Shown here piece after piece: positions 1-64,000 of a stretch of 64,000 bases of DNA; positions within the stretch are counted from its first letter, which is position 1, and the number at the start of each line of letters is the position of its first letter. The notes under the pieces are model-generated. The model was not told the origin of the DNA. It saw nothing but the letters and a program-made list of their open reading frames with translations, and did no database searches. The stretch covers positions 310,001 to 374,000 of the forward strand of contig NC_014377.1 of the NCBI RefSeq assembly GCF_000144645.1, given 5' to 3'. Source of the stretch: Thermosediminibacter oceani DSM 16646. Lineage in GTDB: Bacteria > Bacillota > Thermosediminibacteria > Thermosediminibacterales > Thermosediminibacteraceae. The position numbers were made by a program, and so were the translations under genes.

Positions 1-105
1 AGGTGCGGGCACCGCGATGAAGTCGTCACCCTGGAGCCTGAAAAATACAGGGGACAAAAGATCGATTATTTGTCCGTCATAATCGGAAAGAAGGTGAAGC
101 CATGA
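1..105 (+). CDS. cbiL: Cobalt-precorrin-2 C20-methyltransferase, 3' end only
   Basis: An open frame enters from the left edge and stops at the TGA of 103-105, giving the last 34 residues of a protein that ends with LSVIIGKKVKP. The stop overlaps the ATG of cbiF (ATGA), so the two are translationally coupled. The tail (charged stretch, then a short hydrophobic strand ending in a basic tip) fits the C-terminus of CbiL/CobI methyltransferases, and cbiL commonly precedes cbiF in clostridial cob operons. The family assignment rests mainly on gene order because so little protein is visible; CbiE/CbiT or another methyltransferase cannot be excluded. Confidence 0.5.
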   Translation, partial: RCGHRDEVVTLEPEKYRGQKIDYLSVIIGKKVKP

Positions 106-854
106 TATATTTTATCGGAGCCGGCCCCGGCGATCCTGACCTCATCACGGTAAAGGGCGCAAATATCCTGGCATCCTGCGGTGTGGTCATATACGCCGGT
201 TCCCTGGTAAACCCGGATGTCCTGCGGTATGCTAGGCGGGACGCCAGGGTTTACGACAGCTCGGGCATGAACCTGGAGGAAATAATAGATGTGATGAAAA
301 GTGCCCACGGGGAAGGCCTTGATGTTGCCAGACTTCACACCGGCGACCCCTCCATATACAGCGCCGTCAGGGAGCAGGCGGAGATGCTCAAAAAGCTCGG
401 CATACCCTTCGAGATAATACCGGGAGTCAGCTCCTTCACCGCTGCCGCCGCCGTACTTAAAAGTGAGCTCACGGTGCCCGGAGTGAGCCAGACGGTAATA
501 ATAACCAGGGTTCCGGGCAGGACCCCCGTGCCCGAAAGAGAAAGGTTAAAAAGTCTTGCGGCCCACCGGGCCACCATGGCGGTGTTCCTGAGCGCCGACA
601 GGATAAAAGATGTCGCCGATGAGCTCATACAATCGTACGGCCCGAAGACTCCGGTTGCCGTTGTGTACAGGGCCACCTGGGAGGACCAGAAAGTAGTCAG
701 GGGCACCCTTGAAGATATAGCCGGAAAGGTGGAGGAAGAAGGTATAAAAAGGACCGCCGTCATCATAGTCGGCGAAGCCCTGGGCGACGCCTTCGAATTT
801 TCGAAGCTGTACGATCCGTCCTTTTCCCACGGCTTCAGGAGTGGAACGCCTTGA
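102..854 (+). CDS. cbiF: Cobalt-precorrin-4 C11-methyltransferase CbiF
   Basis: A 250-residue SAM-dependent tetrapyrrole methylase of the anaerobic cobalamin pathway, methylating C11 of cobalt-precorrin-4. The N-terminal strand and loop read [13 protein letters not shown] (residues 4-16), the typical start of this fold. IYAGSLVNPD near residue 32 and HTGDPSIYSA near residue 79 are CbiF/CobM-type. Length matches the family (about 250). The ATG overlaps the upstream stop by ATGA, and cbiG starts 4 nt before this gene's stop. It is part of the continuous cbi-hem operon and no promoter is visible inside the window. Confidence 0.95.
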   Translation: MIYFIGAGPGDPDLITVKGANILASCGVVIYAGSLVNPDVLRYARRDARVYDSSGMNLEEIIDVMKSAHGEGLDVARLHTGDPSIYSAVREQAEMLKKLGIPFEIIPGVSSFTAAAAVLKSELTVPGVSQTVIITRVPGRTPVPERERLKSLAAHRATMAVFLSADRIKDVADELIQSYGPKTPVAVVYRATWEDQKVVRGTLEDIAGKVEEEGIKRTAVIIVGEALGDAFEFSKLYDPSFSHGFRSGTP

Positions 855-1897
855 AGACGGCGGTCATAGCGGTAACCGAAAGAGGGGCCGGGATCGCCCT
901 GCGCCTCCGGGAAAGCCTGGGGAGCGATATTTACCTGCCTGAGAAGCTCATAAAAGCGGGAAGTCCCGGGACTTACCCGATAGAAGGCGATTTTATCGAA
1001 TTTGTACACGGCATCTTCCCTAAATACCGGGGCTTGATTTTTGTGACTGCGACCGGCATCGCCGTAAGGTCCATCGCCGGGGCGCTAAAAGGCAAGAGGC
1101 TTGACCCGGCGGTGGTGGTGCTGGACGAGAGGGCGAGGTTTGCGATAAGCCTTGTTTCGGGCCACCTGGGAGGTGCCAACGACCTGGCAAAGGCGGTGGC
1201 GAAGGCCACGGGGGCCGTACCGGTGATCACCACGGCAAGTGATCTAGCCGGCATCGAGACGCCCGACGTGACGGCGGCAAAGCTGGGACTTTATATAGAG
1301 AATTTTGAGGGCCTTAAAAGGGTAAGTTCGTGCCTGCTGCGGGGTGATAAGGTGGCTTACGTCCTGGAATCCGGTTATCCGGTGGACGCCATCGAAAGAC
1401 GTCATTTCGAGCAGAATGCGGTAATATGCGACAGGGTCCCCCGAGACGCCGCTGCCGCCGTATTCATAACCGACAAAAGGGTGAACCCGCCGGGGATACC
1501 GCACGTAATATTAAGGCCCCGAAGCCTGGTGCTCGGCATAGGAGCGAGAAAAGGGGCAAAGTACCCGGAGCTTTTGCGGCTCCTCTCCGAAGCTTTGGAC
1601 CAATTGAATCTATCGGTAACCGGTATAGGCCGTATAGCCACCGTTGACCTGAAGCGGGAGGAAGAGAGTATAAACGAGCTTTCCCGGAGCTTGAAAGTTC
1701 CGGTGGAGTTCTATACGGTAAAGAGGCTGCAGGAAGTGGAAAATAGATTTCCGCTCTCTGAATTTGTAAAACAGAGGATCGGCGTGGGAAGCGTCGCGAG
1801 GCCCTCTGCGTTTCTTGCGAGTAACGGTGGAGAGGAACTGGGGTACTTCCGGGGAGGGGGATTTACCCTCGCGATCTTCAGGAGGAGGATGAAATGA
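851..1897 (+). CDS. cbiG: Cobalt-precorrin-5A hydrolase CbiG
   Basis: A 348-residue CbiG, which opens the ring-A lactone and releases the C20-derived two-carbon fragment as acetaldehyde. The N-terminal/central part has the conserved FVTATGIAVRSIAG (about residue 63) and SGHLGGAN (about residue 101). The C-terminal domain begins near LVLGIGARKGA (about residue 226). Length is standard for full-length two-domain CbiG. The start is a TTG, 4 nt inside the end of cbiF, and the ATG of cbiH overlaps its stop, so the genes are translationally coupled. Confidence 0.95.
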   Translation: MKTAVIAVTERGAGIALRLRESLGSDIYLPEKLIKAGSPGTYPIEGDFIEFVHGIFPKYRGLIFVTATGIAVRSIAGALKGKRLDPAVVVLDERARFAISLVSGHLGGANDLAKAVAKATGAVPVITTASDLAGIETPDVTAAKLGLYIENFEGLKRVSSCLLRGDKVAYVLESGYPVDAIERRHFEQNAVICDRVPRDAAAAVFITDKRVNPPGIPHVILRPRSLVLGIGARKGAKYPELLRLLSEALDQLNLSVTGIGRIATVDLKREEESINELSRSLKVPVEFYTVKRLQEVENRFPLSEFVKQRIGVGSVARPSAFLASNGGEELGYFRGGGFTLAIFRRRMK

Positions 1898-2625
1898 GCT
1901 GGATAAAGGTGGTGGGCATCGGCCCCGGCAGTTCGGAAGACCTGACCTTTAGGGCCGCAAAAGCCTTAAAAGACTCCGATGTCGTAGTGGGATATACGAC
2001 CTACATAAATCTCATAAAGCCCCTTATCGAGGGCAAGATGGTGATCGTATCGGGCATGAGAGATGAGGTAGAAAGATGCAGGAAAGCCCTGGAGCTTGCC
2101 GGAAAAGGGTTGAAGGTAAGCCTGGTGAGCGGCGGAGACCCGGGCGTGTACGGCATGGCAGGCCTGCTCCTGGAAGTAGCTCTGAAAGGCGGTGCGCAGA
2201 CGGAGATCGAGGTCATACCCGGTGTCAGCGCCGTAAATTCGGCGGCAGCCATTCTGGGGGCGCCGCTGATGCAGGATTTTGCCGTTGTGAGCCTCTCCGA
2301 CCACCTGGTGCCTTGGGAGGTTATCGAAAAAAGGCTCTCATTGGCGGCCCAGGCCGATTTTGTCATCGCCATATACAACCCCGGGAGCTCGGAAAGGCCG
2401 GAAAACCTCTCGAGGGCCTGGGAGATTTTGATGCGCCATAAAAAGCCGGATACGCCGGTGGGTATAGTGAGAAAGGCTTCGAGAGAAGGTCAGTCGGTGG
2501 CGATCACAAGACTCGACAAATTGCCGGAATATAACGTGGACATGAGCACCATCGTCGTAGTCGGTGGCGAAAGTACCTTCATCAGCGGCCGGTGGATCAT
2601 AACTCCCCGGGGGTACAGGGTATGA
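1894..2625 (+). CDS. cbiH: Cobalt-precorrin-3B C17-methyltransferase CbiH
   Basis: A 243-residue tetrapyrrole methylase that methylates C17 with ring contraction. Visible motifs are VGIGPGSSEDLTFRA near the N-terminus, VSGGDPGVYGMAG near residue 77 and YNPGSSERPENL near residue 163, a CbiH/CobJ signature. It has no fused CbiG or nitrite-reductase-like extension; length is that of the plain enzyme. Start and stop overlap both neighbours by 4 nt (ATGA). Confidence 0.95.
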   Translation: MSWIKVVGIGPGSSEDLTFRAAKALKDSDVVVGYTTYINLIKPLIEGKMVIVSGMRDEVERCRKALELAGKGLKVSLVSGGDPGVYGMAGLLLEVALKGGAQTEIEVIPGVSAVNSAAAILGAPLMQDFAVVSLSDHLVPWEVIEKRLSLAAQADFVIAIYNPGSSERPENLSRAWEILMRHKKPDTPVGIVRKASREGQSVAITRLDKLPEYNVDMSTIVVVGGESTFISGRWIITPRGYRV

Positions 2626-3380
2626 TACTCGTCCTGGCAGGGACAAAAGACGGCCGGTTGCTGGCGGAAAAATTGTCGTCGATGGGTTTTGAGGTCTTCG
2701 CCAGCGTTGTCACCGATTACGGCGGGCAGCTCCTGGGGGAAAGGGTGAGGGTGAGGATAGGGCCTTTCGGCGATACGGGTCTTAGGGAATTCATCGCCCG
2801 TCGCGGTATCAGGGTTGTGGTCGATGCCACCCACCCGTTTGCGAAGGATATAAGCCTGAAGGCCATAGAGGTCACAAGGCAGATGGGGGTAAAGTACATA
2901 AGGTATGAGCGAAAAGAATCCGCAAGGGAATATTACACAGGCGTTATAATGGCGAGGGACTTCGAAGATGCGGCGCAAAAAGCCGCCGAATTCCACACCA
3001 TCTTTCTCACTATAGGCAGCAGGAACCTGGAAAAATTCGCCGGGCTAAAGGGCATGGGGAAAAAGCTGGTGGTGAGGGTTCTTCCCACCAGTGAAGTTCT
3101 GAAAAAATGCGAACAACTCGGTTTTTCGCCCGGGGAGATCATAGCCGCCCGGGGACCCTTCAGCGCGGAGATGAACTACCTGATGTTCAGGGATTACGGA
3201 ATCGATGCGGTGGTGAGTAAGGAAAGCGGCCCGGAAGGAGGCGTGCCGGAAAAGCTCGAGGCTGCACGGAGGCTTGGAATTCCGGTCATTTTAATCCAGA
3301 GACCTCCCCTGGTTTATCCGGTTGTCGTAAATAACATGGAAGACCTTCTGAAGGAGATGGGGAATGACGATGGGTCTTGA
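2622..3380 (+). CDS. cbiJ: Cobalt-precorrin-6A reductase CbiJ (CobK family)
   Basis: A 252-residue reductase that reduces the corrin macrocycle with a pyridine nucleotide. It begins MILVLAGTKDGRLLA, the dinucleotide-binding start of CobK/CbiJ, and has VDATHPFAKDIS near residue 67 and AARGPFSAEMN near residue 175, both family hallmarks. I chose the ATG at 2622 because it overlaps the cbiH stop as ATGA; an upstream in-frame start at 2592 would only add an unconserved 10-residue leader inside cbiH. The 3' end overlaps hemA by 17 nt. Confidence 0.92.
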   Translation: MILVLAGTKDGRLLAEKLSSMGFEVFASVVTDYGGQLLGERVRVRIGPFGDTGLREFIARRGIRVVVDATHPFAKDISLKAIEVTRQMGVKYIRYERKESAREYYTGVIMARDFEDAAQKAAEFHTIFLTIGSRNLEKFAGLKGMGKKLVVRVLPTSEVLKKCEQLGFSPGEIIAARGPFSAEMNYLMFRDYGIDAVVSKESGPEGGVPEKLEAARRLGIPVILIQRPPLVYPVVVNNMEDLLKEMGNDDGS

Positions 3381-4629
3381 AGAAATTGTCGTCACGGGAA
3401 TAGACCACAGGGTGCCCGTGGAGATAAGGGAAAGGGTGGCAATAAAGCAGCGGGACCTTTTCGACTGCCTTTCCCGGTTAAAAGGCACCGAAGGCGTGCG
3501 GGAAGCGGTGATATTATCCACCTGCAACAGGACCGAAGTCTATCTGGTCGCCGAAAAAGAGGCCCGGAACTGGGCAGGAGATTTTTTGATCGGCCTTTCT
3601 GGCGCAGAAAAGGATGAATTGAGTCAAAATCTTTTCACGCTTTCCGGAAAGGATGCCGCCCTCCACCTTTTCCGGGTGGCGTGCGGGCTGGAGTCCATGG
3701 TGCTGGGGGAAGACCAGATCCTGGGGCAGGTGAGGGAAGCCTGGGAAAAGGCACTGGAAGCGGGAGCCTCGGGGAAGATATTGAACAGGCTGTTTTCGGA
3801 TGCGGTTGCCCTGGGCAAGAAGGCGAGATTCGAAACCCGCATATCCGATCATCCCCTTTCCATCAGCTATATAGCGGTAAAGTTTGTAGAAGACGTCCTG
3901 GGAGGACTTTCCGGAAGGACCGCCTTCGTAATCGGTGCCGGAGAAATGGCAAGGATTGCGATAAAATACCTCATCCAGAAGGGTATCGCTCATGTTTCGG
4001 TGTCCAACAGGACCCACGAAAGAGCCCTTAACCTGAAAAGAGAGATACCGGAAATTACCGTAGTTCCCTATGACCAAAAATACGAAAAGATAGCCTCAAG
4101 CGACATAGTCATCAGTGCAACCGATGCGCCCCATTATACGGTGGATTACGATAAATTCAAAGCAGCCTACCGGGGCGGAAGGGTCTGCATGGTGGACCTG
4201 GCCGTTCCCAGAGACATCGATCCCCGGATAGGGAGTATACCGGGCGTGAGCCTCTTCACCCTCGACGACCTGAAAATGGCGGCAGTGGAAAACGAAAACC
4301 AAAGGCGCAAACTGGCAGCGGTGATCGAGGAAATGGCTAAGGCGGCCCTCGAAGATTACGTGAAATGGTACAGCTGCCTGGCTGTAGTACCGGTTATTAA
4401 ACAGCTGAATAAATACGTGGAAGGTGTATGCCTTGCGGAATTCGAAAAGGTTAACGGCAAACTCCCGGAAATGGGCGACAGAGAAAGAAGGCACATCAAG
4501 AAAGCCCTGGACCGGGTGGGTGCAAAAATAGCGGCCCGATACCTCTCGGCGTTGAAATTCCTGGCCGAAAACGGGAAGATCGACTCCGATGTGGTGGCGG
4601 CCTTTCAGTGGGGTGATACCAACGGGTAG
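3364..4629 (+). CDS. hemA: Glutamyl-tRNA reductase HemA
   Basis: A 421-residue NADPH-dependent enzyme that reduces glutamyl-tRNA(Glu) to glutamate-1-semialdehyde, the first committed step of C5 tetrapyrrole synthesis. The catalytic cysteine is C54 within STCNRTEVY. GLESMVLGEDQILGQ (about residue 110) and the Rossmann motif VIGAGEMARIA (about residue 190) follow, with a helical dimerisation domain at the C-terminus. The start lies inside cbiJ, and a second ATG two codons on (3370) is an alternative. The position directly after the cbi genes ties precursor supply to corrin synthesis. Confidence 0.96.
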   Translation: MTMGLEEIVVTGIDHRVPVEIRERVAIKQRDLFDCLSRLKGTEGVREAVILSTCNRTEVYLVAEKEARNWAGDFLIGLSGAEKDELSQNLFTLSGKDAALHLFRVACGLESMVLGEDQILGQVREAWEKALEAGASGKILNRLFSDAVALGKKARFETRISDHPLSISYIAVKFVEDVLGGLSGRTAFVIGAGEMARIAIKYLIQKGIAHVSVSNRTHERALNLKREIPEITVVPYDQKYEKIASSDIVISATDAPHYTVDYDKFKAAYRGGRVCMVDLAVPRDIDPRIGSIPGVSLFTLDDLKMAAVENENQRRKLAAVIEEMAKAALEDYVKWYSCLAVVPVIKQLNKYVEGVCLAEFEKVNGKLPEMGDRERRHIKKALDRVGAKIAARYLSALKFLAENGKIDSDVVAAFQWGDTNG

Positions 4630-5512
4630 GATTGTGAGGGTAGGGAGCAGGGAGAGCAGGTTGGCCCTGGTCCAGACCGAAATAGTCATAAGGTTGTTAA
4701 AGGATCGCCGTCCCGAACTGGAATTCGAAGTCGTTAAAATTAAGACGCAGGGCGATAAACTGCTGGATGTAAATTTGAGCGATGCGGGAGGCAAGGGGGT
4801 TTTCGTAAAGGAGATAGAAGAGGCGCTCCTCGCCGGATCGATAGACCTGGCCGTTCACAGCATGAAGGACGTGCCCTACGAGCTTCCCGAAGGTTTGTGC
4901 ATAGCGGCGGTAACGGAAAGGGAAGACCCCAGAGATGTGCTCATATCGAGAGACAAGAGAAGACTTTTGAACCTGAGGCCCGGGGCGAGGATCGGGACGT
5001 CCAGCCTGAGGCGGTCGGTACAGCTCAAAGCCCTCAGGCCCGATCTAGACATTGTGCCGGTCAGGGGCAACGTCCCGACCAGAATCCGGAAAATGGATGA
5101 CCTGGAACTGGACGGTTTGGTGCTGGCGGCCGCAGGCATAAAGAGGCTCGGCCTGGAGGAACTTATCGCGGAGTATTTTCCACCGGAGGTGATAGTGCCC
5201 GCTGTGGGCCAGGGAGCGCTGGCGGTGGAAGCCAGGAAGGACGACGATATATTGGAATTGGCCGGGCTTGTGAGCCACAAAGCAACCGAGGTTGCCGTGA
5301 GGGCGGAAAGATCCTTCATGAGGGCCCTGGGGGGAAGCTGCCGGGTGCCGCTGGGGGCCTTTGCGAGGGTGGAAGGGACGGTGGTGACCCTGGTAGGAAT
5401 GGTGGAAAAAAACGGAAGCGTCTGCAAGGGCACGATGTCCGGAAAGTTAAAAGAAGCCGAAGAAATCGGGCTGAGACTTGCAGAAAGGCTGGGTGATAGC
5501 AGTGACCGGTAA
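4610..5512 (+). CDS. hemC: Hydroxymethylbilane synthase (porphobilinogen deaminase) HemC
   Basis: An approximately 300-residue enzyme joining four porphobilinogens into hydroxymethylbilane. RVGSRESRLALVQT is the N-terminal active-site segment. AVHSMKDVP and the cofactor-cysteine loop GGSCRVPLGAFA (near residue 240) are diagnostic; that cysteine carries the dipyrromethane cofactor. The start is uncertain: GTG 4610 (20 nt inside hemA) gives a normal-length N-terminus, GTG 4634 would begin MRVGSRES, and an ATG at 4589 has no ribosome site. The 3' end overlaps cobA-hemD. Confidence 0.94.
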   Translation, partial: GVIPTGRIVRVGSRESRLALVQTEIVIRLLKDRRPELEFEVVKIKTQGDKLLDVNLSDAGGKGVFVKEIEEALLAGSIDLAVHSMKDVPYELPEGLCIAAVTEREDPRDVLISRDKRRLLNLRPGARIGTSSLRRSVQLKALRPDLDIVPVRGNVPTRIRKMDDLELDGLVLAAAGIKRLGLEELIAEYFPPEVIVPAVGQGALAVEARKDDDILELAGLVSHKATEVAVRAERSFMRALGGSCRVPLGAFARVEGTVVTLVGMVEKNGSVCKGTMSGKLKEAEEIGLRLAERLGDSSDR

Positions 5513-7058
5513 GGTTTATCTCATAGGCGCCGGCCCCGGAGACCCCGGGCTTTTGACCCTCAAAGCCGTCCGGGTGCTGAAGAAGGCCGATGCGGTGCTG
5601 TACGACCGGCTCATGAATAGGGAGATCCTGACTCTGGCAAGAAAAGATGCTGAACTCATCGATGTGGGAAAGGCTCCGGATAACCACCCCGTGCCCCAGC
5701 ACAGGATTAATGAAATACTGCTGGAAAAAGCTTTAAAGGGCATGACCGTAGTCAGGTTAAAGGGCGGAGACCCTTTCGTTTTCGGCAGGGGGAGCGAGGA
5801 AGCCCTTTACCTGACGGAGAGAGGAGTGCCGGTGGAAGTGGTGCCGGGGGTTACTTCAGCCATCGCGGTGCCGGCTTACGCCGGGGTACCGGTAACCCAC
5901 CGCGGCATCAGTTCCTCCTTTCACGTAATTACGGGGAGCGACGGCTGTGGGGAGAGGGCGGACTGGGATTCCCTATCCCGCTTGAAAGGCACCCTGATTT
6001 TCCTGATGGGAGTAAAGAACCTGGAATCAATCGTCAGCAACCTTTTAAAATACGGAAAGCCGGCGGACACCCCGGCCGCTATGATCATGTGGGGTGCCAC
6101 TCCTGCCCAGAAGACGGTGACGGGCACTCTGGCCGATATAGTCCGCAGGGTGAAAGAGGCGGGCATCAAAAACCCGGCGGTTTTTGTCGTCGGCGGTACG
6201 GTTGGCCTGTGGGAGTATTTAAACTGGTTTGAGGGGAAACCCCTCCACGGCCGGAGGATACTGGTGACGGGAACAATCGACGCGGAAAAGGGCCAACCGG
6301 AGGACGGCCCCTTTGACTTCCTTGAAGACGCCGGGGCCGAAGTCATCCACTGCCCCACCGTAAAAATAGAGTTCGATTACGGGGAAACGGCCGGGTTTTT
6401 AGCAAATGCGGGGGACCTAAACCTTCTCGTGTTTACAAGCAAGAACGCCGTTACGGCCTTTGCCGGAGCCATGAGGCGGATGAGGCTGGACCTGAGGAGG
6501 CTCGGCGGTGCTACGGTGGCGGCGGTGGGTAGGAAGACGGCGGAAAGACTCGAGGAAGTGTTTATTTACCCCGACCTGGTACCGGAAGAATTCACTTCAA
6601 AAGACCTGCTTGAAAAAATACCGGCCGGTGGAGGCGGTAAAAGGACCGCCGCCGTCATCACCTCGGATATCGGAGGACAGGAACTCGTAGGCGGATTGGA
6701 GGCCAGGGGATACCGGGTAATGAAAATCGCAGCCTATAAAAATCTGCCCAACTACGACGTGAGAGAGAGGCTCATCGAAGAACTGGGAAAAGGCGTGGAT
6801 GCGGCGGTTTTTACCAGTCCCTCGTCCTTTTACCGTATGGAGCAAATGGTGGGAAAACTGCCCGAGAAGCTGAAAAAAGTTTTCATCGCCGCGATAGGTC
6901 CGACAACGGCGGCGGCCATAGAGAAAACGGGATTGAAAGTGGACGTATGTCCAAAGGAGCATACGCTGGAAGGGCTCCAAAAGGCCCTTCTAGAGAAATT
7001 TGTTGGGAGAGGTGAAGGAGATGGAGGTAATAAAAAGGCCCAGGAGATTGAGATATAA
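5502..7058 (+). CDS. cobA-hemD: Fused uroporphyrinogen-III C-methyltransferase / uroporphyrinogen-III synthase
   Basis: A 518-residue bifunctional protein. Residues 1 to about 245 are SUMT ([49 protein letters not shown]), which makes precorrin-2. Residues about 250-510 are HemD-type ([46 protein letters not shown]), which closes hydroxymethylbilane to uroporphyrinogen III. The fusion is common in Firmicutes and places the branch-point product next to the enzyme committing it to siroheme and B12. GTG 5502 is preferred because it starts [16 protein letters not shown] 5493 is an alternative. Confidence 0.94.
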
Positions 7059-7995
7059 CACCACCGTAAGGGAAATGGTGAGGGAAACTTGTTTGGATGT
7101 AAAGGACCTTATTTATCCCCTCTTTGTGGCGCACGGGGAGAACATAAAGCAGGAAATTGATTCCATGCCCGGCGTATACCGGTATTCTATCGACCGGCTG
7201 CCGGAGGAAGTGAAGGAGATAAGAGAGCTCGGCATACCTGCCGTACTTTTATTCGGGGTGCCCGCTTCAAAAGATGAATTCGGCAGCGAGGCGTATTCCG
7301 ACGACGGCATAGTCCAGAGGGCGGTGCGGGTCATAAAGGAAGCGGAACCGTCCCTCGTTGTAATAACCGATGTATGCCTCTGCGCCTATACGAGCCACGG
7401 CCACTGCGGTGTGGTGAGAAACGGACGTATCGAAAACGACGAAACCGTTAAGTTAATAGCCCGGACAGCCCTGTCACACGTAAAAGCGGGTGCCGATATG
7501 GTGGCGCCGTCGGATATGATGGACGGTCGCGTGAGGGGCATCAGGCAGCTGCTGGACGGTGAAGGTTTCAGCCATGTGCCCGTAATGGCCTACAGTGCCA
7601 AGTATGCCTCGTCCTTTTACGGACCTTTCAGGGAAGCCGCCCATTCGGCGCCTATGTTCGGAGACAGGAGATCGTACCAGATGGACCCTGCCAACTCCAA
7701 CGAAGCAATGAGAGAGATCGAGCTCGACATCCTGGAGGGTGCCGACATAATCATGGTAAAGCCCGCCTTGGCATACCTGGACGTCATAAGGCGGGCAAAG
7801 GATCGCTTCGGGGTACCGCTGGCGGCGTACAACGTTAGCGGGGAGTATTCTATGATAAAGGCTGCGGCGAGTATGGGATTTTTGGACGAAAAAACTTCGG
7901 TCTTAGAAGCGCTGACCTCCATAAAAAGGGCCGGGGCCGACCTTATCATAACGTACCATGCAAAGGAAGTAGCCCGATGGCTTACTACCCGGTGA
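7021..7995 (+). CDS. hemB: Delta-aminolevulinic acid dehydratase (porphobilinogen synthase) HemB
   Basis: A 324-residue enzyme condensing two 5-aminolevulinates to porphobilinogen. The cysteine-rich [13 protein letters not shown] (about residue 118) indicates a zinc-type active site. The two Schiff-base lysines sit in [15 protein letters not shown] and [14 protein letters not shown]. The start at ATG 7021 follows GAGAGGTGAAGG; an upstream in-frame TTG at 7000 only adds residues overlapping cobA-hemD. The 3' end overlaps sirC by 19 nt. Confidence 0.96.
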
Positions 7996-9851
7996 TGCTC
8001 GATTTGAGAAACAAAAAATGCCTGGTGGTCGGTGCGGGTGCCGTGGCCTACCGGAAGATCAGGTCCCTGCTGGAATGCGGTGCGGCTGTTACCGTAATAG
8101 CGACAAAGATAAATAAAGATATAAGGGAGCTGGGCGAAAAAGGCAGGATTGTAATCCTGGAAAGGTGCTACTCCGTTGGGGACCTGGAGGGTTTTTTCAT
8201 GGCCTTTGCGGCCTCCGATGACCCGGTGGTTAACCGGCAGGTGGCCGAAGAGGCGGCTCAGCGGGGGATACCTGTCAACGTTGCCGACGACCCCGGGCTC
8301 TCTTCCTTTATCGTGCCCTCGGTACTCAGGCGCGGCGATCTTGCGGTCGCAGTTTCATCGGGAGGCAAGAGCCCGCTGTTGTCAAAGGTTGTCAGGGAAT
8401 GGCTGGAAGGGATCGTGCCGGAAGAGGTCGACGACCTCATTCGGGATCTCGAAAGGGCCAGAGCCGAGGCCAAGGCGGCTAAACTGACACCTGAAGAGAA
8501 GATAAGGCTTTATTATAGCCTTATAAAAGGAAGGGGCTTATTTCGGGGAAAGGGGGATAAAATGAAGTCTTCGGAACTTTTTCAGAGGGCAAAAAAGGTG
8601 ATGCCCGGGGGTGTGAACAGTCCCGTTAGGGCGTTCGGAGCCGTGGGGGGAGACCCGGTTTTCATCAAAAGGGGATTCGGCAGCCGCGTATGGGATGAGG
8701 ACGGTAATGAATATATTGATTACGTGCTGTCCTGGGGGCCGCTGATACTGGGGCACTCCCATCCGGCGGTGGTAGAGGCCTTAAAAAGGCAGGCGGAGCT
8801 GGGCACCAGCTTCGGAGCCTGCACCGAACTGGAAGTGCTTTTGGCCGAAAAGATAAGGGAGGCCGTGCCTTCGATGGAAGTGGTCAGGATGGTCAACTCG
8901 GGCACGGAGGCCACCATGAGTGCCATTAGGCTGGCCAGGGGCTATACGGGGCGAAATCTGATCGTTAAATTTGCAGGATGCTATCATGGCCACTCGGACA
9001 GCCTGCTCATCAGGGCGGGCTCAGGCCTAATCACATACGGAATCCCGGATTCGGGCGGGGTCCCGGAAGATACAGCGAGGTTAACCCTTGTCGCCAGGTA
9101 TAACGACGTCGATATGCTGGAAGAAATATTCGAGGAAAAAGGCCCCGATATCGCGGCGGTCATCGTGGAGCCGGTGGCCGGCAACATGGGGGTGGTGCCT
9201 CCCGAGGAGGACTTTTTGAGAGCATTGAGGGAACTCCCCCGAAAGTACGGAGCGCTTCTAATCTTCGATGAGGTGATAACCGGCTTCAGGGTCTCATACT
9301 CGGGTGCCCAGGGCTATTACGGCATCGAGCCGGACCTGACCACGCTGGGCAAGATAATAGGCGGGGGCCTGCCAGTCGGAGTTTACGGCGGCAGGGAAGA
9401 CATAATGAGGTGCGTATCCCCGGACGGACCTGTGTACCAGGCCGGAACCCTTTCGGGTAATCCCCTGGCCATGGCCGCAGGTTTAACAACCCTGGAGGTG
9501 CTGTCGAAAAACCCGGGCCTTTACGATGAACTGGACCGCAGAGCGGAAAGGCTTTGTAGCGGTTTTAAAGAAGTTATGGAGGATGCCGGCATACCGGTAA
9601 CCGTAAACAGGGTGTGCAGCATGATGACGGTATTCTTCACCGGGGAAAAGGTGAGGAACTACGACACGGCCGTGAAATCGGATACACGGCTTTATGCGGT
9701 CTTCTTCCGGGAAATGCTAAAACAGGGCGTATACCTGCCCCCGGCCCAGTTCGAGGCCTTCTTCCTCTCGGCGGCCCATTCCGACGAAGATATAAAAAAG
9801 ACCATCGAAGCCGCCTGGAACGCTGCGAAAAACCTGAAGAAAAATTATTAA
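7977..9851 (+). CDS. sirC-hemL: Siroheme synthase N-terminal domain (SirC) in one reading frame with HemL
   Basis: A single uninterrupted 624-codon frame. Residues 1 to about 190 form an NAD-dependent precorrin-2 dehydrogenase of the SirC/Met8/CysG-N type: [17 protein letters not shown] (Rossmann loop), [15 protein letters not shown] and [11 protein letters not shown] are clear. At residue 196 a complete HemL begins ([17 protein letters not shown]) with no stop codon between. The start ATG 7977 follows AAAGGAAG and lies inside hemB. A strong ribosome site (AAAGGGGG, about 8550-8556) precedes the internal ATG 8562, so the cell may make a fusion, a separate HemL, or both. A one-base sequencing error at the junction is also possible, since a TAA lies out of frame at 8558-8560. 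Confidence 0.8.
8562..9851 (+). CDS. hemL: Glutamate-1-semialdehyde 2,1-aminomutase HemL (possible internal start)
   Basis: The 429-residue HemL portion is by itself full length. It is a PLP enzyme that converts glutamate-1-semialdehyde to 5-aminolevulinate. [13 protein letters not shown] starts the conserved core, [16 protein letters not shown] binds PLP phosphate, [10 protein letters not shown] holds the cofactor aspartate, and [14 protein letters not shown] contains the Schiff-base lysine. The ATG is 5-6 nt after a near-ideal Shine-Dalgarno run, supporting independent translation even though the frame is open back into sirC. It completes the ALA branch begun by hemA in the same operon. Confidence 0.85.
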
Positions 9852-9917
9852 AAAAGTCCTACCATTTCTTCAGCTTCTCTAACTTCATCAGAATAAGCAC
9901 TATTTTCTTTATAAAAG

Positions 9918-9947
9918 CCAGAGTTTTGAAACGAACTCTGGTTTTTT
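9918..9947 (+). terminator. Rho-independent terminator of the cbi-hem operon
   Basis: CCAGAGTT (9918-9925), an 8-nt loop and AACTCTGG (9934-9941) form a perfect 8-bp stem followed directly by six T residues (9942-9947). It lies 67 nt after hemL and before the amine oxidase gene, so it should end the tetrapyrrole operon. The rest of 9852-10085 holds no convincing gene. Confidence 0.85.
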
Positions 9948-10085
9948 GCTGTATTCAGGTTGGGCGGTGAAAAAGCCTTTAGGTGATGTTTCTTGCCTCC
10001 CTTTTTAACTGTACATGCAATCATCCGTATTTTATTGAATAGATTCAATATAAGGTTAAGATAAATTACAAGGAGGAAAGCGACC

Positions 10086-11876
10086 ATGTCCCGCAAAAAA
10101 CCCAACATAGTCCCTTCTGAGCCGGGATTTACGCCGTATATGCCCGATAATCCCACGGATGAAGAAAGGTACGGTCTTTTGCGCTACTCACTGGAGCGAG
10201 TGGGGCGGCTTGAAGATTTTGACAATATATTAAAAGTGCTGGGACCGCCTCCCGATATTACGACCATTGCCTCGCCGGGAGAATTTAGAGGTGTAAAGGT
10301 AGGCATTATCGGAGGCGGCCTTGCGGGACTTTCCGCCGCCTTTGAGCTTCGCAAGCTGGGATTCGATATCACCGTATTCGAAGCCCTGGAAGACCGCATA
10401 GGGGGGAGAATATATACCTACTATTTCGACGAGGAGAAAAAATATTACGGCGAACTGGGGGCTATGCGGTTTCCCGTTTCCCACGAAACCACATGGCATT
10501 ACATTAACCTTTTTAAACTGCCTACCCGCCCCTTCGTCCAGACCAATGAGAACGCCTTTATCTACGTAAAAGGCGTTCGGGTAAGGAACGACGCCGAAGG
10601 AAGGAACGTAATGGAAAGAATCTACCCGAAGTTCGATTTGAACGGGTGGGAAAGGAGGACGCCCTGGGAAGACCTCATTTTCTACGCCCTTGAGACGCCT
10701 CTTCTGCGAATGCTGCAGGAGGTCCGCCCGGAAACGGTGGATGTAAGGCCTATTTATAGCCCGGCAATAGTATATTGGGACTATTTCGACGTGCGCAGGG
10801 TGATGGAGGAGGCGGGACTCAGTCAGGATGCTATCTATCTCCTGGGAAGCTTATCTCCCGCTGTGGGCTCGTTTTTGTATAACGGTTATATAGAATTTCT
10901 TACGGAAGTCTATCCCGCTGTCTTTAACTTCCTTTATGAAATAATAGGAGGGATGGCCCGCCTGCCGCTGGCTTTTTACGAATCGCTGACCAGCCCCAAT
11001 CCCAAAGAATACCCCGGTATCCCTGACCGACATTTGGGCAGAGTTACCTGGCGAAGGGGTACCTGGGTGGACGGAATATTTAGACACGGGGAAGACGGAA
11101 GGGTTACCCTAAGGTATAAAACAAGATATACGAGAGACTGCCTTCAGGAAGATTTTGACTATGTGGTATGCGCAATACCATTTTCGACCCTCAGGATTGT
11201 CAAGATAGATCCTCCTTTTAGAAACAGAAAGATGCAGGCGATAAAAGAGGTGAATTATATCGAGGCCCAGAAAACCCTCTTTCTCTGCAAGTTCCGCTTT
11301 TGGGAACTTGGCGGGCCCGGCGAGAGGATTGTCGGCGGTGCAAGTTATACAGACCTGCCAATCCAACAAATTCGGTATCCATCGGACCATGCGCGGTGCA
11401 ATTCAAAATGGAAGGAGAGGGTGCGCAGGGGTTTCTTTGTGTCGCCGGCGGACAGCTGGGATATGAGACACGGGTATTCACCTGATGAACCGGGGGTTCT
11501 TCTGGCCTCTTATAATCTAACATTAGATGCGGCCCGCCTGGGCAATATACCCGATGACGTGGCCTTTGAAATAATAAAGCGTCAGGTGGAGGAAGTCCAC
11601 GGATTGCCCAAAGGATATCTTGACCCCGTAGTTGTTGACTTTGCCAGAATCAGCTGGGGTAGGCAGCCAACCTTTTTAGGGGGGTTTTGTTACTATTTTC
11701 CGGAGCAAAAGCGAATATTTTCTTGGGCGTCGGCGCTCCCCGAATACGACGGCAGAGTATACTTCGCAGGAGAACATATATCCGGGACCCATGGCTGGGC
11801 CAACGGTGCATTGAAGACTGGTATGGAAGCGGCCAACGGGATAGCCCGGTCAGCGAAGGCGGCAAAAATATATTGA
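10086..11876 (+). CDS. Flavin-dependent amine / L-amino-acid oxidase family protein
   Basis: A 596-residue FAD protein of the monoamine-oxidase superfamily. After an approximately 70-residue lead, the FAD dinucleotide fold reads VGIIGGGLAGLSAAFELRKL, then VFEALEDRIGGRI. ELGAMRFPVSHE resembles the arginine motif that holds the substrate carboxylate in L-amino-acid oxidases. The C-terminal FAD motif is VYFAGEHISGTHGWANGAL. No signal peptide is visible. A clear AAGGAGGAAAGCGACC ribosome site supports ATG 10086. It is monocistronic, with a terminator upstream and its own stop before the nagR promoter. The substrate is unknown; an oxygen-linked oxidase would be odd in an anaerobe, so a dehydrogenase or biosynthetic role is equally possible. 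Confidence 0.8.
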   Translation: MSRKKPNIVPSEPGFTPYMPDNPTDEERYGLLRYSLERVGRLEDFDNILKVLGPPPDITTIASPGEFRGVKVGIIGGGLAGLSAAFELRKLGFDITVFEALEDRIGGRIYTYYFDEEKKYYGELGAMRFPVSHETTWHYINLFKLPTRPFVQTNENAFIYVKGVRVRNDAEGRNVMERIYPKFDLNGWERRTPWEDLIFYALETPLLRMLQEVRPETVDVRPIYSPAIVYWDYFDVRRVMEEAGLSQDAIYLLGSLSPAVGSFLYNGYIEFLTEVYPAVFNFLYEIIGGMARLPLAFYESLTSPNPKEYPGIPDRHLGRVTWRRGTWVDGIFRHGEDGRVTLRYKTRYTRDCLQEDFDYVVCAIPFSTLRIVKIDPPFRNRKMQAIKEVNYIEAQKTLFLCKFRFWELGGPGERIVGGASYTDLPIQQIRYPSDHARCNSKWKERVRRGFFVSPADSWDMRHGYSPDEPGVLLASYNLTLDAARLGNIPDDVAFEIIKRQVEEVHGLPKGYLDPVVVDFARISWGRQPTFLGGFCYYFPEQKRIFSWASALPEYDGRVYFAGEHISGTHGWANGALKTGMEAANGIARSAKAAKIY

Positions 11877-11899
11877 CGTAAATTTTTTAACATTACATG

Positions 11900-11931
11900 T
11901 CTATACAACTATACATATATATGGTATACTA
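11900..11931 (+). promoter_or_regulatory. Putative nagR promoter/operator region
   Basis: A short AT-rich run before nagR contains CTATACAA followed by CTATACAT (a tandem 8-mer) and then a TATACT that could be the -10 element (11925-11930). GntR/HutC-type regulators often bind such sites over their own promoters, so autoregulation is plausible. No convincing -35 was found; the assignment is inference. Confidence 0.35.
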
Positions 11932-11948
11932 ATTATGGAGGTGTTCCA

Positions 11949-12656
11949 ATGCTGGACAAAAAAAGCCCGATACCCGCTTATTTCAGGCTGAAACAGATAA
12001 TCAGGGATGAAATAAAAAGGCATGACCTGAAGCCCGGGGACCCGCTGCCCTCCGAGAGGGAATACTGCGAGCGCTTCGGCCTCAGCAGGATGACCGTACG
12101 ACAGGCTCTGAAGGAACTGGAACTGGAAGGTGTTATCGTCAGGGAAAAGGGCAGGGGCAGCTTTGTGGCCATCCCCTGGATAGAGCAGGAAGGTCTCATG
12201 AGTTTTACCGAGATGGTCAGGAGCAGGGGGATGACGCCCCGGACCGAAGTGGTCGAATTTGACAGGCTTCCCGCCGGTGAACTGAAAGCGTTTCTCGGTA
12301 TAGATTTGAAAGAAGAAGTCTACAGGGTGGCTAGATTAAGGAAAGCCGACGGGGTACCGGTAGCGGTGGAGACCGTATACATCCCCGTATTGCTGGTGCC
12401 GGATTTTGAAAAAATAGATCTCAGCGGTTCTTTATACGAACTTTTGAGCACCCGGTACGGAATCGAAGTCAGGAGTTCCAGGACCAGTTTTTCGGCGGTG
12501 CTCTCCACGCCGGATCTCGAAGCGCTGTTGATGCTGGAGGAGACCGTCCCCTTGTTGAAAGTGGAGAGCGTATACTTTCACACAAAGCCGGTTTTCTACG
12601 AGGTTTCCTATTACAAATCTGACCAGTTCAAGATAACGGTAAATCTCAATAGGTAA
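11949..12656 (+). CDS. nagR: GntR/HutC-family regulator of amino-sugar use (NagR-like)
   Basis: A 235-residue transcription factor. Residues 10-75 form the winged helix of GntR proteins (LKPGDPLPSEREYCERFGLS, MTVRQALKELELEG, GRGSFVA), followed by a UTRA ligand domain (about 90-230). It lies immediately upstream of nagB and nagA in the same direction with an 18-nt gap, which points to glucosamine-6-phosphate or GlcNAc-6-phosphate as effector, as in NagR/DasR relatives. GGAGGTGTTCCA precedes ATG 11949. The effector is inferred from context, not visible in the protein. Confidence 0.88.
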   Translation: MLDKKSPIPAYFRLKQIIRDEIKRHDLKPGDPLPSEREYCERFGLSRMTVRQALKELELEGVIVREKGRGSFVAIPWIEQEGLMSFTEMVRSRGMTPRTEVVEFDRLPAGELKAFLGIDLKEEVYRVARLRKADGVPVAVETVYIPVLLVPDFEKIDLSGSLYELLSTRYGIEVRSSRTSFSAVLSTPDLEALLMLEETVPLLKVESVYFHTKPVFYEVSYYKSDQFKITVNLNR

Positions 12657-12674
12657 TAGATTGGAGGGAAAGTT

Positions 12675-13406
12675 ATGAAAATTATCGTCGCCGGGGACTA
12701 TCAGGAGATGAGCAGGATTGCGGCTAACATAATAGCGGAGGAAATCAAAAAAAAGCCGGACCTGGTGCTGGGCCTTGCTACGGGGAGCACGCCACTCGGC
12801 ACCTACAGGGAACTGGTGCGAATGTATAAAGAAGGAAAACTCGACTTTTCCCGGGTAATAACCTTCAACCTGGACGAATACTACGGCCTTTCGCCCGATG
12901 ATAAAAGGAGCTACCACTACTACATGTACAGGAACTTCTTCGACCACGTAAACGTAAGGCCGGAAAACATCCATATTCCCGACGGAACGGCCCGGGACGT
13001 GGAGGAAGAATGCCTAAGATACGACGAAGAAATAAAAAAGTGTGGCGGAATCGACCTGCAGCTTCTCGGCATCGGCGTAAACGGCCACATAGGCTTCAAC
13101 GAGCCGGGCGATGAGCTCCTGACCGCCACCCACCTGACCGATCTTGCGCCCGATACCCTGGCAGCCAACGCCCGCTTCTTCGGGAGCATTGACGAGGTTC
13201 CCAGAAAAGCCATAACGGTGGGCTTAGGTACCATAATACAGGCGAAAAAAATCCTGCTTTTGGCCAGCGGCCCCGAAAAAGCCGCTATAATGGCGGAACT
13301 TCTGGATGATGATGCGGTTTCCACCAGGGTGCCTGCTTCGTTCCTGCTTCTCCACAGGGACGTCACCGTCGTGATGGATAAAGATGCGGCTGCCAAAAAA
13401 AGATAG
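12675..13406 (+). CDS. nagB: Glucosamine-6-phosphate deaminase NagB
   Basis: A 243-residue enzyme converting glucosamine-6-phosphate to fructose-6-phosphate and ammonia. [14 protein letters not shown] (phosphate loop), [10 protein letters not shown] (catalytic aspartate region) and [14 protein letters not shown] (catalytic His/Asp region) are all intact. The short form, without the C-terminal allosteric extension of enteric NagB, is usual in Firmicutes. GGAGGGAAAGTT precedes ATG 12675. It is the end point for the sugars processed by the 26280-34309 operon. Confidence 0.96.
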
Positions 13407-13452
13407 ACGCTGCGATACAGCCGGCGTCTGATTTCTAGGGGGGTGGTGTAAA

Positions 13453-14628
13453 ATGAAGGTGCTGATAAAAAACGCCCGGGTGATAACTCCCTTCGAGGTG
13501 CTGGATGACCACTGGGTTCTGGTTCGGGACGGCAGTATTGCGGAAGTGAAAAAAGGGAGGGAACCCGGTGAAAACTTCGACTTAGTGGTGGATGCAGGGG
13601 GTAACTACCTGTCGCCCGGTTTTATCGACATCCACAATCATGGAAGTTACGGCAGAGACTTTATGGAAGCTACACCCGGGGCTCTGGAGACCATAGCTGA
13701 ATTTCACCTGAAAAACGGCGTGACCGGGTTCCTGGCGACGGTACTCACGGCACCTTTTGAGGAGATGAAAAGGGCGATAAAAAATGCGGCAGGTTTTATA
13801 AAAATCCAGGGGCCTGATAAAGCGAGGGCAAAGCTTTTGGGAATTTATGTGGAAGGGCCGTATTTTTCAACTGCAAAAAGGGGAGCCCAGCCCGCAGAAT
13901 ACATAAGGAAACCCGATACGGCCGAACTGGACGAACTCCTTCGCCTTTCGGAAAACAGCATCCGGGTGGTGGCGCTGGCTCCGGAAGCCGCCGGCGCCGA
14001 GGATGCCATATCCTTTCTAAGGGAAAGAGGTATCGTGGCCGCCATGGGCCACACCAATGCCACCTACGATGAAGCAAAGCGCGGGATAGATCTGGGCGTG
14101 ACCCTGGTAACCCATACCTTCAACGGCATGAGGGGGTTCGACCACCGGGAACCCGGGGCTGCCGGTGCGGCGCTGACCGACGAAAGGGTTTACTGCGAGG
14201 TTATATGCGACGGCATACACCTGCACCCAGCGGCGGTCAGGCTGATACTAAGGGCCAAAGGAAAGGACAGGATCGTCCTCGTATCCGATGCGATGATGGC
14301 CTGCGGGCTTTCCGACGGAGAGTACACCCTGGCCGGTCAGAAGGTTATAGTGAGAAACGGCGAGGCGAGATTGCAGGACGGAACCCTGGCAGGCTCCACC
14401 CTTACCCTGGACAGGGCGGTGCGCTACATGGTGAGGACTATCGGAGTTTCGCTTTGCGAAGCGGTGAGGATGGCGAGCCTGAACCCTGCCGGGGCGATAG
14501 GGCTCTCGCAAAAGAAGGGCAGTATAGAGGTGGGAAAGGATGCGGATATGATCATATTCGACGATGAGATAAGAGTAAAATGGGCTATGGTGGAAGGAGT
14601 TCCTTTTAGCTTTTCAGAGAAAATATAA
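13453..14628 (+). CDS. nagA: N-acetylglucosamine-6-phosphate deacetylase NagA
   Basis: A 391-residue amidohydrolase releasing acetate from GlcNAc-6-phosphate. Metal and active-site motifs are in order: FIDIHNHGSYGRD (about 56), YVEGPYFS (about 134), AMGHTNATYDEA (about 199), VTHTFNGM, CDGIHLHP and VSDAMMACGLSDG. The GGGGGGTGGTGTAAA ribosome site is strong. A small hairpin (AGACGC 13405-13410 / GCGTCT 13424-13429) lies in the 46-nt gap after nagB and might trim relative expression. Confidence 0.96.
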   Translation: MKVLIKNARVITPFEVLDDHWVLVRDGSIAEVKKGREPGENFDLVVDAGGNYLSPGFIDIHNHGSYGRDFMEATPGALETIAEFHLKNGVTGFLATVLTAPFEEMKRAIKNAAGFIKIQGPDKARAKLLGIYVEGPYFSTAKRGAQPAEYIRKPDTAELDELLRLSENSIRVVALAPEAAGAEDAISFLRERGIVAAMGHTNATYDEAKRGIDLGVTLVTHTFNGMRGFDHREPGAAGAALTDERVYCEVICDGIHLHPAAVRLILRAKGKDRIVLVSDAMMACGLSDGEYTLAGQKVIVRNGEARLQDGTLAGSTLTLDRAVRYMVRTIGVSLCEAVRMASLNPAGAIGLSQKKGSIEVGKDADMIIFDDEIRVKWAMVEGVPFSFSEKI

Positions 14629-14646
14629 ATCGGGAGATAATAAACC

Positions 14647-15600
14647 TTATTCTATTGAAGAGGATTCCCCGAACCCCGGGGATTTTTTTGTTTGTTCAGG
14701 GCTCCGCGAAAAATAGTTGGTTCCCCACACACCGGCCAGGATCATTAGGGCACCGGCAGCGTGATACCAGAAAAAGGGCTCACCGCGAAAAGCCACGCCG
14801 GCCAGGATGGATATGACCGTCGTCAGGTTTGAAAACACCGCCGATTGGGATGCGGAAAGCCGCGACAGCGAGTAGTTCACCAGGAAAAAGGCGATCACCG
14901 AAGAGCCTATCCCCAGGTAAAAGAGGGATACCAGGACCCTGCCGTCGGTGAGAGGAGCTAAAAAAGTGCCCGGATTCCCCGATTTCAGGTGCAGTATAAA
15001 AGCCACGGTATTGAAGAAAAGAGCCCCCACCCACATCATTACAAAAGTGACTTCAAAAGGCGTATATTTGGTGGAAAAGCGCCGGCTGGCAATGTTGTAA
15101 AAAGCTGCTGAGAGCACGGCTCCGGTGAGGAACAAAAGCCCGTGCAGGTTGGCTCCACCGCCGTTTACACCCTGAAAGGCGGCTATGATAATCACACCCG
15201 TTACCGAGAGGATGATGAAAAAAGCCTGGGCCAGGCTGGGACGCTCTTTCAGCACGAGGGCGCTGAGAATGGCTACGAAGATAGGGATGAGTGCCATCAT
15301 CATGCCGGCCTGTGAAGAAGAAGTGAGGTTTACCCCCATGGTCTCAAATGTGAAGTAGCAGACGGGCTGCAAAAAGGCGACCGCGAGAAGGGGCGCAAGG
15401 CTCTTACCCCTTAGCGAAAACTTTATCACGCCCGTAGCCGCCAGCAACCCGATAGTGAAAGCTGCCAGGGCAAACCTGAAACCTATAAATCGGAAGGGGT
15501 CCACCCTTTCCAAAGCGTTTTTGGTGAACATGAAGGAAAACCCGAAAATAGATGAAAAACCCACTCCTGCAAGATAGCCTTTGACTTTATCTAAATTCAT
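14647..15600 (-). CDS. EamA/DMT-family permease
   Basis: A 317-residue protein of the drug/metabolite transporter superfamily with two EamA halves and about ten hydrophobic segments. GFSSIFGFSFMFTKNALERV is the typical first helix, and the second half carries LFYLGIGSSVIAFFLVNYSL. ATG 15600 is preferred over the upstream in-frame 15627 because GAGGGTGATGTT precedes it and the protein then starts MNLDKVKGYLAG. Substrates of this family (amino acids, metabolites, drugs) cannot be told from sequence. It stands alone and convergent to nagA. Confidence 0.85.
   Translation of the reverse strand: MNLDKVKGYLAGVGFSSIFGFSFMFTKNALERVDPFRFIGFRFALAAFTIGLLAATGVIKFSLRGKSLAPLLAVAFLQPVCYFTFETMGVNLTSSSQAGMMMALIPIFVAILSALVLKERPSLAQAFFIILSVTGVIIIAAFQGVNGGGANLHGLLFLTGAVLSAAFYNIASRRFSTKYTPFEVTFVMMWVGALFFNTVAFILHLKSGNPGTFLAPLTDGRVLVSLFYLGIGSSVIAFFLVNYSLSRLSASQSAVFSNLTTVISILAGVAFRGEPFFWYHAAGALMILAGVWGTNYFSRSPEQTKKSPGFGESSSIE
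14666..14689 (+). terminator. Terminator after nagA
   Basis: TCCCC (14666-14670) and GGGGA (14678-14682) form a short GC stem, with seven T residues after it (14683-14689). It lies within the 3' codons of the convergent EamA gene, so the nag transcript would end just inside that gene. The stem is short, so efficiency is uncertain. Confidence 0.55.
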
Positions 15601-15702
15601 AACATCACCCTCAAAATATAGTAGCATAAAAATTATGGTCTAGGGTATGGGGATGTTTATTGAAAAATTGAGGGCACAATTACTTTATCAAAACAAACCC
15701 CA

Positions 15703-15729
15703 AAGTCACGAGTACCATATTCGTGGCTT
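15703..15729. repeat. Inverted repeat in the EamA/blaI divergent region
   Basis: AAGTCACGA (15703-15711) and TCGTGGCTT (15721-15729) pair at 8 of 9 positions around a 9-nt loop. It lies between the two divergent genes, upstream of the blaI promoter. It could be a regulator site or weak terminator; nothing else decides between them. Confidence 0.4.
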
Positions 15730-15765
15730 GAGTTATCCAAAATTAATTTTGTTTTCGAAAAACTA

Positions 15766-15812
15766 TTGACAACTTACGCGATGTAGAATAAAATTGACTT
15801 ACATAATATAGA
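15766..15812 (+). promoter_or_regulatory. blaI-blaR1 promoter with paired operator-like repeats
   Basis: TTGACA (15766-15771) and TAAAAT (15789-15794) are separated by exactly 17 nt, a strong sigma-A-type promoter. Two copies of ACTTAC-N6-TAGA (15772-15787 and 15797-15812), 25 nt apart, lie in the spacer and just after the -10. This is where BlaI/MecI dimers bind to repress their own operon. The promoter call is solid; the operator role is inferred. Confidence 0.7.
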
Positions 15813-15831
15813 TTAATGAAAGGTGATTCTC

Positions 15832-16200
15832 ATGAAAAAGCTACAAAGGATATCTGATGCGGAAAAACAGATTATGGAATACATTTGGAAAGCCGGGCGC
15901 CCGGTTACAACTTCGGAAATCATGCGAAATCTACCGGAGGACAAGGCATGGAAGCAAAACACGGTGGTTACTTTTTTGACCCGTTTGATGAAAAAAGGGA
16001 TACTTAAGGCGACCAGGATAGGAAAAGCCAACTATTATGAACCTTGTGTAACGGAACAGGAATACCGGAATTTTGTAACAAAGCAATTCATAAACGATGT
16101 TCATAAAGGCTCCGTATTGGGCTTTATAACCGCTTTGTGCGACAATGGCGATTTGACGAAGGAAGATATTGAAAGCATTTTGAAACGCCTGAAAGAATAG
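15832..16200 (+). CDS. BlaI/MecI-family transcriptional repressor
   Basis: A 122-residue winged-helix repressor. MEYIWKAGRPVTTSEIMRNL and KQNTVVTFLTRLMKKGIL are the recognition-helix region of BlaI/MecI/CopY proteins, and the C-terminal helices dimerise. ATG 15832 is chosen because GAAAGGTG lies 6 nt upstream; a GTG at 15823 is inside that ribosome site. The next gene encodes a BlaR1-like membrane metallopeptidase, the usual partner that cleaves the repressor on signal. No beta-lactamase or PBP2a gene is nearby, so the regulated trait is unknown. Confidence 0.9.
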   Translation: MKKLQRISDAEKQIMEYIWKAGRPVTTSEIMRNLPEDKAWKQNTVVTFLTRLMKKGILKATRIGKANYYEPCVTEQEYRNFVTKQFINDVHKGSVLGFITALCDNGDLTKEDIESILKRLKE

Positions 16201-16212
16201 GTGGTGCTTATA

Positions 16213-17559
16213 TTGAACGACATTTACAATCAACTGTTTATCATGTCGGTTGTAGCCGGAGGAATATACCTGATTCTGAAAGTTTTGAGTGCGGTAACCC
16301 TTAAATACTTTTCTGCGGCATGGCATTATTACACCAATATAGCTGTATATATGTTTTTCCTGCTGCCGTATCACCGGTGGATGTCCGGGCTTGATCTGAG
16401 CTTTCTAAAGATGTCCGACAAAGGCTTCGAACTGCCCTCTATTACGGGATTAAACCCACTCACCGCTTTGAACTTTGCTGCTGGCGGTATATCACAGCAA
16501 AAAGGCTATGCAGGAGCTTCCGTTTACTTTGAAATTCTGCCATATATATTGATGGCCGGAACTCTGATATTCATGGTTGTAATTCTTGTCCATAACTATA
16601 ATCTGAACCGCCGCATTTTCAGAATCTGTCGTTTGACCGATGATATGCAGATTTTGGAGGTACTTTTCAAGTGTAAACAGCAAATGGGCATAACAAGACA
16701 AATCCCAGTATACATCTCACCGTGCATAACAACACCCTTTCTTTACGGCATCATAAAGCCCCGCATCGTCCTGCCGGATATTAAACTTTCTGCGGACGAA
16801 TTGCAATGCGTTTTTCTTCATGAACTGACCCACTGGAAACGCCGTGATGGCTGGTTGAAATTCTTGATGCTTTTTATCAACGCGATACATTGGTTCAACC
16901 CTCTAGCCTATGCGGCAAGGTTCGACATTGACCGCTTCTGCGAACTATCCTGTGACGAAAGTGTTGTGAAATCAATGAGCAATCGGGAAAGGAGGCGGTA
17001 TTGTGAGTTAATGCTGAGTGTGCTATGGAACGTTGCGGACCAAAGCGCCAAATTATTTTCCGCATTCAGCGGCAAACGGAAACAACTGGAAAGGAGGGTC
17101 GATATAATACTGAAAGATAAAGTCCCAATGAGCAAAAAATGGGTGCGCATGGTTGCAACCGCAATAACACTGGCAATCGTATTATTAGGCGCTATTTTGG
17201 CAGGTGCAGTGGAGACGTCAGCCCTCGAAAGAAAAGGCAGCAGTGAATCCGCCTTGCCAAAACCAAAAGAAATTTCGAATTATCAATATCGAGTAAATGA
17301 ATATGGCGAAACTTATGGTCCAGCAATTTATGCTGAGGTTTTAGGAGAGGAGCCGGATTTAATTGCAGCCATAGGCATAGATGGAACATTCGGTTATGTA
17401 CGGTCCTCGGACCTGAACCCTCCTGATCCGCGCACACCGGAGGAAGCCGTAGCTCAAAATAATCTTGGTGATAAATTGATACCTCTTTATGATAAAGACG
17501 GGAGAACAGTCATTGGTCAATTTAAAATTGTATCAGGGCGATTTGAAAAACTAAAATAA
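16213..17559 (+). CDS. BlaR1/MecR1-like M56 membrane metallopeptidase lacking the penicillin-sensor domain
   Basis: A 448-residue membrane protein with several N-terminal helices and a zinc-peptidase motif HELTHWKRRD near residue 203, followed by CELSCDESVVK, as in the M56 family. A last helix (VATAITLAIVLLGAILAGA, about residue 318) leads into a roughly 110-residue external tail (ending YVRSSDLNPPDPRTPEEAV). This is far too short for the transpeptidase-like sensor of true BlaR1. The likely start is TTG 16213 after AGGTGGTG; the frame is open from GTG 16201. It probably senses something other than beta-lactams and inactivates the adjacent BlaI-like repressor. Confidence 0.85.
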   Translation: MNDIYNQLFIMSVVAGGIYLILKVLSAVTLKYFSAAWHYYTNIAVYMFFLLPYHRWMSGLDLSFLKMSDKGFELPSITGLNPLTALNFAAGGISQQKGYAGASVYFEILPYILMAGTLIFMVVILVHNYNLNRRIFRICRLTDDMQILEVLFKCKQQMGITRQIPVYISPCITTPFLYGIIKPRIVLPDIKLSADELQCVFLHELTHWKRRDGWLKFLMLFINAIHWFNPLAYAARFDIDRFCELSCDESVVKSMSNRERRRYCELMLSVLWNVADQSAKLFSAFSGKRKQLERRVDIILKDKVPMSKKWVRMVATAITLAIVLLGAILAGAVETSALERKGSSESALPKPKEISNYQYRVNEYGETYGPAIYAEVLGEEPDLIAAIGIDGTFGYVRSSDLNPPDPRTPEEAVAQNNLGDKLIPLYDKDGRTVIGQFKIVSGRFEKLK

Positions 17560-17845
17560 AAAATATTCAATAGGTTAATGGGGTATGATTTTGATGAGGC
17601 AAGTCAGGATTTAATTGAGTGTTGATAAAAGAAATAAAAAATATCAAACAGGAAAATTGGCAAATAAAGAACTGAAAATTTTTGTAAAATTTATATTTTG
17701 GGGGTTGCGTTTTTGATTCTCGAATGTACTTTTATAAAGTAAAGGGAAAAAATTTTATTAGAAAGGAAGTGCTGCCGTTGGATCATAGTCTGTAAATTTA
17801 ATTTTACGAATATTAAAACATGATTATGAGGAGGGTGATACAAAA
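17560..17845. other. AT-rich intergenic region
   Basis: These 286 nt between the M56 gene and the secreted protein are strongly AT-rich. A GAAAGGAAG-like ribosome site at about 17761 precedes only a five-codon TTG frame, and GAGGAGGGTG near 17829 serves the next gene. I see no RNA gene, clear promoter pair or repeat. Confidence 0.4.
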
Positions 17846-18577
17846 ATGCAAAGAATTATTTCAATTGCTACATTAATATGTTTGATATTAACTACTTTGA
17901 TTTCCTCTGTACAAGCGGCACCTATAGATGGTGATTTAATTCCGATAGAAGAATATATTAAAGCATATTCGGAAAATGATCCTAAATTAATAAAACAAAT
18001 TAGTAGCAATGAATATATTATAGACAAATCAATTACTAAGACAGATTTTACTAGGCTGGAAGTTGCTCCCGGTTCTAAAATATACTTTTTGAAAAAACAC
18101 CAAAATAATAGTAATCCAAGCATATTATCTGCTTCGCATGTATGTCCTGAGCTTACGTTTACCTATAAAACTGATATTGTAGATGTGGGTTCGCAAACAT
18201 GTCAGGTAGCGGCCTGGTCTGGGATTGGATTTTTTGGAACTCCTGTTGCAGCTAAATGGTGTGGTATGGGAGCCAGCGATATCTTAACAGAACCAAGCGG
18301 TAGTTACGAAAACCATTTAATGGTTAAATCTTATTGTTATGGAGTCGGTTTGGATTTTTCATATGGCCAGGGTCTGTCGCCAGGCTTTACTCTAATTTCT
18401 GGTAGTAGTATACAATATGATGAATTTAGAGAAAACCTTAGATTCCATGACGCAAAATACCATTACGCTTATGCTGCTGGTGTACTCACAAGCTGTGGCA
18501 CATCTACTAGAGCTGGATTATTTTATGACGGAAGCTATGACTATATAGAAACTTATATTAACTGGTATACTGATTAA
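17846..18577 (+). CDS. Secreted cysteine-containing protein of unknown function
   Basis: A 243-residue protein with a clear signal peptide (hydrophobic core from residue 5, cleavage near VQA-AP at about 29). The mature N-terminal part is charged. The C-terminal 130 residues are rich in Gly, Tyr and aromatic residues with four spread cysteines plus CP, suggesting disulfides and a compact beta fold (AAWSGIGFFGTPVAAKWCG, NHLMVKSYCYGVGL). I do not recognise the family. AT-rich codon use differs from the flanking core genes. GAGGAGGGTGATACAAAA precedes the ATG and a hairpin follows the gene. Possibilities are a secreted antibacterial protein or a cell-surface factor controlled by the adjacent BlaI/M56 pair; neither is proven. 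Confidence 0.7.
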   Translation: MQRIISIATLICLILTTLISSVQAAPIDGDLIPIEEYIKAYSENDPKLIKQISSNEYIIDKSITKTDFTRLEVAPGSKIYFLKKHQNNSNPSILSASHVCPELTFTYKTDIVDVGSQTCQVAAWSGIGFFGTPVAAKWCGMGASDILTEPSGSYENHLMVKSYCYGVGLDFSYGQGLSPGFTLISGSSIQYDEFRENLRFHDAKYHYAYAAGVLTSCGTSTRAGLFYDGSYDYIETYINWYTD

Positions 18578-18586
18578 CAAATAATT

Positions 18587-18627
18587 GTCACATAGGGCTG
18601 AAATTATATAGACAAGCCCCATGTGAC
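18587..18627 (+). terminator. Terminator-like hairpin after the secreted protein gene
   Basis: GTCACATAGGGCT (18587-18599) pairs with AGCCCCATGTGAC (18615-18627) at 12 of 13 positions over a 15-nt loop. The following CTAATTTTA is only weakly T-rich, so this may be a terminator or a transcript-stabilising hairpin. Confidence 0.6.
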
Positions 18628-18675
18628 CTAATTTTACATAGAAATTAACAATTCAGTTTTGTAGGGAGATGCTTT

Positions 18676-20691
18676 ATGAAGAGGATATTATCTTTGTTTT
18701 TTGTTTTTTTGATAATCTTTTTTACGGTATCATGTGATAATTTAACGAGAATTACATGGGAGGAAAATACAAAGAAAAAGATATATGCCTCGCAAAATAA
18801 TGACGGAGGATTCAAGGAGCATTTTTTAATCCAAGACCGGGATTTATCTTCTACTTATTATTTTTTAGAGATATGTGATATGATTAATATTCCCCTTAAT
18901 AAAGATTTTAAAGAAAAAACCATCCAGTGGATATTGTCAATAAAAACCAAGGCCGGATATTTTGGCAGTGAAAGCCAGTATAGCAGACAAATACAAAATA
19001 CCTTCTTTGCAATTTTAAGCCTGAAGAGGCTCGGTTTTGAATTTGATGAAAATCTAAAACAGGAAATAAAAAATCTCTTTGTCCGGCTAAAAAAGCCTGA
19101 TAATCTCTATTATGAGCATAGTGCCGAAAAAGAACCTTTTTTAAATTATTTTGTCTTGGAGAGCGTTAAAGCCATAGAAAACGAAGAAAAGTTCTTAGAT
19201 GTCAAAACTCAATTTAAAAAATTATGTTTGACATCAACTAGTATGAATACCCTGACAAAACTGTTTTTTCTACGTTACTTTGACGAACCTGTAAAAATAG
19301 ACGAAAACATACGCCAACAGCTTACCAGTGAGATGGAGCAAGGTAAATCCTCTTTTATTGAAAAACTGTGGTTTTTGAGTTTTTTTGAAGACGATAGATT
19401 AAATTCTGTTATTAAAACAACTCTTTTAAAGTATAAAAATTTAGACGGCGGGTTTTCTGCTGTAGTTGAAGATTCATCTACAGACCGGGAAACATATTAT
19501 GCCGTAAGTGCTTTGCGCAGATTAAATTACAAAATAACCGGGCCCGAAAAAAATGAGCTTGTAAATTTTATATTCGCACACATGAATCCTGCAGGCGGCT
19601 TCAACAAGCCGTTTATAAGCCCTTCGACTCCCCAAGCCACTTATAAATGCCTTTATATATTAACAGAATTAGGATATGAAGTTAAAAATGCAAACATCGT
19701 AGAGCAATACCTGAACCGCACTTTGAAAGCATTACTTGGGAGTCCAGACTATCATCCTCTGGTGATGTTGAATACTTTAAAAGCTCTACAAATATTAGAC
19801 AAAGATAGAAATTTAAAATCGACTTTAAAAGATTCAAATCAGCATTTGTATGAAGATTTTCTCCAGAACACCTACAAAAATCTTGAGGAAAAACTTAACC
19901 GGGACAATTTTGAACAGGAGTTATATGACGTATCAAATTATGTCGAAATCCTTATAATGCTGGGCGAAGAAATTCCGGAGACCTTAAAACAGAAAATATA
20001 TATCAACGCCGAAAAGGTCATTGGGGATAGTTTAAAAGCAAATTCTATAGTCTCCATAGTTCCCCTGTATTACTCGGTAAAACTGATCGACAACATTAAT
20101 ATCATCAGCTCTTACAATGAACAAGTAGATTCGTTTGCAAAGAAACTAATAAACCAGGAATTGAATAAAGCGGAAAAAGGAGACCTTTTAATAACGTATT
20201 ATGCTATGATGATACAAAAGTATAACCATGTTCTGGAGGAACCCTTGTTTTGTTCCTATGATTATCTGAATCTCTTTAAATCTGATGAGGGAGGAGTAAG
20301 ACAGAACTTTGAGAGTCCCCCTTCTCTTTCATTGACGGAAAAGTACATGCAAATGTATTCATTCATAAAAAACTACAGTGTAAGGACTTCAAGCAGAGCA
20401 ATTGAGGCAAGCTACAACGGTAAGAAAGGCCTTTCGGTAAGCGGATATAAATTAAGGCGTCTTAAGGATTTTGATCTTATTCTGCTTAAACTATACAACA
20501 ATGAGCACGGCCATTGGAATGAATATTATATTACAGACGGAAAAAATAAAATACTGGCAAAAGCTAAAGTTTCGCAAACCCCTGAATATAATGATATACT
20601 TGTCTTTGAAATTCCAAAAGGAAAAGTAAACGAAAGACTTTATTTCTATTTTTCGGGAAAAGGACGTACTGAAATCCCGCGTTTTTGGTGA
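18676..20691 (+). CDS. Lipoprotein with terpenoid-cyclase/prenyltransferase-like toroid repeats
   Basis: A 671-residue protein with a lipoprotein signal (LIIFFTVSC, cysteine 20). The body repeats a two-helix unit marked by N.DGGF or similar: SQNNDGGFKEHF (about 37), KAGYFGSESQYSRQ (about 95), NLDGGFSAV (about 258) and NPAGGFNKPF (about 307). Each is followed by a helix of the type AILSLKRLGFE. This is the alpha-alpha toroid fold of squalene cyclases, protein prenyltransferase beta subunits and cobalamin carriers. No DxDD or zinc catalytic set is obvious, so a binding or scaffold role outside the membrane is more likely than catalysis. Codon use is AT-rich like its neighbour; ligand unknown. 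Confidence 0.7.
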   Translation: MKRILSLFFVFLIIFFTVSCDNLTRITWEENTKKKIYASQNNDGGFKEHFLIQDRDLSSTYYFLEICDMINIPLNKDFKEKTIQWILSIKTKAGYFGSESQYSRQIQNTFFAILSLKRLGFEFDENLKQEIKNLFVRLKKPDNLYYEHSAEKEPFLNYFVLESVKAIENEEKFLDVKTQFKKLCLTSTSMNTLTKLFFLRYFDEPVKIDENIRQQLTSEMEQGKSSFIEKLWFLSFFEDDRLNSVIKTTLLKYKNLDGGFSAVVEDSSTDRETYYAVSALRRLNYKITGPEKNELVNFIFAHMNPAGGFNKPFISPSTPQATYKCLYILTELGYEVKNANIVEQYLNRTLKALLGSPDYHPLVMLNTLKALQILDKDRNLKSTLKDSNQHLYEDFLQNTYKNLEEKLNRDNFEQELYDVSNYVEILIMLGEEIPETLKQKIYINAEKVIGDSLKANSIVSIVPLYYSVKLIDNINIISSYNEQVDSFAKKLINQELNKAEKGDLLITYYAMMIQKYNHVLEEPLFCSYDYLNLFKSDEGGVRQNFESPPSLSLTEKYMQMYSFIKNYSVRTSSRAIEASYNGKKGLSVSGYKLRRLKDFDLILLKLYNNEHGHWNEYYITDGKNKILAKAKVSQTPEYNDILVFEIPKGKVNERLYFYFSGKGRTEIPRFW

Positions 20692-20800
20692 GTATGAATA
20701 GAAACTATTCGAGATACGCACCTGCATATCTAGTGGTGAGAAGGAGGGTGCTAGCCATCCCCTCTTCCGGGTGCCTCTTCCTGGTTGGAGGAATGCCATC

Positions 20801-21052
20801 GTGAAGAAAAAATTATAGTCGTAATTGCGCTGTTTATAATTTTAATAGTAAGTATTATTTTCTCAATCTAACATCAGCATAAAAGATACCGAAGCCGAAC
20901 TCTACGAAAAAATGAATTAAGGATACGTGAGTATAGCGGTTTTTTGGAATCAGAAAAATCCCGACAAATTATACACTCAAGAATTTATATAGATTCAGAA
21001 CAATATAAGACAATACATCAAAGGCTTGGGTAATAGAGTTAATTCCATATAA
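20801..21052 (+). pseudogene. Decayed small membrane/secreted protein gene
   Basis: A good ribosome site (TTGGAGGA) precedes GTG 20801, but the frame stops after V-K-K-K-L. One added A in the A-run at 20807-20812 would give MKKKIIVVIALFIILIVS, a typical signal or membrane segment. A second frameshift near 20872 would continue into NISIKDTEAELYEKMN, then GYVSIAVFWNQKNPDKLY and IQNNIRQYIKGLGNRV, interrupted by TAA 20918-20920 and TAG 20990-20992. Two frameshifts and two in-frame stops indicate a dead gene. I do not recognise the family. Confidence 0.55.
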
Positions 21053-21285
21053 TTGTGTAAAAAGGGAGTTTTAAAAAAGGGTTGAGCCACCCTCACCCCT
21101 CTGGTTAGAATTAAATTGACAACCCAAAAACCTAACTGGAGAGATGAGAAATAGCTCAATATAGTATTCTGAAATTTTTCATCACCTCTTTTTAAAAGAA
21201 GCTAAAGATGAAGGGATGATACAAGAAGGAATTGAAAATAAATTTAAGAAATAAGTAATGTGTAGTTTTTTAAAGGGTGAAAATT
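21053..21285. other. Intergenic remnant region
   Basis: No intact gene. A 29-codon open stretch (21165-21254, containing LFLKEAKDEGMIQEGIENKF) without a start looks like the 3' remnant of a lost gene. The remainder is AT-rich with no clear promoter or RNA structure. Confidence 0.35.
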
Positions 21286-21846
21286 ATGAGAAGAAAAGAT
21301 AGAGAAATGAACAGGGAATTTGGACTAAAAGTCATAGATAAATCCATATATGGAGTTCTTTCAATGGTGGATGAGGGTGAACCTTATGGTATTCCTCTTT
21401 CTATTGTAAGAGATGGGAATACATTATATTTTCATTCAGCCAAGGATGGAAGGAAGGTTAAAATACTGGAGAAAAACCCTAAAGTTAGTGTAGTTTTCGT
21501 TGGAGAAACAAAAATTCCAGAAATCTATTCCAATGAAGAATTGGATGAAATCGCAAAGGATGAATCAAAAGCAAATGCACTTATTAGTAAAGTTTTTACC
21601 ACTGAGTTTGAATCTGCTGTTGTAGTAGGAAAAGTAAAATTAGTAGAGGATGAAGATGAAAAGATTAAGGCACTGAAATTAATATGCGAAAAATATACCC
21701 CGACAAAAATGGCTTATTTTCCTATAGCAATTAAAGCAGGATTAAATAGGACTAATGTAGACTCTATAGAAATTGAAGAAATAACAGCCAAAAGAAAGAA
21801 ATTTGATGCAAATGGAGAAGAACTAAAGTGGGGAAGAACAGAATAA
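21286..21846 (+). CDS. Pyridoxamine-5'-phosphate-oxidase-like flavin-binding protein (NimA-like group)
   Basis: A 186-residue split-barrel protein. GVLSMVDEGEPYGIPLS, TLYFHSAKDGRKVKILEKNP and VSVVFVGETKI are the FMN-binding barrel strands of the PPOX/NimA group. TTEFESAVVVGKVKLVED and IKALKLICEKYTP follow as in 5-nitroimidazole-reductase-like members. ATG 21286 is preferred to GTG 21277 because AAAGGGTG lies 7 nt before it. Function could be flavin storage or nitro-compound reduction; heme or F420 ligands are less likely. The original downstream hairpin was duplicated by IS copy 1. Confidence 0.8.
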   Translation: MRRKDREMNREFGLKVIDKSIYGVLSMVDEGEPYGIPLSIVRDGNTLYFHSAKDGRKVKILEKNPKVSVVFVGETKIPEIYSNEELDEIAKDESKANALISKVFTTEFESAVVVGKVKLVEDEDEKIKALKLICEKYTPTKMAYFPIAIKAGLNRTNVDSIEIEEITAKRKKFDANGEELKWGRTE

Positions 21847-21860
21847 TGAAGGAAACAAAA

Positions 21861-21895
21861 AAGCGCAGGAGTAGTTTTTACTACTTCCTGCGCTT
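21861..21895. repeat. Left target-site duplication of IS copy 1 (35 bp, a whole hairpin)
   Basis: This 35-bp sequence (arms AAGCGCAGGAGTAG and CTACTTCCTGCGCTT around TTTTTA) is repeated exactly at 23491-23525 on the other side of the IS. It is a near-perfect stem-loop. The duplicated unit starts and ends at the base of the stem. Confidence 0.92.
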
Positions 21896-21896
21896 C

Positions 21897-21933
21897 AGAC
21901 TGTCGACAAAGTAACTGTCGACAGTCTTTTTTT
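21897..21933 (+). terminator. Terminator inside left end of IS copy 1
   Basis: AGACTGTCGACA (21897-21908) and TGTCGACAGTCT (21916-21927) pair perfectly over a 7-nt loop, followed by six T residues. It overlaps the terminal inverted repeat and would stop outside transcripts from running into the transposase. Copy 2 has the same structure at 59942-59978. Confidence 0.85.
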
Positions 21934-22007
21934 GCAAAAGCTAGTACAAAAATCATCAGCTTTTTAGTAAAATTAAAGAAGATACAAAAATATTGTGGGG
22001 CGATGAA

Positions 22008-23468
22008 ATGTTAACGAAGAAAAATAGAGAAATAATAAAGCAAGTAGAATTAGTAAGCATCGATAGCCTGGTGCCTCAAGACCATCTCCTTAGAGCTGTA
22101 GAAGAAAGCATCGACTTTAGTTTCATATATGAAGAAGTAAAAGACCTATATAGCGAAAATACAGGAAGACCTAGTATTGACCCGGTAGTGTTAATTAAGC
22201 TACTCATGCTCCAAGCATTGTATGGAATCCGCTCCATGCGCCAAACCATCAGAGAAGTAGAAGTCAATGTAGCTTACCGTTGGTTTTTAGGCTATGGATT
22301 ACAAGAAAAAATACCTCACTTTTCAACTTTTGGAAAAAACTATGAACGGCGGTTTAAGGAAAGTGATCTATTTGAAAAGATATTCGAGCGGGTGTTGATG
22401 GAAGCAATAGAATGCGGGTTTGTTAAAACAGATGCAGTATTTATCGATGCTACTCACATAAAAGCCAGTGCCAATAAGAATAAATATATCGAGAAAGTCG
22501 CTAAGCAACGGACTCAAAAATATAAGGAAGAACTTTTAAAAGAAATCAACGCCGAACGGGAAGCAAACGGTAAAAAGCCCTTTGAAGAAGAAGATGATGA
22601 TGACGATAACAACAAAGGAGAAAATAGCTCTAAAAAAGTCAGGGTAAGCACCACAGATCCTGAAAGTGGGATGTTTCAAAAAGGGGAAAAAGAGCGCTGC
22701 TTTGCCTACACAGCTTCTGTAGCCTGTGACCGGAACAACTTTGTCCTTGGTGTCAAAATAGCACCTGGAAATGTTCATGACAGCCAGGTATTCTCCGATT
22801 TATTTCAAGAAGTAAACGATAAATTTTCTAAAATAGAGGCGGTAGTGGTTGATGCAGGCTACAAAACCCCCGGGATATGCAGAGAAATCATTGAGGCAGG
22901 AGCGCTTCCCGTTATGCCCTACAAGAGGTCGATGACCAAAGATGGCTACTTTAAAAAACGCGAATACGTCTATGACGAATATTATGATTGTTACATATGC
23001 CCCAACAACCAAATATTAGAATACAGCACCACCAACCGGGCGGGATACCGGGAATATAGGAGCAACCCCCAAATATGCTGTAAATGTCCCATGCGCCTAC
23101 AGTGCACCAAAAGTAAAAATTACACAAAAATCATAACTCGGCATATATGGGAGCATTACATAGAAATAGCGGAAGATATAAGACACACCCAATGGGGTAA
23201 AGAACTATACAAAATGCGCGGCCAGACCATCGAGCGGGTATTTGCCGATGCGAAGGAAAAGCATGGCATGCGCTATACAAATCTACGAGGCTTGAGGAAA
23301 GTTGGACATTACCTCACGCTTCTTTTCGCATGCATGAATTTAAAAAAGCTGGCTTTATGGAAGAAAAGACGGGGAACGTTTCCGCCAACAGTCCCCGCTT
23401 TACATTCGTTTTTCTTAAAAATTTTCTTCGCCTTCAACAAAAAGCCGCTTTTAGGTTATGCATCCTAA
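22008..23468 (+). CDS. IS1182-family transposase (copy 1)
   Basis: A 486-residue DDE transposase, apparently intact. The N-terminal DUF772-type domain contains GRPSIDPVVLIKLLMLQALY and SMRQTIREVEVNVAYRWFLG. The catalytic core has FIDATHIKASANK, an acidic linker (EEEDDDDDNN), VVVDAGYKTPG and, near the C-terminus, MRGQTIERVFADAKEKHGM with the last acidic residue. A four-cysteine patch (ICCKCPMRLQC) precedes it. ATG 22008 follows GTGGGGCGATGAA; an upstream GTG at 21993 would add five residues. Confidence 0.93.
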   Translation: MLTKKNREIIKQVELVSIDSLVPQDHLLRAVEESIDFSFIYEEVKDLYSENTGRPSIDPVVLIKLLMLQALYGIRSMRQTIREVEVNVAYRWFLGYGLQEKIPHFSTFGKNYERRFKESDLFEKIFERVLMEAIECGFVKTDAVFIDATHIKASANKNKYIEKVAKQRTQKYKEELLKEINAEREANGKKPFEEEDDDDDNNKGENSSKKVRVSTTDPESGMFQKGEKERCFAYTASVACDRNNFVLGVKIAPGNVHDSQVFSDLFQEVNDKFSKIEAVVVDAGYKTPGICREIIEAGALPVMPYKRSMTKDGYFKKREYVYDEYYDCYICPNNQILEYSTTNRAGYREYRSNPQICCKCPMRLQCTKSKNYTKIITRHIWEHYIEIAEDIRHTQWGKELYKMRGQTIERVFADAKEKHGMRYTNLRGLRKVGHYLTLLFACMNLKKLALWKKRRGTFPPTVPALHSFFLKIFFAFNKKPLLGYAS

Positions 23469-23478
23469 AAGCGGCTTT
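23441..23478 (+). terminator. Hairpin at the right end of IS copy 1
   Basis: AAAGCCGCTTTTAGG (23441-23455) and CCTAAAAGCGGCTTT (23464-23478) form a perfect 15-bp stem over the transposase stop codon. The T-run is short, so it may act as a bidirectional terminator or protect the mRNA. The same structure is at 61486-61523 in copy 2. Confidence 0.7.
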
Positions 23479-23490
23479 GTCTACAAGCTG

Positions 23491-23525
23491 AAGCGCAGGA
23501 GTAGTTTTTACTACTTCCTGCGCTT
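23491..23525 (-). repeat. Right target-site duplication of IS copy 1; terminator hairpin of cooS
   Basis: Exact second copy of 21861-21895. On the minus strand it lies 14 nt after the cooS stop. In the uninterrupted ancestor, reading leftwards, the stem was followed by TTTTTTGTTT, so it probably was the cooS terminator. After insertion the T-run remains only at the left copy. Confidence 0.85.
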
Positions 23526-23538
23526 AAAGTTTTCCCGC

Positions 23539-25410
23539 TTACGATAACAGGGCTTTTCTTTTCTGCTCAATGATATCGGCCAGTTTTTCTGCCGCCGGTA
23601 CGATTTCACCCTCCACAATGACCTTCCCGCCGGTTAGCTGTTCCACATCCTCAGTTAAAACCTTGCTTACCAACTGGCTGCCGGTAACAAAGGGCGGGAT
23701 AGCAACGTGAATCGGTAACCCCAGGGCCAGCCCGAAGGAGGCGTCAGCCAGAGCTTGTTCTTCCAGCCACTGCGGGGCAGACAATACCAGTGGCAGCTCT
23801 GGGATGTCGATATCGAGGGCCTGGGCCAATTCAGCGGCTACTGTTTCCAGTCGCCCTATAGCCAAACACGGTCCAAAGTTCAGTACCGGCGGTATACCCA
23901 GCGTACGGCAAACCTCTTTTAAATTGTCGCCGGCCAGTTCCGCCGCTCCCGGAGAGGTCAAACCGACGTTTTCCAGACCACCGCTGGTGCAGCCGGCGGA
24001 CAGAACGATGATATCCCGCTTGATAAGCTCTTTGGTTAACTCTACGGTAAAAACATCATGTCCCTTGGCTGTAAGATTGGAACAGCCCACCACAGCGGCA
24101 ACTCCCCTGATTTTACCGCTGGCTATTAAGTCGATTAAAGGTTTAAAATTCCCGCCCAGAAAACTTTTCAATGATTTTTTACTAAGACCGGTTACTGCGT
24201 CGTCGCAGCCGTGGTCGGGTATATCCACCTGTACTTTGCCCCGGCGCCGGGTATAGCTTTCCAGAGCCGCGTGCATAATTTTTTCCGCTATGTCTGCAGC
24301 CTCGCTGCTATCGAACCGTATAAAGTCTGCGTTAGATTTTTTAGCCACGTCATCCAGGCAGATTTGCGCTACTTGAAATTGCTCGCAAATAGTCTCAATG
24401 CCCGGCACGGTGCAATTGAAGTCGGATACTACCAGATCGATACCGCCGGTGGCCAGCAGAGCCTCGCTGGTGAAGTTGTTGCCGACATGACCTGCAAAAG
24501 CTTTCCGGTAGTGCGCTCCGCGCTGCTGCATATCCTGGCCTACGCAGGTGCAGCCCACTATCTTGAAGCCTTTGGCCCCATTCTTGCTCGCCAGCGCGTC
24601 TGCTTCGGGGGTAACTATTTTATCCTGCAGTACTCCGATGAGGGAATGCTGGTGGCCGGTAACCATAATATTGATATAATCCGGGTCCACCACGGAAAAA
24701 CCTACTTTAGCGGTAGTAATTTGGGGTTCACCCAACATAATGTCATTTAAATAATTAGTTAAAGTCAAGCCGTATAAACCCGTAGCAATACCCAGTTTTA
24801 AAGCGTGCAGCAGCATATCCACCGGGTCGCTGGATAGGTTGGTGCTGGTTTTGACGATGGCGTCGAAGACTTCGGACTTAGCACCGCCGGGCAGTATGTT
24901 CAGTTCCTTCCAACGCTGGAATCTTGACCGGTAGGCCAGTTTTTCCACCAGGGTCATTTGCTGTTCCCGGGGCAGGTAAAGATCTTCCAGCACCCGCTCC
25001 GCTATTTTGACGGCTTGCTGCGCCGGATCGGTTTCCTCTATTTCAAACATCTCGGCTAGTTCACGCAGTGTTTCCGGTCCTTTAATGGTTAACCCGTTTT
25101 TCCCCTGGCCAAGAGCGCGCAAATTTTTTGCGGTGTTTTCCAATATGTGCAGGTAGCAGGCCGCTCCGGCAGCCACTGACCGTAAAAAATTCCGGGCGAC
25201 GATGGTGTCGGCGGTGGCCCCGCAGACCCCTTTAGGAGACTGGGGGGTGATCCGGCAGGGTCCGTTGGTGCACAGCCGGCAGCAAACCCCTTGCATGCCA
25301 AAGCCGCACTTCACGGCTTGACTTGAAACGCGGTTAAAGGATGTCTCTACTTCAAATTTTGAACGCATAAAATCGATTAATTTTTTATCCGCAGAAGTAC
25401 ACATTTCCAT
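23539..25410 (-). CDS. cooS: Divergent CooS-type (Ni-CODH scaffold) Fe-S protein
   Basis: A 623-residue protein of the anaerobic CO dehydrogenase/hybrid-cluster superfamily. The D/B-cluster motif is intact (C35, C43, C44, C47, C52 in CGFGMQGVCCRLCTNGPC). Later cluster cysteines also appear: GCTCVGQD, DFNCTVPG, VVGCSN, SAGCTSGG and NFGPCLAIGR. Residues catalytic in characterised CODHs are changed: the histidine-rich proton path after AAGAA reads CYLHIL (the H93 equivalent is Y86), the usual SEKAVA lysine is Q552 (EEQALADA), and the usual GHNP-like loop is GHQHSL. Numbering is by eye alignment. There is no cooF, nickel-insertion, ACS or hydrogenase gene nearby, only an Rrf2 regulator upstream. 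It may not oxidise CO. Confidence 0.85.
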   Translation of the reverse strand: MEMCTSADKKLIDFMRSKFEVETSFNRVSSQAVKCGFGMQGVCCRLCTNGPCRITPQSPKGVCGATADTIVARNFLRSVAAGAACYLHILENTAKNLRALGQGKNGLTIKGPETLRELAEMFEIEETDPAQQAVKIAERVLEDLYLPREQQMTLVEKLAYRSRFQRWKELNILPGGAKSEVFDAIVKTSTNLSSDPVDMLLHALKLGIATGLYGLTLTNYLNDIMLGEPQITTAKVGFSVVDPDYINIMVTGHQHSLIGVLQDKIVTPEADALASKNGAKGFKIVGCTCVGQDMQQRGAHYRKAFAGHVGNNFTSEALLATGGIDLVVSDFNCTVPGIETICEQFQVAQICLDDVAKKSNADFIRFDSSEAADIAEKIMHAALESYTRRRGKVQVDIPDHGCDDAVTGLSKKSLKSFLGGNFKPLIDLIASGKIRGVAAVVGCSNLTAKGHDVFTVELTKELIKRDIIVLSAGCTSGGLENVGLTSPGAAELAGDNLKEVCRTLGIPPVLNFGPCLAIGRLETVAAELAQALDIDIPELPLVLSAPQWLEEQALADASFGLALGLPIHVAIPPFVTGSQLVSKVLTEDVEQLTGGKVIVEGEIVPAAEKLADIIEQKRKALLS

Positions 25411-25464
25411 TTTTTTAACCTCCCGGCAGTAAATATTAGTTTAGTAACTATCATTATTAGTAAT

Positions 25465-25486
25465 TATACTAGACTAAAATAGTAAT
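25465..25486 (-). promoter_or_regulatory. Rrf2-type operator A in the cooS promoter region
   Basis: On the minus strand the site reads ATTACTATTTTAGTCTAGTA plus TA. It shares the core ACTATTTNAGTCTAGTATA with site B (25502-25527) and lies within a TATAAT-containing stretch, so binding would occlude the cooS promoter. Confidence 0.6.
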
Positions 25487-25501
25487 TATTACTAGTAATT
25501 A

Positions 25502-25527
25502 TATACTAGACTCAAATAGTATACTTT
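25502..25527 (-). promoter_or_regulatory. Rrf2-type operator B in the cooS promoter region
   Basis: TATACTAGACTCAAATAGTA then TACTTT on the plus strand. A nearly identical site (about 20 of 22 positions) lies upstream of the rrf2 gene at 26091-26112, in inverted orientation relative to its own gene. The rest of 25411-25661 is AT-rich, with one further dyad (ACTATAC 25597-25603 / GTATAGT 25611-25617). Confidence 0.65.
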
Positions 25528-25661
25528 AGGGTGCAACTGTGCGTCAATTTTCTTATCTACTATTTTGGGTATTAGCATTTCTAAGATGCTGCTAAAACTA
25601 TACTCAAGATGTATAGTATTTTATAAAAAATTTTGTAACTAATTACGTACAATATTGCATT

Positions 25662-26069
25662 TTAATTTTTACTTAATATCTCAAAATTATATTCCTCCAG
25701 CTTATCATTGATGGTTTGCTGGATGGAAAAAAGCGCTTTATGAATGGAACATTTGGCAGTGCTTCTTTTATTGCACTCCTCGGGGGCAATCAGACACCTG
25801 TTGATGTAAACCGGGCCCTCTACTGCTTCCACTACATCCCGCATGGTTATATCCCGGGGCATTTTGGCCAATGCGTAACCGCCGCCTACTCCACGGTAAG
25901 ATTTTACAATGCCGGCCTGGGTCAGCAAGCGGAGTATTTTTAACATAAAACGCATGGGGATGTGCTCTTGTTCTGCTATAACCCTAGCTTCCACCACTTC
26001 CCCCGGGGGGAGCTTAGATAAATGCAATACTGCCCGAAATGCATAATCCGTTGCTTGATTGAGCTTCAC
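25662..26069 (-). CDS. Rrf2-family Fe-S-type transcriptional regulator
   Basis: A 135-residue winged-helix regulator. MKLNQATDYAFRAVLHLS, HIPMRFMLKILRLLTQAGIV and SYRGVGGGYALAK are typical of Rrf2/IscR/NsrR. Cysteines C92, C99 and C107 have the three-Cys arrangement that holds a Fe-S cluster in IscR and NsrR; spacing is closer to NsrR-like proteins. GTG 26069 is chosen because TTGGAGGAATTA lies just upstream; a TTG at 26087 is part of that ribosome site. It sits upstream of cooS in the same direction and shares an operator sequence with it, so it probably controls both. Confidence 0.88.
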   Translation of the reverse strand: MKLNQATDYAFRAVLHLSKLPPGEVVEARVIAEQEHIPMRFMLKILRLLTQAGIVKSYRGVGGGYALAKMPRDITMRDVVEAVEGPVYINRCLIAPEECNKRSTAKCSIHKALFSIQQTINDKLEEYNFEILSKN

Positions 26070-26090
26070 TGTATGTAATTCCTCCAAGCT

Positions 26091-26112
26091 AAAGTATACT
26101 ATATGAGTCTAT
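26091..26112 (-). promoter_or_regulatory. Rrf2-type operator upstream of the rrf2 gene
   Basis: AAAGTATACTATATGAGTCT plus AT on the plus strand. It overlaps a TATACT (minus strand) that may be the -10 element and matches cooS operator B at about 20 of 22 positions, indicating autoregulation. Confidence 0.62.
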
Positions 26113-26279
26113 TTTAAGATAATACTATGATATTTTAAGCCGGATGTCAACCCCCGGAAGGAATTGTTTTCATATGCTTCTAGGGTTTTTACAGCGAAGA
26201 AACTGGATTACAAAAATTTTATAAAAATATGAAGGATAGTTACAAAAAGTGTAGAATATTTTATTTAAGAGGTGAGGTT

Positions 26280-27122
26280 ATGCCCGGAAGTCTAGAAAAA
26301 ATCGCAGCGATACTAAACGGCCTAAAACCGTCGGAAAAAAAGATAGCGCAGTATATTCTGGAAAACCCCCAGGAGATCTCGGACCTGCCTATCGCAGAGC
26401 TGGCAAAGAGGTGCGGTACCAGCGAGGCGAGTGTTGTCAGGTTCTGCAGGACTTTAGGCTATAAAGGCTACCAGGACTTGAAGATAAAGATTTCGGCGGA
26501 TTTAGCTATAAAAACTAAAAAGATCCAGGGTTTGGTCAGCGTGGACGACGATGTGGACGCCATAATAACAAAGGTATCGCGCAACAACATGCTGGCTGTA
26601 GAAAATACGATGGACATCCTGGACCGGAATGAAGTCCGAAAGGCGGCGGAGGTACTCTTACGGGCAAAGAAGATTGATTTTTACGGCGTAGGGGCCTCGG
26701 GCATAGTAGCCCAGGACGCAATGCACAAATTCATGAGGATAAACAAGGCCTGCACCGCGTATACCGATACCCACATGCAGCTTACTTCGGCGGCCAACCT
26801 CTCGCCGGAGGATGTGGCGGTGGGGATATCGTACTCCGGACAGACCGTGGATACCGTCGATGCCCTAAAGCTTGCCAAAAATGCCGGGGCCACCACCATC
26901 TGCATAACCAAGTTCGGCCATTCACCGATTACAAAGGTTTCCGACATAAAACTTTTCGTCACTTCCTCGGAGGCGCTTTTCCGGAGTGGTGCCATGGCTT
27001 CCCGCATGGCGCAGCTTAACGTCATCGACATCCTTTTTACCATCGTAGCCTGCAGGAAGTACGACGATATAATCAATTACCTGGAAAATACCAGTGAAGC
27101 GGTTGCTTCAAGAAAATATTAA
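26280..27122 (+). CDS. RpiR/MurR-family transcriptional regulator
   Basis: A 280-residue regulator with an N-terminal HTH_6 domain (IAELAKRCGTSEASVVRFCR, LGYKGYQDLKIKI) and a C-terminal SIS sugar-phosphate domain (YGVGASGIVAQDAMHKFMR, VGISYSGQTVDTVDALKLAK). ATG 26280 follows AGAGGTGAGGTT; the frame is open further upstream (26229) but without a ribosome site. It heads the amino-sugar operon. SIS-type regulators such as MurR bind MurNAc-6-phosphate, and the operon encodes MurQ, so that ligand or GlcNAc-6-phosphate is a reasonable guess. Confidence 0.9.
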   Translation: MPGSLEKIAAILNGLKPSEKKIAQYILENPQEISDLPIAELAKRCGTSEASVVRFCRTLGYKGYQDLKIKISADLAIKTKKIQGLVSVDDDVDAIITKVSRNNMLAVENTMDILDRNEVRKAAEVLLRAKKIDFYGVGASGIVAQDAMHKFMRINKACTAYTDTHMQLTSAANLSPEDVAVGISYSGQTVDTVDALKLAKNAGATTICITKFGHSPITKVSDIKLFVTSSEALFRSGAMASRMAQLNVIDILFTIVACRKYDDIINYLENTSEAVASRKY

Positions 27123-27154
27123 TTTTTTTTGGAGTATGATGAAGTAAAATTACA

Positions 27155-27172
27155 GTATTACTAAAACAATAC
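27155..27172 (+). promoter_or_regulatory. Candidate operator upstream of the PTS genes
   Basis: GTATT (27155-27159) and AATAC (27168-27172) form an 18-bp interrupted palindrome between the RpiR gene and the IIB gene. It is the only dyad there, but it is short and AT-rich, so this is tentative. Confidence 0.3.
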
Positions 27173-27202
27173 GAAATTATACTTACGAAAGGGGGGAGAC
27201 TT

Positions 27203-27511
27203 TTGAAAATACTTCTCGTATGTTCAGGAGGCATGAGCACAAGCATTGTCTTAAAGGCCGTCGAAAAGAAAGCGGCAGAGCTAAAAGAAGACGTTTACGT
27301 TGAAGCGGCATCCACCACCCAATTTGAAGAAAGGGTAAAGGATTTTGACGTAGTATTGATAGCTCCACAGGTAAGACACAGGAAGCAGTTCTTCGAAGAA
27401 ATAGCTTCAAAGCATGGGATTCCCACAGGACTTATCGAGCCTCAAGCTTACGGTCCCTTTGGCGGGGAAAAAATTCTCCGCCAGGCAAAAAAACTTCTCG
27501 AGGAGGTATGA
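27203..27511 (+). CDS. PTS lactose/cellobiose-type EIIB component
   Basis: A 102-residue cytoplasmic phosphocarrier. The phospho-cysteine is C7 in LLVCSGGMSTS, the conserved P-loop of Lac-family IIB, and the rest follows the family (VVLIAPQVRHRKQFFEE). The start is TTG 27203 after GGGGGGAGAC. It accepts phosphate from the IIA encoded at 28810 and passes it to the sugar during uptake through IIC. Confidence 0.93.
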   Translation: MKILLVCSGGMSTSIVLKAVEKKAAELKEDVYVEAASTTQFEERVKDFDVVLIAPQVRHRKQFFEEIASKHGIPTGLIEPQAYGPFGGEKILRQAKKLLEEV

Positions 27512-27514
27512 ACG

Positions 27515-28765
27515 GTGGAATTCTTTTTAAAGTGGGTTGAGGAAAAACTGATGCCTCCCATGGCGAAACTAGCAGAACAGAGGCATTTGCGGGCCGTCAG
27601 GGACGGTATAGTGGCCACTCTGCCCCTTATAATCGTGGGCAGCTTCTTCCTAATAGTCGCTTCTCCCCCGATACCGGCACTGGCTGAAAAAATTCAGCCC
27701 TACGCTTCCCAGATATTAATACCTTTCAGGCTCAGCGTGGGACTGATGGCACTCTACGCAGCCCACGGCATAGGGTACAGCCTTGCCAAGTCCTATAACC
27801 TGGACCCCGTAGCAGGTGGTCTCCTGGCGCTGGCGTCTTTTATAATGATTACCCTGCCTCAGAACGTGGAAAAAATAGGTTTCGTCCTGCCCATGGGCGG
27901 ACTGGGTGGTGCGGGCCTTTTTGCAGCCATCATCATGGCGTTTTTTGCCGTAGAGGTTTTGAGGTTCCTGACCGTCAGAAAAATAACCATAAAAATGCCC
28001 GAGGGCGTTCCCGAGTCGGTAGCCAGGTCCTTTGAGGCATTAATACCCGCGGCCGCAATCATGGTTATCATATATATTGTGAGGGTTATGCTTAACATTA
28101 ATATTCAGGAACTGATAATGAATCTCTTCAAACCGCTGGTAACCGCCGGAGATTCGTTAATCGGCGTGCTCGTTCCGGTCATCCTGATCACCCTACTGTG
28201 GTCGGCAGGCATCCACGGAGTTTCTGTGGTGGGCAGCATTGCGAGGCCCATTTGGATGGCGCTTCTGGATGAAAACACGCAGGCGGCGGCAGCCGGAGCT
28301 AAAATCCTGCCCCACATAGCTCCGGAGCCTTTCTTCCAGTGGTTCATCTGGATAGGAGGATCGGGTGCAACGCTGAGCCTTGTACTATTAATGCTTACTT
28401 CGAAGTCGAGGTACCTCAAAAATCTCGGGAAGGCGTCGCTCCTCCCCGGCGTATGCAACATCAACGAGCCCGTAATCTTCGGCGCTCCGATAATGCTGAA
28501 TCCAATACTTGCAATTCCGTTTATTATAGGACCTGTAATTACAGCAGTAATATCCTACATAGCTATGGTTTTTAACCTGGTAGGCAGGCCCTACGTGCTG
28601 GCGCCCTGGACCCTGCCCGCTCCTATAGGTGCTTACCTCGCCACCGGAGGAGACTGGAGGGCGGTGGTGCTGGTGCTGGTCAATATTGCTTTAACAACTA
28701 TAATTTACTATCCGTTCTTTAAGGTATACGAGAGAAAGATGATGGAAGAAGAGACCGAAAGCTGA
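27515..28765 (+). CDS. PTS lactose/cellobiose-type EIIC permease
   Basis: A 416-residue membrane permease, shorter than fused forms because B and C are separate. VRDGIVATLPLIIVGSFFLI, IHGVSVVGSIARPIW and NINEPVIFGAPIMLNPILAI are hallmark segments of the Lac/cellobiose/chitobiose IIC family. GTG 27515 lies 3 nt after the IIB stop behind GAGGAGGT. Chitobiose (GlcNAc2) or a GlcNAc-MurNAc type disaccharide is the likely substrate, judged from the downstream enzymes rather than from the permease itself. Confidence 0.92.
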   Translation: MEFFLKWVEEKLMPPMAKLAEQRHLRAVRDGIVATLPLIIVGSFFLIVASPPIPALAEKIQPYASQILIPFRLSVGLMALYAAHGIGYSLAKSYNLDPVAGGLLALASFIMITLPQNVEKIGFVLPMGGLGGAGLFAAIIMAFFAVEVLRFLTVRKITIKMPEGVPESVARSFEALIPAAAIMVIIYIVRVMLNINIQELIMNLFKPLVTAGDSLIGVLVPVILITLLWSAGIHGVSVVGSIARPIWMALLDENTQAAAAGAKILPHIAPEPFFQWFIWIGGSGATLSLVLLMLTSKSRYLKNLGKASLLPGVCNINEPVIFGAPIMLNPILAIPFIIGPVITAVISYIAMVFNLVGRPYVLAPWTLPAPIGAYLATGGDWRAVVLVLVNIALTTIIYYPFFKVYERKMMEEETES

Positions 28766-28770
28766 TCAAA

Positions 28771-28793
28771 AAAGCCGGGTTTTACCCGGCTTT
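28771..28793 (+). other. Intra-operon hairpin between IIC and IIA
   Basis: AAAGCCGGGT (28771-28780), a TTT loop and ACCCGGCTTT (28784-28793) form a perfect 10-bp stem right after the IIC stop. No T-run follows, so partial termination or an mRNA processing/stability element is more likely than full termination. Confidence 0.65.
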
Positions 28794-28809
28794 CAAAAAT
28801 GGAGGTCGT

Positions 28810-29178
28810 ATGATGGTAGACGAAAACTCGATATTTGAGATGATAGCTTACGGCGGAAATGCACGGGCTAAAGCCTATGAAGCTGCTGCCCGGGCTCGAA
28901 AAGGCGATTTTGAACTGGCGGAGAAATTGCTAAAGGAAGCCGACGAAGAGATGTTAAAGGCGCACCACGTCCAGACGAGGCTGATCCACGAGGAAGTTCA
29001 GGGAAAAAAACACGAGGTTTCGGTGCTCCTGGTGCACGCCCAGGATCACCTCATGACGGCGATGGCGGAAAGAAGCCTCATCGAAAATATGATAGATCTT
29101 TTCCGCCGGGTGCGGGAACTGGAAGTTGAGGTAAGCGCGCTCAAGGGGTGTCTTGGTAATGAAAAAATTGATAGTTAA
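28810..29178 (+). CDS. PTS lactose/cellobiose-type EIIA component
   Basis: A 122-residue helical phosphocarrier that passes phosphate from HPr to IIB. His76 in LLVHAQDHLMTA is the phosphorylation site. ARARKGDFELAEKLLKEADE is the conserved amphipathic second helix. GGAGGTCGT precedes tandem ATGs; either the first or second may be used. The 3' end overlaps chbG by about 20 nt. Confidence 0.92.
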   Translation: MMVDENSIFEMIAYGGNARAKAYEAAARARKGDFELAEKLLKEADEEMLKAHHVQTRLIHEEVQGKKHEVSVLLVHAQDHLMTAMAERSLIENMIDLFRRVRELEVEVSALKGCLGNEKIDS

Positions 29179-29929
29179 TGCAGACGATTTCGGATTGACG
29201 CCGGGAATAAATCGGGCTGTTAAACAGGGCGTTATCGAAGGGATAATAACCGATACAACCCTCATGGTGAATATGCCCGCTGCCCGGGAAGCGATGGATA
29301 TAGCCATGGAATGCTTCCCCGACCGGGTGGGGATTCACCTGAACCTGACCTGCGGCAGGCCGGTGCTGGACCCGGCGGAGGTCCCGAGCCTGGTGGATAA
29401 ATCGGGCCGTTTTTACCGGAGAAGAGCTGCTCTGATGGAAAGGGCAACCCTTCGAGACATCGAGAAAGAATTGCGAGCCCAGGTGGATAAATTTTTGAGA
29501 TCCGGGCTAAAGCCGAGCCACCTGGACTGTCATCATCACCTGCACCTTCACCCGATGGTAGCAGAAATCGTGGCTGAATTAGCTCTGGAACTTAATGTAC
29601 CGGTACGGGCCGTTGATTCTCAAACTAGAGCGTTTTTTAAAAGCCGCGGTGTTATAACGCCCGATCAATTTTCCGTGGATTTTTACGGGGAGGGAGCATC
29701 TTATCAAAATCTGGTTTCCATTTTAGACTCCTACAGCTACGGGGTGATGGAAATCATGACCCATCCCGGCTACTGTGATCAAGAGCTTTTGGAGATAAGC
29801 ACTTATACCCATTTTCGCGAAAAAGAACTGGAGATACTGACGAACCCCTTTTTACGCGGTGTTCTTGAGGAAAAGGATATTGTGCTGGTGAGTTTTAACG
29901 ACCTGAAAACCGAGAAGGGGAGCCTATGA
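29159..29929 (+). CDS. chbG: Chito-disaccharide deacetylase ChbG/YdjC family
   Basis: A 256-residue YdjC-fold deacetylase. LIVNADDFGLTPGINRAV holds the metal aspartates, VGIHLNLTCGRPVL the metal histidine, SHLDCHHHLHLHP further ligands, and IMTHPGYCD the C-terminal catalytic motif. In enterobacteria ChbG removes one acetyl group from chitobiose-6-phosphate so that the GH4 hydrolase can cut it, and here a GH4 gene ends the same operon. ATG 29159 is preferred; TTG 29153 is nearer the AAGGGG site. It is coupled to the kinase gene by an ATGA overlap. Confidence 0.9.
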   Translation: MKKLIVNADDFGLTPGINRAVKQGVIEGIITDTTLMVNMPAAREAMDIAMECFPDRVGIHLNLTCGRPVLDPAEVPSLVDKSGRFYRRRAALMERATLRDIEKELRAQVDKFLRSGLKPSHLDCHHHLHLHPMVAEIVAELALELNVPVRAVDSQTRAFFKSRGVITPDQFSVDFYGEGASYQNLVSILDSYSYGVMEIMTHPGYCDQELLEISTYTHFREKELEILTNPFLRGVLEEKDIVLVSFNDLKTEKGSL

Positions 29930-30882
29930 GTTACATAATAGGTGTCGATGCAGGGGGAAGTAAAATCGAAGTACTAGCCCTTGACCTGGAAAGGCACAGT
30001 GCAAATACTCTCATTATTGAAAGGTCCGGCAATGCCATGTCGGCGGGAGAAGATAAAGCATTATACAACATAAAAGAAGCGGTGGAGAAGGTGTCGGCGC
30101 CGGTCGAAAAGACGGGCTCCCGATGCCTGGGGATATACGTGGGAGCCGCAGGAGCGGGCAGCAAGGAGATCAGGCGGAAAATCCGCGAGGTCTTGACGGG
30201 TCTTGCGCTGACGGACGCCGTATTCGTAGACAGCGATTACAGGATAGCCCTGGCAGGTGCAGCTGGAAGGCCGTACGGCGTCGTGGTGATAGCTGGTACC
30301 GGAAGCGTGGTATACGGCGTAAACGAAGCCGGTAGTGAAGTGATCCTGGGAGGCTGGGGCCATTTGATCGGAGATGAAGGCAGCGGATACTATATAGGCC
30401 GAAGGGCCATTAGGGAAGCGGTTAAATTCTATGAAGGGCGCGGAGGCTCGAAAAGGATTTACGAAGAGGTCCTGGCGCATTTTTCCGTAAAAGATCTAAC
30501 GGAAATAAAGCCTATTCTGTATTCGGGAGGTTTTTCGAAAGATATCATTGCAGGCCTCACAGTCAGGGTGAGCAAACTCTGCGATGAAGGCGAAAGAATT
30601 GCTCGCCAGATCCTTGAAGAGGCGGGCACGGCTCTTTCAGAGCTTGTAAGCTGTGCTCTGAAAAGGTTCGTGTATATTTCCGATGTTATTGTATCCGGCA
30701 GCATCCTGTTAAAGGAAAAGCTGGTATACGATACTTTCGCTTTTGAGCTAAAGCGCACGTGTCCAAAGGTAAAAATACGCCGCCCCAGATATAGGGCTAC
30801 TGCGGGGGCTCTTATCCTCCTTGCCGGGGAATTGGGTATAGAGTTGGATTCGAATTTGCTGCCGGGGGCGGAAACATTATAG
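29926..30882 (+). CDS. N-acetylglucosamine kinase-like protein (BadF/BcrA ATPase family)
   Basis: A 318-residue sugar kinase of the ASKHA fold. IIGVDAGGSKIEVLALD is the phosphate-1 loop, VVIAGTGSVVYGVNEAG the phosphate-2 loop and GGWGHLIGDEGSGYYIGR the family's sugar/adenosine region, all as in eukaryote-like NAGK/MurK proteins. It would phosphorylate free GlcNAc (and perhaps MurNAc) released by the GH4 enzyme. The start overlaps the chbG stop (ATGA). Confidence 0.88.
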   Translation: MSYIIGVDAGGSKIEVLALDLERHSANTLIIERSGNAMSAGEDKALYNIKEAVEKVSAPVEKTGSRCLGIYVGAAGAGSKEIRRKIREVLTGLALTDAVFVDSDYRIALAGAAGRPYGVVVIAGTGSVVYGVNEAGSEVILGGWGHLIGDEGSGYYIGRRAIREAVKFYEGRGGSKRIYEEVLAHFSVKDLTEIKPILYSGGFSKDIIAGLTVRVSKLCDEGERIARQILEEAGTALSELVSCALKRFVYISDVIVSGSILLKEKLVYDTFAFELKRTCPKVKIRRPRYRATAGALILLAGELGIELDSNLLPGAETL

Positions 30883-30893
30883 GAGTGATGCTG

Positions 30894-32057
30894 TTGGAAA
30901 GGCTCTACGCACTTTATAAAAAGAAGAAGAAAAAGGTAATCGGCCTGATGTCGGGGACTTCAGCCGATGGTATCGATGCTGCGCTTGTGGAAATTGAAGG
31001 ATACGGCCCGGAAACCAGGGCAGAACTCCTGGTCTTCTGCAATTTCCCCTATGATGAGCCGACGAGGCGGGAAATATTCCATCTGTTTGATGTGAGCCGT
31101 TCAACGGTGGACCTGGTATGCAGGATGAATTTTAAGCTCGGGAGACTCTTCGGCAATGCTGCGATACGGCTGTGCGAGCTTGCGGGCGTGGATATAAGTG
31201 ATGTTGATCTGATAGGGTCCCACGGGCAGACCGTCTATCACATTCCCGGAGAAGCTACGCTGCAGATAGGAGAACCCTGCGTTATCGCCGAGATTACCGG
31301 CCGGACGGTGGTCGCCGATTTCAGGGTCCGCGATGTGGCTGCCGGAGGTCATGGGGCACCGCTGGTGCCGTACGCCGAATACCTTCTTTACAGGTCCGAT
31401 GAAGTCAACCGGGCTCTGCTGAATATAGGAGGAATCGCCAATATTACGGTGCTGCCGAAGAGCTGCTCGGTGGAAGATATAACGGCCTTTGACACAGGTC
31501 CCGGTAATATGGTGATAGACGAAATAGTGCTGCGAGGGACTGGAGGAAGTATGAAGTTCGATAAAGACGGGGCTGTAGCTTCGAAAGGAAAGGTAGACGA
31601 AAGACTGATTGAATTCCTCAAAGCACATCCGTACCTAAAACAGCGGCCCCCAAAAACGGCAGGTAGGGAGATCTTCGGTGGTGGTTTTGTAGAAGAGATT
31701 ATTAGGAAATCTTTGGACCTGAGGATTGGATTCGAAGACCTGGTAGCTACCGTTACTTACTTTACCGCATATTCAATAGCTAGAGCTTGCAGGGATTTCC
31801 TTATGCCAAACCATCGAATAGATGAGATTTTAATAAGCGGCGGCGGGGCGTATAATAAAACGCTGGTCGATATGATTCGCAAAGAATTGAAAGGCGTTGA
31901 GATTCGTACCTTTGAAGATATCGGCCTAAATTCGGACGCCAAGGAAGCTGTGGCCTTTGCAGTACTGGCCAACGAGACGATCGGCGGGGTCTGCAACAAC
32001 GTACCCGGTGCGACGGGAGCAGGAAAAAGGGTTATACTCGGGAAAATAATTATATGA
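30894..32057 (+). CDS. anmK: Anhydro-N-acetylmuramic acid kinase AnmK
   Basis: A 387-residue kinase that opens the 1,6-anhydro bond of anhMurNAc and phosphorylates O6, giving MurNAc-6-phosphate. GLMSGTSADGIDAALVEIE, IGSHGQTVYHIPG, LQIGEPCVIAE, VADFRVRDVAAGGHGAPLVP and AFDTGPGNMVID are all intact. The start is uncertain: TTG 30894 is optimally spaced from AGGAGTGAT, ATG 30888 is close to it, and an Arg/Lys-rich N-terminus precedes the conserved core either way. Directly followed by murQ, its pathway partner. Confidence 0.94.
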   Translation: MERLYALYKKKKKKVIGLMSGTSADGIDAALVEIEGYGPETRAELLVFCNFPYDEPTRREIFHLFDVSRSTVDLVCRMNFKLGRLFGNAAIRLCELAGVDISDVDLIGSHGQTVYHIPGEATLQIGEPCVIAEITGRTVVADFRVRDVAAGGHGAPLVPYAEYLLYRSDEVNRALLNIGGIANITVLPKSCSVEDITAFDTGPGNMVIDEIVLRGTGGSMKFDKDGAVASKGKVDERLIEFLKAHPYLKQRPPKTAGREIFGGGFVEEIIRKSLDLRIGFEDLVATVTYFTAYSIARACRDFLMPNHRIDEILISGGGAYNKTLVDMIRKELKGVEIRTFEDIGLNSDAKEAVAFAVLANETIGGVCNNVPGATGAGKRVILGKIII

Positions 32058-32079
32058 CCTTTAAAAAGGGGATGGTGCG

Positions 32080-33006
32080 ATGGAACTCACAAAACTCATA
32101 ACAGAACAGAGAAATCCTTACACGGAAGACATCGACATACTGGATACCGTGAGCATGCTGAAAAAAATGAATGACGAGGACAAAAAAGTGGCCTTCGCTG
32201 TGGAAAAGGAGATCCCCAGGATAGCTACGGCCGTTGACCTTATAACCAATAGGCTGAAGAACGGTGGCCGGCTTATTTATATCGGGGCGGGCACCAGCGG
32301 CAGGTTGGGAATTTTGGACGCTTCCGAGTGCCCCCCGACTTTCGGCGTGGACCCGGAACTCGTGCAGGGTGTGATAGCGGGAGGTGACTCAGCCATAAAA
32401 AAAGCCGTTGAGGGAGCTGAAGACGACGAATATATGGGGAGAAAGGACCTTCAGGACAGGAGACTGTCCGACAGAGATGTGGTTGCGGGTCTGACGGCCA
32501 GCGGCAGGACACCCTACGTCATAGGTGGGTTGAAATATGCCAGAGAAGTAGGAGCGCTTACGATAGGGATATGCTGCAATCCCGAGAGCCCGTTGAGAGA
32601 TTTTACCGACATACTTATCGCCCCGGTTGTAGGGCCGGAAGTTATATTGGGTTCCACCCGGTTAAAAGCCGGTACAGCCCAGAAGATGGTGCTCAACATG
32701 ATTTCCACGGGTGTGATGATAAGGCTCGGCAAGGTTTACAGTAACCTTATGGTAGATTTACAGGCGACCAACAAAAAACTGCAGCAGAGGGCCAGGCGGA
32801 TTGTTAAGTTGGCCACGGGCGTCGATGACGAAAGAATAGACGCCGTGCTGAGTAAAACGGAATACAATGTGAAACTTTCGATTTTCATGATACTCTCCGG
32901 AATGGACGGGGAAAAGGCAAAAAAAATCCTGACATTTCACGGCGGGAATATAAGAAAAGCCCTGGAATCAATAGAAGGTGTTAAAGGGGTTGAGTCATGT
33001 GGTTAA
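32080..33006 (+). CDS. murQ: N-acetylmuramic acid 6-phosphate etherase MurQ
   Basis: A 308-residue SIS-domain lyase that removes the D-lactyl ether from MurNAc-6-phosphate, yielding GlcNAc-6-phosphate. [20 protein letters not shown] and [16 protein letters not shown] are diagnostic, along with AVEGAEDD (catalytic glutamate region) and [16 protein letters not shown]. Its product feeds nagA/nagB at 12675-14628. The GGGGATGGTGCG ribosome site precedes ATG 32080; the 3' end overlaps the GH4 gene by 8 nt. Confidence 0.96.
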
Positions 33007-34309
33007 AAAATTGAAGATTGCTGTCATAGGCGGCGGGTCCAGCTACACGCCCGAGCTCATAGAGGGTTTTATAAAAAGAGCTCCGGAACTTCCCGTAAGT
33101 GAAATTTACCTCGTGGATGTGGAACAGGGCAGGGAAAAACTGGAGATAGTGGGCAACCTCGCGAAGCGTATGCTTGACAAAGCAGGCCTTAATATCAGTG
33201 TCCATCTGACTCTGGATAGAAGGGAGGCCATTTCCAACGCCGACTTTGTAATAACCCAGTTCAGGGTGGGGGGCATAGACGCCCGCATCAGGGATGAGAA
33301 AATCCCTCTAAAGTACGGTGTCATCGGCCAGGAGACTACCGGGCCCGGCGGTTTTGCCAAAGCGTTAAGGACGATCCCCGTGATATTGGATATATGTAGG
33401 GATATAGAGGAGCTGGCTCCTGATGCATGGCTGATAAATTTCACAAATCCGTCGGGGATTATTACGGAAACGGTAATAAAACACACCGGCGTTAAGGTAC
33501 TGGGGCTGTGCAATGTGCCCGTCAATATGGTAAACTACGTGGCAAAAGCCTACGGAGTGGAAATGGATAGAGTTTATATTCAATTTGCGGGTCTAAACCA
33601 CCTGGTGTGGGGATTGCGGGTATATCTCGACGGTGAAGATATAACACAAAAATTGATAGAGCAGCTTGCTTCCGACGAGAATATGACTATGAAGAACATC
33701 CCGGGTATGCAGTGGGATAAAGATTTGCTAAAATCCCTCGGGGTGCTTCCGTGTCCCTATCACCGGTACTATTACATGAAAGACACTATGCTGGAGGAAG
33801 AAAAAAGAAAAGCTACCCATGAGGGTACTCGCGGCGAAGTGGTCAAAAAAGTCGAACGGGAGCTTTTTGAACTTTATAAGGATCCCAAGCTGGATGAAAA
33901 GCCACCGCAGCTCGAGAAAAGAGGAGGGGCCCTCTACTCCTACACTGCCTGCAACTTGATTAGTTCCATAGTAAACGACAAAAGAGATATTCAAGTAGTA
34001 AATGTAAAAAACAGCGGCGCGATTTTAGACTTACCCGAGGATGCGGTCGTTGAGACAAATTGCGTTATAGACAAAAACGGAGCCCATTCGTTGAGTGTAG
34101 GTCGCCTGCCGGCCAAGATAAGAGGGCTGATACAGGTGGTGAAGGCCTATGAAGAGTTAACCATAGAAGCAGGGGTCAACGGAGATTATAATGCAGCTCT
34201 TCAAGCCTTAACCATCCATCCTCTGGTACCGTCTGCGGGGATTGCGAAAAAAATATTGGATGATATCCTTGCCGAAAATAGGGAATATTTACCGCAGTTT
34301 TTTAAATAA
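32999..34309 (+). CDS. Glycoside hydrolase family 4, 6-phospho-beta-glucosidase (ChbF-like)
   Basis: A 436-residue NAD- and Mn-dependent glycosidase. [19 protein letters not shown] is the NAD-binding start, [15 protein letters not shown] and [11 protein letters not shown] the family core, and LCNVPVNM contains the metal-binding cysteine. GTG 32999 overlaps murQ and follows AAAGGGG; the protein then starts [13 protein letters not shown]. With ChbG it would cut the deacetylated disaccharide phosphate. It is the last gene of the operon. Confidence 0.92.
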
Positions 34310-34407
34310 AAAGCATCATAAACGCTTCATATGCTTCGGCGACGGATTACAGAGTAAAACATGATTTTAAAAACGGCCTTACATAAAAATCTAATAAATA
34401 AGTGCGT

Positions 34408-34430
34408 GCGGATGGAAGTATTCCATCCGC
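34408..34430 (+). other. Perfect hairpin in the 34310-34516 intergenic region
   Basis: GCGGATGGAA (34408-34417), loop GTA, TTCCATCCGC (34421-34430). It lies about 100 nt after the GH4 stop and has no T-run, so it may be a processing element or weak end point of the amino-sugar transcript. The rest of this 207-nt gap shows nothing further. Confidence 0.55.
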
Positions 34431-34516
34431 CTACCGGGATACCTTGCACTGCACATAAACAGAATGTCTTTTGGCGGCCGTTGAAATAGTCTAAAAAATG
34501 GGGGAGGTTTTTCATA

Positions 34517-35047
34517 ATGCGGAAAGTAGTAGTCACCGATTATAATCCTATGTGGCCTGCCATGTTTGAAGCCGAAGCGGCTAAGATTAAGGAAATTTTT
34601 GGCGATGAATTGATTGCCATCCATCATATCGGCAGCACCTCGGTGCCGGAAATGAAGGCAAAGCCCATCATCGATATAATGCCTCTGGTCAGGGACATCA
34701 ATGCGGTCGATAAATTTAACGATAAAATGATCGAACTCGGATATGAACCCATGGGTGAATTCGGCCTTCCCGGAAGGAGGTATTTCAGAAAGGGTGGGGA
34801 TAACCGCACACATCACGTACACATATACCAGTTCGACAATAAGGCGGAAGTGGAAAGACATCTGGCATTCCGGGATTATTTACGAGAACATAAAGATGCG
34901 GCAGAAAGGTACGGAAAATTGAAAGAGGAGTTAGCAAAACGCTTCCCCGATGATATCGAGGCCTATATGGATGGTAAAGATCAATTTGTCAAGGAATTGG
35001 AACAGAAGGCGCTGAAATGGTATGGGGAAAAATTAGAAAGAAATTAA
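34517..35047 (+). CDS. GrpB family protein (UPF0157, nucleotidyltransferase-like)
   Basis: A 176-residue GrpB/UPF0157 protein: VVVTDYNPMWPAMFEAEAAK, IHHIGSTSVPEMKAKPIIDI and YFRKGGDNRTHHVHIYQ are the family's conserved blocks, arranged like a small nucleotidyltransferase core (GS...D.D-like). Some proteins fuse this domain to CoaE, but the physiological role of stand-alone forms is unclear. A GGGGGAGGTTTTTCATA site precedes ATG 34517. Probably transcribed alone. Confidence 0.88.
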   Translation: MRKVVVTDYNPMWPAMFEAEAAKIKEIFGDELIAIHHIGSTSVPEMKAKPIIDIMPLVRDINAVDKFNDKMIELGYEPMGEFGLPGRRYFRKGGDNRTHHVHIYQFDNKAEVERHLAFRDYLREHKDAAERYGKLKEELAKRFPDDIEAYMDGKDQFVKELEQKALKWYGEKLERN

Positions 35048-35051
35048 GTTA

Positions 35052-35080
35052 TTGACAACCCGGAATATTTAATATATTAT
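35052..35080 (+). promoter_or_regulatory. Promoter of the cobalamin-uptake operon
   Basis: TTGACA (35052-35057), a 17-nt spacer and TATTAT (35075-35080) form a near-consensus sigma-A promoter. Transcription would start about 35088, some 35 nt before the riboswitch aptamer. Confidence 0.8.
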
Positions 35081-35124
35081 TAAAGAGGACGAACTAAAAT
35101 TTCTGAACATATAAACAAATTTAA

Positions 35125-35275
35125 TAGGCAGGCAACCATGGGAAGCCGGTGAAAATCCGGCGCGGTCCGCGCCACTGTGAGGAGGAGCGACCCCACTTAA
35201 TGCCACTGGGAATACCCCGGGAAGGCGTGGGGAAGCGGTGAATCCGAGCCAGGATACCTGGGGCTTGCCGTCGAA
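35125..35275 (+). promoter_or_regulatory. Cobalamin riboswitch
   Basis: The conserved class-I cobalamin elements appear in order: GGCAGGCAACC, GAAGCCGGTGAAAATCCGGC, GCGGTCCGCGCCACTGTGA, TGCCACTGGG, GGGAAGGC and AATCCGAGCCAGGATACC (the B12-box region), closed by GGCAGGC against GCTTGCC. The order and spacing match adenosylcobalamin aptamers. A terminator follows at 35312, so the riboswitch most likely stops transcription of the downstream uptake genes when B12 is plentiful. Confidence 0.95.
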
Positions 35276-35311
35276 CTGGAGCTCCCTACGCAGGATGGGG
35301 AATCAGCTTAC

Positions 35312-35345
35312 CCCTGGTTTATGTTGGAGCCAGGGTTTTTATTTT
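35312..35345 (+). terminator. Riboswitch-controlled terminator
   Basis: CCCTGG (35312-35317) pairs with CCAGGG (35330-35335) and is followed by TTTTTATTTT. It sits 37 nt after the aptamer, the expected place for the expression platform. The segment 35346-35499 holds only short frames (an eight-codon ORF at 35404) before the SLH gene. Confidence 0.85.
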
Positions 35346-35499
35346 ACTTCAGCGGCGGCGTTTTCAACCCCCCTGAGGGGAGCCCTAAAGGGGAGGTGTT
35401 GGAATGAAGCCGTTTTTTATATTGCAATGATTCTCGCGGTATCGCCATAGAGTGAAGTACGATAAGCAAAGAATACTCAGTGGAAGGTAGGTCGAGATT

Positions 35500-38400
35500 A
35501 TGCACTATAAAATTAAAAAACGCCTGGTAGCGCTGATTCTGGTCTTTGGTCTTTTATTGAGCATTTCTATAGATGGACAGGTCCTGACTACAGCTCTAGC
35601 TGCCTCGGGAAGTTATACTGCCGACCAGCTGGCCGAAAAGGCCGTGGAGTTTATTAACAGCAAATTCAAATCCGGAGAAAAAGTCGACGGCTACACCGCG
35701 TACGTTCTCGCACTGGCAGGGGAAGATCTTTCGTCCGAAAAGTGGACCAGGAATGATTTAAGCCTGAAGGAGGAGATTCAAAAGTCGGCGGATCTCCTCG
35801 GCAATCAAAACAGTCTCATAACATACATCCTGGCCACGCAGAACGTCGACGGCAGTTTTGGTCCTTATGCCAATGAATACGGCACAAAAGCATCCCTGCA
35901 GGCGCTGGCGATGGTGAAAGGCGACCTGCCGGAAGGGGATATTTCCAAGCAGGTGCAGGAAGCCATCAATAAGGCTATCGACTATTTTAAAGGCCGCTAT
36001 ATGAAGGGAAGCCTGGCTTATGACGCCCAGGGATTTAACTTCGACTATCGCTGTGTGGAGGCACTGGCCGACGCCAGTGAAGACCTGTCCGGATGGGTAT
36101 ATGGTGATAAGTCGCTTAAAAATATAGTCATCGAATCCGCCGAAGCCGCGGCGGATGACGCTGCAGTCCTTGATGCCGTTTACCTTGCGAAAGAGCTGAC
36201 CGCCCTTTACGCGGTAGAACCGCAATCGGATAAAATTGCAACTCTTGCTCAGGCTATTGCGGATAAGAAGAATACCGACGGCGATTCGATTTGGTTTGGG
36301 AACAGCATCTATGACGATGTGATGGTACTGACCGCTCTTGGCAAAGCGGACAAACTTAGCCTTATTGACCGGCAAAAGGCTTTTAATTATCTGGAAAAAT
36401 TCAAACATGAGCATAAGGACGCCTGGGGAAAACCCGCCGGGGCCGCATGGGGTGACTTTGAAGACGAAGAGCCCGACCTTACGGCCCAGGTGATTACGGC
36501 CTTAAGCTATTTTGAGGAGGCTCGCGATACCGGTAGCGATGTCTATAAAGCCATCGAGGAAGGCCTTGCTTATCTAAAGGATATCCAGGACGCTGACACG
36601 GCGGCCATAAAAGCCCGGTTCGACAACACTTTTGCCACCGCCGAAACCCTCATAGCTTTAAAATCGCTGGGGAAGAAATATGAAGATTATGCCGGAGCAG
36701 GTTCCGGCTGGGTGAAAAGATCGGGGACGAAGACCATTGCCCAGCACCTGCTAGCTTTAAGCCGCATGGGGGACGAGGATAGGGTAAACAGGCTGGTAAA
36801 TCTTTTAACGGAAAGGCATTCTTCGAACGGCTTTGACAACAGCGTTTACACCGACTTTTGGGCGTATATAGCGCTGGGCGAAGCGGGGAAGATAAAAGAA
36901 ATAAATGCGGAGGAAGCCAAAAGCTACATACTGGGTAAGCAGAGCGATGAAGGTTCCTGGGGAGAAAAATGGGGCGACGCATTTTACCCCGACTTTATGT
37001 CGACCGCTCAGGCCATTCGGGCGCTCACCTACCTATCCGCTTCAGGGGATACAAAGGTTCAGAATGCCATAGAAAAAGGCCTGGCTTATCTCAAAAGACA
37101 ATTGCAGCCCGACGGCAGCGTCTATATTACACAGCCGTTTCCGGACGATCCGGTGGTGGATACGGCCGAGGTAATTGTTACGCTGAAAAAATTGGGCGTC
37201 GATCCGAAGGAATGGAAGAGCGGCCAGGGCCTTACCCCCGTCGACTATATGATGCAGAAAGCGTTGAATTCCGACGGCAGTTTCGGTTCCGTCAAAAATA
37301 TTCTGGGTGCTGCGGAAGCCCTGCACGCATTTATCCTCTTGAAGGGCGAGACCGGATCGCCGGGGTCAGAGCCGGGATCTTCCGAGCCGGTTCCCGGTGA
37401 GGTTGAGTGCACCGTGGATATCGCGGTTGTGGGCAGGGATGGTGAGCTGCTCTTTGGCCCCGATTCCGTCACCGTAAGCCGGAACGGAAGGTGGGGATTG
37501 ACGGCCTTAGGTGCTCTGGATGCCACCGGCCTTGATTACGAGTGTGACGGCGGTTTTGTAAAGAGCATCGAAGGCCAGGCCAACCAGGGAATGAATGGGT
37601 GGATGTACAAGGTCAACGGAAAAGTGCCGTCGGTGGCGGCATCGGAAAAGGCGATTGGCGACGGGGATGAAATCATCTGGTGGTACAGCACGGATTATAG
37701 ATCATCAGGCCCCACGTGGGAAGACCTGATAAATAAAAATACGGTTCCGGAGCAGGAGGGGGTCGTTTCCGAGGACCTCGAAGAGCAGAACGAAAGACTT
37801 CCGGAGACCTTGCGGGTTTCCAAAGAAGCGCTGAAAGCCCTTGAAAATGTGGAGGAATTGCTCGAATTACAAAAAGCAGCGGGTATTGAAGAGATAGACA
37901 AAGCGGTTGTAGTCATCGGAAGCCGCGGACCGTTCAAACGCGACGAATTCTTGAAGTTAAAAGAAAAGCTTCTGCAAAACAGGGTAGATTTGCAGAAAGA
38001 GGTAGCTGCCTCTGAAGGTGCAGCCATCGTCGACGGAAAAGAGGAAGTTGCCCTCCTCGTTCCGGCCGGTGCATTGAAAAAGGATTTAGAAATATCGATC
38101 AAAGAGACCGACGGTACAATTCCCCCTGGTTTCAAAGCTTTATCGGGCATTTACGAAATTGCCCCTGAAGCAACCTCTCTTTCAATGCCCGCAACATTGG
38201 CAATAAGAGCGGCCGTCTCTCCCCTGGTAAAGCCGGAAAATCTGGTCCTGGCGCGGTATGATGATACAGAAGGCAGGTGGGTTGTCATCCCTGCCGTGGC
38301 CGACATGGCAAAAGGCGTCATTGTGGCCAGGATAGAACATTTCTCGAAAGTTGCCGTGTTTGCAAAGGAAGTCAGAAAATCCTTTGCGGATGTGAGCGAC

Positions 38401-38913
38401 GCGTCCTTCGGATGGGCCAAAGACGCCGTTGAAGCCCTGGCCGGTTCCGGGATTGTTACGGGAGTTTACGGGACTTTCTTCGAGCCGGGTCGAGCGTTGA
38501 CCAGGGCTGAGTTCGTCACCATGATTGTAAAAACCCTGGGCCTCGAGCCTAAGGCGGGCGAAGGAAGACAATTCAAAGACGTAAAAAAAGGCGCTTGGTA
38601 CGAGAAAGCCGTATACGCCGCGGTAGATGCGGGGCTTGTAACCGGATACGAAGACGGCACCTTCCGGCCGGACGGCAAAATTACTAGAGAACAACTCGCG
38701 GTTATCCTTGCCCGGGCGGTCGGTTTTACTCCCTCCGGGGAAAATCCGGATTTTAAAGATGGAAAATCGATTTCGCCCTGGAGCAGGGGGAGCGTTGCAG
38801 CTGCCGTAGCCGGTGAGTTGCTCGAAGGATTTGAAGATGGGACCTTCCGGCCCAAAGCGGCGGTCAGCAGAGCTCAAGCCGCTGTCGTAATCTACCGCTT
38901 CCTGGGGGAATAG
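35500..38913 (+). CDS. SLH-anchored transcobalamin-like protein: toroid repeats + DUF4430 + SLH
   Basis: A 1137-residue secreted surface protein. Domains: signal peptide (1 to about 35, cleavage near ALA-AS); alpha-alpha toroid repeats (about 40-610; repeat marks NVDGSFGPYANEY, SDEGSWGEKWG, QPDGSVYITQP, NSDGSFGSV); Gly/Ser/Pro linker (616-636); DUF4430 (about 638-732: RWGLTALGALDATGLDY, GMNGWMYKVNGKVP, GDEIIWWY); a charged and beta-rich region (740-950, EEVALLVPAGALKKDLEISI); three SLH repeats (about 958-1137; LTRAEFVTMIVKTLG, ITREQLAVILARAVG, VSRAQAAVVIYR). Toroid followed by DUF4430 is the order of transcobalamin and intrinsic factor. Placed first after a B12 riboswitch and before an ECF transporter, it likely captures corrinoids at the S-layer. 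Cobalamin binding itself is inferred. Confidence 0.85.
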   Translation: MHYKIKKRLVALILVFGLLLSISIDGQVLTTALAASGSYTADQLAEKAVEFINSKFKSGEKVDGYTAYVLALAGEDLSSEKWTRNDLSLKEEIQKSADLLGNQNSLITYILATQNVDGSFGPYANEYGTKASLQALAMVKGDLPEGDISKQVQEAINKAIDYFKGRYMKGSLAYDAQGFNFDYRCVEALADASEDLSGWVYGDKSLKNIVIESAEAAADDAAVLDAVYLAKELTALYAVEPQSDKIATLAQAIADKKNTDGDSIWFGNSIYDDVMVLTALGKADKLSLIDRQKAFNYLEKFKHEHKDAWGKPAGAAWGDFEDEEPDLTAQVITALSYFEEARDTGSDVYKAIEEGLAYLKDIQDADTAAIKARFDNTFATAETLIALKSLGKKYEDYAGAGSGWVKRSGTKTIAQHLLALSRMGDEDRVNRLVNLLTERHSSNGFDNSVYTDFWAYIALGEAGKIKEINAEEAKSYILGKQSDEGSWGEKWGDAFYPDFMSTAQAIRALTYLSASGDTKVQNAIEKGLAYLKRQLQPDGSVYITQPFPDDPVVDTAEVIVTLKKLGVDPKEWKSGQGLTPVDYMMQKALNSDGSFGSVKNILGAAEALHAFILLKGETGSPGSEPGSSEPVPGEVECTVDIAVVGRDGELLFGPDSVTVSRNGRWGLTALGALDATGLDYECDGGFVKSIEGQANQGMNGWMYKVNGKVPSVAASEKAIGDGDEIIWWYSTDYRSSGPTWEDLINKNTVPEQEGVVSEDLEEQNERLPETLRVSKEALKALENVEELLELQKAAGIEEIDKAVVVIGSRGPFKRDEFLKLKEKLLQNRVDLQKEVAASEGAAIVDGKEEVALLVPAGALKKDLEISIKETDGTIPPGFKALSGIYEIAPEATSLSMPATLAIRAAVSPLVKPENLVLARYDDTEGRWVVIPAVADMAKGVIVARIEHFSKVAVFAKEVRKSFADVSDASFGWAKDAVEALAGSGIVTGVYGTFFEPGRALTRAEFVTMIVKTLGLEPKAGEGRQFKDVKKGAWYEKAVYAAVDAGLVTGYEDGTFRPDGKITREQLAVILARAVGFTPSGENPDFKDGKSISPWSRGSVAAAVAGELLEGFEDGTFRPKAAVSRAQAAVVIYRFLGE

Positions 38914-38988
38914 TAGATTAATTTGAGGCCGGGGCGCGCTCTATGGTGCGCTCCCGGCTTTGCAACACTTATTCAGTGGGTGATTTCA

Positions 38989-39849
38989 GTGAAAAAGCGA
39001 ACTGTAAAGCTTGCAATTATGGCGTTCTTGTTGGCCGTAGCGGTGGGGTGTGTAATATATGCTCCAAAGATTTTTTATGACACGAAAGAAAGGCCCCTGA
39101 CAGCGGTTAAAGAGAATCAGGCTTTAGTACCCGGTGAAGCGAATACAAACCCGACAAAGGCCGGCACCGGTGAAGCTCCCAATGCTTCAATAGAAGGCCT
39201 TGCAGTGCAGAAAGACGGAGTCCTTACAAACACATCCCCTAAACTGGAAACGGGCACCGGTTCGGGTGGCACTAAGGTTGAAAAGAAGGTCATCGAAAAG
39301 GCTGAGCCTTCCGATGGGTCATCAAAGACCAAAAAGGAAGAGACTTCCGGCACAAAAAAGGAACCTTTCGGCAAAGGGGCTGCTTCCACGGGCGGTGCGG
39401 CGAGTTCTTCTCGCGATGATGCCCCACGGCATGTTCCGGAAAAAAAAGACACTGATAGCAGCGGTGATTCCACAAAGGAAACCGATTCGAGTTCCGCCGG
39501 TGCCGGTGGATGCCGGATTGAAATTGCCATTGTCGGAAAGGGAGGCCGGGTGCTGTACGGCCCTAAAACCGTGACGGTAAAAGAGAACAACCGGTGGGGT
39601 TTGACTGCACTGGGCGCTCTGGATTCCACCGGAATTGATTACAAGACCGGCCAGGGGTACGACGGTTTTGTTGTAAGCATAGCGGGTGAGACGAACAAAG
39701 GCATGGCGGGCTGGATGTACAGCGTCAATGATGAAGTTCCGATGGCAGCGGCCAGTGAGAAAAAAATCGAACCGGGCGACAGGATAATATGGTGGTACAA
39801 TGAGAGCATTAATAACCCCCCTCCCACCTGGGATAGCCTGGCAGAATAG
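38989..39849 (+). CDS. Membrane-tethered DUF4430 protein
   Basis: A 286-residue protein with an N-terminal hydrophobic segment (LAIMAFLLAVAVGCVIYAP), which could be a membrane anchor or a lipobox (AVGC). A 130-residue Ser/Thr/Lys/Glu/Gly linker follows, with a C-terminal DUF4430 domain (about 180-275: RWGLTALGALDSTGIDYKTG, GMAGWMYSVNDEVP, GDRIIWWY). The domain closely resembles the one in the preceding SLH protein. GTG 38989 follows GTGGGTGATTTCA; GTG 38980 is an alternative. It may be the membrane-proximal relay between the S-layer protein and the ECF transporter. Confidence 0.82.
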   Translation: MKKRTVKLAIMAFLLAVAVGCVIYAPKIFYDTKERPLTAVKENQALVPGEANTNPTKAGTGEAPNASIEGLAVQKDGVLTNTSPKLETGTGSGGTKVEKKVIEKAEPSDGSSKTKKEETSGTKKEPFGKGAASTGGAASSSRDDAPRHVPEKKDTDSSGDSTKETDSSSAGAGGCRIEIAIVGKGGRVLYGPKTVTVKENNRWGLTALGALDSTGIDYKTGQGYDGFVVSIAGETNKGMAGWMYSVNDEVPMAAASEKKIEPGDRIIWWYNESINNPPPTWDSLAE

Positions 39850-39861
39850 GGGAAAATCATC

Positions 39862-40791
39862 ATGCTTGACCGCTTTTTTTATAGAGAAAAAGGGCTCTTT
39901 CTGCAGAGCCTTCACCCGTTGTCAGCGCTCGTCTATATCGCGGTTTTGCTGACGCTGGCATTGATGTTCAACCACCCGCTATACCTCCTGGGGTTGCTAT
40001 CGATTACAGTTGCGGCCGTCAAAGCTGTTGATGGGTTTGATGCCTGGAAGACTTTTTTGAAAGTAAGCCTGGGGGCGACTTTTGTTATCATAATTGTGAA
40101 TGCGGTTACCGTGCGCGCCGGACAAACCGTCCTATGGCGGGGGCCGTACATTCCGGTTTTCGGAAGGTTGAACGTTTCATTAGAGGCCGTTTTATTTGGT
40201 GCGGTCATGGGATTAAGGCTCCTTTTAATAATGAGCATATTTTGCCTTTACAATTTTATGATTCATCCCGACCGCGTGCTGGATATGCTTTCCCGCTTTT
40301 CTTCCAAGTCCGGGCTGGTGCTTTCCCTGGCTGCCAGGATGTTTCCCGCTATGGTAAGTCGACTTGACGGCATCAGGGAGGTGCTGACTGCGAGAGGAGT
40401 CGATTTTAATGCCGGAACATTAAAAGAAAAAATGGCAAAATACGCCGTATTAATGAAAATACTGCTTTTAACTTCTCTGGAAGATTCTATGGAGACAGCA
40501 CAGGCCATGTACGCAAGGGCTTTTGGCAGCGGCAGGCGTTCATACTACGTTCGCGAAAACTTGCGACCAAGGGATACCGCATGCCTTGCCGCGAGTCTTG
40601 CCGCACTGGCGACGGCGGCATACGGTTTGGAGAAAGGCTTAGGCACCTTTAGATTTTACCCGCAGTCCGGCAATCTTATTGATGGGCATACGGGTATCGG
40701 GCTCCTTTTTGCCGTAATTTTTCTTTTATGCTTTCCGATACTCTTGAGCTGGGGGTGGCACACTTGCCCATTTTTGAAATCAAAGATCTGA
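39862..40791 (+). CDS. ECF transporter T component (EcfT/CbiQ-like)
   Basis: A 309-residue integral membrane protein. HPLSALVYIAVLLTLALMF, VMGLRLLLIMSIFCLYNF and IREVLTARGVDF are EcfT/CbiQ features. The coupling motifs LTARG and MYARAFGSG (Ala-Arg-Gly type) contact the ATPases. No other EcfT is nearby, so this probably forms a dedicated transporter with the fused ATPase and S component downstream. The 3' end overlaps the ATPase gene. Confidence 0.9.
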   Translation: MLDRFFYREKGLFLQSLHPLSALVYIAVLLTLALMFNHPLYLLGLLSITVAAVKAVDGFDAWKTFLKVSLGATFVIIIVNAVTVRAGQTVLWRGPYIPVFGRLNVSLEAVLFGAVMGLRLLLIMSIFCLYNFMIHPDRVLDMLSRFSSKSGLVLSLAARMFPAMVSRLDGIREVLTARGVDFNAGTLKEKMAKYAVLMKILLLTSLEDSMETAQAMYARAFGSGRRSYYVRENLRPRDTACLAASLAALATAAYGLEKGLGTFRFYPQSGNLIDGHTGIGLLFAVIFLLCFPILLSWGWHTCPFLKSKI

Positions 40792-42428
40792 CTTATTTTT
40801 ACCCGGAAAGCCAAAGGCCCGCATTGAAAGACGTAAACATGAGCATTGAAGAGGGCGAGTTTTTGCTCGTTACCGGCGGTTCCGGCTCGGGGAAATCTTC
40901 TCTGGCGCGGGTGCTGGCCGGCCTGATACCCGGATTTTCCGGCGGCCGCATCAGCGGCAGCGTTTTTTTTCGGGGAAAAGATATAGAGCAAATTGACCGG
41001 CGCACTATGGCAGGAGAGGTAGGGATAGTATTCCAGGATCCGGAAAAACAGCTGGTGAAGACGAGCGTGGAGGCAGAAATTGCGTTCGGCCTGGAAAACC
41101 TTGGCCTTCCTCAGCAGGAAATGGCCCGCCGGGTTGCCGAAGTCATGAGTTTTTTGGGCCTTGCGGATTTGAGGCGAGAGTTTACGGCGAAATTGTCCGG
41201 CGGCCAAAAACAAAAACTTGCCCTGGCTGCAGTCCTGGCCATGCAACCCTCGGTTTTAATTCTCGATGAGCCCACTTCACAGCTGGACCCGGTGGCGGCG
41301 GAGGATTTTTTAAATGTCGTAAAACGTTTGAATGAAGATATGGGCCTCACCGTGATCTTAATAGAACAGCGGCTGGAAAGATGTTTTCATCTTGCCGACA
41401 AAGTTTTGATTATGGAAGATGGAAGAATAAGGTTTGAAGGCACACCTGAGCAGGTGGCGCGTCGGGCGGCGTTTTGTGAAAACCCCTTTATTCCACCGGT
41501 AGCTCGCTTCTTCGGTAAGGTGGGTTTTAATACCATTCCCGTCACTGTAAAAGATGGACGGAGAATGCTGAAACAAAATTTTAACCCTGCTCCGGGAAAT
41601 TTTTCCATGAGCTCTTCAGAAGGGATGCATGAAAGGGAACCGCTCATACGCATGGAAGGAGTCTGGTTTACATATCCCGACGGCAGGGAAGCGCTTCAGG
41701 ATATAAACCTGGAGATTTGCGCCGGAGAGCTAGTGGCAGTGATAGGACCCAACGGGTCGGGCAAATCCACACTCCTCAAAAACATGGCGGGCCTGTTAAA
41801 ACCCGGGCGCGGCCGGGTGATAATGATGGGCAACAAGCAGCCAAAAAGCGCCACTCGAACCACCTGGGACCCCAGCGTGGGTTACCTTTCCCAGAATCCA
41901 AATGATTATCTTTTTCAGGATACTGTAGAGGAAGAATTATTATACACATTAAAAAACTTTGGTATCGCTTCGAACGGAGCGGTTGATGAAATAATAGAAA
42001 AGCTTTCTTTGGGAGACTTTCGGCGCGTAAACCCGCGGGATCTGAGCTACGGTGAACGCCAGAGGGTGGCTCTGGCTTCGGTGCTGGTCACCGGGCCGAA
42101 GCTTTTGCTGCTGGATGAGCCCACCAAGGGGCTGGACTATCGCCTGAAAAGTGACTTGGGGGAGGTGCTGGCGGAGTTCTGTAGACAGGGGGCAGCTGTC
42201 GTGCTGACCACCCATGATGTCGAATTCGCGGCGAAATACGCATCGAGGGTGATCATGCTGTTCTGCGGCAGGGTGATATGTGACGGCCCGGTGCATCAGG
42301 TCCTTTCGGATTCAATTTTTTATTCCACCCAGATCGGCAGGATGTGCCGGGGTTTCGCGGACGGTATTCTGACTCCGGAGGAAGCTTTAGCTGTATTTAA
42401 ACCCGCGTTGGCTAAAATAATTAATTAA
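40764..42428 (+). CDS. Fused double ECF ATPase (EcfA-EcfA)
   Basis: A 554-residue protein with two full ABC cassettes. Cassette 1: Walker A GGSGSGKSS (K44), signature LSGGQKQ (about 144), Walker B LILDEPTSQLD. Cassette 2: Walker A GPNGSGKST (about 329), signature LSYGERQR (about 427), Walker B LLLDEPTKGLD. A linker of about 60 residues joins them. Such fusions replace the EcfA1/A2 pair. TTG 40764 after GGGGGTGG gives a natural start (MPIFEIKDLTYFYP). It energises the adjacent T/S components. Confidence 0.92.
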   Translation: MPIFEIKDLTYFYPESQRPALKDVNMSIEEGEFLLVTGGSGSGKSSLARVLAGLIPGFSGGRISGSVFFRGKDIEQIDRRTMAGEVGIVFQDPEKQLVKTSVEAEIAFGLENLGLPQQEMARRVAEVMSFLGLADLRREFTAKLSGGQKQKLALAAVLAMQPSVLILDEPTSQLDPVAAEDFLNVVKRLNEDMGLTVILIEQRLERCFHLADKVLIMEDGRIRFEGTPEQVARRAAFCENPFIPPVARFFGKVGFNTIPVTVKDGRRMLKQNFNPAPGNFSMSSSEGMHEREPLIRMEGVWFTYPDGREALQDINLEICAGELVAVIGPNGSGKSTLLKNMAGLLKPGRGRVIMMGNKQPKSATRTTWDPSVGYLSQNPNDYLFQDTVEEELLYTLKNFGIASNGAVDEIIEKLSLGDFRRVNPRDLSYGERQRVALASVLVTGPKLLLLDEPTKGLDYRLKSDLGEVLAEFCRQGAAVVLTTHDVEFAAKYASRVIMLFCGRVICDGPVHQVLSDSIFYSTQIGRMCRGFADGILTPEEALAVFKPALAKIIN

Positions 42429-42448
42429 GTATTAAAAGGAAGATGGTT

Positions 42449-43156
42449 ATGAAAAAGATGCTGTCAAAAATTCTGTTCTGGCTCGGCTTTGGGATTATCC
42501 CGATTTTTATGGCGGCTGCCATGTCGGGAAAGACTACTATCTCCGGGGAATGGGGCGTGGCATCTTACATTGTCATCTTTGCCGCCATCGCTTTGATGTA
42601 CCTGGGGTTTGAACTTGAAACTTCGTCTCCCAAAAGAATAGCCGTGATAGCCGTGCTGGGTGCCGTAGGGGCTGCGGGGCGGATTGCCTTTGCTGCCATT
42701 CCCAACATCCAGCCCACCACATTTATAGCGATCGCTTCGGGGTATGTCTTCGGCCCCAGCGCCGGTTTTATGGTGGGTTCAACTGCGGCCCTGGTTTCAA
42801 ACTTTTTTCTAGGGCATGGGCCCTGGACACCGTGGCAGATGTTTGCCTGGGGCCTTGCCGGCTCATCGGCAGGCATCGTAAAACGCCTGTCACCGCATAT
42901 AGGCAAATGGGGTATGGCATTTTTCTGCCTTTTATGGGGGTATTTATTTGGATGGATATTAAACCTGTGGTCCTGGATCGCCTTTGTTAAGCCGTTAAAC
43001 TGGCAGAGTTTTCTCGCAGTCTGCACGGCAAGTTTCTGGTTTGACACTTTGCACGCTGTAGGCAATGCGGCCTTTTACCTGCTGTTTGGCACCAGCTTTA
43101 TGAAAATACTCGAGCGGTTTCGGCACAAAATGGCAGCGACCCAAAAAATTTCTTGA
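42449..43156 (+). CDS. ECF transporter substrate-binding S component, probably cobalamin (CbrT-like)
   Basis: A 235-residue membrane protein with about six or seven helices. GRIAFAAIPNIQPTTFIAIA, GYVFGPSAGFMVGSTAALVS, NFFLGHGPWTPWQMFAWGLA and AFYLLFG are typical of the large S components that occur with DUF4430 genes and B12 riboswitches. It has the size and motif pattern of CbrT-type proteins, not of CbiM or BtuM. ATG 42449 is optimally spaced from AAAGGAAG; ATG 42443 is too close. Cobalamin specificity is inferred from riboswitch and neighbours. Confidence 0.82.
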   Translation: MKKMLSKILFWLGFGIIPIFMAAAMSGKTTISGEWGVASYIVIFAAIALMYLGFELETSSPKRIAVIAVLGAVGAAGRIAFAAIPNIQPTTFIAIASGYVFGPSAGFMVGSTAALVSNFFLGHGPWTPWQMFAWGLAGSSAGIVKRLSPHIGKWGMAFFCLLWGYLFGWILNLWSWIAFVKPLNWQSFLAVCTASFWFDTLHAVGNAAFYLLFGTSFMKILERFRHKMAATQKIS

Positions 43157-43238
43157 CGGTTCTGGTGAAAATGATATAATAAATGTAAAGAATATTATTA
43201 TATTACAGTTTATAATATATAATAAGAATAGAAAGTGC

Positions 43239-43267
43239 GGCGGCAGGGTTAACCTTGCCGCCTTTTT
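43239..43267 (+). terminator. Terminator of the cobalamin-uptake operon
   Basis: GGCGGCAGGGTT (43239-43250) directly abuts AACCTTGCCGCC (43251-43262), giving a strong GC stem with a tight loop, followed by TTTTT. Confidence 0.85.
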
Positions 43268-43297
43268 AAATTTTATTAAATGTGAGGAGGGCATGCT

Positions 43298-43861
43298 GTG
43301 GTGGACAAAAAAACGCTCCGGCGCACATTTCTTGAAAAAAGGGAAGGTTTATCCAGGGAAGATGTAAAAGATAAGAGCGAGAAGATAATATCGACGCTCT
43401 TTGCCCTTGAGGAGCTTAAAAAATCCGAAGTTGTAATGTTCTACGTGAATGCCAGAAACGAAGTCGAGACCCGTAAAGCCATAGAGCAGGCTTTGAGCAT
43501 GGGCAAAAGGGTTGTGGTGCCCAAAACCATAAAAGGTAAGGGGCTTCTAGCTGTAGAGATAAAAAGTCTCGGTGAACTGGTGCCCGGCACCTTCGGCATA
43601 CTCGAACCGGAAAAAGATGAAGGCCTTGATCCGAAAGTGATCGACCTGGTCGTGGTACCGGGGGTGGCCTTCGACAGGAGAGGCTACCGGCTGGGGTACG
43701 GAGGCGGTTACTACGACGGTTTTTTGCCGAAGCTGCGGCCGGAGGCGAAGAAAATCGCCATCGCCTTTGAATTGCAGCTTGCCGATTACATCCCGGTGGA
43801 AAAACACGACGTGAGGATGGACGCCATAGTGACCGAAAAGGGCGTATACAGGTTTAATTGA
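43298..43861 (+). CDS. 5-formyltetrahydrofolate cyclo-ligase
   Basis: A 187-residue ATP-dependent enzyme converting 5-formyl-THF to 5,10-methenyl-THF. KKTLRRTFLEKRE, MFYVNARNEVETR, VVVPGVAFDRRGYRLGYGGGYYDGF (its glycine-rich nucleotide/folate loop) and IAIAFELQLADYIPVEKHDV are family-typical. The start is GTG 43298, 7 nt after GAGGAGG; GTG 43301 is also possible. It stands between two transcription units. Confidence 0.93.
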   Translation: MVDKKTLRRTFLEKREGLSREDVKDKSEKIISTLFALEELKKSEVVMFYVNARNEVETRKAIEQALSMGKRVVVPKTIKGKGLLAVEIKSLGELVPGTFGILEPEKDEGLDPKVIDLVVVPGVAFDRRGYRLGYGGGYYDGFLPKLRPEAKKIAIAFELQLADYIPVEKHDVRMDAIVTEKGVYRFN

Positions 43862-43957
43862 AAGGCGATCTTGTTTGCCCGCCGGGATGGAAAAATACCA
43901 GCTTTTATGGAATAATATTATTGACACAATCAACGCAACAGGGTAGGAGGAATATTG

Positions 43958-45493
43958 ATGATTAAAGACCAGGAAAACGTGATCGTTCTCGATTTCGGCG
44001 GGCAGTACAGCCAGCTGATAGCTCGCCGGGTCAGGGAAGCAAGTATTTATTGCGAGATTCTGCCCTACAATACCCCTATGGACGAAATTTTAAAGAGAAA
44101 GCCGAAAGCCATAGTTTTCTCCGGCGGCCCGGCCAGCGTATACTCGGAAAATGCGCCGGTATGCGATAAGAGGATTTTCGATACCGGCATACCAATCCTG
44201 GGAATCTGCTACGGTATGCAGCTCATGTGCCATATGCTGGGTGGAAGGGTTGAACCGGCCGAAACAGCCGAGTACGGCAGGGCCGAACTTGTGGTTGAAG
44301 AGGAGGACGGTATATTCAGCGGTTTGGAAAAAAACCTTACCGTCTGGATGAGCCACGGGGATTCCATAATAACGCTGCCCGAAGGATTCAGGACATTGGC
44401 GCGCACGAAAAACACCCCCCATGCGGCTATCGGTAACGGCAGGAACCTCTTCGGGGTGCAGTTTCACCCGGAGGTCGTCCATACGCCCAGGGGCAGGGAA
44501 ATTCTCAACAATTTCCTCTTCGGCATAGCCGGCTGTACCGGGACCTGGTCCATGAAAACCTTTGTCGAGGAACAGATCAGGCTGATCAGGGAAAGGGTGG
44601 GTAACGGAAGAGCCCTCTGCGCCCTGAGCGGCGGGGTGGATTCTTCGGTGGCTGCGGTGATCACCCACAGGGCCCTGGGGGATAACCTGACCTGTATTTT
44701 CGTGGACCACGGCCTTTTGCGAAAAGACGAAGCCAGGAAGGTTATAGAGACTTTTAAAGACAAGTTCCATATAAACCTGATTGCCGTTGATGCATCCGAC
44801 AGGTTTTTAAAAAGGCTGGAAGGTGTTACAGACCCGGAGGCGAAGCGCAGGATTATCGGTGAAGAATTCATCAGGGTATTCGAAGACGAGGCTAAGAAAC
44901 TGGGAAAGATCGACTTTCTGGTTCAGGGGACCCTATACCCCGATGTCATTGAAAGCGGTACCCAGACGGCGGCGGTTATAAAAACCCACCACAACGTGGG
45001 CGGACTTCCCCAGGACCTCAATTTCGAGCTCATCGAACCCCTTCGGGACCTATTCAAGGACGAGGTCAGAAAGGTGGGACTCCAGCTGGGACTACCCGAG
45101 GAAATCGTGTACCGCCAGCCCTTCCCGGGACCAGGGCTTGCTGTGAGGGTTCTGGGTGAAGTGACCCGCGAGAAACTTTCTATCCTGCGGGAAGCCGATG
45201 CTATAGTGACCGAAGAAGTAAAAAAAGCCGGACTTGACAGGGAGCTCTGGCAGGCCTTTGCGGTGCTCACCGACGTAAAGAGCGTGGGAGTGATGGGTGA
45301 CGAGAGGACTTACGCATACACGGTGGCGATCCGGGCCGTCACGAGCGAAGACGGCATGACGGCCGACTGGGCCAGGCTTCCGTACGACCTGCTGGATAAT
45401 ATGTCTACCAGGATCGTAAACGAAGTTCCCGGGGTCAACAGGGTCGTTTACGACATAACCTCAAAACCGCCGGCTACCATCGAATGGGAATAA
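43958..45493 (+). CDS. guaA: GMP synthase (glutamine-hydrolysing) GuaA
   Basis: A 511-residue two-domain enzyme. The glutamine amidotransferase part (1 to about 195) has [18 protein letters not shown], the nucleophile [17 protein letters not shown] and [13 protein letters not shown]. The ATP pyrophosphatase/synthetase part has [14 protein letters not shown] (P-loop), [23 protein letters not shown] and the C-terminal dimerisation region ending TIEWE. ATG 43958 follows GTAGGAGGAATATTG. No guanine riboswitch is seen upstream. Confidence 0.97.
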
Positions 45494-45496
45494 TAA

Positions 45497-45535
45497 TTAA
45501 CGTAACCTTAACAATTGATTAATTATAATTTAACA
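45497..45535 (+). promoter_or_regulatory. Pho box (PhoP-type direct repeats) before pstS
   Basis: Four hexamers spaced exactly 11 nt apart: TTAACG (45497), TTAACA (45508), TTAATT (45519) and TTAACA (45530). PhoP of Bacillus binds TTAACA-like repeats with this periodicity upstream of phosphate genes. Position directly before pstS supports the call; PhoP itself is not in the window. Confidence 0.75.
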
Positions 45536-45582
45536 CAGGGCTCGTACAATTAATAGTGGAAACTATAAAAAGGAGAGATGGT

Positions 45583-46539
45583 ATGTCATCGAAGCTTAAA
45601 GGTGCGAAGGCCGGCTATGTACTAGCCCTGTTCACTTTGAGCCTGGCGGCGGTTCTGGTGGTGACTGCCTGCGGTGCATCAAACCGGAACCAGGGCGGTC
45701 AGGCAAACTTGAGCGGTTCAATAGAGATCGACGGTTCCAGCACGGTATATCCAATTACCGAGGCTGTAGCCGAAGAATTCATGAATACTTACCCCGACGT
45801 GAACATAACCGTCGGAGTGTCCGGCACGGGCGGCGGTTTCAAGCGTTTTACCGCGGGTGAGACCGACATAAGCAACGCCTCACGCCCGATCAGCGATGAG
45901 GAAGCCGCCAAGGCAAAAGAAAGCGGCGTCGAATACATCGAACTCCCCGTGGCTTACGACGGCATTACCGTAGTTGTCAATAAAGAAAACGACTGGGTCG
46001 ACCATCTGACCGTGGAAGAACTCAAAAAAATATGGTCACCGGGAAGTAAAGTTACCAAGTGGAGCGACATTAGGCCCGGCTGGCCCGATGAAAAGATCAA
46101 CCTCTACGGACCGGGCACCGACTCGGGTACCTTCGAGTACTTCACCGAAGCGGTTAACGGTGAAGCCAAGAAAAGCCGCTCCGATTACACCGCCAGCGAG
46201 GACGACAACGTACTGGTGCAGGGCGTTAGCGGTGACAGGTACGCCCTGGGCTACTTCGGCTTTGCTTACTACCTGGAAAATTCGGACAAAGTCAAGGCGG
46301 TGCCGATCGATGGGGGCAGCGGGCCGGTGGAGCCTACCGCAGAAAGCATAAAAAACGGCACCTATAAACCTCTCGCAAGGCCCATTTTCATCTATGTCAA
46401 CAAAAAATCCCTCGAGCGCCCCGAAGTTAAAGAATTCGTCAAATTTTATATGGAAAATGCGGCCGAGCTGGTTGAAGAAGTCGGTTTCGTCCCCATGCCC
46501 GAAAGCGAGTATCAGGAGAACCTCAATAAGATAGAGTAA
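45583..46539 (+). CDS. pstS: Phosphate-binding lipoprotein PstS
   Basis: A 318-residue extracellular phosphate receptor. It has a lipoprotein signal with VVTACGAS (lipid cysteine near residue 28), [18 protein letters not shown] and [24 protein letters not shown] (phosphate-contacting loops, as separate conserved blocks), and [16 protein letters not shown] 45583 follows AAAGGAGAG; an upstream in-frame ATG at 45556 lies before that site. First gene of pstSCAB. Confidence 0.95.
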
Positions 46540-46570
46540 AGCCCCCTCCCATGGATTTAATATAAACTGT

Positions 46571-46614
46571 CTGACGGCCCAAGGTTTAGGTAAGCCCTGA
46601 CGGCCGTCAGTTTT
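46571..46614 (+). terminator. Attenuator hairpin between pstS and pstC
   Basis: CTGACGGCC (46571-46579) pairs with GGCCGTCAG (46602-46610), followed by TTTT. A partial terminator here would give more PstS than permease, a common arrangement in pst operons. Confidence 0.7.
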
Positions 46615-46660
46615 GTGTGTTAAATTCCATTAATTCTATGTTAAATGGGGGAATCATTAA

Positions 46661-47554
46661 ATGGTCGATTCTGCTGGTAAAGGTTTTCGCGGGGAAAAGG
46701 GCATCGAAATTCTGCTTGCCCTGGCCGCTTCGGTTTCGGTGCTGGTCACCATTGGCATAGTCGTCTCCCTTTTCAGCGAGACAGCCGGTTTTTTCAAAGA
46801 AGTCTCGGTGAAGGAGTTTTTCACCGAAACCCGATGGACTCCGCTTTTTACCCCGGCCCATTACGGTATAGCTCCTCTTGTTGCAGGAACGATGCTGGTC
46901 ACGGTTATAGCTATGATAGTCGCCGCACCGCTGGGGCTTGCAAGTGCAATTTACCTCAGCGAATACGCTCCGGATGGAGTAAGGCGCTTAATTAAACCGG
47001 TGCTGGAAATACTGGCTGGCATCCCCACCATCGTTTACGGGTATTTCGCTCTAACTTTCGTGACACCCATCATCAGGGCCATATTGCCGCAGACCAACGT
47101 ATTTAACGCCCTCAGCGCCGGGATTGTAATGGGTATAATGCTTATACCGATGATTTCGTCTCTCAGCGAAGACGCCATGACGGCAGTGCCCAATTCCCTC
47201 AGGGAGGCGGCTTATGCGCTTGGTGCCACCAAGCTCGAAGTTGCCTACAAAGTAGTGATACCTGCGGCGATTTCGGGAATAGTGGCGTCCTTCATCCTCG
47301 CCATTTCCAGAGCCATAGGGGAGACGATGATTGTAGCTCTAGCGGCGGGCAGCACTCCCAAGCTGACGTTCAATCCGCTGGACAGCATTCAGACAATGAC
47401 GGCTTTTATCGCCCAGGTAATGCTGGGAGATGCGCCCTTCGGGTCCATTGAGTATAAGAGCGTTTATGCTGTTGCCGGTGTACTGTTTGTTGTCACGCTG
47501 TCACTGAATCTGATAGGGACCTGGATCGTGCGCCGCTACAAGGAGGTGTATTGA
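46661..47554 (+). CDS. pstC: Phosphate ABC transporter permease PstC
   Basis: A 297-residue permease with six helices. [30 protein letters not shown] and the EAA loop [23 protein letters not shown] define PstC. GGGGGAATCATTAA precedes ATG 46661. Its TGA overlaps the pstA ATG by one base. Confidence 0.95.
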
Positions 47555-48438
47555 TGACCGTTCAGGATGAAATGTTTTCCCCGGGGCTCCAAAATCGCCA
47601 GCGCCGCAACCGGATTTTTATGTGGCTCTTTTTGAGCGCAAACCTCCTGGGCCTGCTGGTGCTCGTCGTACTCCTGGCAAAAGTACTGCGGGACAGCTGG
47701 GGATGGTTGGACCTTCAATTTATTACTTCCTTTCCCTCCAGGTCTCCCGAAAAAGCAGGTATACTTCCGGCATTATACGGTACTATTTACGTAATGATAA
47801 TAACGGCCGTTTTTGCGATACCCCTCGGCATTGCAGCAGCCGTGTTTCTTGAGGAGTACTCGAAAAAGAGCAAATTTTTATCCTTCATACAGGTTAACAT
47901 TTATAACCTGGCGGGTATCCCATCAATAGTATACGGTATACTGGGATTGACGGTTTTCGTCCGGTGGATGATGCTGGGGCGAAGCCTCCTCGCAGGGGGC
48001 CTTACCATGGGACTTCTAATACTTCCGGTCATAATAGTCACCGCTCAGGAAGCTATTCGGGCCGTCCCACAGTCATGGCGCCACGCATCCTACGCCCTGG
48101 GGGCCAGCAAGTGGCAGACCATCCGCTACGTGGTGCTTCCTTCGGCGCTGCCCGGGATACTGACCGGCATTATTCTCGCGCTCTCCAGAGCAATTGGGGA
48201 GACGGCGCCGCTGATCCCCATAGGAGCGCTGACTTTTGTCCGCGTTATACCCAGGAGTCTTTTCGATTCTTTTTCGGTACTGCCGATCCAGATCTATAAC
48301 TGGACCTCCAGGCCTCAGGATGATTTCAGGGCCATAGCTGCGGCGGGGATAGTGGTGCTTCTGGTGGTGCTGCTCGGCATGAATTCGGCTGCCATACTGC
48401 TCAGGAATAAATACCAGGGAAGGATAAAAAAGGTATGA
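47554..48438 (+). CDS. pstA: Phosphate ABC transporter permease PstA
   Basis: A 294-residue permease. [32 protein letters not shown] and the EAA loop [20 protein letters not shown] match PstA, with [15 protein letters not shown] later. ATG 47554 is chosen because AAGGAGGTG lies 5 nt upstream; TTG 47551 is in frame but nearer the site. The end overlaps pstB by ATGA. Confidence 0.95.
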
Positions 48439-49190
48439 ATTTGGAAAGGATTATTACAGTCAGAAATCTCTTTGTGAGTTACGGGCACCATAGGGTTTTA
48501 AAAGGAATCAACCTCGATATATACAAAAACCGGATCACCGCGATTATGGGACCGTCGGGCTGCGGAAAGAGCACCCTGCTCAGATGCCTGAACAGGATGA
48601 TCGACCTTTCAGAAGGGGCGCGGATCAAAGGTCAGGTACTTTACAGGGGCGAGAATATATATTCTCCAAAGGTAGACCCGGCTCATATACGCTTTCGGAT
48701 AGGCATGGTTTTCCAGAAACCCAACCCTTTCCCGAAAAGTATTTTCGAAAATGTGGCCTTCGGCCCCAGGATAAACGGCTATAAAGGGGACCTTTCTGCT
48801 CTGGTGGAGCAGTCGCTGCAGAGGGCGGGCCTATGGGACGAAGTGAAGGACCGGTTGCACGAAAACGCGTATATGCTCTCCGGAGGTCAGCAGCAGAGGC
48901 TGTGCATAGCGCGGGCGCTGGCTTTAGAGCCCGAGGTTTTGCTTCTGGACGAACCGTGTTCGGCCCTGGACCCGATTTCCACCATGCACGTGGAGGAACT
49001 GATCAGGCAGCTCAAGGAACGGCTTACCATAGTTATTGTAACCCATAACATCCAGCAGGCGGCAAGGGTGGCCGATTATACAGCCTTTTTACTGCAGGGG
49101 GAGCTGGTGGAGTTCGGAGAGACCAGCGCCATGTTTACGGTTCCGAAAGACAAGCGAACGGAAGACTTTATAACCGGCAGGTTCGGCTGA
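48435..49190 (+). CDS. pstB: Phosphate ABC transporter ATPase PstB
   Basis: A 251-residue ATPase. Walker A is GPSGCGKST (about 39-47), followed by [10 protein letters not shown], the PstB-typical [14 protein letters not shown], signature [16 protein letters not shown], Walker [12 protein letters not shown] and the switch histidine TIVIVTHN. No phoU follows; aroC starts 30 nt after the stop. Confidence 0.96.
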
Positions 49191-49220
49191 TAAATACGGG
49201 ATAGATCGGAGGTATCCATA

Positions 49221-50354
49221 GTGCTACGGTTTTTAACCGCCGGTGAATCCCACGGGAAGGCCCTCGTTGCCGTTATAGAAGGACTGCCGGCAAACCTTGC
49301 CGTTGATGTTGATTTCATAAACAGGGAACTTTCGAGGCGCCAGATGGGGTACGGCCGCGGCGGCAGGATGAAGATCGAAAAGGATGCGGTGGAAGTCATA
49401 AGCGGTTTAAGAGAAGGACGGACTACCGGAAGTCCTGTTGCCTTTATCATACCGAATCTGGATTATCCCAACTGGAAGGATAAAGCTTTAGAACCAGTAA
49501 CCAGGCCCCGGCCGGGTCATGGTGACCTTGCCGGGGCATTAAAATACCGGCAGGACGATATAAGAAACATCCTGGAGAGGGCCAGCGCCCGGGAGACGGC
49601 CGCCCGGGTGGCCGTGGGAGCAGTGGCAAAACAGCTTTTAGCGATTTTTAACATAGAGGTTTTAAGTCACGTGATCGCCATTGGCGGGATAAAAGCAAAT
49701 GTTAAAGACCCTTTGCTGGAAGACTTGAGGAGGGCCGATGAGTCTCCCGTAAGGTGCCTCGACCGGATTGCAGAGCAGAAAATGATGGAAGCCATCGACA
49801 ATGCGAAGAGGGATGGGGACTCTCTGGGAGGCGTTTTTGAGGTAGTGGCTTTTAATGTGCCGGTGGGACTGGGCAGCCACGCGCACTGGGATAGAAAACT
49901 GGACGGGCGGATAGTGTGGTCGCTTATGAGCGTGCAGGGCATAAAGGGTGTAGAAATCGGGCTGGGTTTTGAGGCCGCAGCGAGGAAGGGTTCTCAGGTT
50001 CACGACGAAATTTTTTACGACAGCGAAAGCCGCCGTTTTTACCGGAAGACCAACAACGCCGGCGGGCTTGAGGCTGGCATTACCAACGGGTGCCCGCTGG
50101 TAGTTCGTGCGGCAATGAAACCCATACCCACCCTCTACAGGCCCCTTTTGAGCGTTGACATAAAGACGAAAGAACAATTTGCCGCCGGCGTGGAACGTTC
50201 CGACGTATGCGCCGTACCGGCTGCCAGCATTGTGGGTGAGGCGGCGGTGGCCTGGGTACTGGCAGGTGCGCTGGTGGAGAAGTTCGGAGGCGACACGGTG
50301 GAAGAGATGCGGGAGGGCTTCGAAAGGTGGATGAAGTATCTACAGGAATTCTAA
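49221..50354 (+). CDS. aroC: Chorismate synthase AroC
   Basis: A 377-residue FMN-dependent enzyme making chorismate from [51 protein letters not shown] and [13 protein letters not shown] are the conserved FMN/EPSP-binding blocks, and [14 protein letters not shown] and the [13 protein letters not shown] region follow. The GTG start 49221 follows CGGAGGTATCCATA. It forms a pair with aroB 21 nt downstream. Confidence 0.96.
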
Positions 50355-50375
50355 ATAAAAAGACGGAGGTTTCCC

Positions 50376-51473
50376 ATGGAAAGCTTAACCGTTGAACTGG
50401 GCGCCAGGTCTTACCTCATCCACATAGGGCCGGGCAACCTCGATGAAATTGGAAAAATCCTGAGGGCGTTGATCGGCCCGGAAAAAATCCTGGTTATAAC
50501 GGATGAAAATGTCAGGGATTTGTACGCCGGTCGGGTGCTGGAATCGCTGAAAGAAGCCGGTTTCGATGCGCACATTGCGGTAATTCCTCCGGGAGAACCC
50601 AGCAAGACCCTGAAAGAGGCCGAGAGACTCTACATTAAAGCGTTGGATTACGGCCTGGACAGGAATTCCGCCATCATAGCGCTTGGCGGAGGCGTTGTAG
50701 GAGACCTGGCGGGATTTGTAGCGGCAACTTATATGCGGGGGATAAGATACGTTCAAGTGCCTACAAGCCTGCTGGCCCAGGTAGACAGCAGTGTCGGAGG
50801 AAAGGTTGCCGTAAATCTTAAGCTGGCTAAGAACATAGTGGGGGCTTTTCACCAGCCGGTGGCCGTGATAATAGATCCCCTCACCTTGAAGACCCTGCCC
50901 GACAGGGAATTCAGGGAAGGCCTTGCGGAGGTGATTAAATACGGGATAATATGGGACGGGGATTTCTACGAGTGGCTTGAGAAAAACGTTACGATCCTCC
51001 GGCAGGGCGGGGAAAAACTAATATACGCAATAAAAAAATCTTGCGCCATAAAGGCGGCGGTAGTTTCCCTGGACGAAAGGGACGAAGGCACCAGGATGCT
51101 CCTGAACTACGGCCACACCGTGGGCCACGCTCTGGAATCCCTGCTGGGATACGGTGCGCTGCTTCACGGCGAAGCGGTTGCCGCCGGGATGATAATTGAG
51201 GCGGCCATCGCGCTGGAAATAGGTCTGCTCGGGCGGCGGGATTATGAAAGGATCGTGACAATCCTGAAACAGGCCGTACCGGTTAAAATACCGGGGCCCG
51301 TAGATACGAGCGATCTAATTGAAGCGATGGCCCGGGACAAGAAAAACAAAGGCCGGCGCGTAGCTTTTGTGCTGCCGGAGAAACCGGGCAGGGCGGGCCT
51401 TTATTATGACATTCCGGGGGAAATTTTATATAAAATCTTAGACCAATTTTTTAAAAAAAGCACCGTTCCGTAA
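50376..51473 (+). CDS. aroB: 3-dehydroquinate synthase AroB
   Basis: A 365-residue NAD/Zn enzyme converting DAHP to 3-dehydroquinate. IALGGGVVGDLAGFVAATYM, PTSLLAQVDSSVGGKVAVN and the zinc motifs LLNYGHTVGHALES and LLHGEAVAAGM are intact. ACGGAGGTTTCCC precedes ATG 50376. The terminator overlaps its last codons. Confidence 0.96.
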   Translation: MESLTVELGARSYLIHIGPGNLDEIGKILRALIGPEKILVITDENVRDLYAGRVLESLKEAGFDAHIAVIPPGEPSKTLKEAERLYIKALDYGLDRNSAIIALGGGVVGDLAGFVAATYMRGIRYVQVPTSLLAQVDSSVGGKVAVNLKLAKNIVGAFHQPVAVIIDPLTLKTLPDREFREGLAEVIKYGIIWDGDFYEWLEKNVTILRQGGEKLIYAIKKSCAIKAAVVSLDERDEGTRMLLNYGHTVGHALESLLGYGALLHGEAVAAGMIIEAAIALEIGLLGRRDYERIVTILKQAVPVKIPGPVDTSDLIEAMARDKKNKGRRVAFVLPEKPGRAGLYYDIPGEILYKILDQFFKKSTVP

Positions 51474-51488
51474 AAACGGTGTTTTTTT
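51461..51488 (+). terminator. Terminator of aroCB
   Basis: CACCGTT (51461-51467) pairs with AACGGTG (51475-51481), followed by seven T residues (51482-51488). The left arm lies inside the last codons of aroB. Confidence 0.88.
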
Positions 51489-51499
51489 CTGCAAAAATG

Positions 51500-51529
51500 T
51501 TGTTAAACAAAGTCCCAATATGCTATAAT
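51500..51529 (+). promoter_or_regulatory. Promoter of the class V FBPase gene
   Basis: TTGTTA (51500-51505), an 18-nt spacer and TATAAT (51524-51529), with TGC before the -10. The leader to ATG 51600 is about 63 nt and ends with GGGGGTCAACAATTAT. Confidence 0.65.
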
Positions 51530-51599
51530 AATTACGTAATAGCAGGATAATGTGATATACTCATTTAGGATTATTAAGTATTAGGGGGTCAACAATTAT

Positions 51600-52685
51600 A
51601 TGTCAAAGATAACATTAACAGTTATTAAAGCCGATATCGGCGGATATGTGGGGCACTGCAGCGTACATCCCGACCTGATCGAAGAAGCTAAAAGCGTTCT
51701 TGAGGAAAAAGGAAAAGGCTTGCTGGAGGACTACGTTGTAACTCATGTAGGTGATGACATCAACCTCATTATGACCCACAGGAAGGGTGTAGATAATACT
51801 GAAATCCACAAGCTGGCATGGGACACTTTCCTTTCATGCACCCAGATTGCGAAGAAGCTGAAGCTTTACGGGGCAGGACAGGACCTGTTATCCGATTCTT
51901 TCTCGGGCAACATAAAGGGAATGGGGCCGGGAGTTGCGGAAATGGAATTCGAGGAACGCCCCAGCGAACCCGTAATAGTTTTCATGGCCGATAAGACCGA
52001 GCCTGGAGCATGGAACCTGCCGCTTTACAAGATGTTTGCCGACCCGTTCAACACCATCGGCCTTGTGATAGATCCCAAGATGCATCAAGGGTTCAAGTTC
52101 GAAGTTCTGGACACTATAGAAAATAAAAAGATCGTCTTCTCTTGTCCGGAAGAGCTTTACGACCTGCTCGTATTTTTGGGAGCCGCGAACCGGTATGCGG
52201 TCAAAGCCGTGTACAGTAAGAGCGGAGAACCGGCCGCCGTATCCTCCACGCAGAGGATGAACCTTATGGCCGGCAGATACGTGGGCAAGGATGACCCCGT
52301 GCTTATAGTTCGCTGCCAGAGCGGTTTGCCCGCTGTGGGAGAGGCACTGGAACCTTTTGCCAACCCGCACCTGGTGGCTGGTTGGATGAGGGGCTCGCAC
52401 TTCGGGCCGCTGATGCCGGTATCCTGCAACGGTGCAACCCCCAGCAGGTTTGACGGTCCGCCGAGGGTGGTGGCGCTGGGGTTCCAGCTGGCCGGCGGCA
52501 AGCTGGTAGGTCCTCAGGACATGTTTGCGGATGTGTCCTTTGATAGAGCAAGGGAAAAAGCCTTGGAAATGGCCGATTACTTTAGGCAACTAGGCCCCTT
52601 TGAACCCCACCGCCTCCCGCTGGACGAAATGGAGTATACAACCCTGCCTCAGGTTATGGAAAAACTAAAGGACAGGTTCGAATAA
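51600..52685 (+). CDS. Class V fructose-1,6-bisphosphatase / aldolase (archaeal type)
   Basis: A 361-residue FBPase of the archaeal-type bifunctional aldolase/phosphatase family, a gluconeogenic enzyme. ITLTVIKADIGGYVGHCSVHP (its start), THVGDDINLIMTH (metal aspartates), GPGVAEMEFEERPSEP and NPHLVAGWMRGSHFGPLMPV are hallmark segments. The family occurs in archaea and deep-branching or thermophilic bacteria and makes fructose-6-phosphate directly from triose phosphates. Monocistronic between two terminators. Confidence 0.93.
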   Translation: MSKITLTVIKADIGGYVGHCSVHPDLIEEAKSVLEEKGKGLLEDYVVTHVGDDINLIMTHRKGVDNTEIHKLAWDTFLSCTQIAKKLKLYGAGQDLLSDSFSGNIKGMGPGVAEMEFEERPSEPVIVFMADKTEPGAWNLPLYKMFADPFNTIGLVIDPKMHQGFKFEVLDTIENKKIVFSCPEELYDLLVFLGAANRYAVKAVYSKSGEPAAVSSTQRMNLMAGRYVGKDDPVLIVRCQSGLPAVGEALEPFANPHLVAGWMRGSHFGPLMPVSCNGATPSRFDGPPRVVALGFQLAGGKLVGPQDMFADVSFDRAREKALEMADYFRQLGPFEPHRLPLDEMEYTTLPQVMEKLKDRFE

Positions 52686-52692
52686 AAAAATG

Positions 52693-52716
52693 GCCCCTCT
52701 TGAAAAGAGGGGCTTT
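52693..52716 (+). terminator. Terminator of the FBPase gene
   Basis: GCCCCTCTT (52693-52701), loop GAA, AAGAGGGGC (52705-52713) and TTT form a strong short hairpin 7 nt after the stop. The remaining intergenic DNA to 52919 is AT-rich, and I see no riboswitch in it. Confidence 0.85.
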
Positions 52717-52919
52717 AATATTGTATAATTATAAAAATTCCCCTTAAATTTTGCCAAAAATTGCATAAAAAAAGCAGGATATTTTTATTTTATGCAGAAA
52801 TAATACTACATTCTAACGGGAAACATTTTTAATAGGAGCCCCCAAAAAGCATCCACGGCATAAGTCCCAGCCAAAATACCGCTTGTGCTAGTACTAACAA
52901 AAACTTAAGGAGGGCTATT

Positions 52920-54425
52920 ATGGAAGAATCAAAAGCACAATGGAGCAGTCGAGTAGGATTTATCCTGGCTTCTCTGGGAATGGCTTTCGGTACCGGAAAC
53001 ATATGGCGTTTTCCGAGGGTCGCGGCGGCCAACGGTGGCGGAGCCTTTTTGATTGCATTTTTAATAGCTACAATATTGTGGGCGGTACCGCTTCTAATGA
53101 TGGAGATGGTGATGGGAAAAACCACGCGGCTTGGAACTGTAGGTGCTTTTAGGAATTTCTGCGGCAAAAAATATACATGGTTTGGAGCATGGATCGGTTT
53201 TTGTTCGGTGGCTATCATGTTTTATTATTCAGTCGTAATGGGCTGGGCTCTACGGTACTTTGTATACGGAATAACCGGGGCTATAAAACCGGGCATTGAT
53301 TCCGAGACAATGTGGAAAGCATTTTTAAACGATCCTAGCCAGACGATATTATTCCACTTTATCTCAATCGCAATAGCCGGGTTTATAATTTACAGGGGAG
53401 TAAAAGAAGGCCTTGAGATTGCAAACAAGACTATAGTACCCAGCATGCTGGTGCTCCTTATTGTGGTAATGGTCTGGGCTCTAACCAAACCCAACGCCGT
53501 CCAGGGCCTTGAATATTTATATAATCCAAACTTATCCCAGCTTTTAGATGCAAAAGTCTGGCTGAACGCCTTTACACAGGCGGCATGGTCCGTAGGTGCC
53601 GGTTGGGGGTTGATGCTCACCTATGCGGTTTATATGAGGGATGAAGATGATATCGGCGCCAACTCGTTCGTCGTGGCCTTTGCCGATTCGGGTTCGTCCC
53701 TGATCTCGGCAATGGCGGTACTACCCTTAGTGTTTGCCGTATCGCCGAGTGTTGAAGTCGCCAAAAAGGCTTTGGAGTCCGGACACACCGGCATGACGTT
53801 TATTTATCTGACAAAGTTTTTCCCGAATCTGCCGGGCGGAACCTTTTTTGCTGCACTGTTCTTCTTAGCCCTTTCTATAGCTGCCCTAGCTTCGCTTCTT
53901 TCTATGGTAGAGCTTGCAACGCTTAATTTGCAGGATATGGGCATCGACCGGAAGAAGGCTGCAATACTGGTAACGGTGGTTACATTCTTACTCGGTATCC
54001 CTTCGGCATACAGTTCATGGTTCCTCGATAACCAGGACATGGTATGGGGTGTGGGGTTACTGATAGCGGGTGTGCTTTACTCCCTGGCGGCATATAGATA
54101 CGGCATCGACAGGGTGAGGACGGAGATTATAAATCCTAACAGCTATGTGCATATAGGCAAATGGTGGAATTATGCTATAGGCGGTTTCCCAATCATGTTT
54201 GCTTTTGTCTTTGGCTGGTGGATCCTGCAATCAATTACCTGGTATCCCAAAACCTGGTGGAACCCGTTCGAGCAGTACAGCCCTGCCACCATGGTGATCC
54301 AATGGTCTGTCGTCGCGCTGGTGTTTTACCTTGCTAATAATTGGCTGGCAGAAAAGATAAAGGCTCCTTACAAGGAGGTATCTGCTCGAGAAAGTTCCGC
54401 CGATCGCGGGGAGGGAAGAAAATGA
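52920..54425 (+). CDS. Neurotransmitter:sodium symporter (NSS/SNF) family transporter
   Basis: A 501-residue LeuT-fold symporter with about twelve helices. WSSRVGFILASLGMAFGTGNIWRFPR, split around the unwound helix 1 motif GxGNIWRFP, and AFTQAAWSVGAGWGLMLTYA are NSS signatures; FADSGSSLISAMAVLP and LSIAALASLLSMVEL are also present. It imports an amino acid with Na+. The small-subunit gene that overlaps its stop places it with MetP/MaaP-type methionine/alanine importers. TAAGGAGGGCTATT precedes ATG 52920. Confidence 0.93.
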   Translation: MEESKAQWSSRVGFILASLGMAFGTGNIWRFPRVAAANGGGAFLIAFLIATILWAVPLLMMEMVMGKTTRLGTVGAFRNFCGKKYTWFGAWIGFCSVAIMFYYSVVMGWALRYFVYGITGAIKPGIDSETMWKAFLNDPSQTILFHFISIAIAGFIIYRGVKEGLEIANKTIVPSMLVLLIVVMVWALTKPNAVQGLEYLYNPNLSQLLDAKVWLNAFTQAAWSVGAGWGLMLTYAVYMRDEDDIGANSFVVAFADSGSSLISAMAVLPLVFAVSPSVEVAKKALESGHTGMTFIYLTKFFPNLPGGTFFAALFFLALSIAALASLLSMVELATLNLQDMGIDRKKAAILVTVVTFLLGIPSAYSSWFLDNQDMVWGVGLLIAGVLYSLAAYRYGIDRVRTEIINPNSYVHIGKWWNYAIGGFPIMFAFVFGWWILQSITWYPKTWWNPFEQYSPATMVIQWSVVALVFYLANNWLAEKIKAPYKEVSARESSADRGEGRK

Positions 54426-54529
54426 GTACCACGGCTGTTATATGGATGATTTTAATGCTTTTTATTTATTTCGGTGGATTTATTTATTTCGCCTTACAGG
54501 ATGGGAGCGGAAAGAAGGCAAACAATTAA
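54422..54529 (+). CDS. Small subunit of the NSS transporter (MetS-like), 35 residues
   Basis: A 35-codon gene starting at ATG 54422, overlapping the symporter TGA (ATGA), preceded by GGGAGGGAAGAAA. The product is one transmembrane helix (VIWMILMLFIYFGGFIYFAL) with a polar tail (QDGSGKKANN), the pattern of methionine/alanine-import NSS small subunits. In Corynebacterium, MetS is needed with MetP for transport. A strong terminator follows directly. Confidence 0.85.
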   Translation: MSTTAVIWMILMLFIYFGGFIYFALQDGSGKKANN

Positions 54530-54536
54530 GGATATA

Positions 54537-54579
54537 AAAACTCCCGCCGCTGAAAATATAAATCAGCGGCGGGAGTTTT
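54537..54579 (+). terminator. Bidirectional terminator after the NSS operon
   Basis: AAAACTCCCGCCGCTGA (54537-54553) pairs perfectly with TCAGCGGCGGGAGTTTT (54563-54579), a 17-bp stem followed by CTTTTTT. Confidence 0.93.
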
Positions 54580-54662
54580 CTTTTTTCCGTATAGTCTGGA
54601 ATTTCTGGACAACTGCTGTATAATATTTAGTAGAATATACAAAAACCTGGGAGGCATGTCCT

Positions 54663-55484
54663 ATGGCATTGCCTGCGGTGAATATAGTGAGGAGTGATGA
54701 GAGCTTATCTTTCCAGAAAAACCTGATGAAAAAGGCAAACGTTATTTTAGACCTGACAGGAGCGACGGGCCTCCGGTTTTGCAGTGAAAAGAAGCATTTC
54801 ATGAAGGTGAAGCAAAAACTTGCGCCTTCAAAACCGGGGATAACCTTTCTTGGCCCGGGGGATTTTCACCACCTGTCCGCACACTTCATAGACGGGATAA
54901 AACCCAAGCCCGTGCTCGTTCTTTTCGATCATCATTCGGATATGCTAGGTTCACCCGACGGTTTTGTCACGTGCGGTTCATGGGTTGCTCATGTCCTCAG
55001 AGAAGGCAAGGTGAAAAAATGTCTGGTGGCAGGGATAAGCTCCAAGGACGAGGCTCTGTTTAAGGTTTCTTCCGACTGCAGGGCTGTTTTTTTACCGGAG
55101 GACTTGCCTCACGATAAGGTGGTGTCGGCAATCGTAGAGGAGCTCGTAAAATCGGGAGGCCCTGTGTATATAAGCATAGACAAAGACGTGCTTTCACAAA
55201 AGGATGCCGCCACCAACTGGGACCAGGGCTGCATGAGCCTAGACGAACTCCTGGATTTCATCGAGGTAATAGGCGAAACCGCTCCCGTTGCCGGTGCCGA
55301 CGTATGCGGCGAGTGGAGGGTGCCGGTTGACCGGGTGTTTTTAAACAGAGAGGATGTAGAAAAAACAGGCCTCAACGAACAGGCCAACATAAAGATTCTA
55401 GAAAAACTTTTGAAAGTGTGGCAAAAAAATAGTAAAATAGCTTATATAAAACCTGAATTGGGGAGGGGTATATATGGAGTATAA
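54663..55484 (+). CDS. Arginase/agmatinase-fold metallohydrolase of unassigned substrate
   Basis: A 273-residue protein with reduced arginase motifs: LGPGDFHHLSAHF (GGDHS position), LVLFDHHSDML (H-D-H-x-D type metal set), VYISIDKDVLSQKDAATNWD (SxDxDxxDP position). Metal-ligand residues look intact, but spacing and the ITFLGPGDFHH loop differ from agmatinase and arginase. The ATG follows GGGAGGCATGTCCT. It overlaps the MTA phosphorylase gene by 11 nt, hinting at a polyamine or SAM by-product role. Substrate unknown. Confidence 0.75.
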   Translation: MALPAVNIVRSDESLSFQKNLMKKANVILDLTGATGLRFCSEKKHFMKVKQKLAPSKPGITFLGPGDFHHLSAHFIDGIKPKPVLVLFDHHSDMLGSPDGFVTCGSWVAHVLREGKVKKCLVAGISSKDEALFKVSSDCRAVFLPEDLPHDKVVSAIVEELVKSGGPVYISIDKDVLSQKDAATNWDQGCMSLDELLDFIEVIGETAPVAGADVCGEWRVPVDRVFLNREDVEKTGLNEQANIKILEKLLKVWQKNSKIAYIKPELGRGIYGV

Positions 55485-56277
55485 AGCGGATATAGGAGTT
55501 ATAGGGGGCACGGGTTTTTACGCCTTCCTGGACGATGTAAAAGAGATTACCGTCGAAACTCCGTACGGAGCTCCCAGCGACAAAATAGCTCTTGCCAGGA
55601 TCAAGGATAAGACCGTGGCCTTCCTGCCGAGACACGGCAAGGATCACAGGTATCCGCCGCATATGATAAACTACAGGGCGAATATCTATGCGCTCAAACA
55701 GCTGGGCGTGACCAGAATCCTTGGCCCCTGTGCATCGGGCAGCCTGCAGCCCCATATAAAGCCGGGGGACTTTGTTATCTGCGACCAGTTCGTCAACCGC
55801 ACCTGGGGGAGAAAGGACACCTTTTACGACGGCCCCATCACTACCCATATAGGCGGTGCGGAGCCGTACTGCCCCGAGCTCAGGAAGATTGCCATCGAGG
55901 CGGCGAAGGATATGGGCCTGCCGGTTCACGAAAGGGGAACCGTTGTGGTGGTCCAGGGCCCCAGGTTTTCGACAAAAGCCGAGAGCCGCGAGTTTTCCAG
56001 CCATGGATGGGAAGTAATAAACATGACCCAGTACCCGGAAGTTGTCCTTGCCCGGGAGATGGAAATATGCTATGCTAATATTACTTTGGTAACCGACTAC
56101 GACGTAGGCCTGGAAGGCCATCCGGATGTGGAGCCGGTGAGCCACGAAATGGTGCTCAAGGTCTTCAACGAAAATCTGGGCAAGCTGAAGGACCTCATAT
56201 ATTCCATAATCGAGAGGATCCCCGAAAATCGCGGCTGCAGATGCAAAGAAGAGTTGAAGACCGCCCGGATGGGTTGA
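55474..56277 (+). CDS. mtnP: S-methyl-5'-thioadenosine phosphorylase
   Basis: A 267-residue phosphorylase cleaving methylthioadenosine (and probably 5'-deoxyadenosine) to adenine and the ribose-1-phosphate. IGVIGGTGFYAFLDDV (phosphate loop), FLPRHGKDHRYPPHMINYRAN begins the substrate pocket, GPCASGSLQPHIKPGDFVI and VINMTQYPEVVLARE are family blocks, and VTDYDVGLEGH has the Asp residues that favour adenine. GAGGGGTATAT precedes ATG 55474. A six-oxopurine or methylthioinosine preference cannot be excluded by eye. Confidence 0.92.
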   Translation: MEYKADIGVIGGTGFYAFLDDVKEITVETPYGAPSDKIALARIKDKTVAFLPRHGKDHRYPPHMINYRANIYALKQLGVTRILGPCASGSLQPHIKPGDFVICDQFVNRTWGRKDTFYDGPITTHIGGAEPYCPELRKIAIEAAKDMGLPVHERGTVVVVQGPRFSTKAESREFSSHGWEVINMTQYPEVVLAREMEICYANITLVTDYDVGLEGHPDVEPVSHEMVLKVFNENLGKLKDLIYSIIERIPENRGCRCKEELKTARMG

Positions 56278-56392
56278 AGACTTTTCGTGGTTCGGAAAAA
56301 GGGTATTAAAACAGGGACCTGTCCTTGAGTAAAAGCAACGAGGTAACGGGTCTTAATCAGTGGAGATAGATTTAAGGTGGTGTATTTTTAAA

Positions 56393-57049
56393 ATGCTTCT
56401 CCTGAAGATAAAGCAGAAGGTGGTAGAATACGGCGAAAAAATAGTTAAAGAAGGGCTCGTCGTTGCTACTTGGGGCAATATAAGCGCCCGCAACGGGCAT
56501 GACGACGTTTTCGTCATAACGCCCAGCGGTATGAGCTACACTATCCTGGAGCCGGATGATATAGTGGAAGTCGACATCAACGGAAATCCCCTATCTCCAG
56601 GCAGGAAGCCCTCGGTGGAAACACCGATGCATGCCGCTATCTACCGGGCCAGGCCCGACGTTCGGGCGATAATCCATACCCACAGCACCAATGCCTGCGC
56701 CTGCGCCGTCGCCAGGATGGACATCCCGTGTATTATGGAGGATATGGCATGCATGGTGGGAGGGCCCGTCAAGGTTGCAGATTACGCTCCAACCGGGTCC
56801 CAGGAACTAGCCAGGAACGTGGTGAAAGCCCTGGGGGATAGAAATGCAGTGCTGCTGGCGAATCACGGGGTGGTTACCGTCGGCAGGGATCTGGAAGAAG
56901 CCTTCAAGCTCAGCCTTCTAGTAGAAAAGAGTGCGGAGATTTTCATTAAGGCAAAACTTATAAGGTTTCCATTTTCCCTTAACGAAAGCGAAGTGCAGTT
57001 CCTCAGGAATTTTTACCGTACATCCTATGGCCAGGGCGATAAAAAATAA
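56393..57049 (+). CDS. Class II aldolase (fuculose-1-phosphate aldolase family)
   Basis: A 218-residue Zn aldolase/epimerase family protein. ATWGNISARNGHDDVFVITPSG is the phosphate-binding start, PMHAAIYRARPDVRAIIHTHS contains the zinc histidines, and LLANHGVVTVGRDLEEAF the third. Next to mtnP it could be the aldolase of the 5'-deoxyadenosine/MTA salvage (DHAP) shunt, splitting 5-deoxyribulose-1-phosphate; mtnA and a kinase are not in the window. ATG 56393 is favoured over 56360 because of AAGGTGGTG upstream. Fuculose or MtnB-type activity remains possible. Confidence 0.85.
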   Translation: MLLLKIKQKVVEYGEKIVKEGLVVATWGNISARNGHDDVFVITPSGMSYTILEPDDIVEVDINGNPLSPGRKPSVETPMHAAIYRARPDVRAIIHTHSTNACACAVARMDIPCIMEDMACMVGGPVKVADYAPTGSQELARNVVKALGDRNAVLLANHGVVTVGRDLEEAFKLSLLVEKSAEIFIKAKLIRFPFSLNESEVQFLRNFYRTSYGQGDKK

Positions 57050-57123
57050 ACGGCATTGCACAAAAAGCCCGACTATAATATAATTAATAAGATCTTACTT
57101 TGCCTCTGGGAAAGGAGTACAAA

Positions 57124-58713
57124 ATGCAGAGGAAGTCTCGAAAGAAGGCCTCCAAGGTCGATTACAGCTTGCTGATAAAAAGAGAGATTCTAGCCTATCT
57201 GGAGGCTTTGAAGAATAAGGATTATACGGTAGGACAGCTTGATAAGTCAATGAAAAAGCTGTTTAGCATGGGCGACCTGGTCGTCCCCGTTTGCCTTTCC
57301 AAGCTAAAGGAAAGCGACGAGGAGCTGGCACCTATAGTGTGTTATGCACTGGAATACGCCAACGACTACAGGCTTGTAGGTCCGCTGATGGACATCCTGG
57401 TTATGCCCCAGGTGTCGGATAAGGTGAAAGCCAGGATCCTGACGGTACTTTCCCATTACGGCGTGGATACCGGGGATCTACCGCTGAACAATATAATGAG
57501 CGACTTCGAAAGAATTGCCACCCAGTCCCTGGTGGAGATGATAGAAGATATTAACAGGGATTATTTTTTAATACCGTATATCCTGGATGACCTGCAGGAA
57601 TTTCCCCTGGAAGCCAGGCTGGCGTACATAAAGGACATAGGTGAGCACCGGCTGGAGAAAGCGGTGGTTTTGCTGGAAATCCTGGCAAAAACCGACGACG
57701 TTCCTGTAGCCGAAGAGGCCGCCCGAGCCCTGGGCAGGATAAAAACCGGCAGAGCGCTTTACGCCCTGAACAAGCTGTCCCGGGAAGTCACGAACGACAG
57801 GGTGAAAAAGACCGTCGAAAGGGAAAGTCTGAGGCTAAAGTTCAGCGGCGTCGTCGAAGAGCCGTACGATCCTCCGGTGACCTTAAAAAAACCTACCAAA
57901 ATAGTGCTCTCCTCCATAGACGGTCTGGGGAGCAGGGCCCTCTGGATCGCATGGAGAAATCCCTCCAAAAACCGCAAGCTGTGCTCCATGAACCTGCTCC
58001 TGAATTCTTCGGCGGGCATTAAAGATTGCTGGAGTATATTACAGATAACCAGCCGGGAATTCAACAACTCTGTGAGGGATCTTTCAAGGAGCACTGTGAT
58101 TATGGAGACGAACGCGGAGCACGCCGTCTCGTTGATCCGCGATGCGTATTTCTGGAACTGCCAGGTTGGCAATCCGGTGCCTTACCAGTTCTTTTTCTGG
58201 AAGGGCATTATAGAGCAGAGCATGTCGTGCCACATAACCCCAAAGATTTACAAGCCGGATTTCAGCGAGTACGACCTGGAGGCCATAAAAGAGAACAAGG
58301 ATTATTTAAAAAATACCTTCGACCTTTTCAACTACCGCATTTTTGAGGACTGGTTTGTGGCCGAACCCAGAGTCTACGATTACGCGGAAGAGCACAAGTC
58401 AAAAAACGGGTTTTATATAAAGAAGATGACGATTTCAAAGGCCGAGAATCTCTTTGCCAGGTTCACATCCGAGCTGATAGAGCCCCGGGCGGCTGTGCTC
58501 ATGCGCATGCTGGAGCTAGCGTCCGATTTTCTGAACAAGATGGGGGAAAGGGAACTGGTAAAGGTGGTGCTTTCAGCGATGCTGCACATGGATATAAAAC
58601 CCCTTCACCACCATCCCTTTATACAGCGAATGATTATAGAGAGCCTGCGGGTGGCCCTCGTAAACATGAAAAACGGTTTCGACATGAGGGTGAATCCGGA
58701 GGCCTTTGACTAG
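57124..58713 (+). CDS. HEAT-repeat-like protein of unknown function
   Basis: A 529-residue cytoplasmic, largely helical protein. The N-terminal half has HEAT/armadillo-like units ([78 protein letters not shown]). The C-terminal half (about 260-529) has no motif I know ([39 protein letters not shown]). A basic N-terminus starts [24 protein letters not shown] supports ATG 57124. It lies 22 nt before metK, so probably co-transcribed. Function unknown. Confidence 0.75.
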
Positions 58714-58735
58714 AAGCATAACAGGAGGTATCAAA

Positions 58736-59929
58736 ATGGGCAGGAAGTTTTTGTTTACTTCGGAATCGGTTACCGAAGGGCACCCGGATAAAATATGCGA
58801 TCAGATTTCCGACGCGATCCTGGACGCCATACTGGAAAAGGACCCGATGGCGAGGGTGGCGTGCGAGACCGCAGTAACTACAGGCCTTGTACTGGTTATG
58901 GGTGAGATTACCTGTGATTGTTACGTAGACATACCTAAGATTGCCCGGGAAACCATCAGGGAAATCGGCTACACCAGAGCAAAGTACGGTTTCGACTGCG
59001 ATACCTGTGCGGTCATAACCTCCATCGACGAACAGTCGCCCGACATAGCAGTAGGTGTCGATGCCGCATACGAGATAAGGGAAGAGGGCTGCGGGGACGA
59101 GCTGGACCGGATAGGTGCCGGTGACCAGGGCATGATGTTTGGCTTTGCGGTGGACGAGACCCCCGAACTTATGCCCATGCCTATCATGATGGCCCACAAG
59201 CTGGCGCGCAGGCTCGCCGAAGTAAGAAAAACTCGGCTTTTGCCTTACTTAAGGCCCGACGGAAAGACCCAGGTTACCGTAGAATACGAGGACGGAAGGC
59301 CCGTCAGAGTGGACAAGGTGGTGGTATCGGCACAGCACAAGTCCACGGTGGATCTTACGACTTTAAGGCACGATATAATAGAGGCTGTAGTAAAAAAGGT
59401 GATTCCGGAGGAGCTCATAGATAAAAACACCAAATTCTACATCAATCCCACCGGCAGGTTTGTGGTGGGAGGTCCCCACGGAGACTCCGGCCTTACCGGG
59501 CGCAAGATAATAGTGGATACCTACGGCGGTTATTCCCGGCACGGCGGCGGCGCCTTCTCGGGCAAGGATCCTACGAAAGTAGACCGTTCCGCAGCCTACG
59601 CTGCAAGATACGTTGCCAAAAACATCGTCGCTGCGGGCCTGGCCAAAAAGTGCGAGGTGCAGGTGGCCTATGCCATAGGTGTAGCCCACCCGGTTTCAAT
59701 AATGGTGGATACCTTCGGTACCGGGGTAATACCAGAAGAAAAAATACAGAAGCTTGTAATCGAAAACTTCGACCTCCGTCCCGGAGCCATTATTAGGGAC
59801 ATGGATTTGAGAAGGCCCATATATAAACAGGTGGCGGCCTACGGCCATTTCGGCAGGACGGATCTGGATGTGCCATGGGAAAGAACCGACAAGGCGGAAA
59901 TACTCAGGAAGCAAGCGAGCAGCCTTTAA
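58736..59929 (+). CDS. metK: S-adenosylmethionine synthetase MetK
   Basis: A 397-residue enzyme making SAM from methionine and [63 protein letters not shown] and [20 protein letters not shown] are universal MetK motifs. AACAGGAGGTATCAAA precedes ATG 58736. The stop codon lies inside the hairpin AGCAGCCTTTAAATAGGCTGCT (the TTTAAA loop), which was its terminator before IS copy 2 entered. No SAM riboswitch is visible upstream. SAM feeds the cbi methyltransferases. Confidence 0.97.
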
Positions 59930-59940
59930 ATAGGCTGCTA
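59917..59940. repeat. Left target-site duplication of IS copy 2 (24 bp, metK hairpin)
   Basis: A 24-bp sequence (arms AGCAGCCT and AGGCTGCT around TTAAAT) repeated exactly at 61536-61559. It includes the metK stop codon, so the gene stayed intact after insertion. Confidence 0.92.
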
Positions 59941-61535
59941 CAGACTGTCGACAAAGTAACTGTCGACAGTCTTTTTTTGCAAAAGCTAGTACAAAAATCA
60001 TCAGCTTTTTAGTAAAATTAAAGAAGATACAAAAATATTGTGGGGCGATGAAATGTTAACGAAGAAAAATCGAGAAATAATAGAGCAGGTAGAATTAGTA
60101 AGCATCGATAGCTTAGTACCTCAAGACCATCTCCTTAGGGCAGTAGAAGAAAGCATCGACTTTAATTTCATTTATGATGAAGTAAAAGACCTATATAGCG
60201 AAAATACAGGAAGACCTAGTATTGACCCGGTAGTGTTAATTAAGCTACTCATGCTCCAAGCATTGTATGGAATCCGCTCCATGCGCCAAACCATCAGAGA
60301 AGTAGAAGTCAATGTAGCTTACCGTTGGTTTTTAGGCTATGGATTACAAGAAAAAATACCTCACTTTTCAACTTTTGGAAAAAACTATGAACGGCGGTTT
60401 AAGGAAAGTGATCTATTTGAAAAGATATTCGAGCGGGTGTTGATGGAAGCAATAGAATGCGGGTTTGTTAAAACAGATGCAGTATTTATCGATGCTACTC
60501 ACATAAAAGCCAGTGCCAATAAGAATAAATATATCGAGAAAGTCGCTAAGCAACGGACTCAAAAATATAAGGAAGAACTTTTAAAAGAAATCAACGCCGA
60601 ACGGGAAGCAAACGGTAAAAAGCCCTTTGAAGAAGAAGATGATGATGACGATAACAACAAAGGAGAAAATAGCTCTAAAAAAGTCAGGGTAAGCACCACA
60701 GATCCTGAAAGTGGGATGTTTCAAAAAGGGGAAAAAGAGCGCTGCTTTGCCTACACAGCTTCTGTAGCCTGTGACCGGAACAACTTTGTCCTTGGTGTCA
60801 AAATAGCACCTGGAAATGTTCATGACAGCCAGGTATTCTCCGATTTATTTCAAGAAGTAAACGATAAATTTTCTAAAATAGAGGCGGTAGTGGTTGATGC
60901 AGGCTACAAAACCCCCGGGATATGCAGAGAAATCATTGAGGCAGGAGCGCTTCCCGTTATGCCCTACAAGAGGCCGATGACCAAAGATGGTTACTTTAAA
61001 AAACGCGAATACGTCTATGACGAATATTATGATTGTTACATATGCCCCAACAACCAAATATTAGAATACAGCACCACCAACCGGGCGGGATACCGGGAAT
61101 ATAGGAGCAACCCCCAAATATGCTGTAAATGTCCCATGCGCCTACAGTGCACCAAAAGTAAAAATTACACAAAAATCATAACTCGGCATATATGGGAGCA
61201 TTACATAGAAATAGCGGAAGATATAAGACACACCCAATGGGGTAAAGAACTATACAAAATGCGCGGCCAGACCATCGAGCGGGTATTTGCCGATGCGAAG
61301 GAAAAGCATGGCATGCGCTATACAAATCTACGAGGCTTGAGGAAAGTTGGACATTACCTCACGCTTCTTTTCGCATGCATGAATTTAAAAAAGCTGGCTT
61401 TATGGAAGAAAAGACGGGGAACGTTTCCGCCAACAGTCCCCGCTTTACATTCGTTTTTCTTAAAAATTTTCTTCGCCTTCAACAAAAAGCCGCTTTTAGG
61501 TTATGCATCCTAAAAGCGGCTTTGTCTACAAGCTG
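59941..61535 (+). mobile_element. IS1182-family insertion sequence, copy 2
   Basis: A 1595-bp element with the same terminal repeats (CAGACTGTCGACAAAG left; CAGCTTGTAGACAAAG right end on the minus strand) and the same orientation as copy 1. It carries an intact transposase and both terminal hairpins (59942-59978 and 61486-61523). Flanked by its own 24-bp duplication of the metK terminator stem. Nearly identical to copy 1 except for a cluster of differences early in the transposase gene. Confidence 0.93.
60053..61513 (+). CDS. IS1182-family transposase (copy 2)
   Basis: A 486-residue DDE transposase. It differs from copy 1 at four residues that I can see: K-to-E in NREIIxQVE, S-to-N and E-to-D around residues 41-45 (IDFNFIYDEVK here), and S-to-P in YKRPMTKDG. 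Catalytic blocks (FIDATHIKASANK, VVVDAGYKTPG, TIERVFADAKEKHGM) are intact, so the element is probably still active. Confidence 0.93.
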   Translation: MLTKKNREIIEQVELVSIDSLVPQDHLLRAVEESIDFNFIYDEVKDLYSENTGRPSIDPVVLIKLLMLQALYGIRSMRQTIREVEVNVAYRWFLGYGLQEKIPHFSTFGKNYERRFKESDLFEKIFERVLMEAIECGFVKTDAVFIDATHIKASANKNKYIEKVAKQRTQKYKEELLKEINAEREANGKKPFEEEDDDDDNNKGENSSKKVRVSTTDPESGMFQKGEKERCFAYTASVACDRNNFVLGVKIAPGNVHDSQVFSDLFQEVNDKFSKIEAVVVDAGYKTPGICREIIEAGALPVMPYKRPMTKDGYFKKREYVYDEYYDCYICPNNQILEYSTTNRAGYREYRSNPQICCKCPMRLQCTKSKNYTKIITRHIWEHYIEIAEDIRHTQWGKELYKMRGQTIERVFADAKEKHGMRYTNLRGLRKVGHYLTLLFACMNLKKLALWKKRRGTFPPTVPALHSFFLKIFFAFNKKPLLGYAS

Positions 61536-61559
61536 GAGCAGCCTTTAAATAGGCTGCTA
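61536..61559 (+). repeat. Right target-site duplication of IS copy 2; displaced metK terminator
   Basis: Exact copy of 59917-59940. Here the stem is followed by AATTTTTGCGC, the original T-rich tail of the metK terminator, so this half kept the terminator function but is now about 1.6 kb from metK. Confidence 0.88.
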
Positions 61560-61634
61560 AATTTTTGCGCTTTAGCAGGAATTTTGGAGATTTTTGTCAA
61601 AATATATTAGTGAAAAATTCCGGGAGGGATATTT

Positions 61635-62825
61635 TTGAAAAAAAACCGCCTGGATGTAAAATACCTGGATAGCATAATAAAAACCACTATAGAAGCCGTA
61701 GAGAAAGGTCATGAGGAGACATTCAGGATAGCCGAGCACGCTAAAAAAGAGTGCGAACGCCTCCAGAAGGAAGTTGAGCAGCTCAAGGTGAGGATTTCCG
61801 AGACCATCCAGACGGTGGACGAGCTGCAAAAAAAGGAGAGGGCATCCCGGAACAAACTCATGGTTGTGAGCAGGGAGTTCAACAAATACAGTGAAGAGGA
61901 TATAAAGGCGGCGTACGAACATGCGCGGGAAATTCAAATAAAGCTCACCGTTCAAAGGGAAAGGGAAATACAGCTCCGCGAGAAAAGGGACCAGATGGAG
62001 CGCAGTTTAAAAAACATGCAGGATATATTAAAACAGGCGGAGCAGCTTACCCTCCAGATGGGGGTGGCGCTCAACTTCTTAAAGGGCAACCTGCTGGACC
62101 TCTCGGAAAAGCTGACGGACATAAACCAAAAACAGGCCATTGCCGCCCAAATAATAAAAGCTCAGGAAGAGGAGCGCAAATTTATAGCCCGGGAAATCCA
62201 CGACGGGCCGGCCCAGACAATGGCCAACGTTCTGCTTCAGGTGGATGTATGCGAGAAGCTCTACGAAAAGGATTCGGACAGGGCCAGGAAGGAATTGAGG
62301 GACTTAAAGGAACTGGTCAGGAACTGCATCAGGGAAATGAGGAAGATAATATTCAATCTAAGACCGGCGGCGCTGGACGACCTGGGATTGGAGGCCGTTA
62401 CCAGAAGATACTGCGCCGAGTTCCAGGAGGACACGGGCATTTCTGTAGACCTGTCGATAATTGGAGATAAGAGGAGGCTGGATTCCACAGTTGAAATAAC
62501 CCTTTTTCGGGTTATCCAAGAAGCTCTCAGCAATGTAAAAAAGCATGCCGGTGCCAAAAATGTGTCGGTAAAGCTCGAATTCGCATCGGATGTGGTAAAC
62601 TTGCGTATCGAGGACGACGGCGTAGGTTTCGAATTTGAAGAAGTAAAACTGCTTTCAGAAGACAGCAAACATTTCGGCCTGGTGAATATGAGGGAAAGGG
62701 TCGATCTCCTGAAGGGTACGATCAAGATCAAGTCTGAACCAGGCCGCGGAACCGGCATTTACATTTCTATACCCCTGAGCGAAAGGAGGAATTTAAATGT
62801 CAAAGATTTCCGTGGTTCTGGCTGA
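61635..62825 (+). CDS. degS: DegS-like sensor histidine kinase
   Basis: A 396-residue cytoplasmic kinase without membrane helices. Residues 1 to about 180 form a long coiled coil with a DegS-type sensor region (KHLREIQ-like heptads; EREIQLREKRDQMERSLKNM). HisKA_3 follows with phospho-histidine H189 in AREIHDGPAQTMANVLLQ, then HATPase_c (ALSNVKKHAGAKNV, IEDDGVGFEFEEV, GLVNMRERVDLLKGTI). The start is TTG 61635 after GGGAGGGATATT. It overlaps degU by 29 nt. Expression upstream might now be affected by IS copy 2. Confidence 0.92.
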   Translation: MKKNRLDVKYLDSIIKTTIEAVEKGHEETFRIAEHAKKECERLQKEVEQLKVRISETIQTVDELQKKERASRNKLMVVSREFNKYSEEDIKAAYEHAREIQIKLTVQREREIQLREKRDQMERSLKNMQDILKQAEQLTLQMGVALNFLKGNLLDLSEKLTDINQKQAIAAQIIKAQEEERKFIAREIHDGPAQTMANVLLQVDVCEKLYEKDSDRARKELRDLKELVRNCIREMRKIIFNLRPAALDDLGLEAVTRRYCAEFQEDTGISVDLSIIGDKRRLDSTVEITLFRVIQEALSNVKKHAGAKNVSVKLEFASDVVNLRIEDDGVGFEFEEVKLLSEDSKHFGLVNMRERVDLLKGTIKIKSEPGRGTGIYISIPLSERRNLNVKDFRGSG

Positions 62826-63438
62826 TGACCATGTGCTGGTGCGCAAGGGCCTGAAAAAGATCTTGGAAATGGAAAGCGACATTGAAGTGGTAGGAGAGGC
62901 ATCCAACGGCCTGGAAGCCGTCGAAGAGGTCAGGACCAAGGCTCCCGACGTGGTGCTGATGGACATTAATATGCCCAAACTCAACGGCGTGGAAGCGACG
63001 CGGGTGCTGAAAAAGGAAAGCCTGAAGACAAAAGTCATCATCCTGACCATCTACGATGATAGAGAATACCTGCTGGAACTTTTAAAGACCGGTATATCCG
63101 GGTACATTTTGAAAGACATAGATCCCCAGGCTCTGGTAGAAGCGGTTAGGGCGGTGAGCAGGGGAGAGACTTACATACAGCCGACCCTTACCCGCGCATT
63201 GATCGCCGAGTACAACCGGCTGAGCCAGCCGATATCCAGGGCCAGCCGGCCGCTGACGGCTAGAGAAAAGGAAGTAATGGCATACATAGCAGAAGGCATG
63301 AGCAATATCGAGATATCCGAAAAACTGGGAATCAGCGAAAAAACCGTGAAAAACCACGTGAGCAGTATCCTCAGAAAATTGAACCTCATGGACAGGACCC
63401 AGGTGGCCGTTTATGCTCTGAAGAATAATCTGGTTTAA
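62797..63438 (+). CDS. degU: DegU-like response regulator
   Basis: A 213-residue NarL/LuxR-type regulator. Receiver domain 1-120 with acidic pocket ADDH (D10, D11) and phospho-aspartate D56 in VLMDINMPKLNGV; LuxR HTH at about 145-205 (LTAREKEVMAYIAEGMSNIE, LGISEKTVKNHVSSILRKL). GGAGGAATTTAA precedes ATG 62797. Together with DegS it would control post-exponential traits such as secretion, motility or competence. Confidence 0.94.
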   Translation: MSKISVVLADDHVLVRKGLKKILEMESDIEVVGEASNGLEAVEEVRTKAPDVVLMDINMPKLNGVEATRVLKKESLKTKVIILTIYDDREYLLELLKTGISGYILKDIDPQALVEAVRAVSRGETYIQPTLTRALIAEYNRLSQPISRASRPLTAREKEVMAYIAEGMSNIEISEKLGISEKTVKNHVSSILRKLNLMDRTQVAVYALKNNLV

Positions 63439-63450
63439 GCACAAAAAAAG

Positions 63451-63499
63451 TCCCTCCCGAATAAATATAGACTTATAAGGGTTTATCTAAGGGGAGGGA
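63451..63499 (+). promoter_or_regulatory. Hairpin that could mask the ribosome site of the next gene
   Basis: TCCCTCCC (63451-63458) is complementary to GGGAGGGA (63492-63499). The right arm is the Shine-Dalgarno run of the gene starting at 63505, so the folded form would hide it. The 33-nt loop is A/T-rich. Termination is unlikely because no T-run follows. Confidence 0.5.
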
Positions 63500-63504
63500 T
63501 TGAG

Positions 63505-63960
63505 GTGCCGGCCGTAGGGGAAAAACTGGATCCCGCGCTTGCCATCCTGATGGTCTTTGCGGTTATAGGTATCTACCGGGTTTTGGAACTTTTGGCAATC
63601 AGTTTTTTCGGTCAAACCACGTCGAGACGAAAACCAAAAATTGTGTTGATCGTGAGGGACATGGAGGAGAAAATAGAGGGAATCATCAGGAGCCTGGCAA
63701 GGCGGAGTATTTTTGAGAATTCGGAGACGGTGGTGGTCGTCGATGAGGGCTCGATGGATGGTACGCTTGAAATTTTAAAGAGGCTTTCGTCAGAATTCGG
63801 GTTTGAAATTGCGGAAAAATGTAGGCTGGATTTTCAAAAATCGCCATTTACCGTGTTATTGGACTGCTGTAGGCTCGAACCTAGAGAAATAGAGGCTTTC
63901 CTCGGATGTTTCACTTCGCCGAAAAAAGTCGAAATGGGTCTGAAATCCTATGAAAATTAG
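63505..63960 (+). CDS. Small membrane protein with a glycosyltransferase-2-like segment
   Basis: A 151-residue protein with one N-terminal helix (ALAILMVFAVIGIYRVLELL) and a cytoplasmic part. KIVLIVRDMEEKIEGIIRSL and VVVVDEGSMDGTLEILKRLS resemble the N-terminal nucleotide-sugar fold of GT2 enzymes (DDGSxDGT replaced by DEGSMDGT). It is far too short for a whole GT2 enzyme, and it ends after a cysteine pair (LLDCCRLEP), so it is a reduced or regulatory form. GTG 63505 after GGGGAGGGATTGAG. Third gene after degSU; function unknown. Confidence 0.65.
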   Translation: MPAVGEKLDPALAILMVFAVIGIYRVLELLAISFFGQTTSRRKPKIVLIVRDMEEKIEGIIRSLARRSIFENSETVVVVDEGSMDGTLEILKRLSSEFGFEIAEKCRLDFQKSPFTVLLDCCRLEPREIEAFLGCFTSPKKVEMGLKSYEN

Positions 63961-64000
63961 GACAACTGTTTGATTTTAAAAATGTTGTCGAACGAGTATA

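Follow-up and report, generated by a model that had tools for sequence, protein, structure and literature searches.

The question raised by this locus is whether a CooS protein that lacks the acid-base residues of carbon monoxide dehydrogenases (CODHs) is nonetheless a CO dehydrogenase and, if it is not, what else it might do. The gene lies in a 64-kb window, positions 310,001-374,000 of the complete 2,280,035-base genome of Thermosediminibacter oceani, and coordinates given below are those of the window unless stated to be of the genome. The original prediction was of a CooS with altered catalytic residues that resembled CooS-V of Carboxydothermus and, given an NsrR-like regulator, could have a role against reactive nitrogen or redox stress.

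The CooS protein and its active site

The cooS gene (23539..25410, minus strand) starts at an ATG that follows a GGGAGG ribosome-binding site and encodes a protein of 623 aa. The product scores 811 bits against the NCBIfam profile CO_DH_cata (cut-off 478) and 512 bits against Pfam Prismane, and its solved relatives are, best first, 6t7j, which we take to be a Thermococcus CODH, 7b7q (CooS-V) and 6elq, presumably CODH-IV. Matches to solved CODHs run over the full length, which leaves the fold beyond doubt. Residues were assigned from an alignment of the protein with the solved CODHs 6t7j, 6elq, 6vwy and 7b7q and about 100 homologues; CODH-II is itself outside this alignment, and its numbering was transferred via homologues.

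Tyr86 (codon 25153..25155, minus strand, as are all codons given here) stands where CODH-II has its proton-relay His, His93, and Gln552 (23755..23757) where it has the catalytic Lys, Lys563. Both residues had been predicted from an alignment by eye, and no His or Lys is regained at either catalytic position in the fuller alignment with the CODH-II positions marked. The active site does therefore differ from that of a standard CODH, and with the His93/Lys563 pair replaced by Tyr86/Gln552 we reject an identity as a canonical Ni,Fe-CODH (clades A, E and F) for the protein. The GHNP/GHVP loop of canonical enzymes reads GHQH, as had also been seen, and its His253 (24652..24654) is the C-cluster His ligand.

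The cluster ligands are otherwise complete. The B-cluster cysteines (44, 47, 52 and 63) are present as predicted, and so are Cys35 and Cys43 of the D cluster, which is of type II (C35-x7-C43C44) with one N-terminal Cys only. For the C cluster the prediction allowed most of the cysteines, which proved too cautious, as all five are there (289, 333, 443, 474 and 515) together with His253. Two positions matter particularly for the comparisons made below: Cys289 (24544..24546) is the equivalent of Cys295, which is Glu in CooS-V, and Glu550 (23761..23763), at a position with Ser or His in canonical CODHs, is the equivalent of the hybrid-cluster ligand that is Glu556 in CooS-V and Glu494 in the hybrid cluster protein (HCP).

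A canonical CODH with both His and Lys is encoded elsewhere in the genome (genome positions 793,225-795,078), inside the Wood-Ljungdahl cluster and followed by CooC. Upstream of it, in the extract from 786000 to 805000 (L143), are genes for two near-identical proteins of 586-590 aa with a [2Fe-2S]-like N-terminus (109-1881 and 3428-5188 of the extract), a duplicated protein that is possibly a corrinoid reactivator.

Membership of clade C

Clade C of the Ni-CODHs was defined by Inoue et al in 2019 (PMC6344411) as having a full C-cluster with the His replaced by Tyr and the Lys by Gln, and the replacement as a hallmark of the clade is thus already published. The same authors found that groups C-1 and C-2 associate with CooF, FNOR and an NsrR/IscR-like regulator. 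By its sequence the T. oceani protein is a member of this clade, and of group C-2 since its D cluster is of type II and its N-terminus has a single Cys. Known examples from the two groups are cooS1 of Clostridium autoethanogenum and C. ljungdahlii and CD0174 of C. difficile (Techtmann 2012; Inoue 2019, PMC6344411), with which it has in common the Tyr/Gln acid-base positions, the full set of C-cluster ligands, the type II D cluster and the COG1959 (Rrf2) neighbour already known for both groups. The T. oceani locus differs in being without cooF and FNOR, in having an insertion sequence directly downstream, in its lateral acquisition and in that a predicted operator has now been identified. What is new here is that operator, the dedicated regulon, the transfer of the cassette without its partners, the existence of carriers without CooC, and the mixed ligand set.

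Scanning 84,980 species, each through one genome, gave 222 relatives. The best 80 of these, which are 62-88% identical to the T. oceani protein and come from Clostridium, Clostridioides, Desulfotomaculia, Moorella, Heliobacteria, Halanaerobiales, Fusobacteriota and others, all have the Tyr, the Gln and the equivalent of Glu550. Matches in the phylum with more than 60% identity that cover the sites have the same Tyr/Gln pattern, and Tyr86, Glu550 and Gln552 are invariant in the 81 clade C rows of the alignment. We do not regard the pattern as due to chance, and a frameshift or sequencing artefact is rejected because it is invariant in about 80 species. In a maximum likelihood tree (quick method, midpoint root) clade C has 100% SH-aLRT support and a long stem, and includes the C. 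ljungdahlii and C. carboxidivorans CooS proteins. The T. oceani protein is placed next to those of Desulfallaceae (95/98), apart from the CooS-V type represented by 7b7q and from the canonical CODHs.

A further group of CooS proteins (41-44% identity; our loci L164-L174 and L092) has Tyr at the His position, keeps Cys295, has Glu two residues before the Lys position and keeps the Lys. This group, intermediate between clade C and CooS-V, is probably a subgroup of clade D.

Comparison with CooS-V and the hybrid cluster protein

The likeness to CooS-V that had been proposed is real in part. CooS-V of C. hydrogenoformans (clade D-1; PDB 7b7q; PMC9311411), the type with a Ni-free Fe-S-O hybrid cluster, resembles the T. 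oceani protein in its CODH fold, in the Tyr at His93, in the Glu two residues before the Lys/Gln position and in the Asn before the second Cys ligand. About 11 sites that are invariant in the 81 clade C rows (Y86, H88, N191, T210, Q292, F305, G307, N332, F512, G519 and E550) have the same residue in CooS-V-type proteins and are fixed differently in 19 canonical rows. They include the equivalents of two residues of importance in CooS-V, namely Glu556 (E550), an Fe ligand of the hybrid cluster, and Asn337 (N332), which is near the cluster water and acts at the hybrid cluster (PMC9311411). Clade C, as judged from these alignments, combines the Cys set of a CODH with residues typical of a hybrid-cluster enzyme, though the residues common to clade C and CooS-V may go back to a common ancestor of clades C and D and need not mean that the chemistry is the same.

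The claim that the two are similarly altered does not extend to the key ligands. CooS-V has Glu for Cys295 and keeps the Lys, whereas the T. oceani protein keeps the Cys and has lost the Lys; the D cluster of CooS-V is of type III, and CooS-V-type proteins are only about 36-39% identical to ours. Assignment to the CooS-V type (clade D-1) is therefore rejected, on the Cys289 kept where CooS-V has Glu. The HCP (hydroxylamine reductase) family is in the same superfamily, PF03063, and also has the equivalent of Glu550, but its Glu268 position is Cys289 in the T. oceani protein, and on this and a score of 31 bits against a cut-off of 361 an HCP identity is rejected as well.

These comparisons bear on the function originally proposed, that of a hydroxylamine or NO reductase of the CooS-V/HCP type under an NO-sensing NsrR, which we now think improbable. 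The CooS-V-like surroundings, Glu550 among them, speak for it, as does the slow reduction of hydroxylamine by CODHs and by CooS-V (PMC9311411), but in CooS-V this activity is very low (kcat/KM 20 per M per s) and NO reduction was not detected (PMC9311411). Against it are the retained Cys295 equivalent, which is Glu in both CooS-V and HCP, and the loss of the Lys that CooS-V keeps. Moreover the T. oceani genome already has both alternatives: an HCP-like gene at about genome position 1,640,600, and a separate CooS-V-type gene (genome positions 749,670-751,469; 7569-9482 of extract L142) whose product is 39% identical to the clade C protein, has Glu at Cys295 and keeps the Lys. This last gene is common to relatives in the genus, family and order.

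The Rrf2 regulator and its predicted operator

The gene upstream of cooS and in the same direction (25662..26069, minus strand) is by profile searches of the rrf2 type and encodes 135 aa from a GTG; the frame as listed starts at a TTG at 26087 (141 aa), which is inside the ribosome-binding site. In the numbering of the 141-aa frame the product has Cys98, Cys105, Cys113 and His116, a C-x6-C-x7-C-x2-H signature of the IscR-type C-C-CxxH form. The signature of the IscR [2Fe-2S] site is C-x5-C-x5-C-x2-H. Like IscR, NsrR and RirA the protein is a member of the Rrf2 family with three cysteines, and it differs from them in Cys spacing, in having its own candidate operator and a one-locus regulon, and in scoring below every subfamily cut-off (57 against 182 bits for NsrR, 65 against 208 for IscR). 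A co-directional rrf2 gene is found upstream of cooS in 51 of 82 loci, our own included, and in these 51 the three cysteines are invariant and the CxxH His is present in 50. In Desulforamulus putei the clade C cooS has a truncated rrf2 remnant upstream (1292-1453 of our locus L013), with an operator-like site still there.

From the rrf2-cooS intergenic regions we derived a predicted operator consensus, AAAsTATACy-N5-rGTATAsTTT. In T. oceani there are three such sites. The first, O1 (AAAGTATACTATTTGAGTCTAGTAT, 25503..25527, minus strand), lies between rrf2 and cooS and overlaps the -10 box of a candidate sigma-70-type cooS promoter, TTGACG-18-TATACT (25518..25547, minus strand). A second palindrome of the same kind, with one mismatch, is in the same intergenic region (25595..25619, plus strand). 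O2 (AAAGTATACTATATGAGTCTATTTT, 26091..26115, plus strand) is in front of rrf2, just downstream of a candidate sigma-70-type promoter for that gene, TTGACA-17-TAGTAT (26122..26150, minus strand), and is thus a candidate for autoregulation; both promoters are consensus matches only.

A score of at least 17/20 for the operator was obtained in the intergenic region at 47 of 51 loci with rrf2, at 7 of 31 without it and in 1 of 820 Markov shuffles, a contrast with the shuffles that is somewhat optimistic as the consensus was read by eye from the same intergenic sequences. In an independent check the same score was reached by 46 of 51 rrf2 promoters, as against 11 of 1000 stretches taken at random from these loci, and some of those 11 are probably real sites. 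The promoters of cooS and rrf2 have a 21-base pattern in common that did not turn up once in 100 shuffles. The pattern fitted to the locus, with up to two mismatches allowed, matches the 2.28-Mb genome at three places, all at rrf2-cooS, and for this reason we take the Rrf2 protein to be a probable autorepressor that serves this one locus. The operator was not found in the literature searched, regulon databases being outside that search.

The description of the regulator as NsrR-like was not upheld. It is below the NsrR cut-off, has an IscR-type C-C-CxxH, and its operator is unlike the NsrR palindrome gATGyAT-N5-ATrCATc (PMC1274295). An NsrR regulon is rejected on the difference in operator and on there being only three sites in the genome, and the case for an NsrR-controlled reductase is weakened accordingly. 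What can be said for NO as the signal is that Fe-S Rrf2 proteins can respond to it.

Origin of the rrf2-cooS cassette

The association of regulator and cooS is as in the rrf2-cooS-cooF-FNOR clusters described by Geelhoed (2016, PMC4703632; "b/r" regulator), except that cooF and FNOR are missing in T. oceani. Homology at the DNA level to Desulfoscipio geothermicus (23529..26172, minus strand; 86-87% in rrf2 and cooS) covers these two genes and nothing else, ending 10 bp after the cooS stop and before cooF. The protein is 87-88% identical to the Desulfotruncus and Desulfoscipio CooS proteins, and a clade C gene was found in none of 21 other genomes examined from the genus, family or order of T. 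oceani. We conclude that the cassette was acquired horizontally from Desulfallaceae-like bacteria, without cooF-FNOR. As predicted, there are no CODH accessory or nickel-insertion genes nearby; homologues of CooC, CooF and FNOR are found only elsewhere in the genome, those of CooF and FNOR being distant (34-38% identity). Downstream of some clade C cooS genes (8887-10659 of L012; also L070, L073 and L074) CooF and FNOR appear to be fused in one frame.

Downstream of cooS is an insertion sequence (21896..23490, plus strand; DDE transposase 21993-23468), of which the genome has about 30 full-length copies. It sits inside a palindrome and is flanked by 35-bp exact direct repeats (21861-21895 and 23491-23525). 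One could suppose that it removed cooF-FNOR. However it splits a palindrome that was already directly 3' of cooS, so this is rejected; since it lies between two palindrome copies already directly following cooS, the loss of cooF-FNOR predates it. The transposase is of the DDE_Tnp_1_6/DUF772 type, another copy is in the window at about 59937-61539, and the element may target terminators.

The cassette might also be a recent relic, with cooS cut off from its CooF/FNOR partners, flanked by an insertion sequence and heading for loss. The absence of a clade C gene from those 21 genomes, the presence of cooF and FNOR directly downstream of cooS in the nearest relatives of the locus and the insertion sequence immediately 3' would fit, but the 623-aa frame is intact with every conserved position kept, the candidate promoter and all predicted operators are intact, and solitary rrf2-cooS without cooF is a common and stable architecture, found at 25 of 82 loci. 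We consider decay very unlikely.

CooC and nickel insertion

No CooC-like protein was found at E 1e-8 in 20 of 54 other clade C genomes, among them Clostridium beijerinckii, C. puniceum, C. akagii, C. tagluense and Propionigenium maris. CooC is clear in 33 (E 1e-52 or better), with a weak partial match in the remaining one. The survey includes some draft genomes, yet gaps would hardly account for 20 absences. Among the genomes without CooC a solitary cooS is found more often (12 of 20 as against 9 of 34; Fisher p 0.02, the species not being independent). Canonical nickel insertion is therefore not needed by clade C, and in carriers such as C. beijerinckii the clade C CooS is found without the usual nickel-insertion ATPase. 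T. oceani itself has CooC in trans, after the canonical CODH. Some recombinant CODHs assemble without CooC, and for that reason its absence is not proof of absence of nickel.

Function of clade C CooS

With regard to published data, one enzyme assigned to clade C has been purified, and only one, the CooS of T. kivui. With methyl viologen it oxidised CO at 13.9 U/mg, and the organism required it to grow on CO (PMC8683389); its Km for CO is 5 uM. It is from a CO-adapted strain and early-branching, and how representative it is has been questioned (PMC13056359). A 25-base 5' sequence of the T. kivui gene, from a published primer, had no match among 397 genomes. In C. autoethanogenum knock-out of cooS1 changed growth on CO and on H2/CO2, whereas in an acsA knock-out cooS1 and cooS2 did not oxidise CO, and CO was produced in that mutant (PMC4895105). 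In C. difficile the clade C operon responds strongly to iron supply (PMC6311696), and O2 induction of clade C operons in two clostridia is reported as a citation in PMC6344411.

Taking all of this together, the reading that we prefer, and whose chances we put at about even, is that rrf2-cooS is a horizontally acquired, self-regulated cassette and that clade C CooS is a low-potential reductase induced by redox or Fe-S stress. It is the most likely single reading, and starts from what the sequences establish: clade C membership, the invariant Tyr and Gln, full C-cluster ligands, CooS-V-like surroundings, predicted operators common to both promoters and the absence of cooF-FNOR. It is favoured by the invariance of Tyr86, Glu550 and Gln552 with the 11 or so CooS-V-like sites, and by the 20 of 54 genomes without a CooC-like protein. 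The link to iron and redox comes from the C. difficile iron response and from the O2 induction as cited, and that the protein is no CO oxidiser in vivo from the inactivity of cooS1 and cooS2 in the acsA knock-out. Of the stress role first proposed, redox, Fe-S or O2 stress is still plausible, but a specific role against reactive nitrogen is unsupported.

Next in order is a true but slow Ni,Fe CO dehydrogenase/CO2 reductase with Tyr and Gln in place of His and Lys, serving small-scale CO disposal or production, or ferredoxin balance; we regard this as possible, if rather doubtful. A Ni,Fe cluster is possible since all six C-cluster ligands are kept, Cys289 included, and CooC is available in trans, and the low CO oxidation by T. 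kivui CooS with its need for growth on CO and the cooS1 knock-out phenotypes speak for a slow CODH and against a reductase; the CO produced in the acsA mutant also fits a slow CODH. Set against a slow CODH are the invariant loss of the acid-base pair, the many carriers without CooC, the failure of cooS1 and cooS2 to oxidise CO, and the absence of a CO-sensing regulator and C1 genes next to the T. oceani cooS, while the T. kivui data are for a CO-adapted strain and an early-branching sequence.

For the stress-linked reductase we envisage the following. The Rrf2 protein would carry an Fe-S cluster on Cys98, Cys105, Cys113 and His116, and would repress rrf2 and cooS by binding the palindromes over or next to their promoters, with repression changing when the cluster is lost or damaged by iron limitation, O2 or another oxidant. 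CooS, presumably a homodimer, would take electrons from ferredoxin via the D and B clusters and use them to reduce a small molecule by two electrons at low potential; the C-site cluster at which this happens would be an altered one, held by the Cys ligands and Glu550, with Tyr86 replacing the acid-base His. It would not be a housekeeping CO dehydrogenase, with at most slow CO/CO2 chemistry.

We suggest more tentatively that clade C CooS is no CO dehydrogenase but a separate kind of metalloenzyme: independent of CooC, with a Ni-free or Ni-optional cluster on five Cys, His and Glu550, and reducing by two electrons a small molecule related to stress. In many genomes its control would fall to an Fe-S Rrf2 protein, a dedicated repressor that has an operator of its own and a very small regulon. 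This matters as clade C, among the main clades of CODHs, lacks an agreed function, and yet its members are annotated as CO dehydrogenases and counted as such when CO metabolism is surveyed. The pairing of a specific operator with its regulator and the list of carriers without CooC provide handles for testing the function, and the mixed ligand set, with Cys295 kept, the hybrid-cluster Glu present and the Lys lost, is a precise target for mutation and metal analysis.

Neighbouring genes

Window positions 26229-34309 hold an amino-sugar operon with a MurR/RpiR-type regulator, PTS-type components, a ChbG-like deacetylase, a sugar kinase, an AnmK-like kinase, a MurQ-like etherase and a 6-phospho-glycosidase, the names other than that of the regulator being given by eye. 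On the other side, beyond the insertion sequence and convergent with cooS, is a gene (21277-21846) for a flavoprotein like Nim or pyridoxamine oxidase, which scores below the NimA-F cut-off.

Follow-up and report, generated by a model that had tools for sequence, protein, structure and literature searches.

Within a 64,000-nt window of Thermosediminibacter oceani DSM 16646 (NC_014377.1 positions 310,001 to 374,000, forward strand), a five-gene operon lies behind a cobalamin riboswitch. It encodes an SLH toroid-DUF4430 protein and a second DUF4430 protein tethered to the membrane, followed by the EcfT, fused double ATPase and S component of an ECF transporter (Table 1). The promoter, riboswitch, terminator and genes named in the original prediction, made from the sequence alone, were each located where they had been placed. 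For the tethered DUF4430 protein a GTG start at 38980 is more likely than the TTG at 38923. The host is a thermophilic Gram-positive bacterium.

Table 1 Features of the riboswitch-controlled operon, in window positions
Feature	Position	Strand	Evidence
Sigma-70-type promoter, TTGACA-17-TATTAT	35052..35080	+	Consensus scan, 11/12 bases
Cobalamin riboswitch aptamer core	35140..35258	+	RF00174, 99.9 bits, E=8.7e-24
Intrinsic terminator between aptamer and gene, CCCTGG..CCAGGG + TTTTTATTTT	35312..35345	+	
SLH-anchored double-toroid DUF4430 protein, 1137 aa	35500..38913	+	ORF, Pfam, model
Signal peptide, residues about 1-35, hydrophobic stretch ending ALAAS	35500..35604	+	Read from sequence
Outer alpha/alpha toroid, residues 36-96 plus about 407-618	35605..37353	+	Model, alignment A2
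Inner nested toroid, residues about 97-405	35788..36714	+	Model, alignment
DUF4430 (transcobalamin C-terminal-like beta-grasp) domain	37405..37719	+	PF14478 E=6.8e-15; Foldseek of orthologue
Three SLH repeats	38377..38898	+	PF00395 E=5.7e-38, 3 stretches; Sap S-layer protein 6bt4
Second DUF4430 protein, N-terminal hydrophobic anchor, long Ser/Thr/Glu-rich linker	38980..39849	+	PF14478 E=1.5e-17, sequence
EcfT (CbiQ family) transmembrane coupling protein	39862..40791	+	PF02361 E=1.1e-9
Fused double ECF ATPase (EcfA-EcfA')	40728..42428	+	TIGR04520 and TIGR04521 above cut-off, two copies
CbrT-like S component	42443..43156	+	Sole PDB match 6FNP, E=4.6e-15; profile E=8.1e-26
Operon-end intrinsic terminator, 10-bp stem, TTTTTAAATT tail	43239..43262	+	

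Riboswitch control across genomes

The aptamer is the sole Rfam match within the window; its score stands against a gathering cut-off of 31.5 bits, and the aligned part covers only model positions 46-168 of 189. The leader terminator is likely the expression platform of the riboswitch. The same hairpin is also present in the sister genomes L040-L042, and a terminator-like hairpin separates riboswitch from ORF at 23 of 32 loci. Folding of the leader 3' of the aptamer is ordinary in energy (minimum free energy z = -0.14), which leaves the hairpin and its T-run as the only basis for the switch mechanism. High intracellular B12 would lead the riboswitch to halt transcription at this terminator, and low intracellular B12 would allow the operon to be transcribed.

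Control by B12, as first proposed, is conserved across genera: RF00174 lies directly upstream and on the same strand at each of the 20 orthologous loci whose upstream DNA could be read. We also looked for homologues placed under non-B12 riboswitches, which the original prediction had named as a refutation; the prediction withstood this check, since no other class was seen directly upstream at these 20 loci. When DUF4430 loci were sampled one per Bacillota family, RF00174 was found upstream in 14 of the 19 that were testable, the chance of a riboswitch upstream being about 0.0008 per gene; four of the five lacking it adjoin an ECF module or a CbrT-like S gene. At one orthologous locus (L068) the SLH protein lies under a riboswitch and has no adjoining ECF genes. 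No riboswitch was seen at the more distant loci L053-L057, but there the DUF4430 genes lie at contig ends, so that these loci weigh neither for nor against B12 control.

Two toroids and a DUF4430 domain in the SLH protein

The SLH protein had been described as carrying a single toroid, and this description needs revision. The model of residues 36-740 (mean pLDDT 90.5) and the alignment show two toroids, with the outer interrupted by the inner one nested in it; the two share 34% identity over 166 aa. The inner toroid is missing in 6 of 21 aligned homologues, and inspection by eye gave no sign that SLH proteins with one toroid are accompanied by an additional operon gene for a toroid alone. Across the 21 aligned sequences the conserved core is toroid plus DUF4430, and nearly all invariant residues fall in the outer toroid and DUF4430; a conserved histidine, sought there as a candidate cobalt ligand, was not found. 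The protein has two toroids and one DUF4430, and the operon provides one more DUF4430, tethered to the membrane. Both DUF4430 domains score well above the profile cut-off of 23.8 bits (55.7 for the SLH protein and 64.2 for the tethered one). We compared the strand/helix order of the model with the SLBB definition in passages of Burroughs et al. 2007 (PMC1796856), and strands 645-648 and 651-655 directly follow helix 634-640.

As predicted, the nearest solved structures of the toroid and DUF4430 pair are transcobalamin, haptocorrin and intrinsic factor. These make up all 15 top Foldseek matches of a single-toroid orthologue model (E 4e-10 to 2e-8), followed by squalene-hopene cyclase as the next fold (E 2e-4), and the animal carriers are also among the top matches of the window protein model. 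The DUF4430 domain of the orthologue matches the transcobalamin beta domain (5no0). For the toroid alone, terpene cyclases and sugar epimerases fit at least equally well by VIA Z (about 20-22). The Pfam scan of the toroid returned SQHop_cyclase_C (E=1.5e-9) and Prenyltrans only, with no match to PF01122, the animal family. When the toroid alignment was compared with solved structures by sequence alone, the matches were terpene cyclases and prenyltransferases and transcobalamin was not among them, so the relationship to the carriers rests on fold comparison and DUF4430 and not on toroid sequence. Neither the isolated DUF4430 domain nor the tethered DUF4430 protein has a significant PDB sequence match. 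The arrangement of the two domains in the models differs from that in cobalamin-bound transcobalamin: superposition of both domains gave an rmsd of 8-9 Å over about 325-339 residues for the double-toroid model and 23-24 Å for the single-toroid model, both models being ligand-free with a linker pLDDT below 50. Because the AlphaFold models leave the relative placement of toroid and DUF4430 unfixed, a transcobalamin-like corrinoid cleft is putative.

The S component and the likely cargo

CbrT is clearly the nearest solved relative of the S component, in agreement with the original prediction. Its structure 6FNP is the only significant match among solved structures, and with the family profile the runner-up reaches 0.014. 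6FNP is the ECF-CbrT complex of Lactobacillus delbrueckii, for which import of cobalamin and cobinamide has been demonstrated (PMC5997447). The two systems have the S component family and the ECF module in common; the window operon, however, has its own EcfT and fused ATPases, whereas the L. delbrueckii module is common to eight S components (PMC5997447), and it places a large S-layer protein in front. Lactobacillus CbrT is encoded within an nrdJ-cbrS-cbrT-pduO cluster, and in L. rhamnosus a DUF4430 gene is near the rtpR gene (PMC9963975); the CbrT/DUF4430 pairing may therefore extend to lactobacilli.

In our judgement the window operon probably serves the uptake of corrinoids, the vitamin B12 family. 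The computations directly show the riboswitch and the operon, the relation of the S component to CbrT, the relation in fold to the animal carriers and the conservation across genera; the observation is real and well supported, and the function is predicted from it. The SLH protein would be placed in the cell wall or S-layer and, in the manner of transcobalamin and intrinsic factor, would hold a corrinoid with the outer toroid on one side and DUF4430 on the other. From there the corrinoid would pass to the tethered DUF4430 protein and to the S component, presumably in this order, and the EcfT/ATPase module would power import of what may be one of several corrinoids. The inner toroid might serve as docking partner of the tethered DUF4430, giving a corrinoid relay between toroid/DUF4430 pairs across the wall, an idea that we consider quite doubtful and that has no equivalent in the literature searched.

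It is possible, if rather doubtful, that the operon serves mainly the salvage of another B12-related compound (for example cobinamide, another incomplete corrinoid or alpha-ribazole) in a host with B12 synthesis of its own. The host genome carries, near riboswitches, cbiA, cbiD, cbiG, cobS and cobT-type genes of corrinoid synthesis, a CbiM importer for cobalt and a further importer of the FecCD/BtuF type, the last under its own riboswitch. With these synthesis genes and importers, B12 scavenging is not obviously essential, and bringing in plain B12 would in part duplicate them. Cobinamide is likewise a substrate of CbrT, but CbrT binds cobalamin about 4-fold more tightly (PMC5997447), and for alpha-ribazole a separate riboswitch-driven ECF S gene with an AIRS-domain gene (L036) looks the better candidate.

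Unlikely, in our view, is an arrangement in which the ECF transporter imports corrinoids and the SLH toroid-DUF4430 protein has some other ligand, for instance a polysaccharide of the wall or a further protein, and only positions the system in the envelope. Toroids are common to sugar epimerases, GH76/GH105 enzymes and terpene cyclases (VIA Z 18-22), passages of PMC1796856 allow that fused domains may tether such proteins to the surface, and the modelled cleft is predicted without confidence. A joint search with toroid and DUF4430, however, puts the animal B12 carriers at least four orders of magnitude in E-value ahead of the next fold, and the outer toroid and DUF4430 are the very regions that hold nearly all invariant residues.

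Cobalamin riboswitches often control cobalt importers, and the EcfT is of the CbiQ family with ATPases that score as CbiO-like. Import of cobalt ions in place of corrinoids is nevertheless highly improbable: the operon has neither CbiM nor CbiN, its S component is CbrT-like, and the genome has a CbiM-CbiQ-CbiO set at another locus with a riboswitch of its own (L037). Least credible of all is that the toroid protein acts as a secreted enzyme of the terpene cyclase or prenyltransferase type. The SQHop_cyclase_C match and a VIA Z of 22 to terpene cyclases might suggest this, but the DxDD motif is missing in 20 of 21 sequences, and the protein is a secreted one that is anchored by SLH repeats, joined to DUF4430 and B12-controlled.

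Relation to known B12 capture systems

The window protein has the same two folds in the same order as animal transcobalamin, intrinsic factor and haptocorrin. Unlike them it lacks a PF01122 match and a conserved histidine and adds a nested toroid and an SLH anchor, and it is paired with a bacterial ECF transporter in place of receptor-mediated uptake. It had been put forward as a Gram-positive counterpart of these carriers; the fold likeness stands, but the idea is not new. In passages of PMC1796856, Burroughs et al. proposed surface proteins with a toroid and SLBB (DUF4430) domain as B12 scavengers, described operons with a second SLBB paralogue and CbiO/CbiQ, and suggested that animals acquired their carrier from Gram-positive bacteria. 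The literature searched yielded no bench test of this descent, and in the open literature we found no experimental test of B12 binding by a bacterial DUF4430.

The SLBB transcobalamin-like clade of these passages likewise has a toroid fused to the same beta-grasp domain, a Gram-positive surface location and CbiO/CbiQ-like genes, and the second DUF4430 protein and CbiO/CbiQ-like genes of the window operon match its usual context. The Moorella protein cited there is probably an orthologue of the window SLH protein, and the Moorella and Desulfotomaculum examples probably belong to the same family as loci L075 and L062-L070. The riboswitch, S-layer anchor, CbrT-type S component and nested double toroid are features of the window system that those passages leave unmentioned. 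Hosts are described there as usually lacking key B12 synthesis enzymes, whereas the present host encodes several. The Bacteroides surface lipoproteins BtuG and BtuH have an analogous proposed job, the capture of B12 at the surface ahead of a membrane transporter. They differ in serving the outer-membrane BtuB system and in their domains, Bacteroides B12-binding proteins having DUF4465 (PMC13398666), for which the Pfam scan of the window protein gave no match.

What is new here is a member of the kind of toroid and DUF4430 system predicted in 2007, and the evidence assembled here strengthens that prediction. Capture of B12 outside the membrane is poorly known in Gram-positive bacteria. With the riboswitch link across families and the link to CbrT, what had been a guess from fold becomes a specific system that can be tested, whose proteins, coming from a thermophile, may purify easily.

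Operon layout and riboswitch linkage

The promoter, cobalamin riboswitch and terminator predicted ahead of the SLH protein gene were all located, and the genes for a second DUF4430 protein, EcfT, a double ATPase and an S component follow in the expected order; riboswitch control and operon structure are established here by computation. The riboswitch is the sole Rfam match within the 64-kb window of this complete genome (2,280,035 bases). Its RF00174 alignment, like those at L040, L042, L045 and L079 in other genomes, covers the aptamer core only (model positions about 45-169), the outer part of the model being absent from this subgroup.

Features of the operon, in window positions
Feature	Position	Strand	Detail
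Promoter	35052-35080	+	11/12 consensus bases
Cobalamin riboswitch core	35140-35258	+	RF00174, 99.9 bits
Terminator hairpin with T-run	35312-35345	+	between aptamer and first gene
SLH/toroid/DUF4430 protein gene	35500-38913	+	
Second DUF4430 protein gene	38980-39849	+	
EcfT gene	39862-40791	+	
Fused double ATPase gene	40728-42428	+	
S component gene	42443-43156	+	
Operon-end terminator	43239-43262	+	

Orthologues of the SLH toroid protein were drawn from genomes of the taxonomic class and from named genomes, the same-genus member being Thermosediminibacter litoriperuensis (G024 contig C13, NZ_VNHO01000013.1). The original prediction proposed a genome search for SLH-toroid-DUF4430 genes beside cobalamin riboswitches. 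RF00174 lies directly upstream on the same strand in 20/20 orthologues with readable upstream DNA (window, L040-L045, L047, L051, L062, L064-L066, L068-L070, L075-L077, L079), in genera including Thermosediminibacter, Thermovorax, Moorella, Pelotomaculum, Desulfallas and Desulfovirgula. Four further orthologues (L063, L071, L072 and L074) begin no more than about 500 bases from the edge of their contig and were left out of this count. Across 26 genomes of the class the density of cobalamin riboswitches is about 1.66 per Mb, so the chance of one lying ≤1 kb upstream of any given gene on the same strand is roughly 0.0008. Tandem riboswitch pairs precede the toroid gene at L051, L062, L066, L070, L083 and L089. 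The operon is also borne by L076, a MAG contig labelled Deltaproteobacteria, which reflects either transfer or mis-binning, and in Candidatus Desulfopertinax (L068:7109-10916) the riboswitch-linked SLH toroid-DUF4430 gene has no adjoining ECF genes.

A broader sample took in 20 Bacillota families from other classes, each represented by its best DUF4430 locus. A same-strand cobalamin riboswitch lies upstream in 14 of the 19 testable loci (L095 is truncated where its contig stops). Among the five without one, L081 and L088 adjoin a CbrT-like S gene, L086 and L092 adjoin an ECF module, and L090 adjoins neither. These are the top-scoring loci of listed families, not a random draw, and they are related by descent, so that binomial figures for riboswitch linkage overstate independence. 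In the relatives G012 and G013, further riboswitch-linked DUF4430 genes were seen (L046, L048-L050), including giant proteins of up to 1935 aa; two of these loci, L046 and L050, are clusters of another kind that begin with a DUF4430 lipoprotein-like gene and have no ECF genes.

Fold of the SLH protein

AlphaFold2 modelling of residues 36-740 from a 21-sequence alignment (mean pLDDT 90.5) predicts an outer toroid chain broken by a complete inner toroid and followed by DUF4430. The inner toroid, 34% identical to the outer over 166 residues, is on sequence grounds an internal duplication. It is absent from 6/21 homologues, and since Moorella has both forms (L072 double, L075 single) it was gained or lost more than once. 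The outer toroid and DUF4430 account for nearly all invariant residues of the alignment.

The proposed likeness to transcobalamin and intrinsic factor is borne out by the model of L073, a natural single-toroid orthologue (pLDDT 89.3), for which Foldseek ranks only transcobalamin, haptocorrin and intrinsic factor structures among the first 15 matches (E from 4e-10 to 2e-8), followed by a squalene-hopene cyclase at 2e-4. The window model finds the same carriers in the top ten, behind one squalene-hopene cyclase. In VIA-align the toroid alone best fits terpene cyclases (Z 22), and among the listed matches the animal carriers (Z about 19) span both toroid and DUF4430. Kinship of fold is thereby shown computationally, and a carrier-like cleft between toroid and DUF4430 is a possibility; their modelled placement differs from that in cobalamin-bound transcobalamin (rmsd 8-9 Å for the double and 23-24 Å for the single toroid), in models that are ligand-free and have a linker pLDDT <50. 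For the L073 model Foldseek also listed PDB 3u7z of Ruminococcus gnavus, titled a putative metal binding protein; the match spans about 100 residues and probably corresponds to the DUF4430 end. This protein may merit consideration as a B12 binder.

In many of the operons a gene for a secreted toroid-only protein lies between the tethered DUF4430 and EcfT genes, as at L072:5195-6565, with equivalents at L063, L066, L077 and L079; the C-terminal part of the L072 protein resembles a copper amine oxidase N-terminal domain.

The S component and other B12 loci

The CbrT-like assignment of the S component holds: among all solved structures its only match is 6FNP chain A (E=4.6e-15), and a profile of the 17-member family finds 6FNP at 8.1e-26 against 0.014 for the runner-up, a kinship established by computation. 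6FNP is ECF-CbrT, a demonstrated importer of cobalamin and cobinamide (PMC5997447). Not every S component would give this match, because the riboswitch-linked S gene at L036 of the same genome has no 6FNP-type match among solved structures. ORFs of ~870-890 aa at L080:5728-8412, L083:12142-14802 and L094:10635-13232 match both double ATPase and S component, which suggests ATPase-S fusions.

At L036:2247-3736 (G000:C1:2020746 onward) a cobalamin riboswitch drives this second ECF S gene and an AIRS-domain gene that follows it, together looking like a CblT/CblS alpha-ribazole salvage pair. Further riboswitch-linked loci of the genome are L037, where CbiM-CbiQ-CbiO stands with cbi genes, L038, where cobS-type genes accompany a BtuF/FecCD importer, and L039, which has a cobT-type gene.

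Proposed mechanism and relation to earlier work

At low B12 the riboswitch terminator would be released. Corrinoid would be bound in the cell wall by the SLH protein and handed onward, by way of the tethered DUF4430 protein and the S component, for import by the ECF module. We infer the corrinoid binding, the order of hand-over and the type of corrinoid.

The biology of the original prediction was well aimed and in outline not new, because Burroughs, Balaji, Iyer and Aravind, who defined the SLBB superfamily in 2007, had already recorded bacterial toroid-SLBB fusions and proposed that both domains bind B12 (PMC1796856). They also described operons in which the SLBB gene is joined by a paralogue and by CbiO/CbiQ-like genes, and suggested lateral transfer to animals. 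Among their examples is a Moorella protein that has an immunoglobulin-like domain; it is probably the L075 orthologue, since the L075 sequence shows an Ig-like stretch between toroid and DUF4430. Annotators too had linked a lipoprotein with a cobalamin ECF system, as an entry from a 2023 L. rhamnosus proteomics table indicates (PMC9963975). To this we add that the link to cobalamin riboswitches extends across families, that the S component is related to CbrT, that the surface protein has an SLH anchor and one toroid nested in another, and how the fold matches rank. B12 synthesis genes and a BtuF/FecCD-type importer are also encoded by this host, contrary to the tendency of hosts to lack key B12 synthesis enzymes stated in 2007 (PMC1796856).

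Follow-up and report, generated by a model that had tools for sequence, protein, structure and literature searches.

The window analysed here, 64,000 nucleotides of the heat-loving bacterium Thermosediminibacter oceani DSM 16646 (GCF_000144645.1, contig NC_014377.1, forward-strand positions 310,001 to 374,000), carries on its + strand a cobalamin riboswitch followed, in order, by ORF A, ORF B and genes for EcfT, for two EcfA ATPases fused into one protein and for an S component; coordinates below refer to the window and to this strand. The operon is preceded by a promoter-like site, TTGACA-17-TATTAT (35052..35080; consensus scan, 11/12), by itself no evidence of function, and by an RF00174 aptamer (35140..35258) scoring 99.9 bits against a gathering score of 31.5 (E 8.7e-24). 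Directly 3′ of the aptamer lies a terminator-like hairpin with a T run (35312..35345), made of 9 pairs and then TTTTTATTTT. To judge from the sequence, this putative off-switch is likely the platform of the riboswitch; the hairpin appears in the predicted fold of the leader, and the 102-nt stretch taken as a whole is no stabler than its shuffles (z −0.32). A second terminator-like hairpin (43239..43262; 10 pairs and a T run) lies 3′ of the operon.

ORF A (35500..38913, 1137 aa) encodes a predicted secreted protein with the arrangement toroid, DUF4430, ZU5-like, SLH. The opening segment of an outer, intrinsic-factor-like alpha/alpha toroid (35596..35805; comparison with the single-toroid relative L061 and predicted model) is interrupted by a second alpha/alpha toroid nested within it (35806..36693; predicted model), which is missing from single-toroid relatives, and the rest of the outer toroid follows at 36694..37377 (own profile, L061 comparison and model). 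In the predicted model the outer toroid occupies residues 11–588, the nested one aligns by itself to cyclases over residues 76–364, and L061 aligns to ORF A at aa 4–100 and aa 399–1135, skipping the nested toroid. C-terminal to the toroid, as in binders of the transcobalamin/intrinsic factor type, comes a DUF4430 domain (SLBB, transcobalamin beta-domain type; 37411..37728), with PF14478 at 55.7 bits for a Pfam cut-off of 23.8, a Pfam core at aa 667–730 and an own-profile range of aa 638–743. A ZU5-like spacer (37786..38346) was delimited with our own 'mid' profile; Pfam gave no ZU5 match in ORF A itself, and in relatives (cut-off 21) L069 scored above it at 25.0 bits and L061 below it at 20.2 bits. 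Three SLH repeats (38374..38904; Pfam SLH 129.1 bits in three stretches) close the protein and would anchor it to the S-layer or wall. CsaB is the enzyme required for SLH anchoring, and it is encoded in the T. oceani genome (TIGR03609 306.7 bits, cut-off 213.1); the fixation of this protein to the S-layer by SLH, proposed in a first-pass annotation of the sequence, holds as a prediction. A rule by which toroids and beta domains would be equal in number per operon was dropped upon inspection, L061, L062, L069, L070, L081, L096 and L097 each having one toroid and two beta domains.

The predicted toroid-DUF4430 model of the relative L061 (pLDDT 84.9) retrieved only haptocorrin, transcobalamin or intrinsic factor at Foldseek ranks 1–15 (best E 2.4e-9). 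Its toroid superimposes on haptocorrin 4kki with Z 19.1 and an rmsd of 3.5 Å over 246 residues; in this model, folded without ligand, the angle between the domains is unlike that of the closed, B12-sandwiching animal proteins, giving a whole-chain rmsd of 23–24 Å. With the ORF A model (pLDDT 87.4), squalene-hopene cyclase was found at rank 1 and haptocorrin at rank 2, and the comparison with intrinsic factor 2pmv gave Z 18.8 for 329 aligned residues (rmsd 10.2). Sequence and profile searches with DUF4430 against solved structures returned no match.

ORF B (38923..39849, 308 aa) is a predicted membrane-tethered protein with a lone DUF4430 domain (39514..39840; Pfam 64.1 bits) and no toroid of its own. 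Since its relatives start at residues corresponding to 38980, translation probably begins at the GTG at that position and not at the TTG at 38923. The N-terminus contains a membrane helix (39001..39072; mean hydropathy 2.45) and a lipobox-like AVGC; either a helix or a lipid had been proposed as anchor. The helix is retained in relatives, and the lipobox was found in 1 of the 23 proteins of the ORF B subtype (B1), namely ORF B alone; in other subtypes a lipobox lies within the first 60 residues of 10/13 B2 and 2/4 B3 proteins. The lipid half of the proposal was thus rejected for B1, because the lipobox Cys is not kept, and ORF B is classed as membrane-helix-anchored. Between helix and DUF4430 runs a flexible linker of 147 aa (39073..39513) composed to 45% of Ser/Thr/Lys/Glu, in agreement with the long Ser/Thr/Lys/Glu-rich linker described earlier.

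The two DUF4430 domains are the only ones in the 2,280,035-base genome and are homologous far beyond chance (BLASTP, 62/110 identical, 3 gap positions, E 7e-43). Homology of two adjacent genes was thereby borne out, the four motifs quoted in the first-pass annotation were all found in both domains, and our own profile placed the boundaries within ~30 bases of those proposed. Their description as sisters did not survive phylogeny across related loci: each domain shares ~90% of its residues with its counterpart in the sister species, against 56% shared between the two, and a tree forcing them together was rejected (p-AU 3e-7), as was one forcing together the pairs of family f1 (p 0.018). A recent tandem duplication is rejected by these trees. 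Duplication within the locus stands as an old event, the B1 subtype falling with A-type domains and away from the other B subtypes; on the sequence comparisons, the two domains would stem from this older duplication. The idea of a hand-over between them is independent of the strict sister claim.

The related loci (40 loci, L058–L097) were picked by hand from the listed matches, in most cases because a large DUF4430 frame had a small one close by. Among them a second, smaller DUF4430 protein is present in 37/40 and SLH on the large one in 39/40, so that different anchoring within one operon, as claimed before, is conserved. For the trees, L014 was excluded as lying on the same contig as L058, and only the operon's own rows were entered from the window. 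The DUF4430 tree (84 rows) excluded domain rows below 50 bits, and the tree with lone domains was obtained by removing seven long-branch rows and adding eight lone rows. The A tree used to count changes of partner subtype included 31 of the 44 A rows. Alignments comprised 13 of 18 double-toroid candidates (A1), 12 of 14 single-toroid candidates together with L069 (A2), 24 of 36 S components (A3) and 23 of 54 domains, all from outside B2 and B3 (A4).

Downstream of ORF B, EcfT (CbiQ family; 39862..40791) matches PF02361 at 38.7 bits (cut-off 25), and the fused EcfA-EcfA′ ATPases (40728..42428) match TIGR04520 at 397.5 bits in two stretches, TIGR04521 also being above cut-off. The S component (42443..43156) has a sole strong match among solved structures, 6fnp_A (E 4.6e-15 alone, 4.3e-27 as profile; next 0.013), which we take to be the vitamin B12 transporter ECF-CbrT. 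According to the available text of its description, ECF-CbrT imports cobalamin and cobinamide (PMC5997447). Elsewhere in T. oceani, other cobalamin riboswitches govern a pair of the BtuF/BtuC type as well as an operon for B12 synthesis that includes CbiD; the DUF4430/CbrT system is therefore not the only B12 source of this bacterium.

The association extends beyond T. oceani. A cobalamin riboswitch lies upstream on the same strand in 36/40 of the hand-picked loci; in three of the four others the upstream sequence is missing, and L063 is a true miss. Among 398 Bacillota genomes, not independent of one another, a CbrT-like gene was found in 121 of the 126 DUF4430 genomes at E 1e-3 and in 115/126 at 1e-20, and conversely 115 of the 118 genomes with a strong CbrT have DUF4430, figures biased towards linkage because S components adjoining DUF4430 served to build the CbrT profile. 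The two genes lie within 12 kb in 90 of 98 genomes among the matches listed.

Taken together, the locus is very probably a riboswitch-controlled operon for capture and import of vitamin B12 (corrinoid), the ligand, not named in the first-pass annotation, being suggested by riboswitch, CbrT and fold, which all point there. When B12 is scarce, the riboswitch would permit transcription through the operon, as the aptamer and the terminator 3′ of it suggest. SLH-held ORF A in the S-layer or wall would trap B12 between its predicted toroid and DUF4430, a step modelled on intrinsic factor and transcobalamin. ORF B, presenting a second beta domain on its membrane helix and 147-residue linker, would meet loaded ORF A, help to open it or take over the B12, and deliver it to the CbrT S component, whose inward transport the EcfT/EcfA motor would power. 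We hold this reading as a whole to be probable; the order of transfer from ORF A to ORF B to CbrT, taken by itself, is evenly balanced. In other Bacillota, lone membrane-tethered beta domains adjoin cbrT and no toroid gene was seen within the ~3-kb loci; for this reason the membrane-tethered domain is probably CbrT's basic partner, supplemented by ORF A as an outer catcher. These lone domains cluster with the B2 membrane domains (100/95). A broader proposal is advanced tentatively, as rather unlikely in its full extent: CbrT-type B12 ECF transporters of Bacillota would normally use extracellular partners of the intrinsic factor type, the universal one being a lone membrane-tethered DUF4430 'exchange lid' that takes the place of the outer toroid protein's beta domain on bound B12 and lets the vitamin go to CbrT; the toroid-beta-SLH catcher would be an addition made by S-layer bacteria, and in the lineage of the window a copy of its beta domain (B1) would have taken over from the old B2.

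Other explanations can be weighed against the same evidence. ORF B may never hold B12, its beta domain instead docking loaded ORF A onto the transporter in a single surface complex. The lack of a toroid in ORF B fits such a role, as does the occurrence of both B1 and B2 with A1-type partners (the A tree requires at least two changes), as would be the case if docking accepted more than one kind of domain, and complexes of paralogous SLBB proteins were already proposed in the available text of a 2007 paper (PMC1796856). The GWMYxVN and WWYS positions conserved in A are nevertheless also kept in B (22/22 or nearly), and lone-beta proteins adjoin cbrT without a toroid gene nearby; these two points count against docking but are still compatible with it, and we regard docking as possible though the less probable arrangement. 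Somewhat more doubtful is a salvage system for another corrinoid, cobinamide or other cobamides. CobU and CobT genes do lie 3′ of other cobalamin riboswitches in T. oceani and ECF-CbrT, in the accessible text, also imports cobinamide (PMC5997447), but nothing favours cobinamide over B12 for a transporter that takes both. That ORF A and ORF B are redundant copies retained by chance, as their 56% identity and common core motifs might suggest, is very improbable given that the split is old, that both are kept in order across 37/40 picked loci, and that their anchors differ, as do their conserved positions besides the common core motifs. The old split and separate conserved positions likewise favour the non-redundancy argued in the first-pass annotation.

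Annotation-driven readings fare worst. The match of EcfT to CbiQ and of the ATPase to cobalt-labelled ATPase models would suggest cobalt uptake, but the S component resembles CbrT and not CbiM, cobalt CbiM and CbiQ are encoded elsewhere, 3′ of their own riboswitch, and cobalt does not need an intrinsic-factor-like protein; we give this reading next to no credence. Hardly more credible is a role for ORF A as a terpene cyclase or prenyltransferase at the cell surface, the label that automatic annotation would give its toroid from weak SQHop_cyclase_C and Prenyltrans matches. With the toroid alone, terpene cyclases do outscore the animal B12 binders and head the structural list, and the nested toroid by itself aligns to cyclases. 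DxDD, however, is the motif of class II terpene cyclases, and neither it nor DDxxD was found in the ORF A toroids, DxDD occurring in 3/36 relatives; ORF A is moreover secreted, SLH-bearing and 3′ of a cobalamin riboswitch, and full-length matches that include the beta domain are to B12 binders (L061 model).

In the usual description, an ECF transporter captures its substrate through the membrane S component alone. Here one ECF class is linked, across the Bacillota, with extracellular proteins whose architecture resembles that of human intrinsic factor. If true, this link would explain how walled, S-layer bacteria collect a rare, large vitamin from outside and would give a function to DUF4430, 'unknown' in Pfam, in these genomes; the two-step transfer it suggests is concrete and testable with purified domains. 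The animal haptocorrin, transcobalamin and intrinsic factor share with ORF A an alpha/alpha toroid at the N-terminus and, after it, a beta domain of the SLBB type; ORF A differs in being bacterial, in its SLH anchor and in holding a further toroid inside the outer one, and its operon also encodes a pump and, in ORF B, one more beta domain, which stands alone on a membrane helix. BtuG of Bacteroides has a beta-propeller-type fold. As described in the available text, it too is a B12-catching surface protein working with a transporter, set apart from ORF A and ORF B as an outer-membrane lipoprotein acting with BtuB (PMC6143338).

The closest precedent is the 2007 description of bacterial transcobalamin-like SLBB operons, in which, as far as the available text goes, a toroid-SLBB protein accompanies a second, paralogous SLBB protein and CbiO/CbiQ-type genes, and for which B12 scavenging was already predicted (PMC1796856). 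It predates the cited CbrT papers, and 'riboswitch', 'S-layer' and 'SLH' are absent from the portion of its text available (PMC1796856). New beyond that prediction are the CbrT link, the riboswitch, the S-layer tier and the phylogeny. Within the accessible texts, Dehalobacter corrinoid-starvation proteomics contains neither ECF as a term nor S-layer, CbrT or transcobalamin (PMC4285132), and a survey of riboswitch regulons neither CbrT nor S-layer nor intrinsic factor (PMC3766115); among the titles and abstracts listed for openly licensed papers, none was found that links DUF4430 with both an S-layer and an ECF transporter for B12. Our results bear on the proposal, made in the accessible part of the 2007 paper, that the B12 carriers of animals came from bacteria of this kind (PMC1796856). 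There, hosts are usually described as being without B12 synthesis (PMC1796856), whereas CbiD is present here in 67/126 DUF4430 genomes as against 115/272 without DUF4430, which leaves missing B12 synthesis unsupported as a mark of the system. ECF-CbrT of Lactobacillus delbrueckii, as its available description has it, likewise unites EcfT and EcfA with an S component of the CbrT family (PMC5997447); in T. oceani, by contrast, the system has a module of its own gathered in a single operon, its ATPases are fused, and its predicted partners outside the cell are DUF4430 proteins. In L. delbrueckii, the same text places cbrS next to cbrT (PMC5997447).

ORF A (35500-38913; 1137 residues) carries a signal-like N-terminus, toroid repeats, a DUF4430 domain and three SLH stretches, and the adjacent ORF B (38923-39849; 308 residues) has a hydrophobic helix at its N-terminus, then a linker of 147 residues and a DUF4430 domain. 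The first-pass annotation was right that the two domains are homologous: they share 62 of 110 residues (E 7e-43), both contain all four motifs it quoted, and no other DUF4430 domain occurs in the T. oceani genome (2,280,035 bases, one contig), of which the window covers bases 310001-374000.

Both genes belong to an operon of closely spaced or overlapping genes on one strand. Upstream of ORF A lies a cobalamin riboswitch (35140-35258; 99.9 bits), with a promoter-like site ahead of it and a terminator-like hairpin behind. ORF B is followed by EcfT/CbiQ (39862-40791), a fused EcfA-EcfA' (40728-42428) and, as last gene before a further terminator-like hairpin, an ECF S component (42443-43156). Pfam gives the latter no more than a loose name (ECF_trnsprt; riboflavin type). 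Among solved structures it had a single significant match, 6fnp_A (E 4.6e-15), which we take to be the ECF-CbrT entry; a 24-row profile gave the same match at E 4.3e-27, with the runner-up at 0.013. ECF-CbrT takes up cobalamin and cobinamide (PMC5997447). In one related locus (L087:8135-10732) the EcfA ATPases and CbrT apparently form one fused frame, and such fusions perhaps exist in several other genomes (frames of ~800-1060 aa among the listed CbrT-like matches).

To characterize the fold, AlphaFold2 models were obtained for a relative with one toroid and DUF4430 (L061; pLDDT 84.9) and for the window toroids with DUF4430 (pLDDT 87.4). With the L061 model, every Foldseek hit in ranks 1-15 was a haptocorrin, transcobalamin or intrinsic factor structure (best E 2.4e-9); the alignment to these animal binders covers both domains, with a different inter-domain angle (rmsd 23-24 Å). 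The L061 toroid alone matched haptocorrin with Z 19.1 (rmsd 3.5 Å over 246 residues) and squalene-hopene cyclases with Z 21.9. The window model found a squalene-hopene cyclase first and haptocorrin second. It aligns with intrinsic factor across model residues 11-705 and with cyclases over either 11-588 or 76-364, and the DxDD and DDxxD motifs are absent from the window toroids. ORF A has a toroid nested inside a toroid, as indicated by these two cyclase alignments and by single-toroid relatives, which match aa 4-100 and then 399 onwards: a complete extra alpha/alpha toroid (35806-36693) is inserted in the first one, is absent in L061 and L062 and is present in L060 of the same family. Elsewhere a separate toroid gene without DUF4430 adjoins the B gene (L015:5195-6565, its product ending with a Cu_amine_oxidN1 domain; similar in L071-L074, L079 and L084-L086) and could pair with B to form a split intrinsic factor.

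Conservation of the arrangement was counted in 40 hand-picked related loci. The riboswitch is upstream on the same strand in 36; of the other four, three (L082, L086 and L093) have upstream sequence that is too short, which leaves L063 as a genuine miss. A second DUF4430 protein is present in 37/40, EcfT in 36/40, the EcfA pair in 36/40 and the S component in 35/40, all five elements together in 32/40; the large protein carries SLH in 39/40 and an additional toroid gene occurs in 22/40. Moorella mulderi has a disrupted large gene (L016:6315-7495), reduced to one toroid-sequence frame and one SLH frame; no A-type DUF4430 was seen at this locus, and B and the transporter are intact. In another relative a CRISPR repeat array (L095:5955-7114) lies shortly downstream of a large DUF4430-SLH gene.

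Among 398 evenly drawn Bacillota genomes, 126 have DUF4430. With a CbrT profile trained on S components neighbouring DUF4430, a CbrT-like gene was found in 140 genomes at E 1e-3 and 118 at 1e-20, together with DUF4430 in 121 and 115 respectively (Fisher 3.6e-74 and 1.3e-82, both ignoring relatedness). Among the matches listed, the two lie within 12 kb in 90 of 98 genomes and on separate contigs in the other 8. The comparison gene CbiD showed little association (67/126 genomes with DUF4430 vs 115/272 without, p 0.05). The analysis thus shows the operon order, the riboswitch, the CbrT family of the S component, the predicted fold, the co-occurrence and the conserved double DUF4430; the locus very probably serves B12 capture and import.

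The first-pass annotation also proposed that the two domains are sisters, and that an S-layer-fixed and a membrane-tied protein form a two-station hand-over across the wall; this interpretation is supported in part. The domains are related, but as old paralogues. In a tree of 84 domains, A and B domains split into deep groups, A1, B1 (with the window's B), B2, whose different motif ends WWDYH, and B3. A tree constrained to unite the window's two domains was rejected (p-AU 3e-7), and so was one uniting the three family pairs (p 0.018); a single B1 clade was allowed (p 0.59). A second tree, which omitted the long rows and took in eight lone domains, joined A1 and B1 in one group (99/99) and B2 with lone DUF4430 proteins directly beside cbrT (100/95). 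B1 is not one clade there, so that branching within the A1/B1 group is unsettled. Among the matches listed, at least eight genomes (G073, G109, G137, G162, G229, G233, G253, G273; four inspected) encode a lone DUF4430 within a frame of <200 residues adjoining the S gene, and the A tree contains at least two changes of partner type. The simplest reading of these sequences is that a lone membrane DUF4430 domain may have been the first CbrT partner, replaced long ago in the window lineage by a duplicate of the domain in A; because the DUF4430 alignment is short, this succession is tentative.

As to anchoring, the genome encodes CsaB (TIGR03609, 306.7 bits; cut-off 213.1), which supports SLH attachment of ORF A. 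For ORF B, the suggested helix or lipid anchor held in its first half: the helix is conserved among B1 relatives but the cysteine is not, a lipobox occurring in 1/23 B1 proteins, the window's own. The linker, with an estimated contour near 50 nm, could in principle span a wall. ORF A would bind B12, ORF B would take it over or open the A-B12 complex, and CbrT would receive it; plentiful B12 would turn the operon off through the riboswitch. We give such an ordered hand-over even chances.

B12 scavenging itself is not a new idea, since the 2007 SLBB paper already predicted it for bacterial toroid+SLBB proteins; it also pointed out that these operons encode a second SLBB paralogue together with CbiO/CbiQ, and suggested that the animal B12-binding proteins came from bacteria (PMC1796856). 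The CbrT link, riboswitch, SLH tier, phylum-wide co-occurrence and B1/B2 history were not found in the accessible part of that paper or in searches of open-access papers.

T. oceani is an anaerobic thermophile needing yeast extract for growth (PMC3035372). It is not a plain B12 auxotroph, because it has a large cbi/hem operon and a BtuF/BtuC-type pair with CobU, the pair preceded by another cobalamin riboswitch. The cbi/hem operon (102-9851, also L009; de novo B12 and tetrapyrrole synthesis) begins with CbiM and CbiQ, ahead of which, immediately upstream of the window, lies its own cobalamin riboswitch; CbiD is also immediately upstream. CbiD was not found in the genome taken as the sister species T. 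litoriperuensis (G015; locus L014 among the relatives compared), which has the same capture operon; the two species may therefore differ in B12 making. A further cobalamin riboswitch precedes genes for an ECF S component and a protein of the AIRS type (L008:967-2236), which presumably resemble the alpha-ribazole pair CblT/CblS. Finally, positions 18000-22000 have a G+C of 34%, against ~50% across most of the window, and are possibly a foreign stretch.
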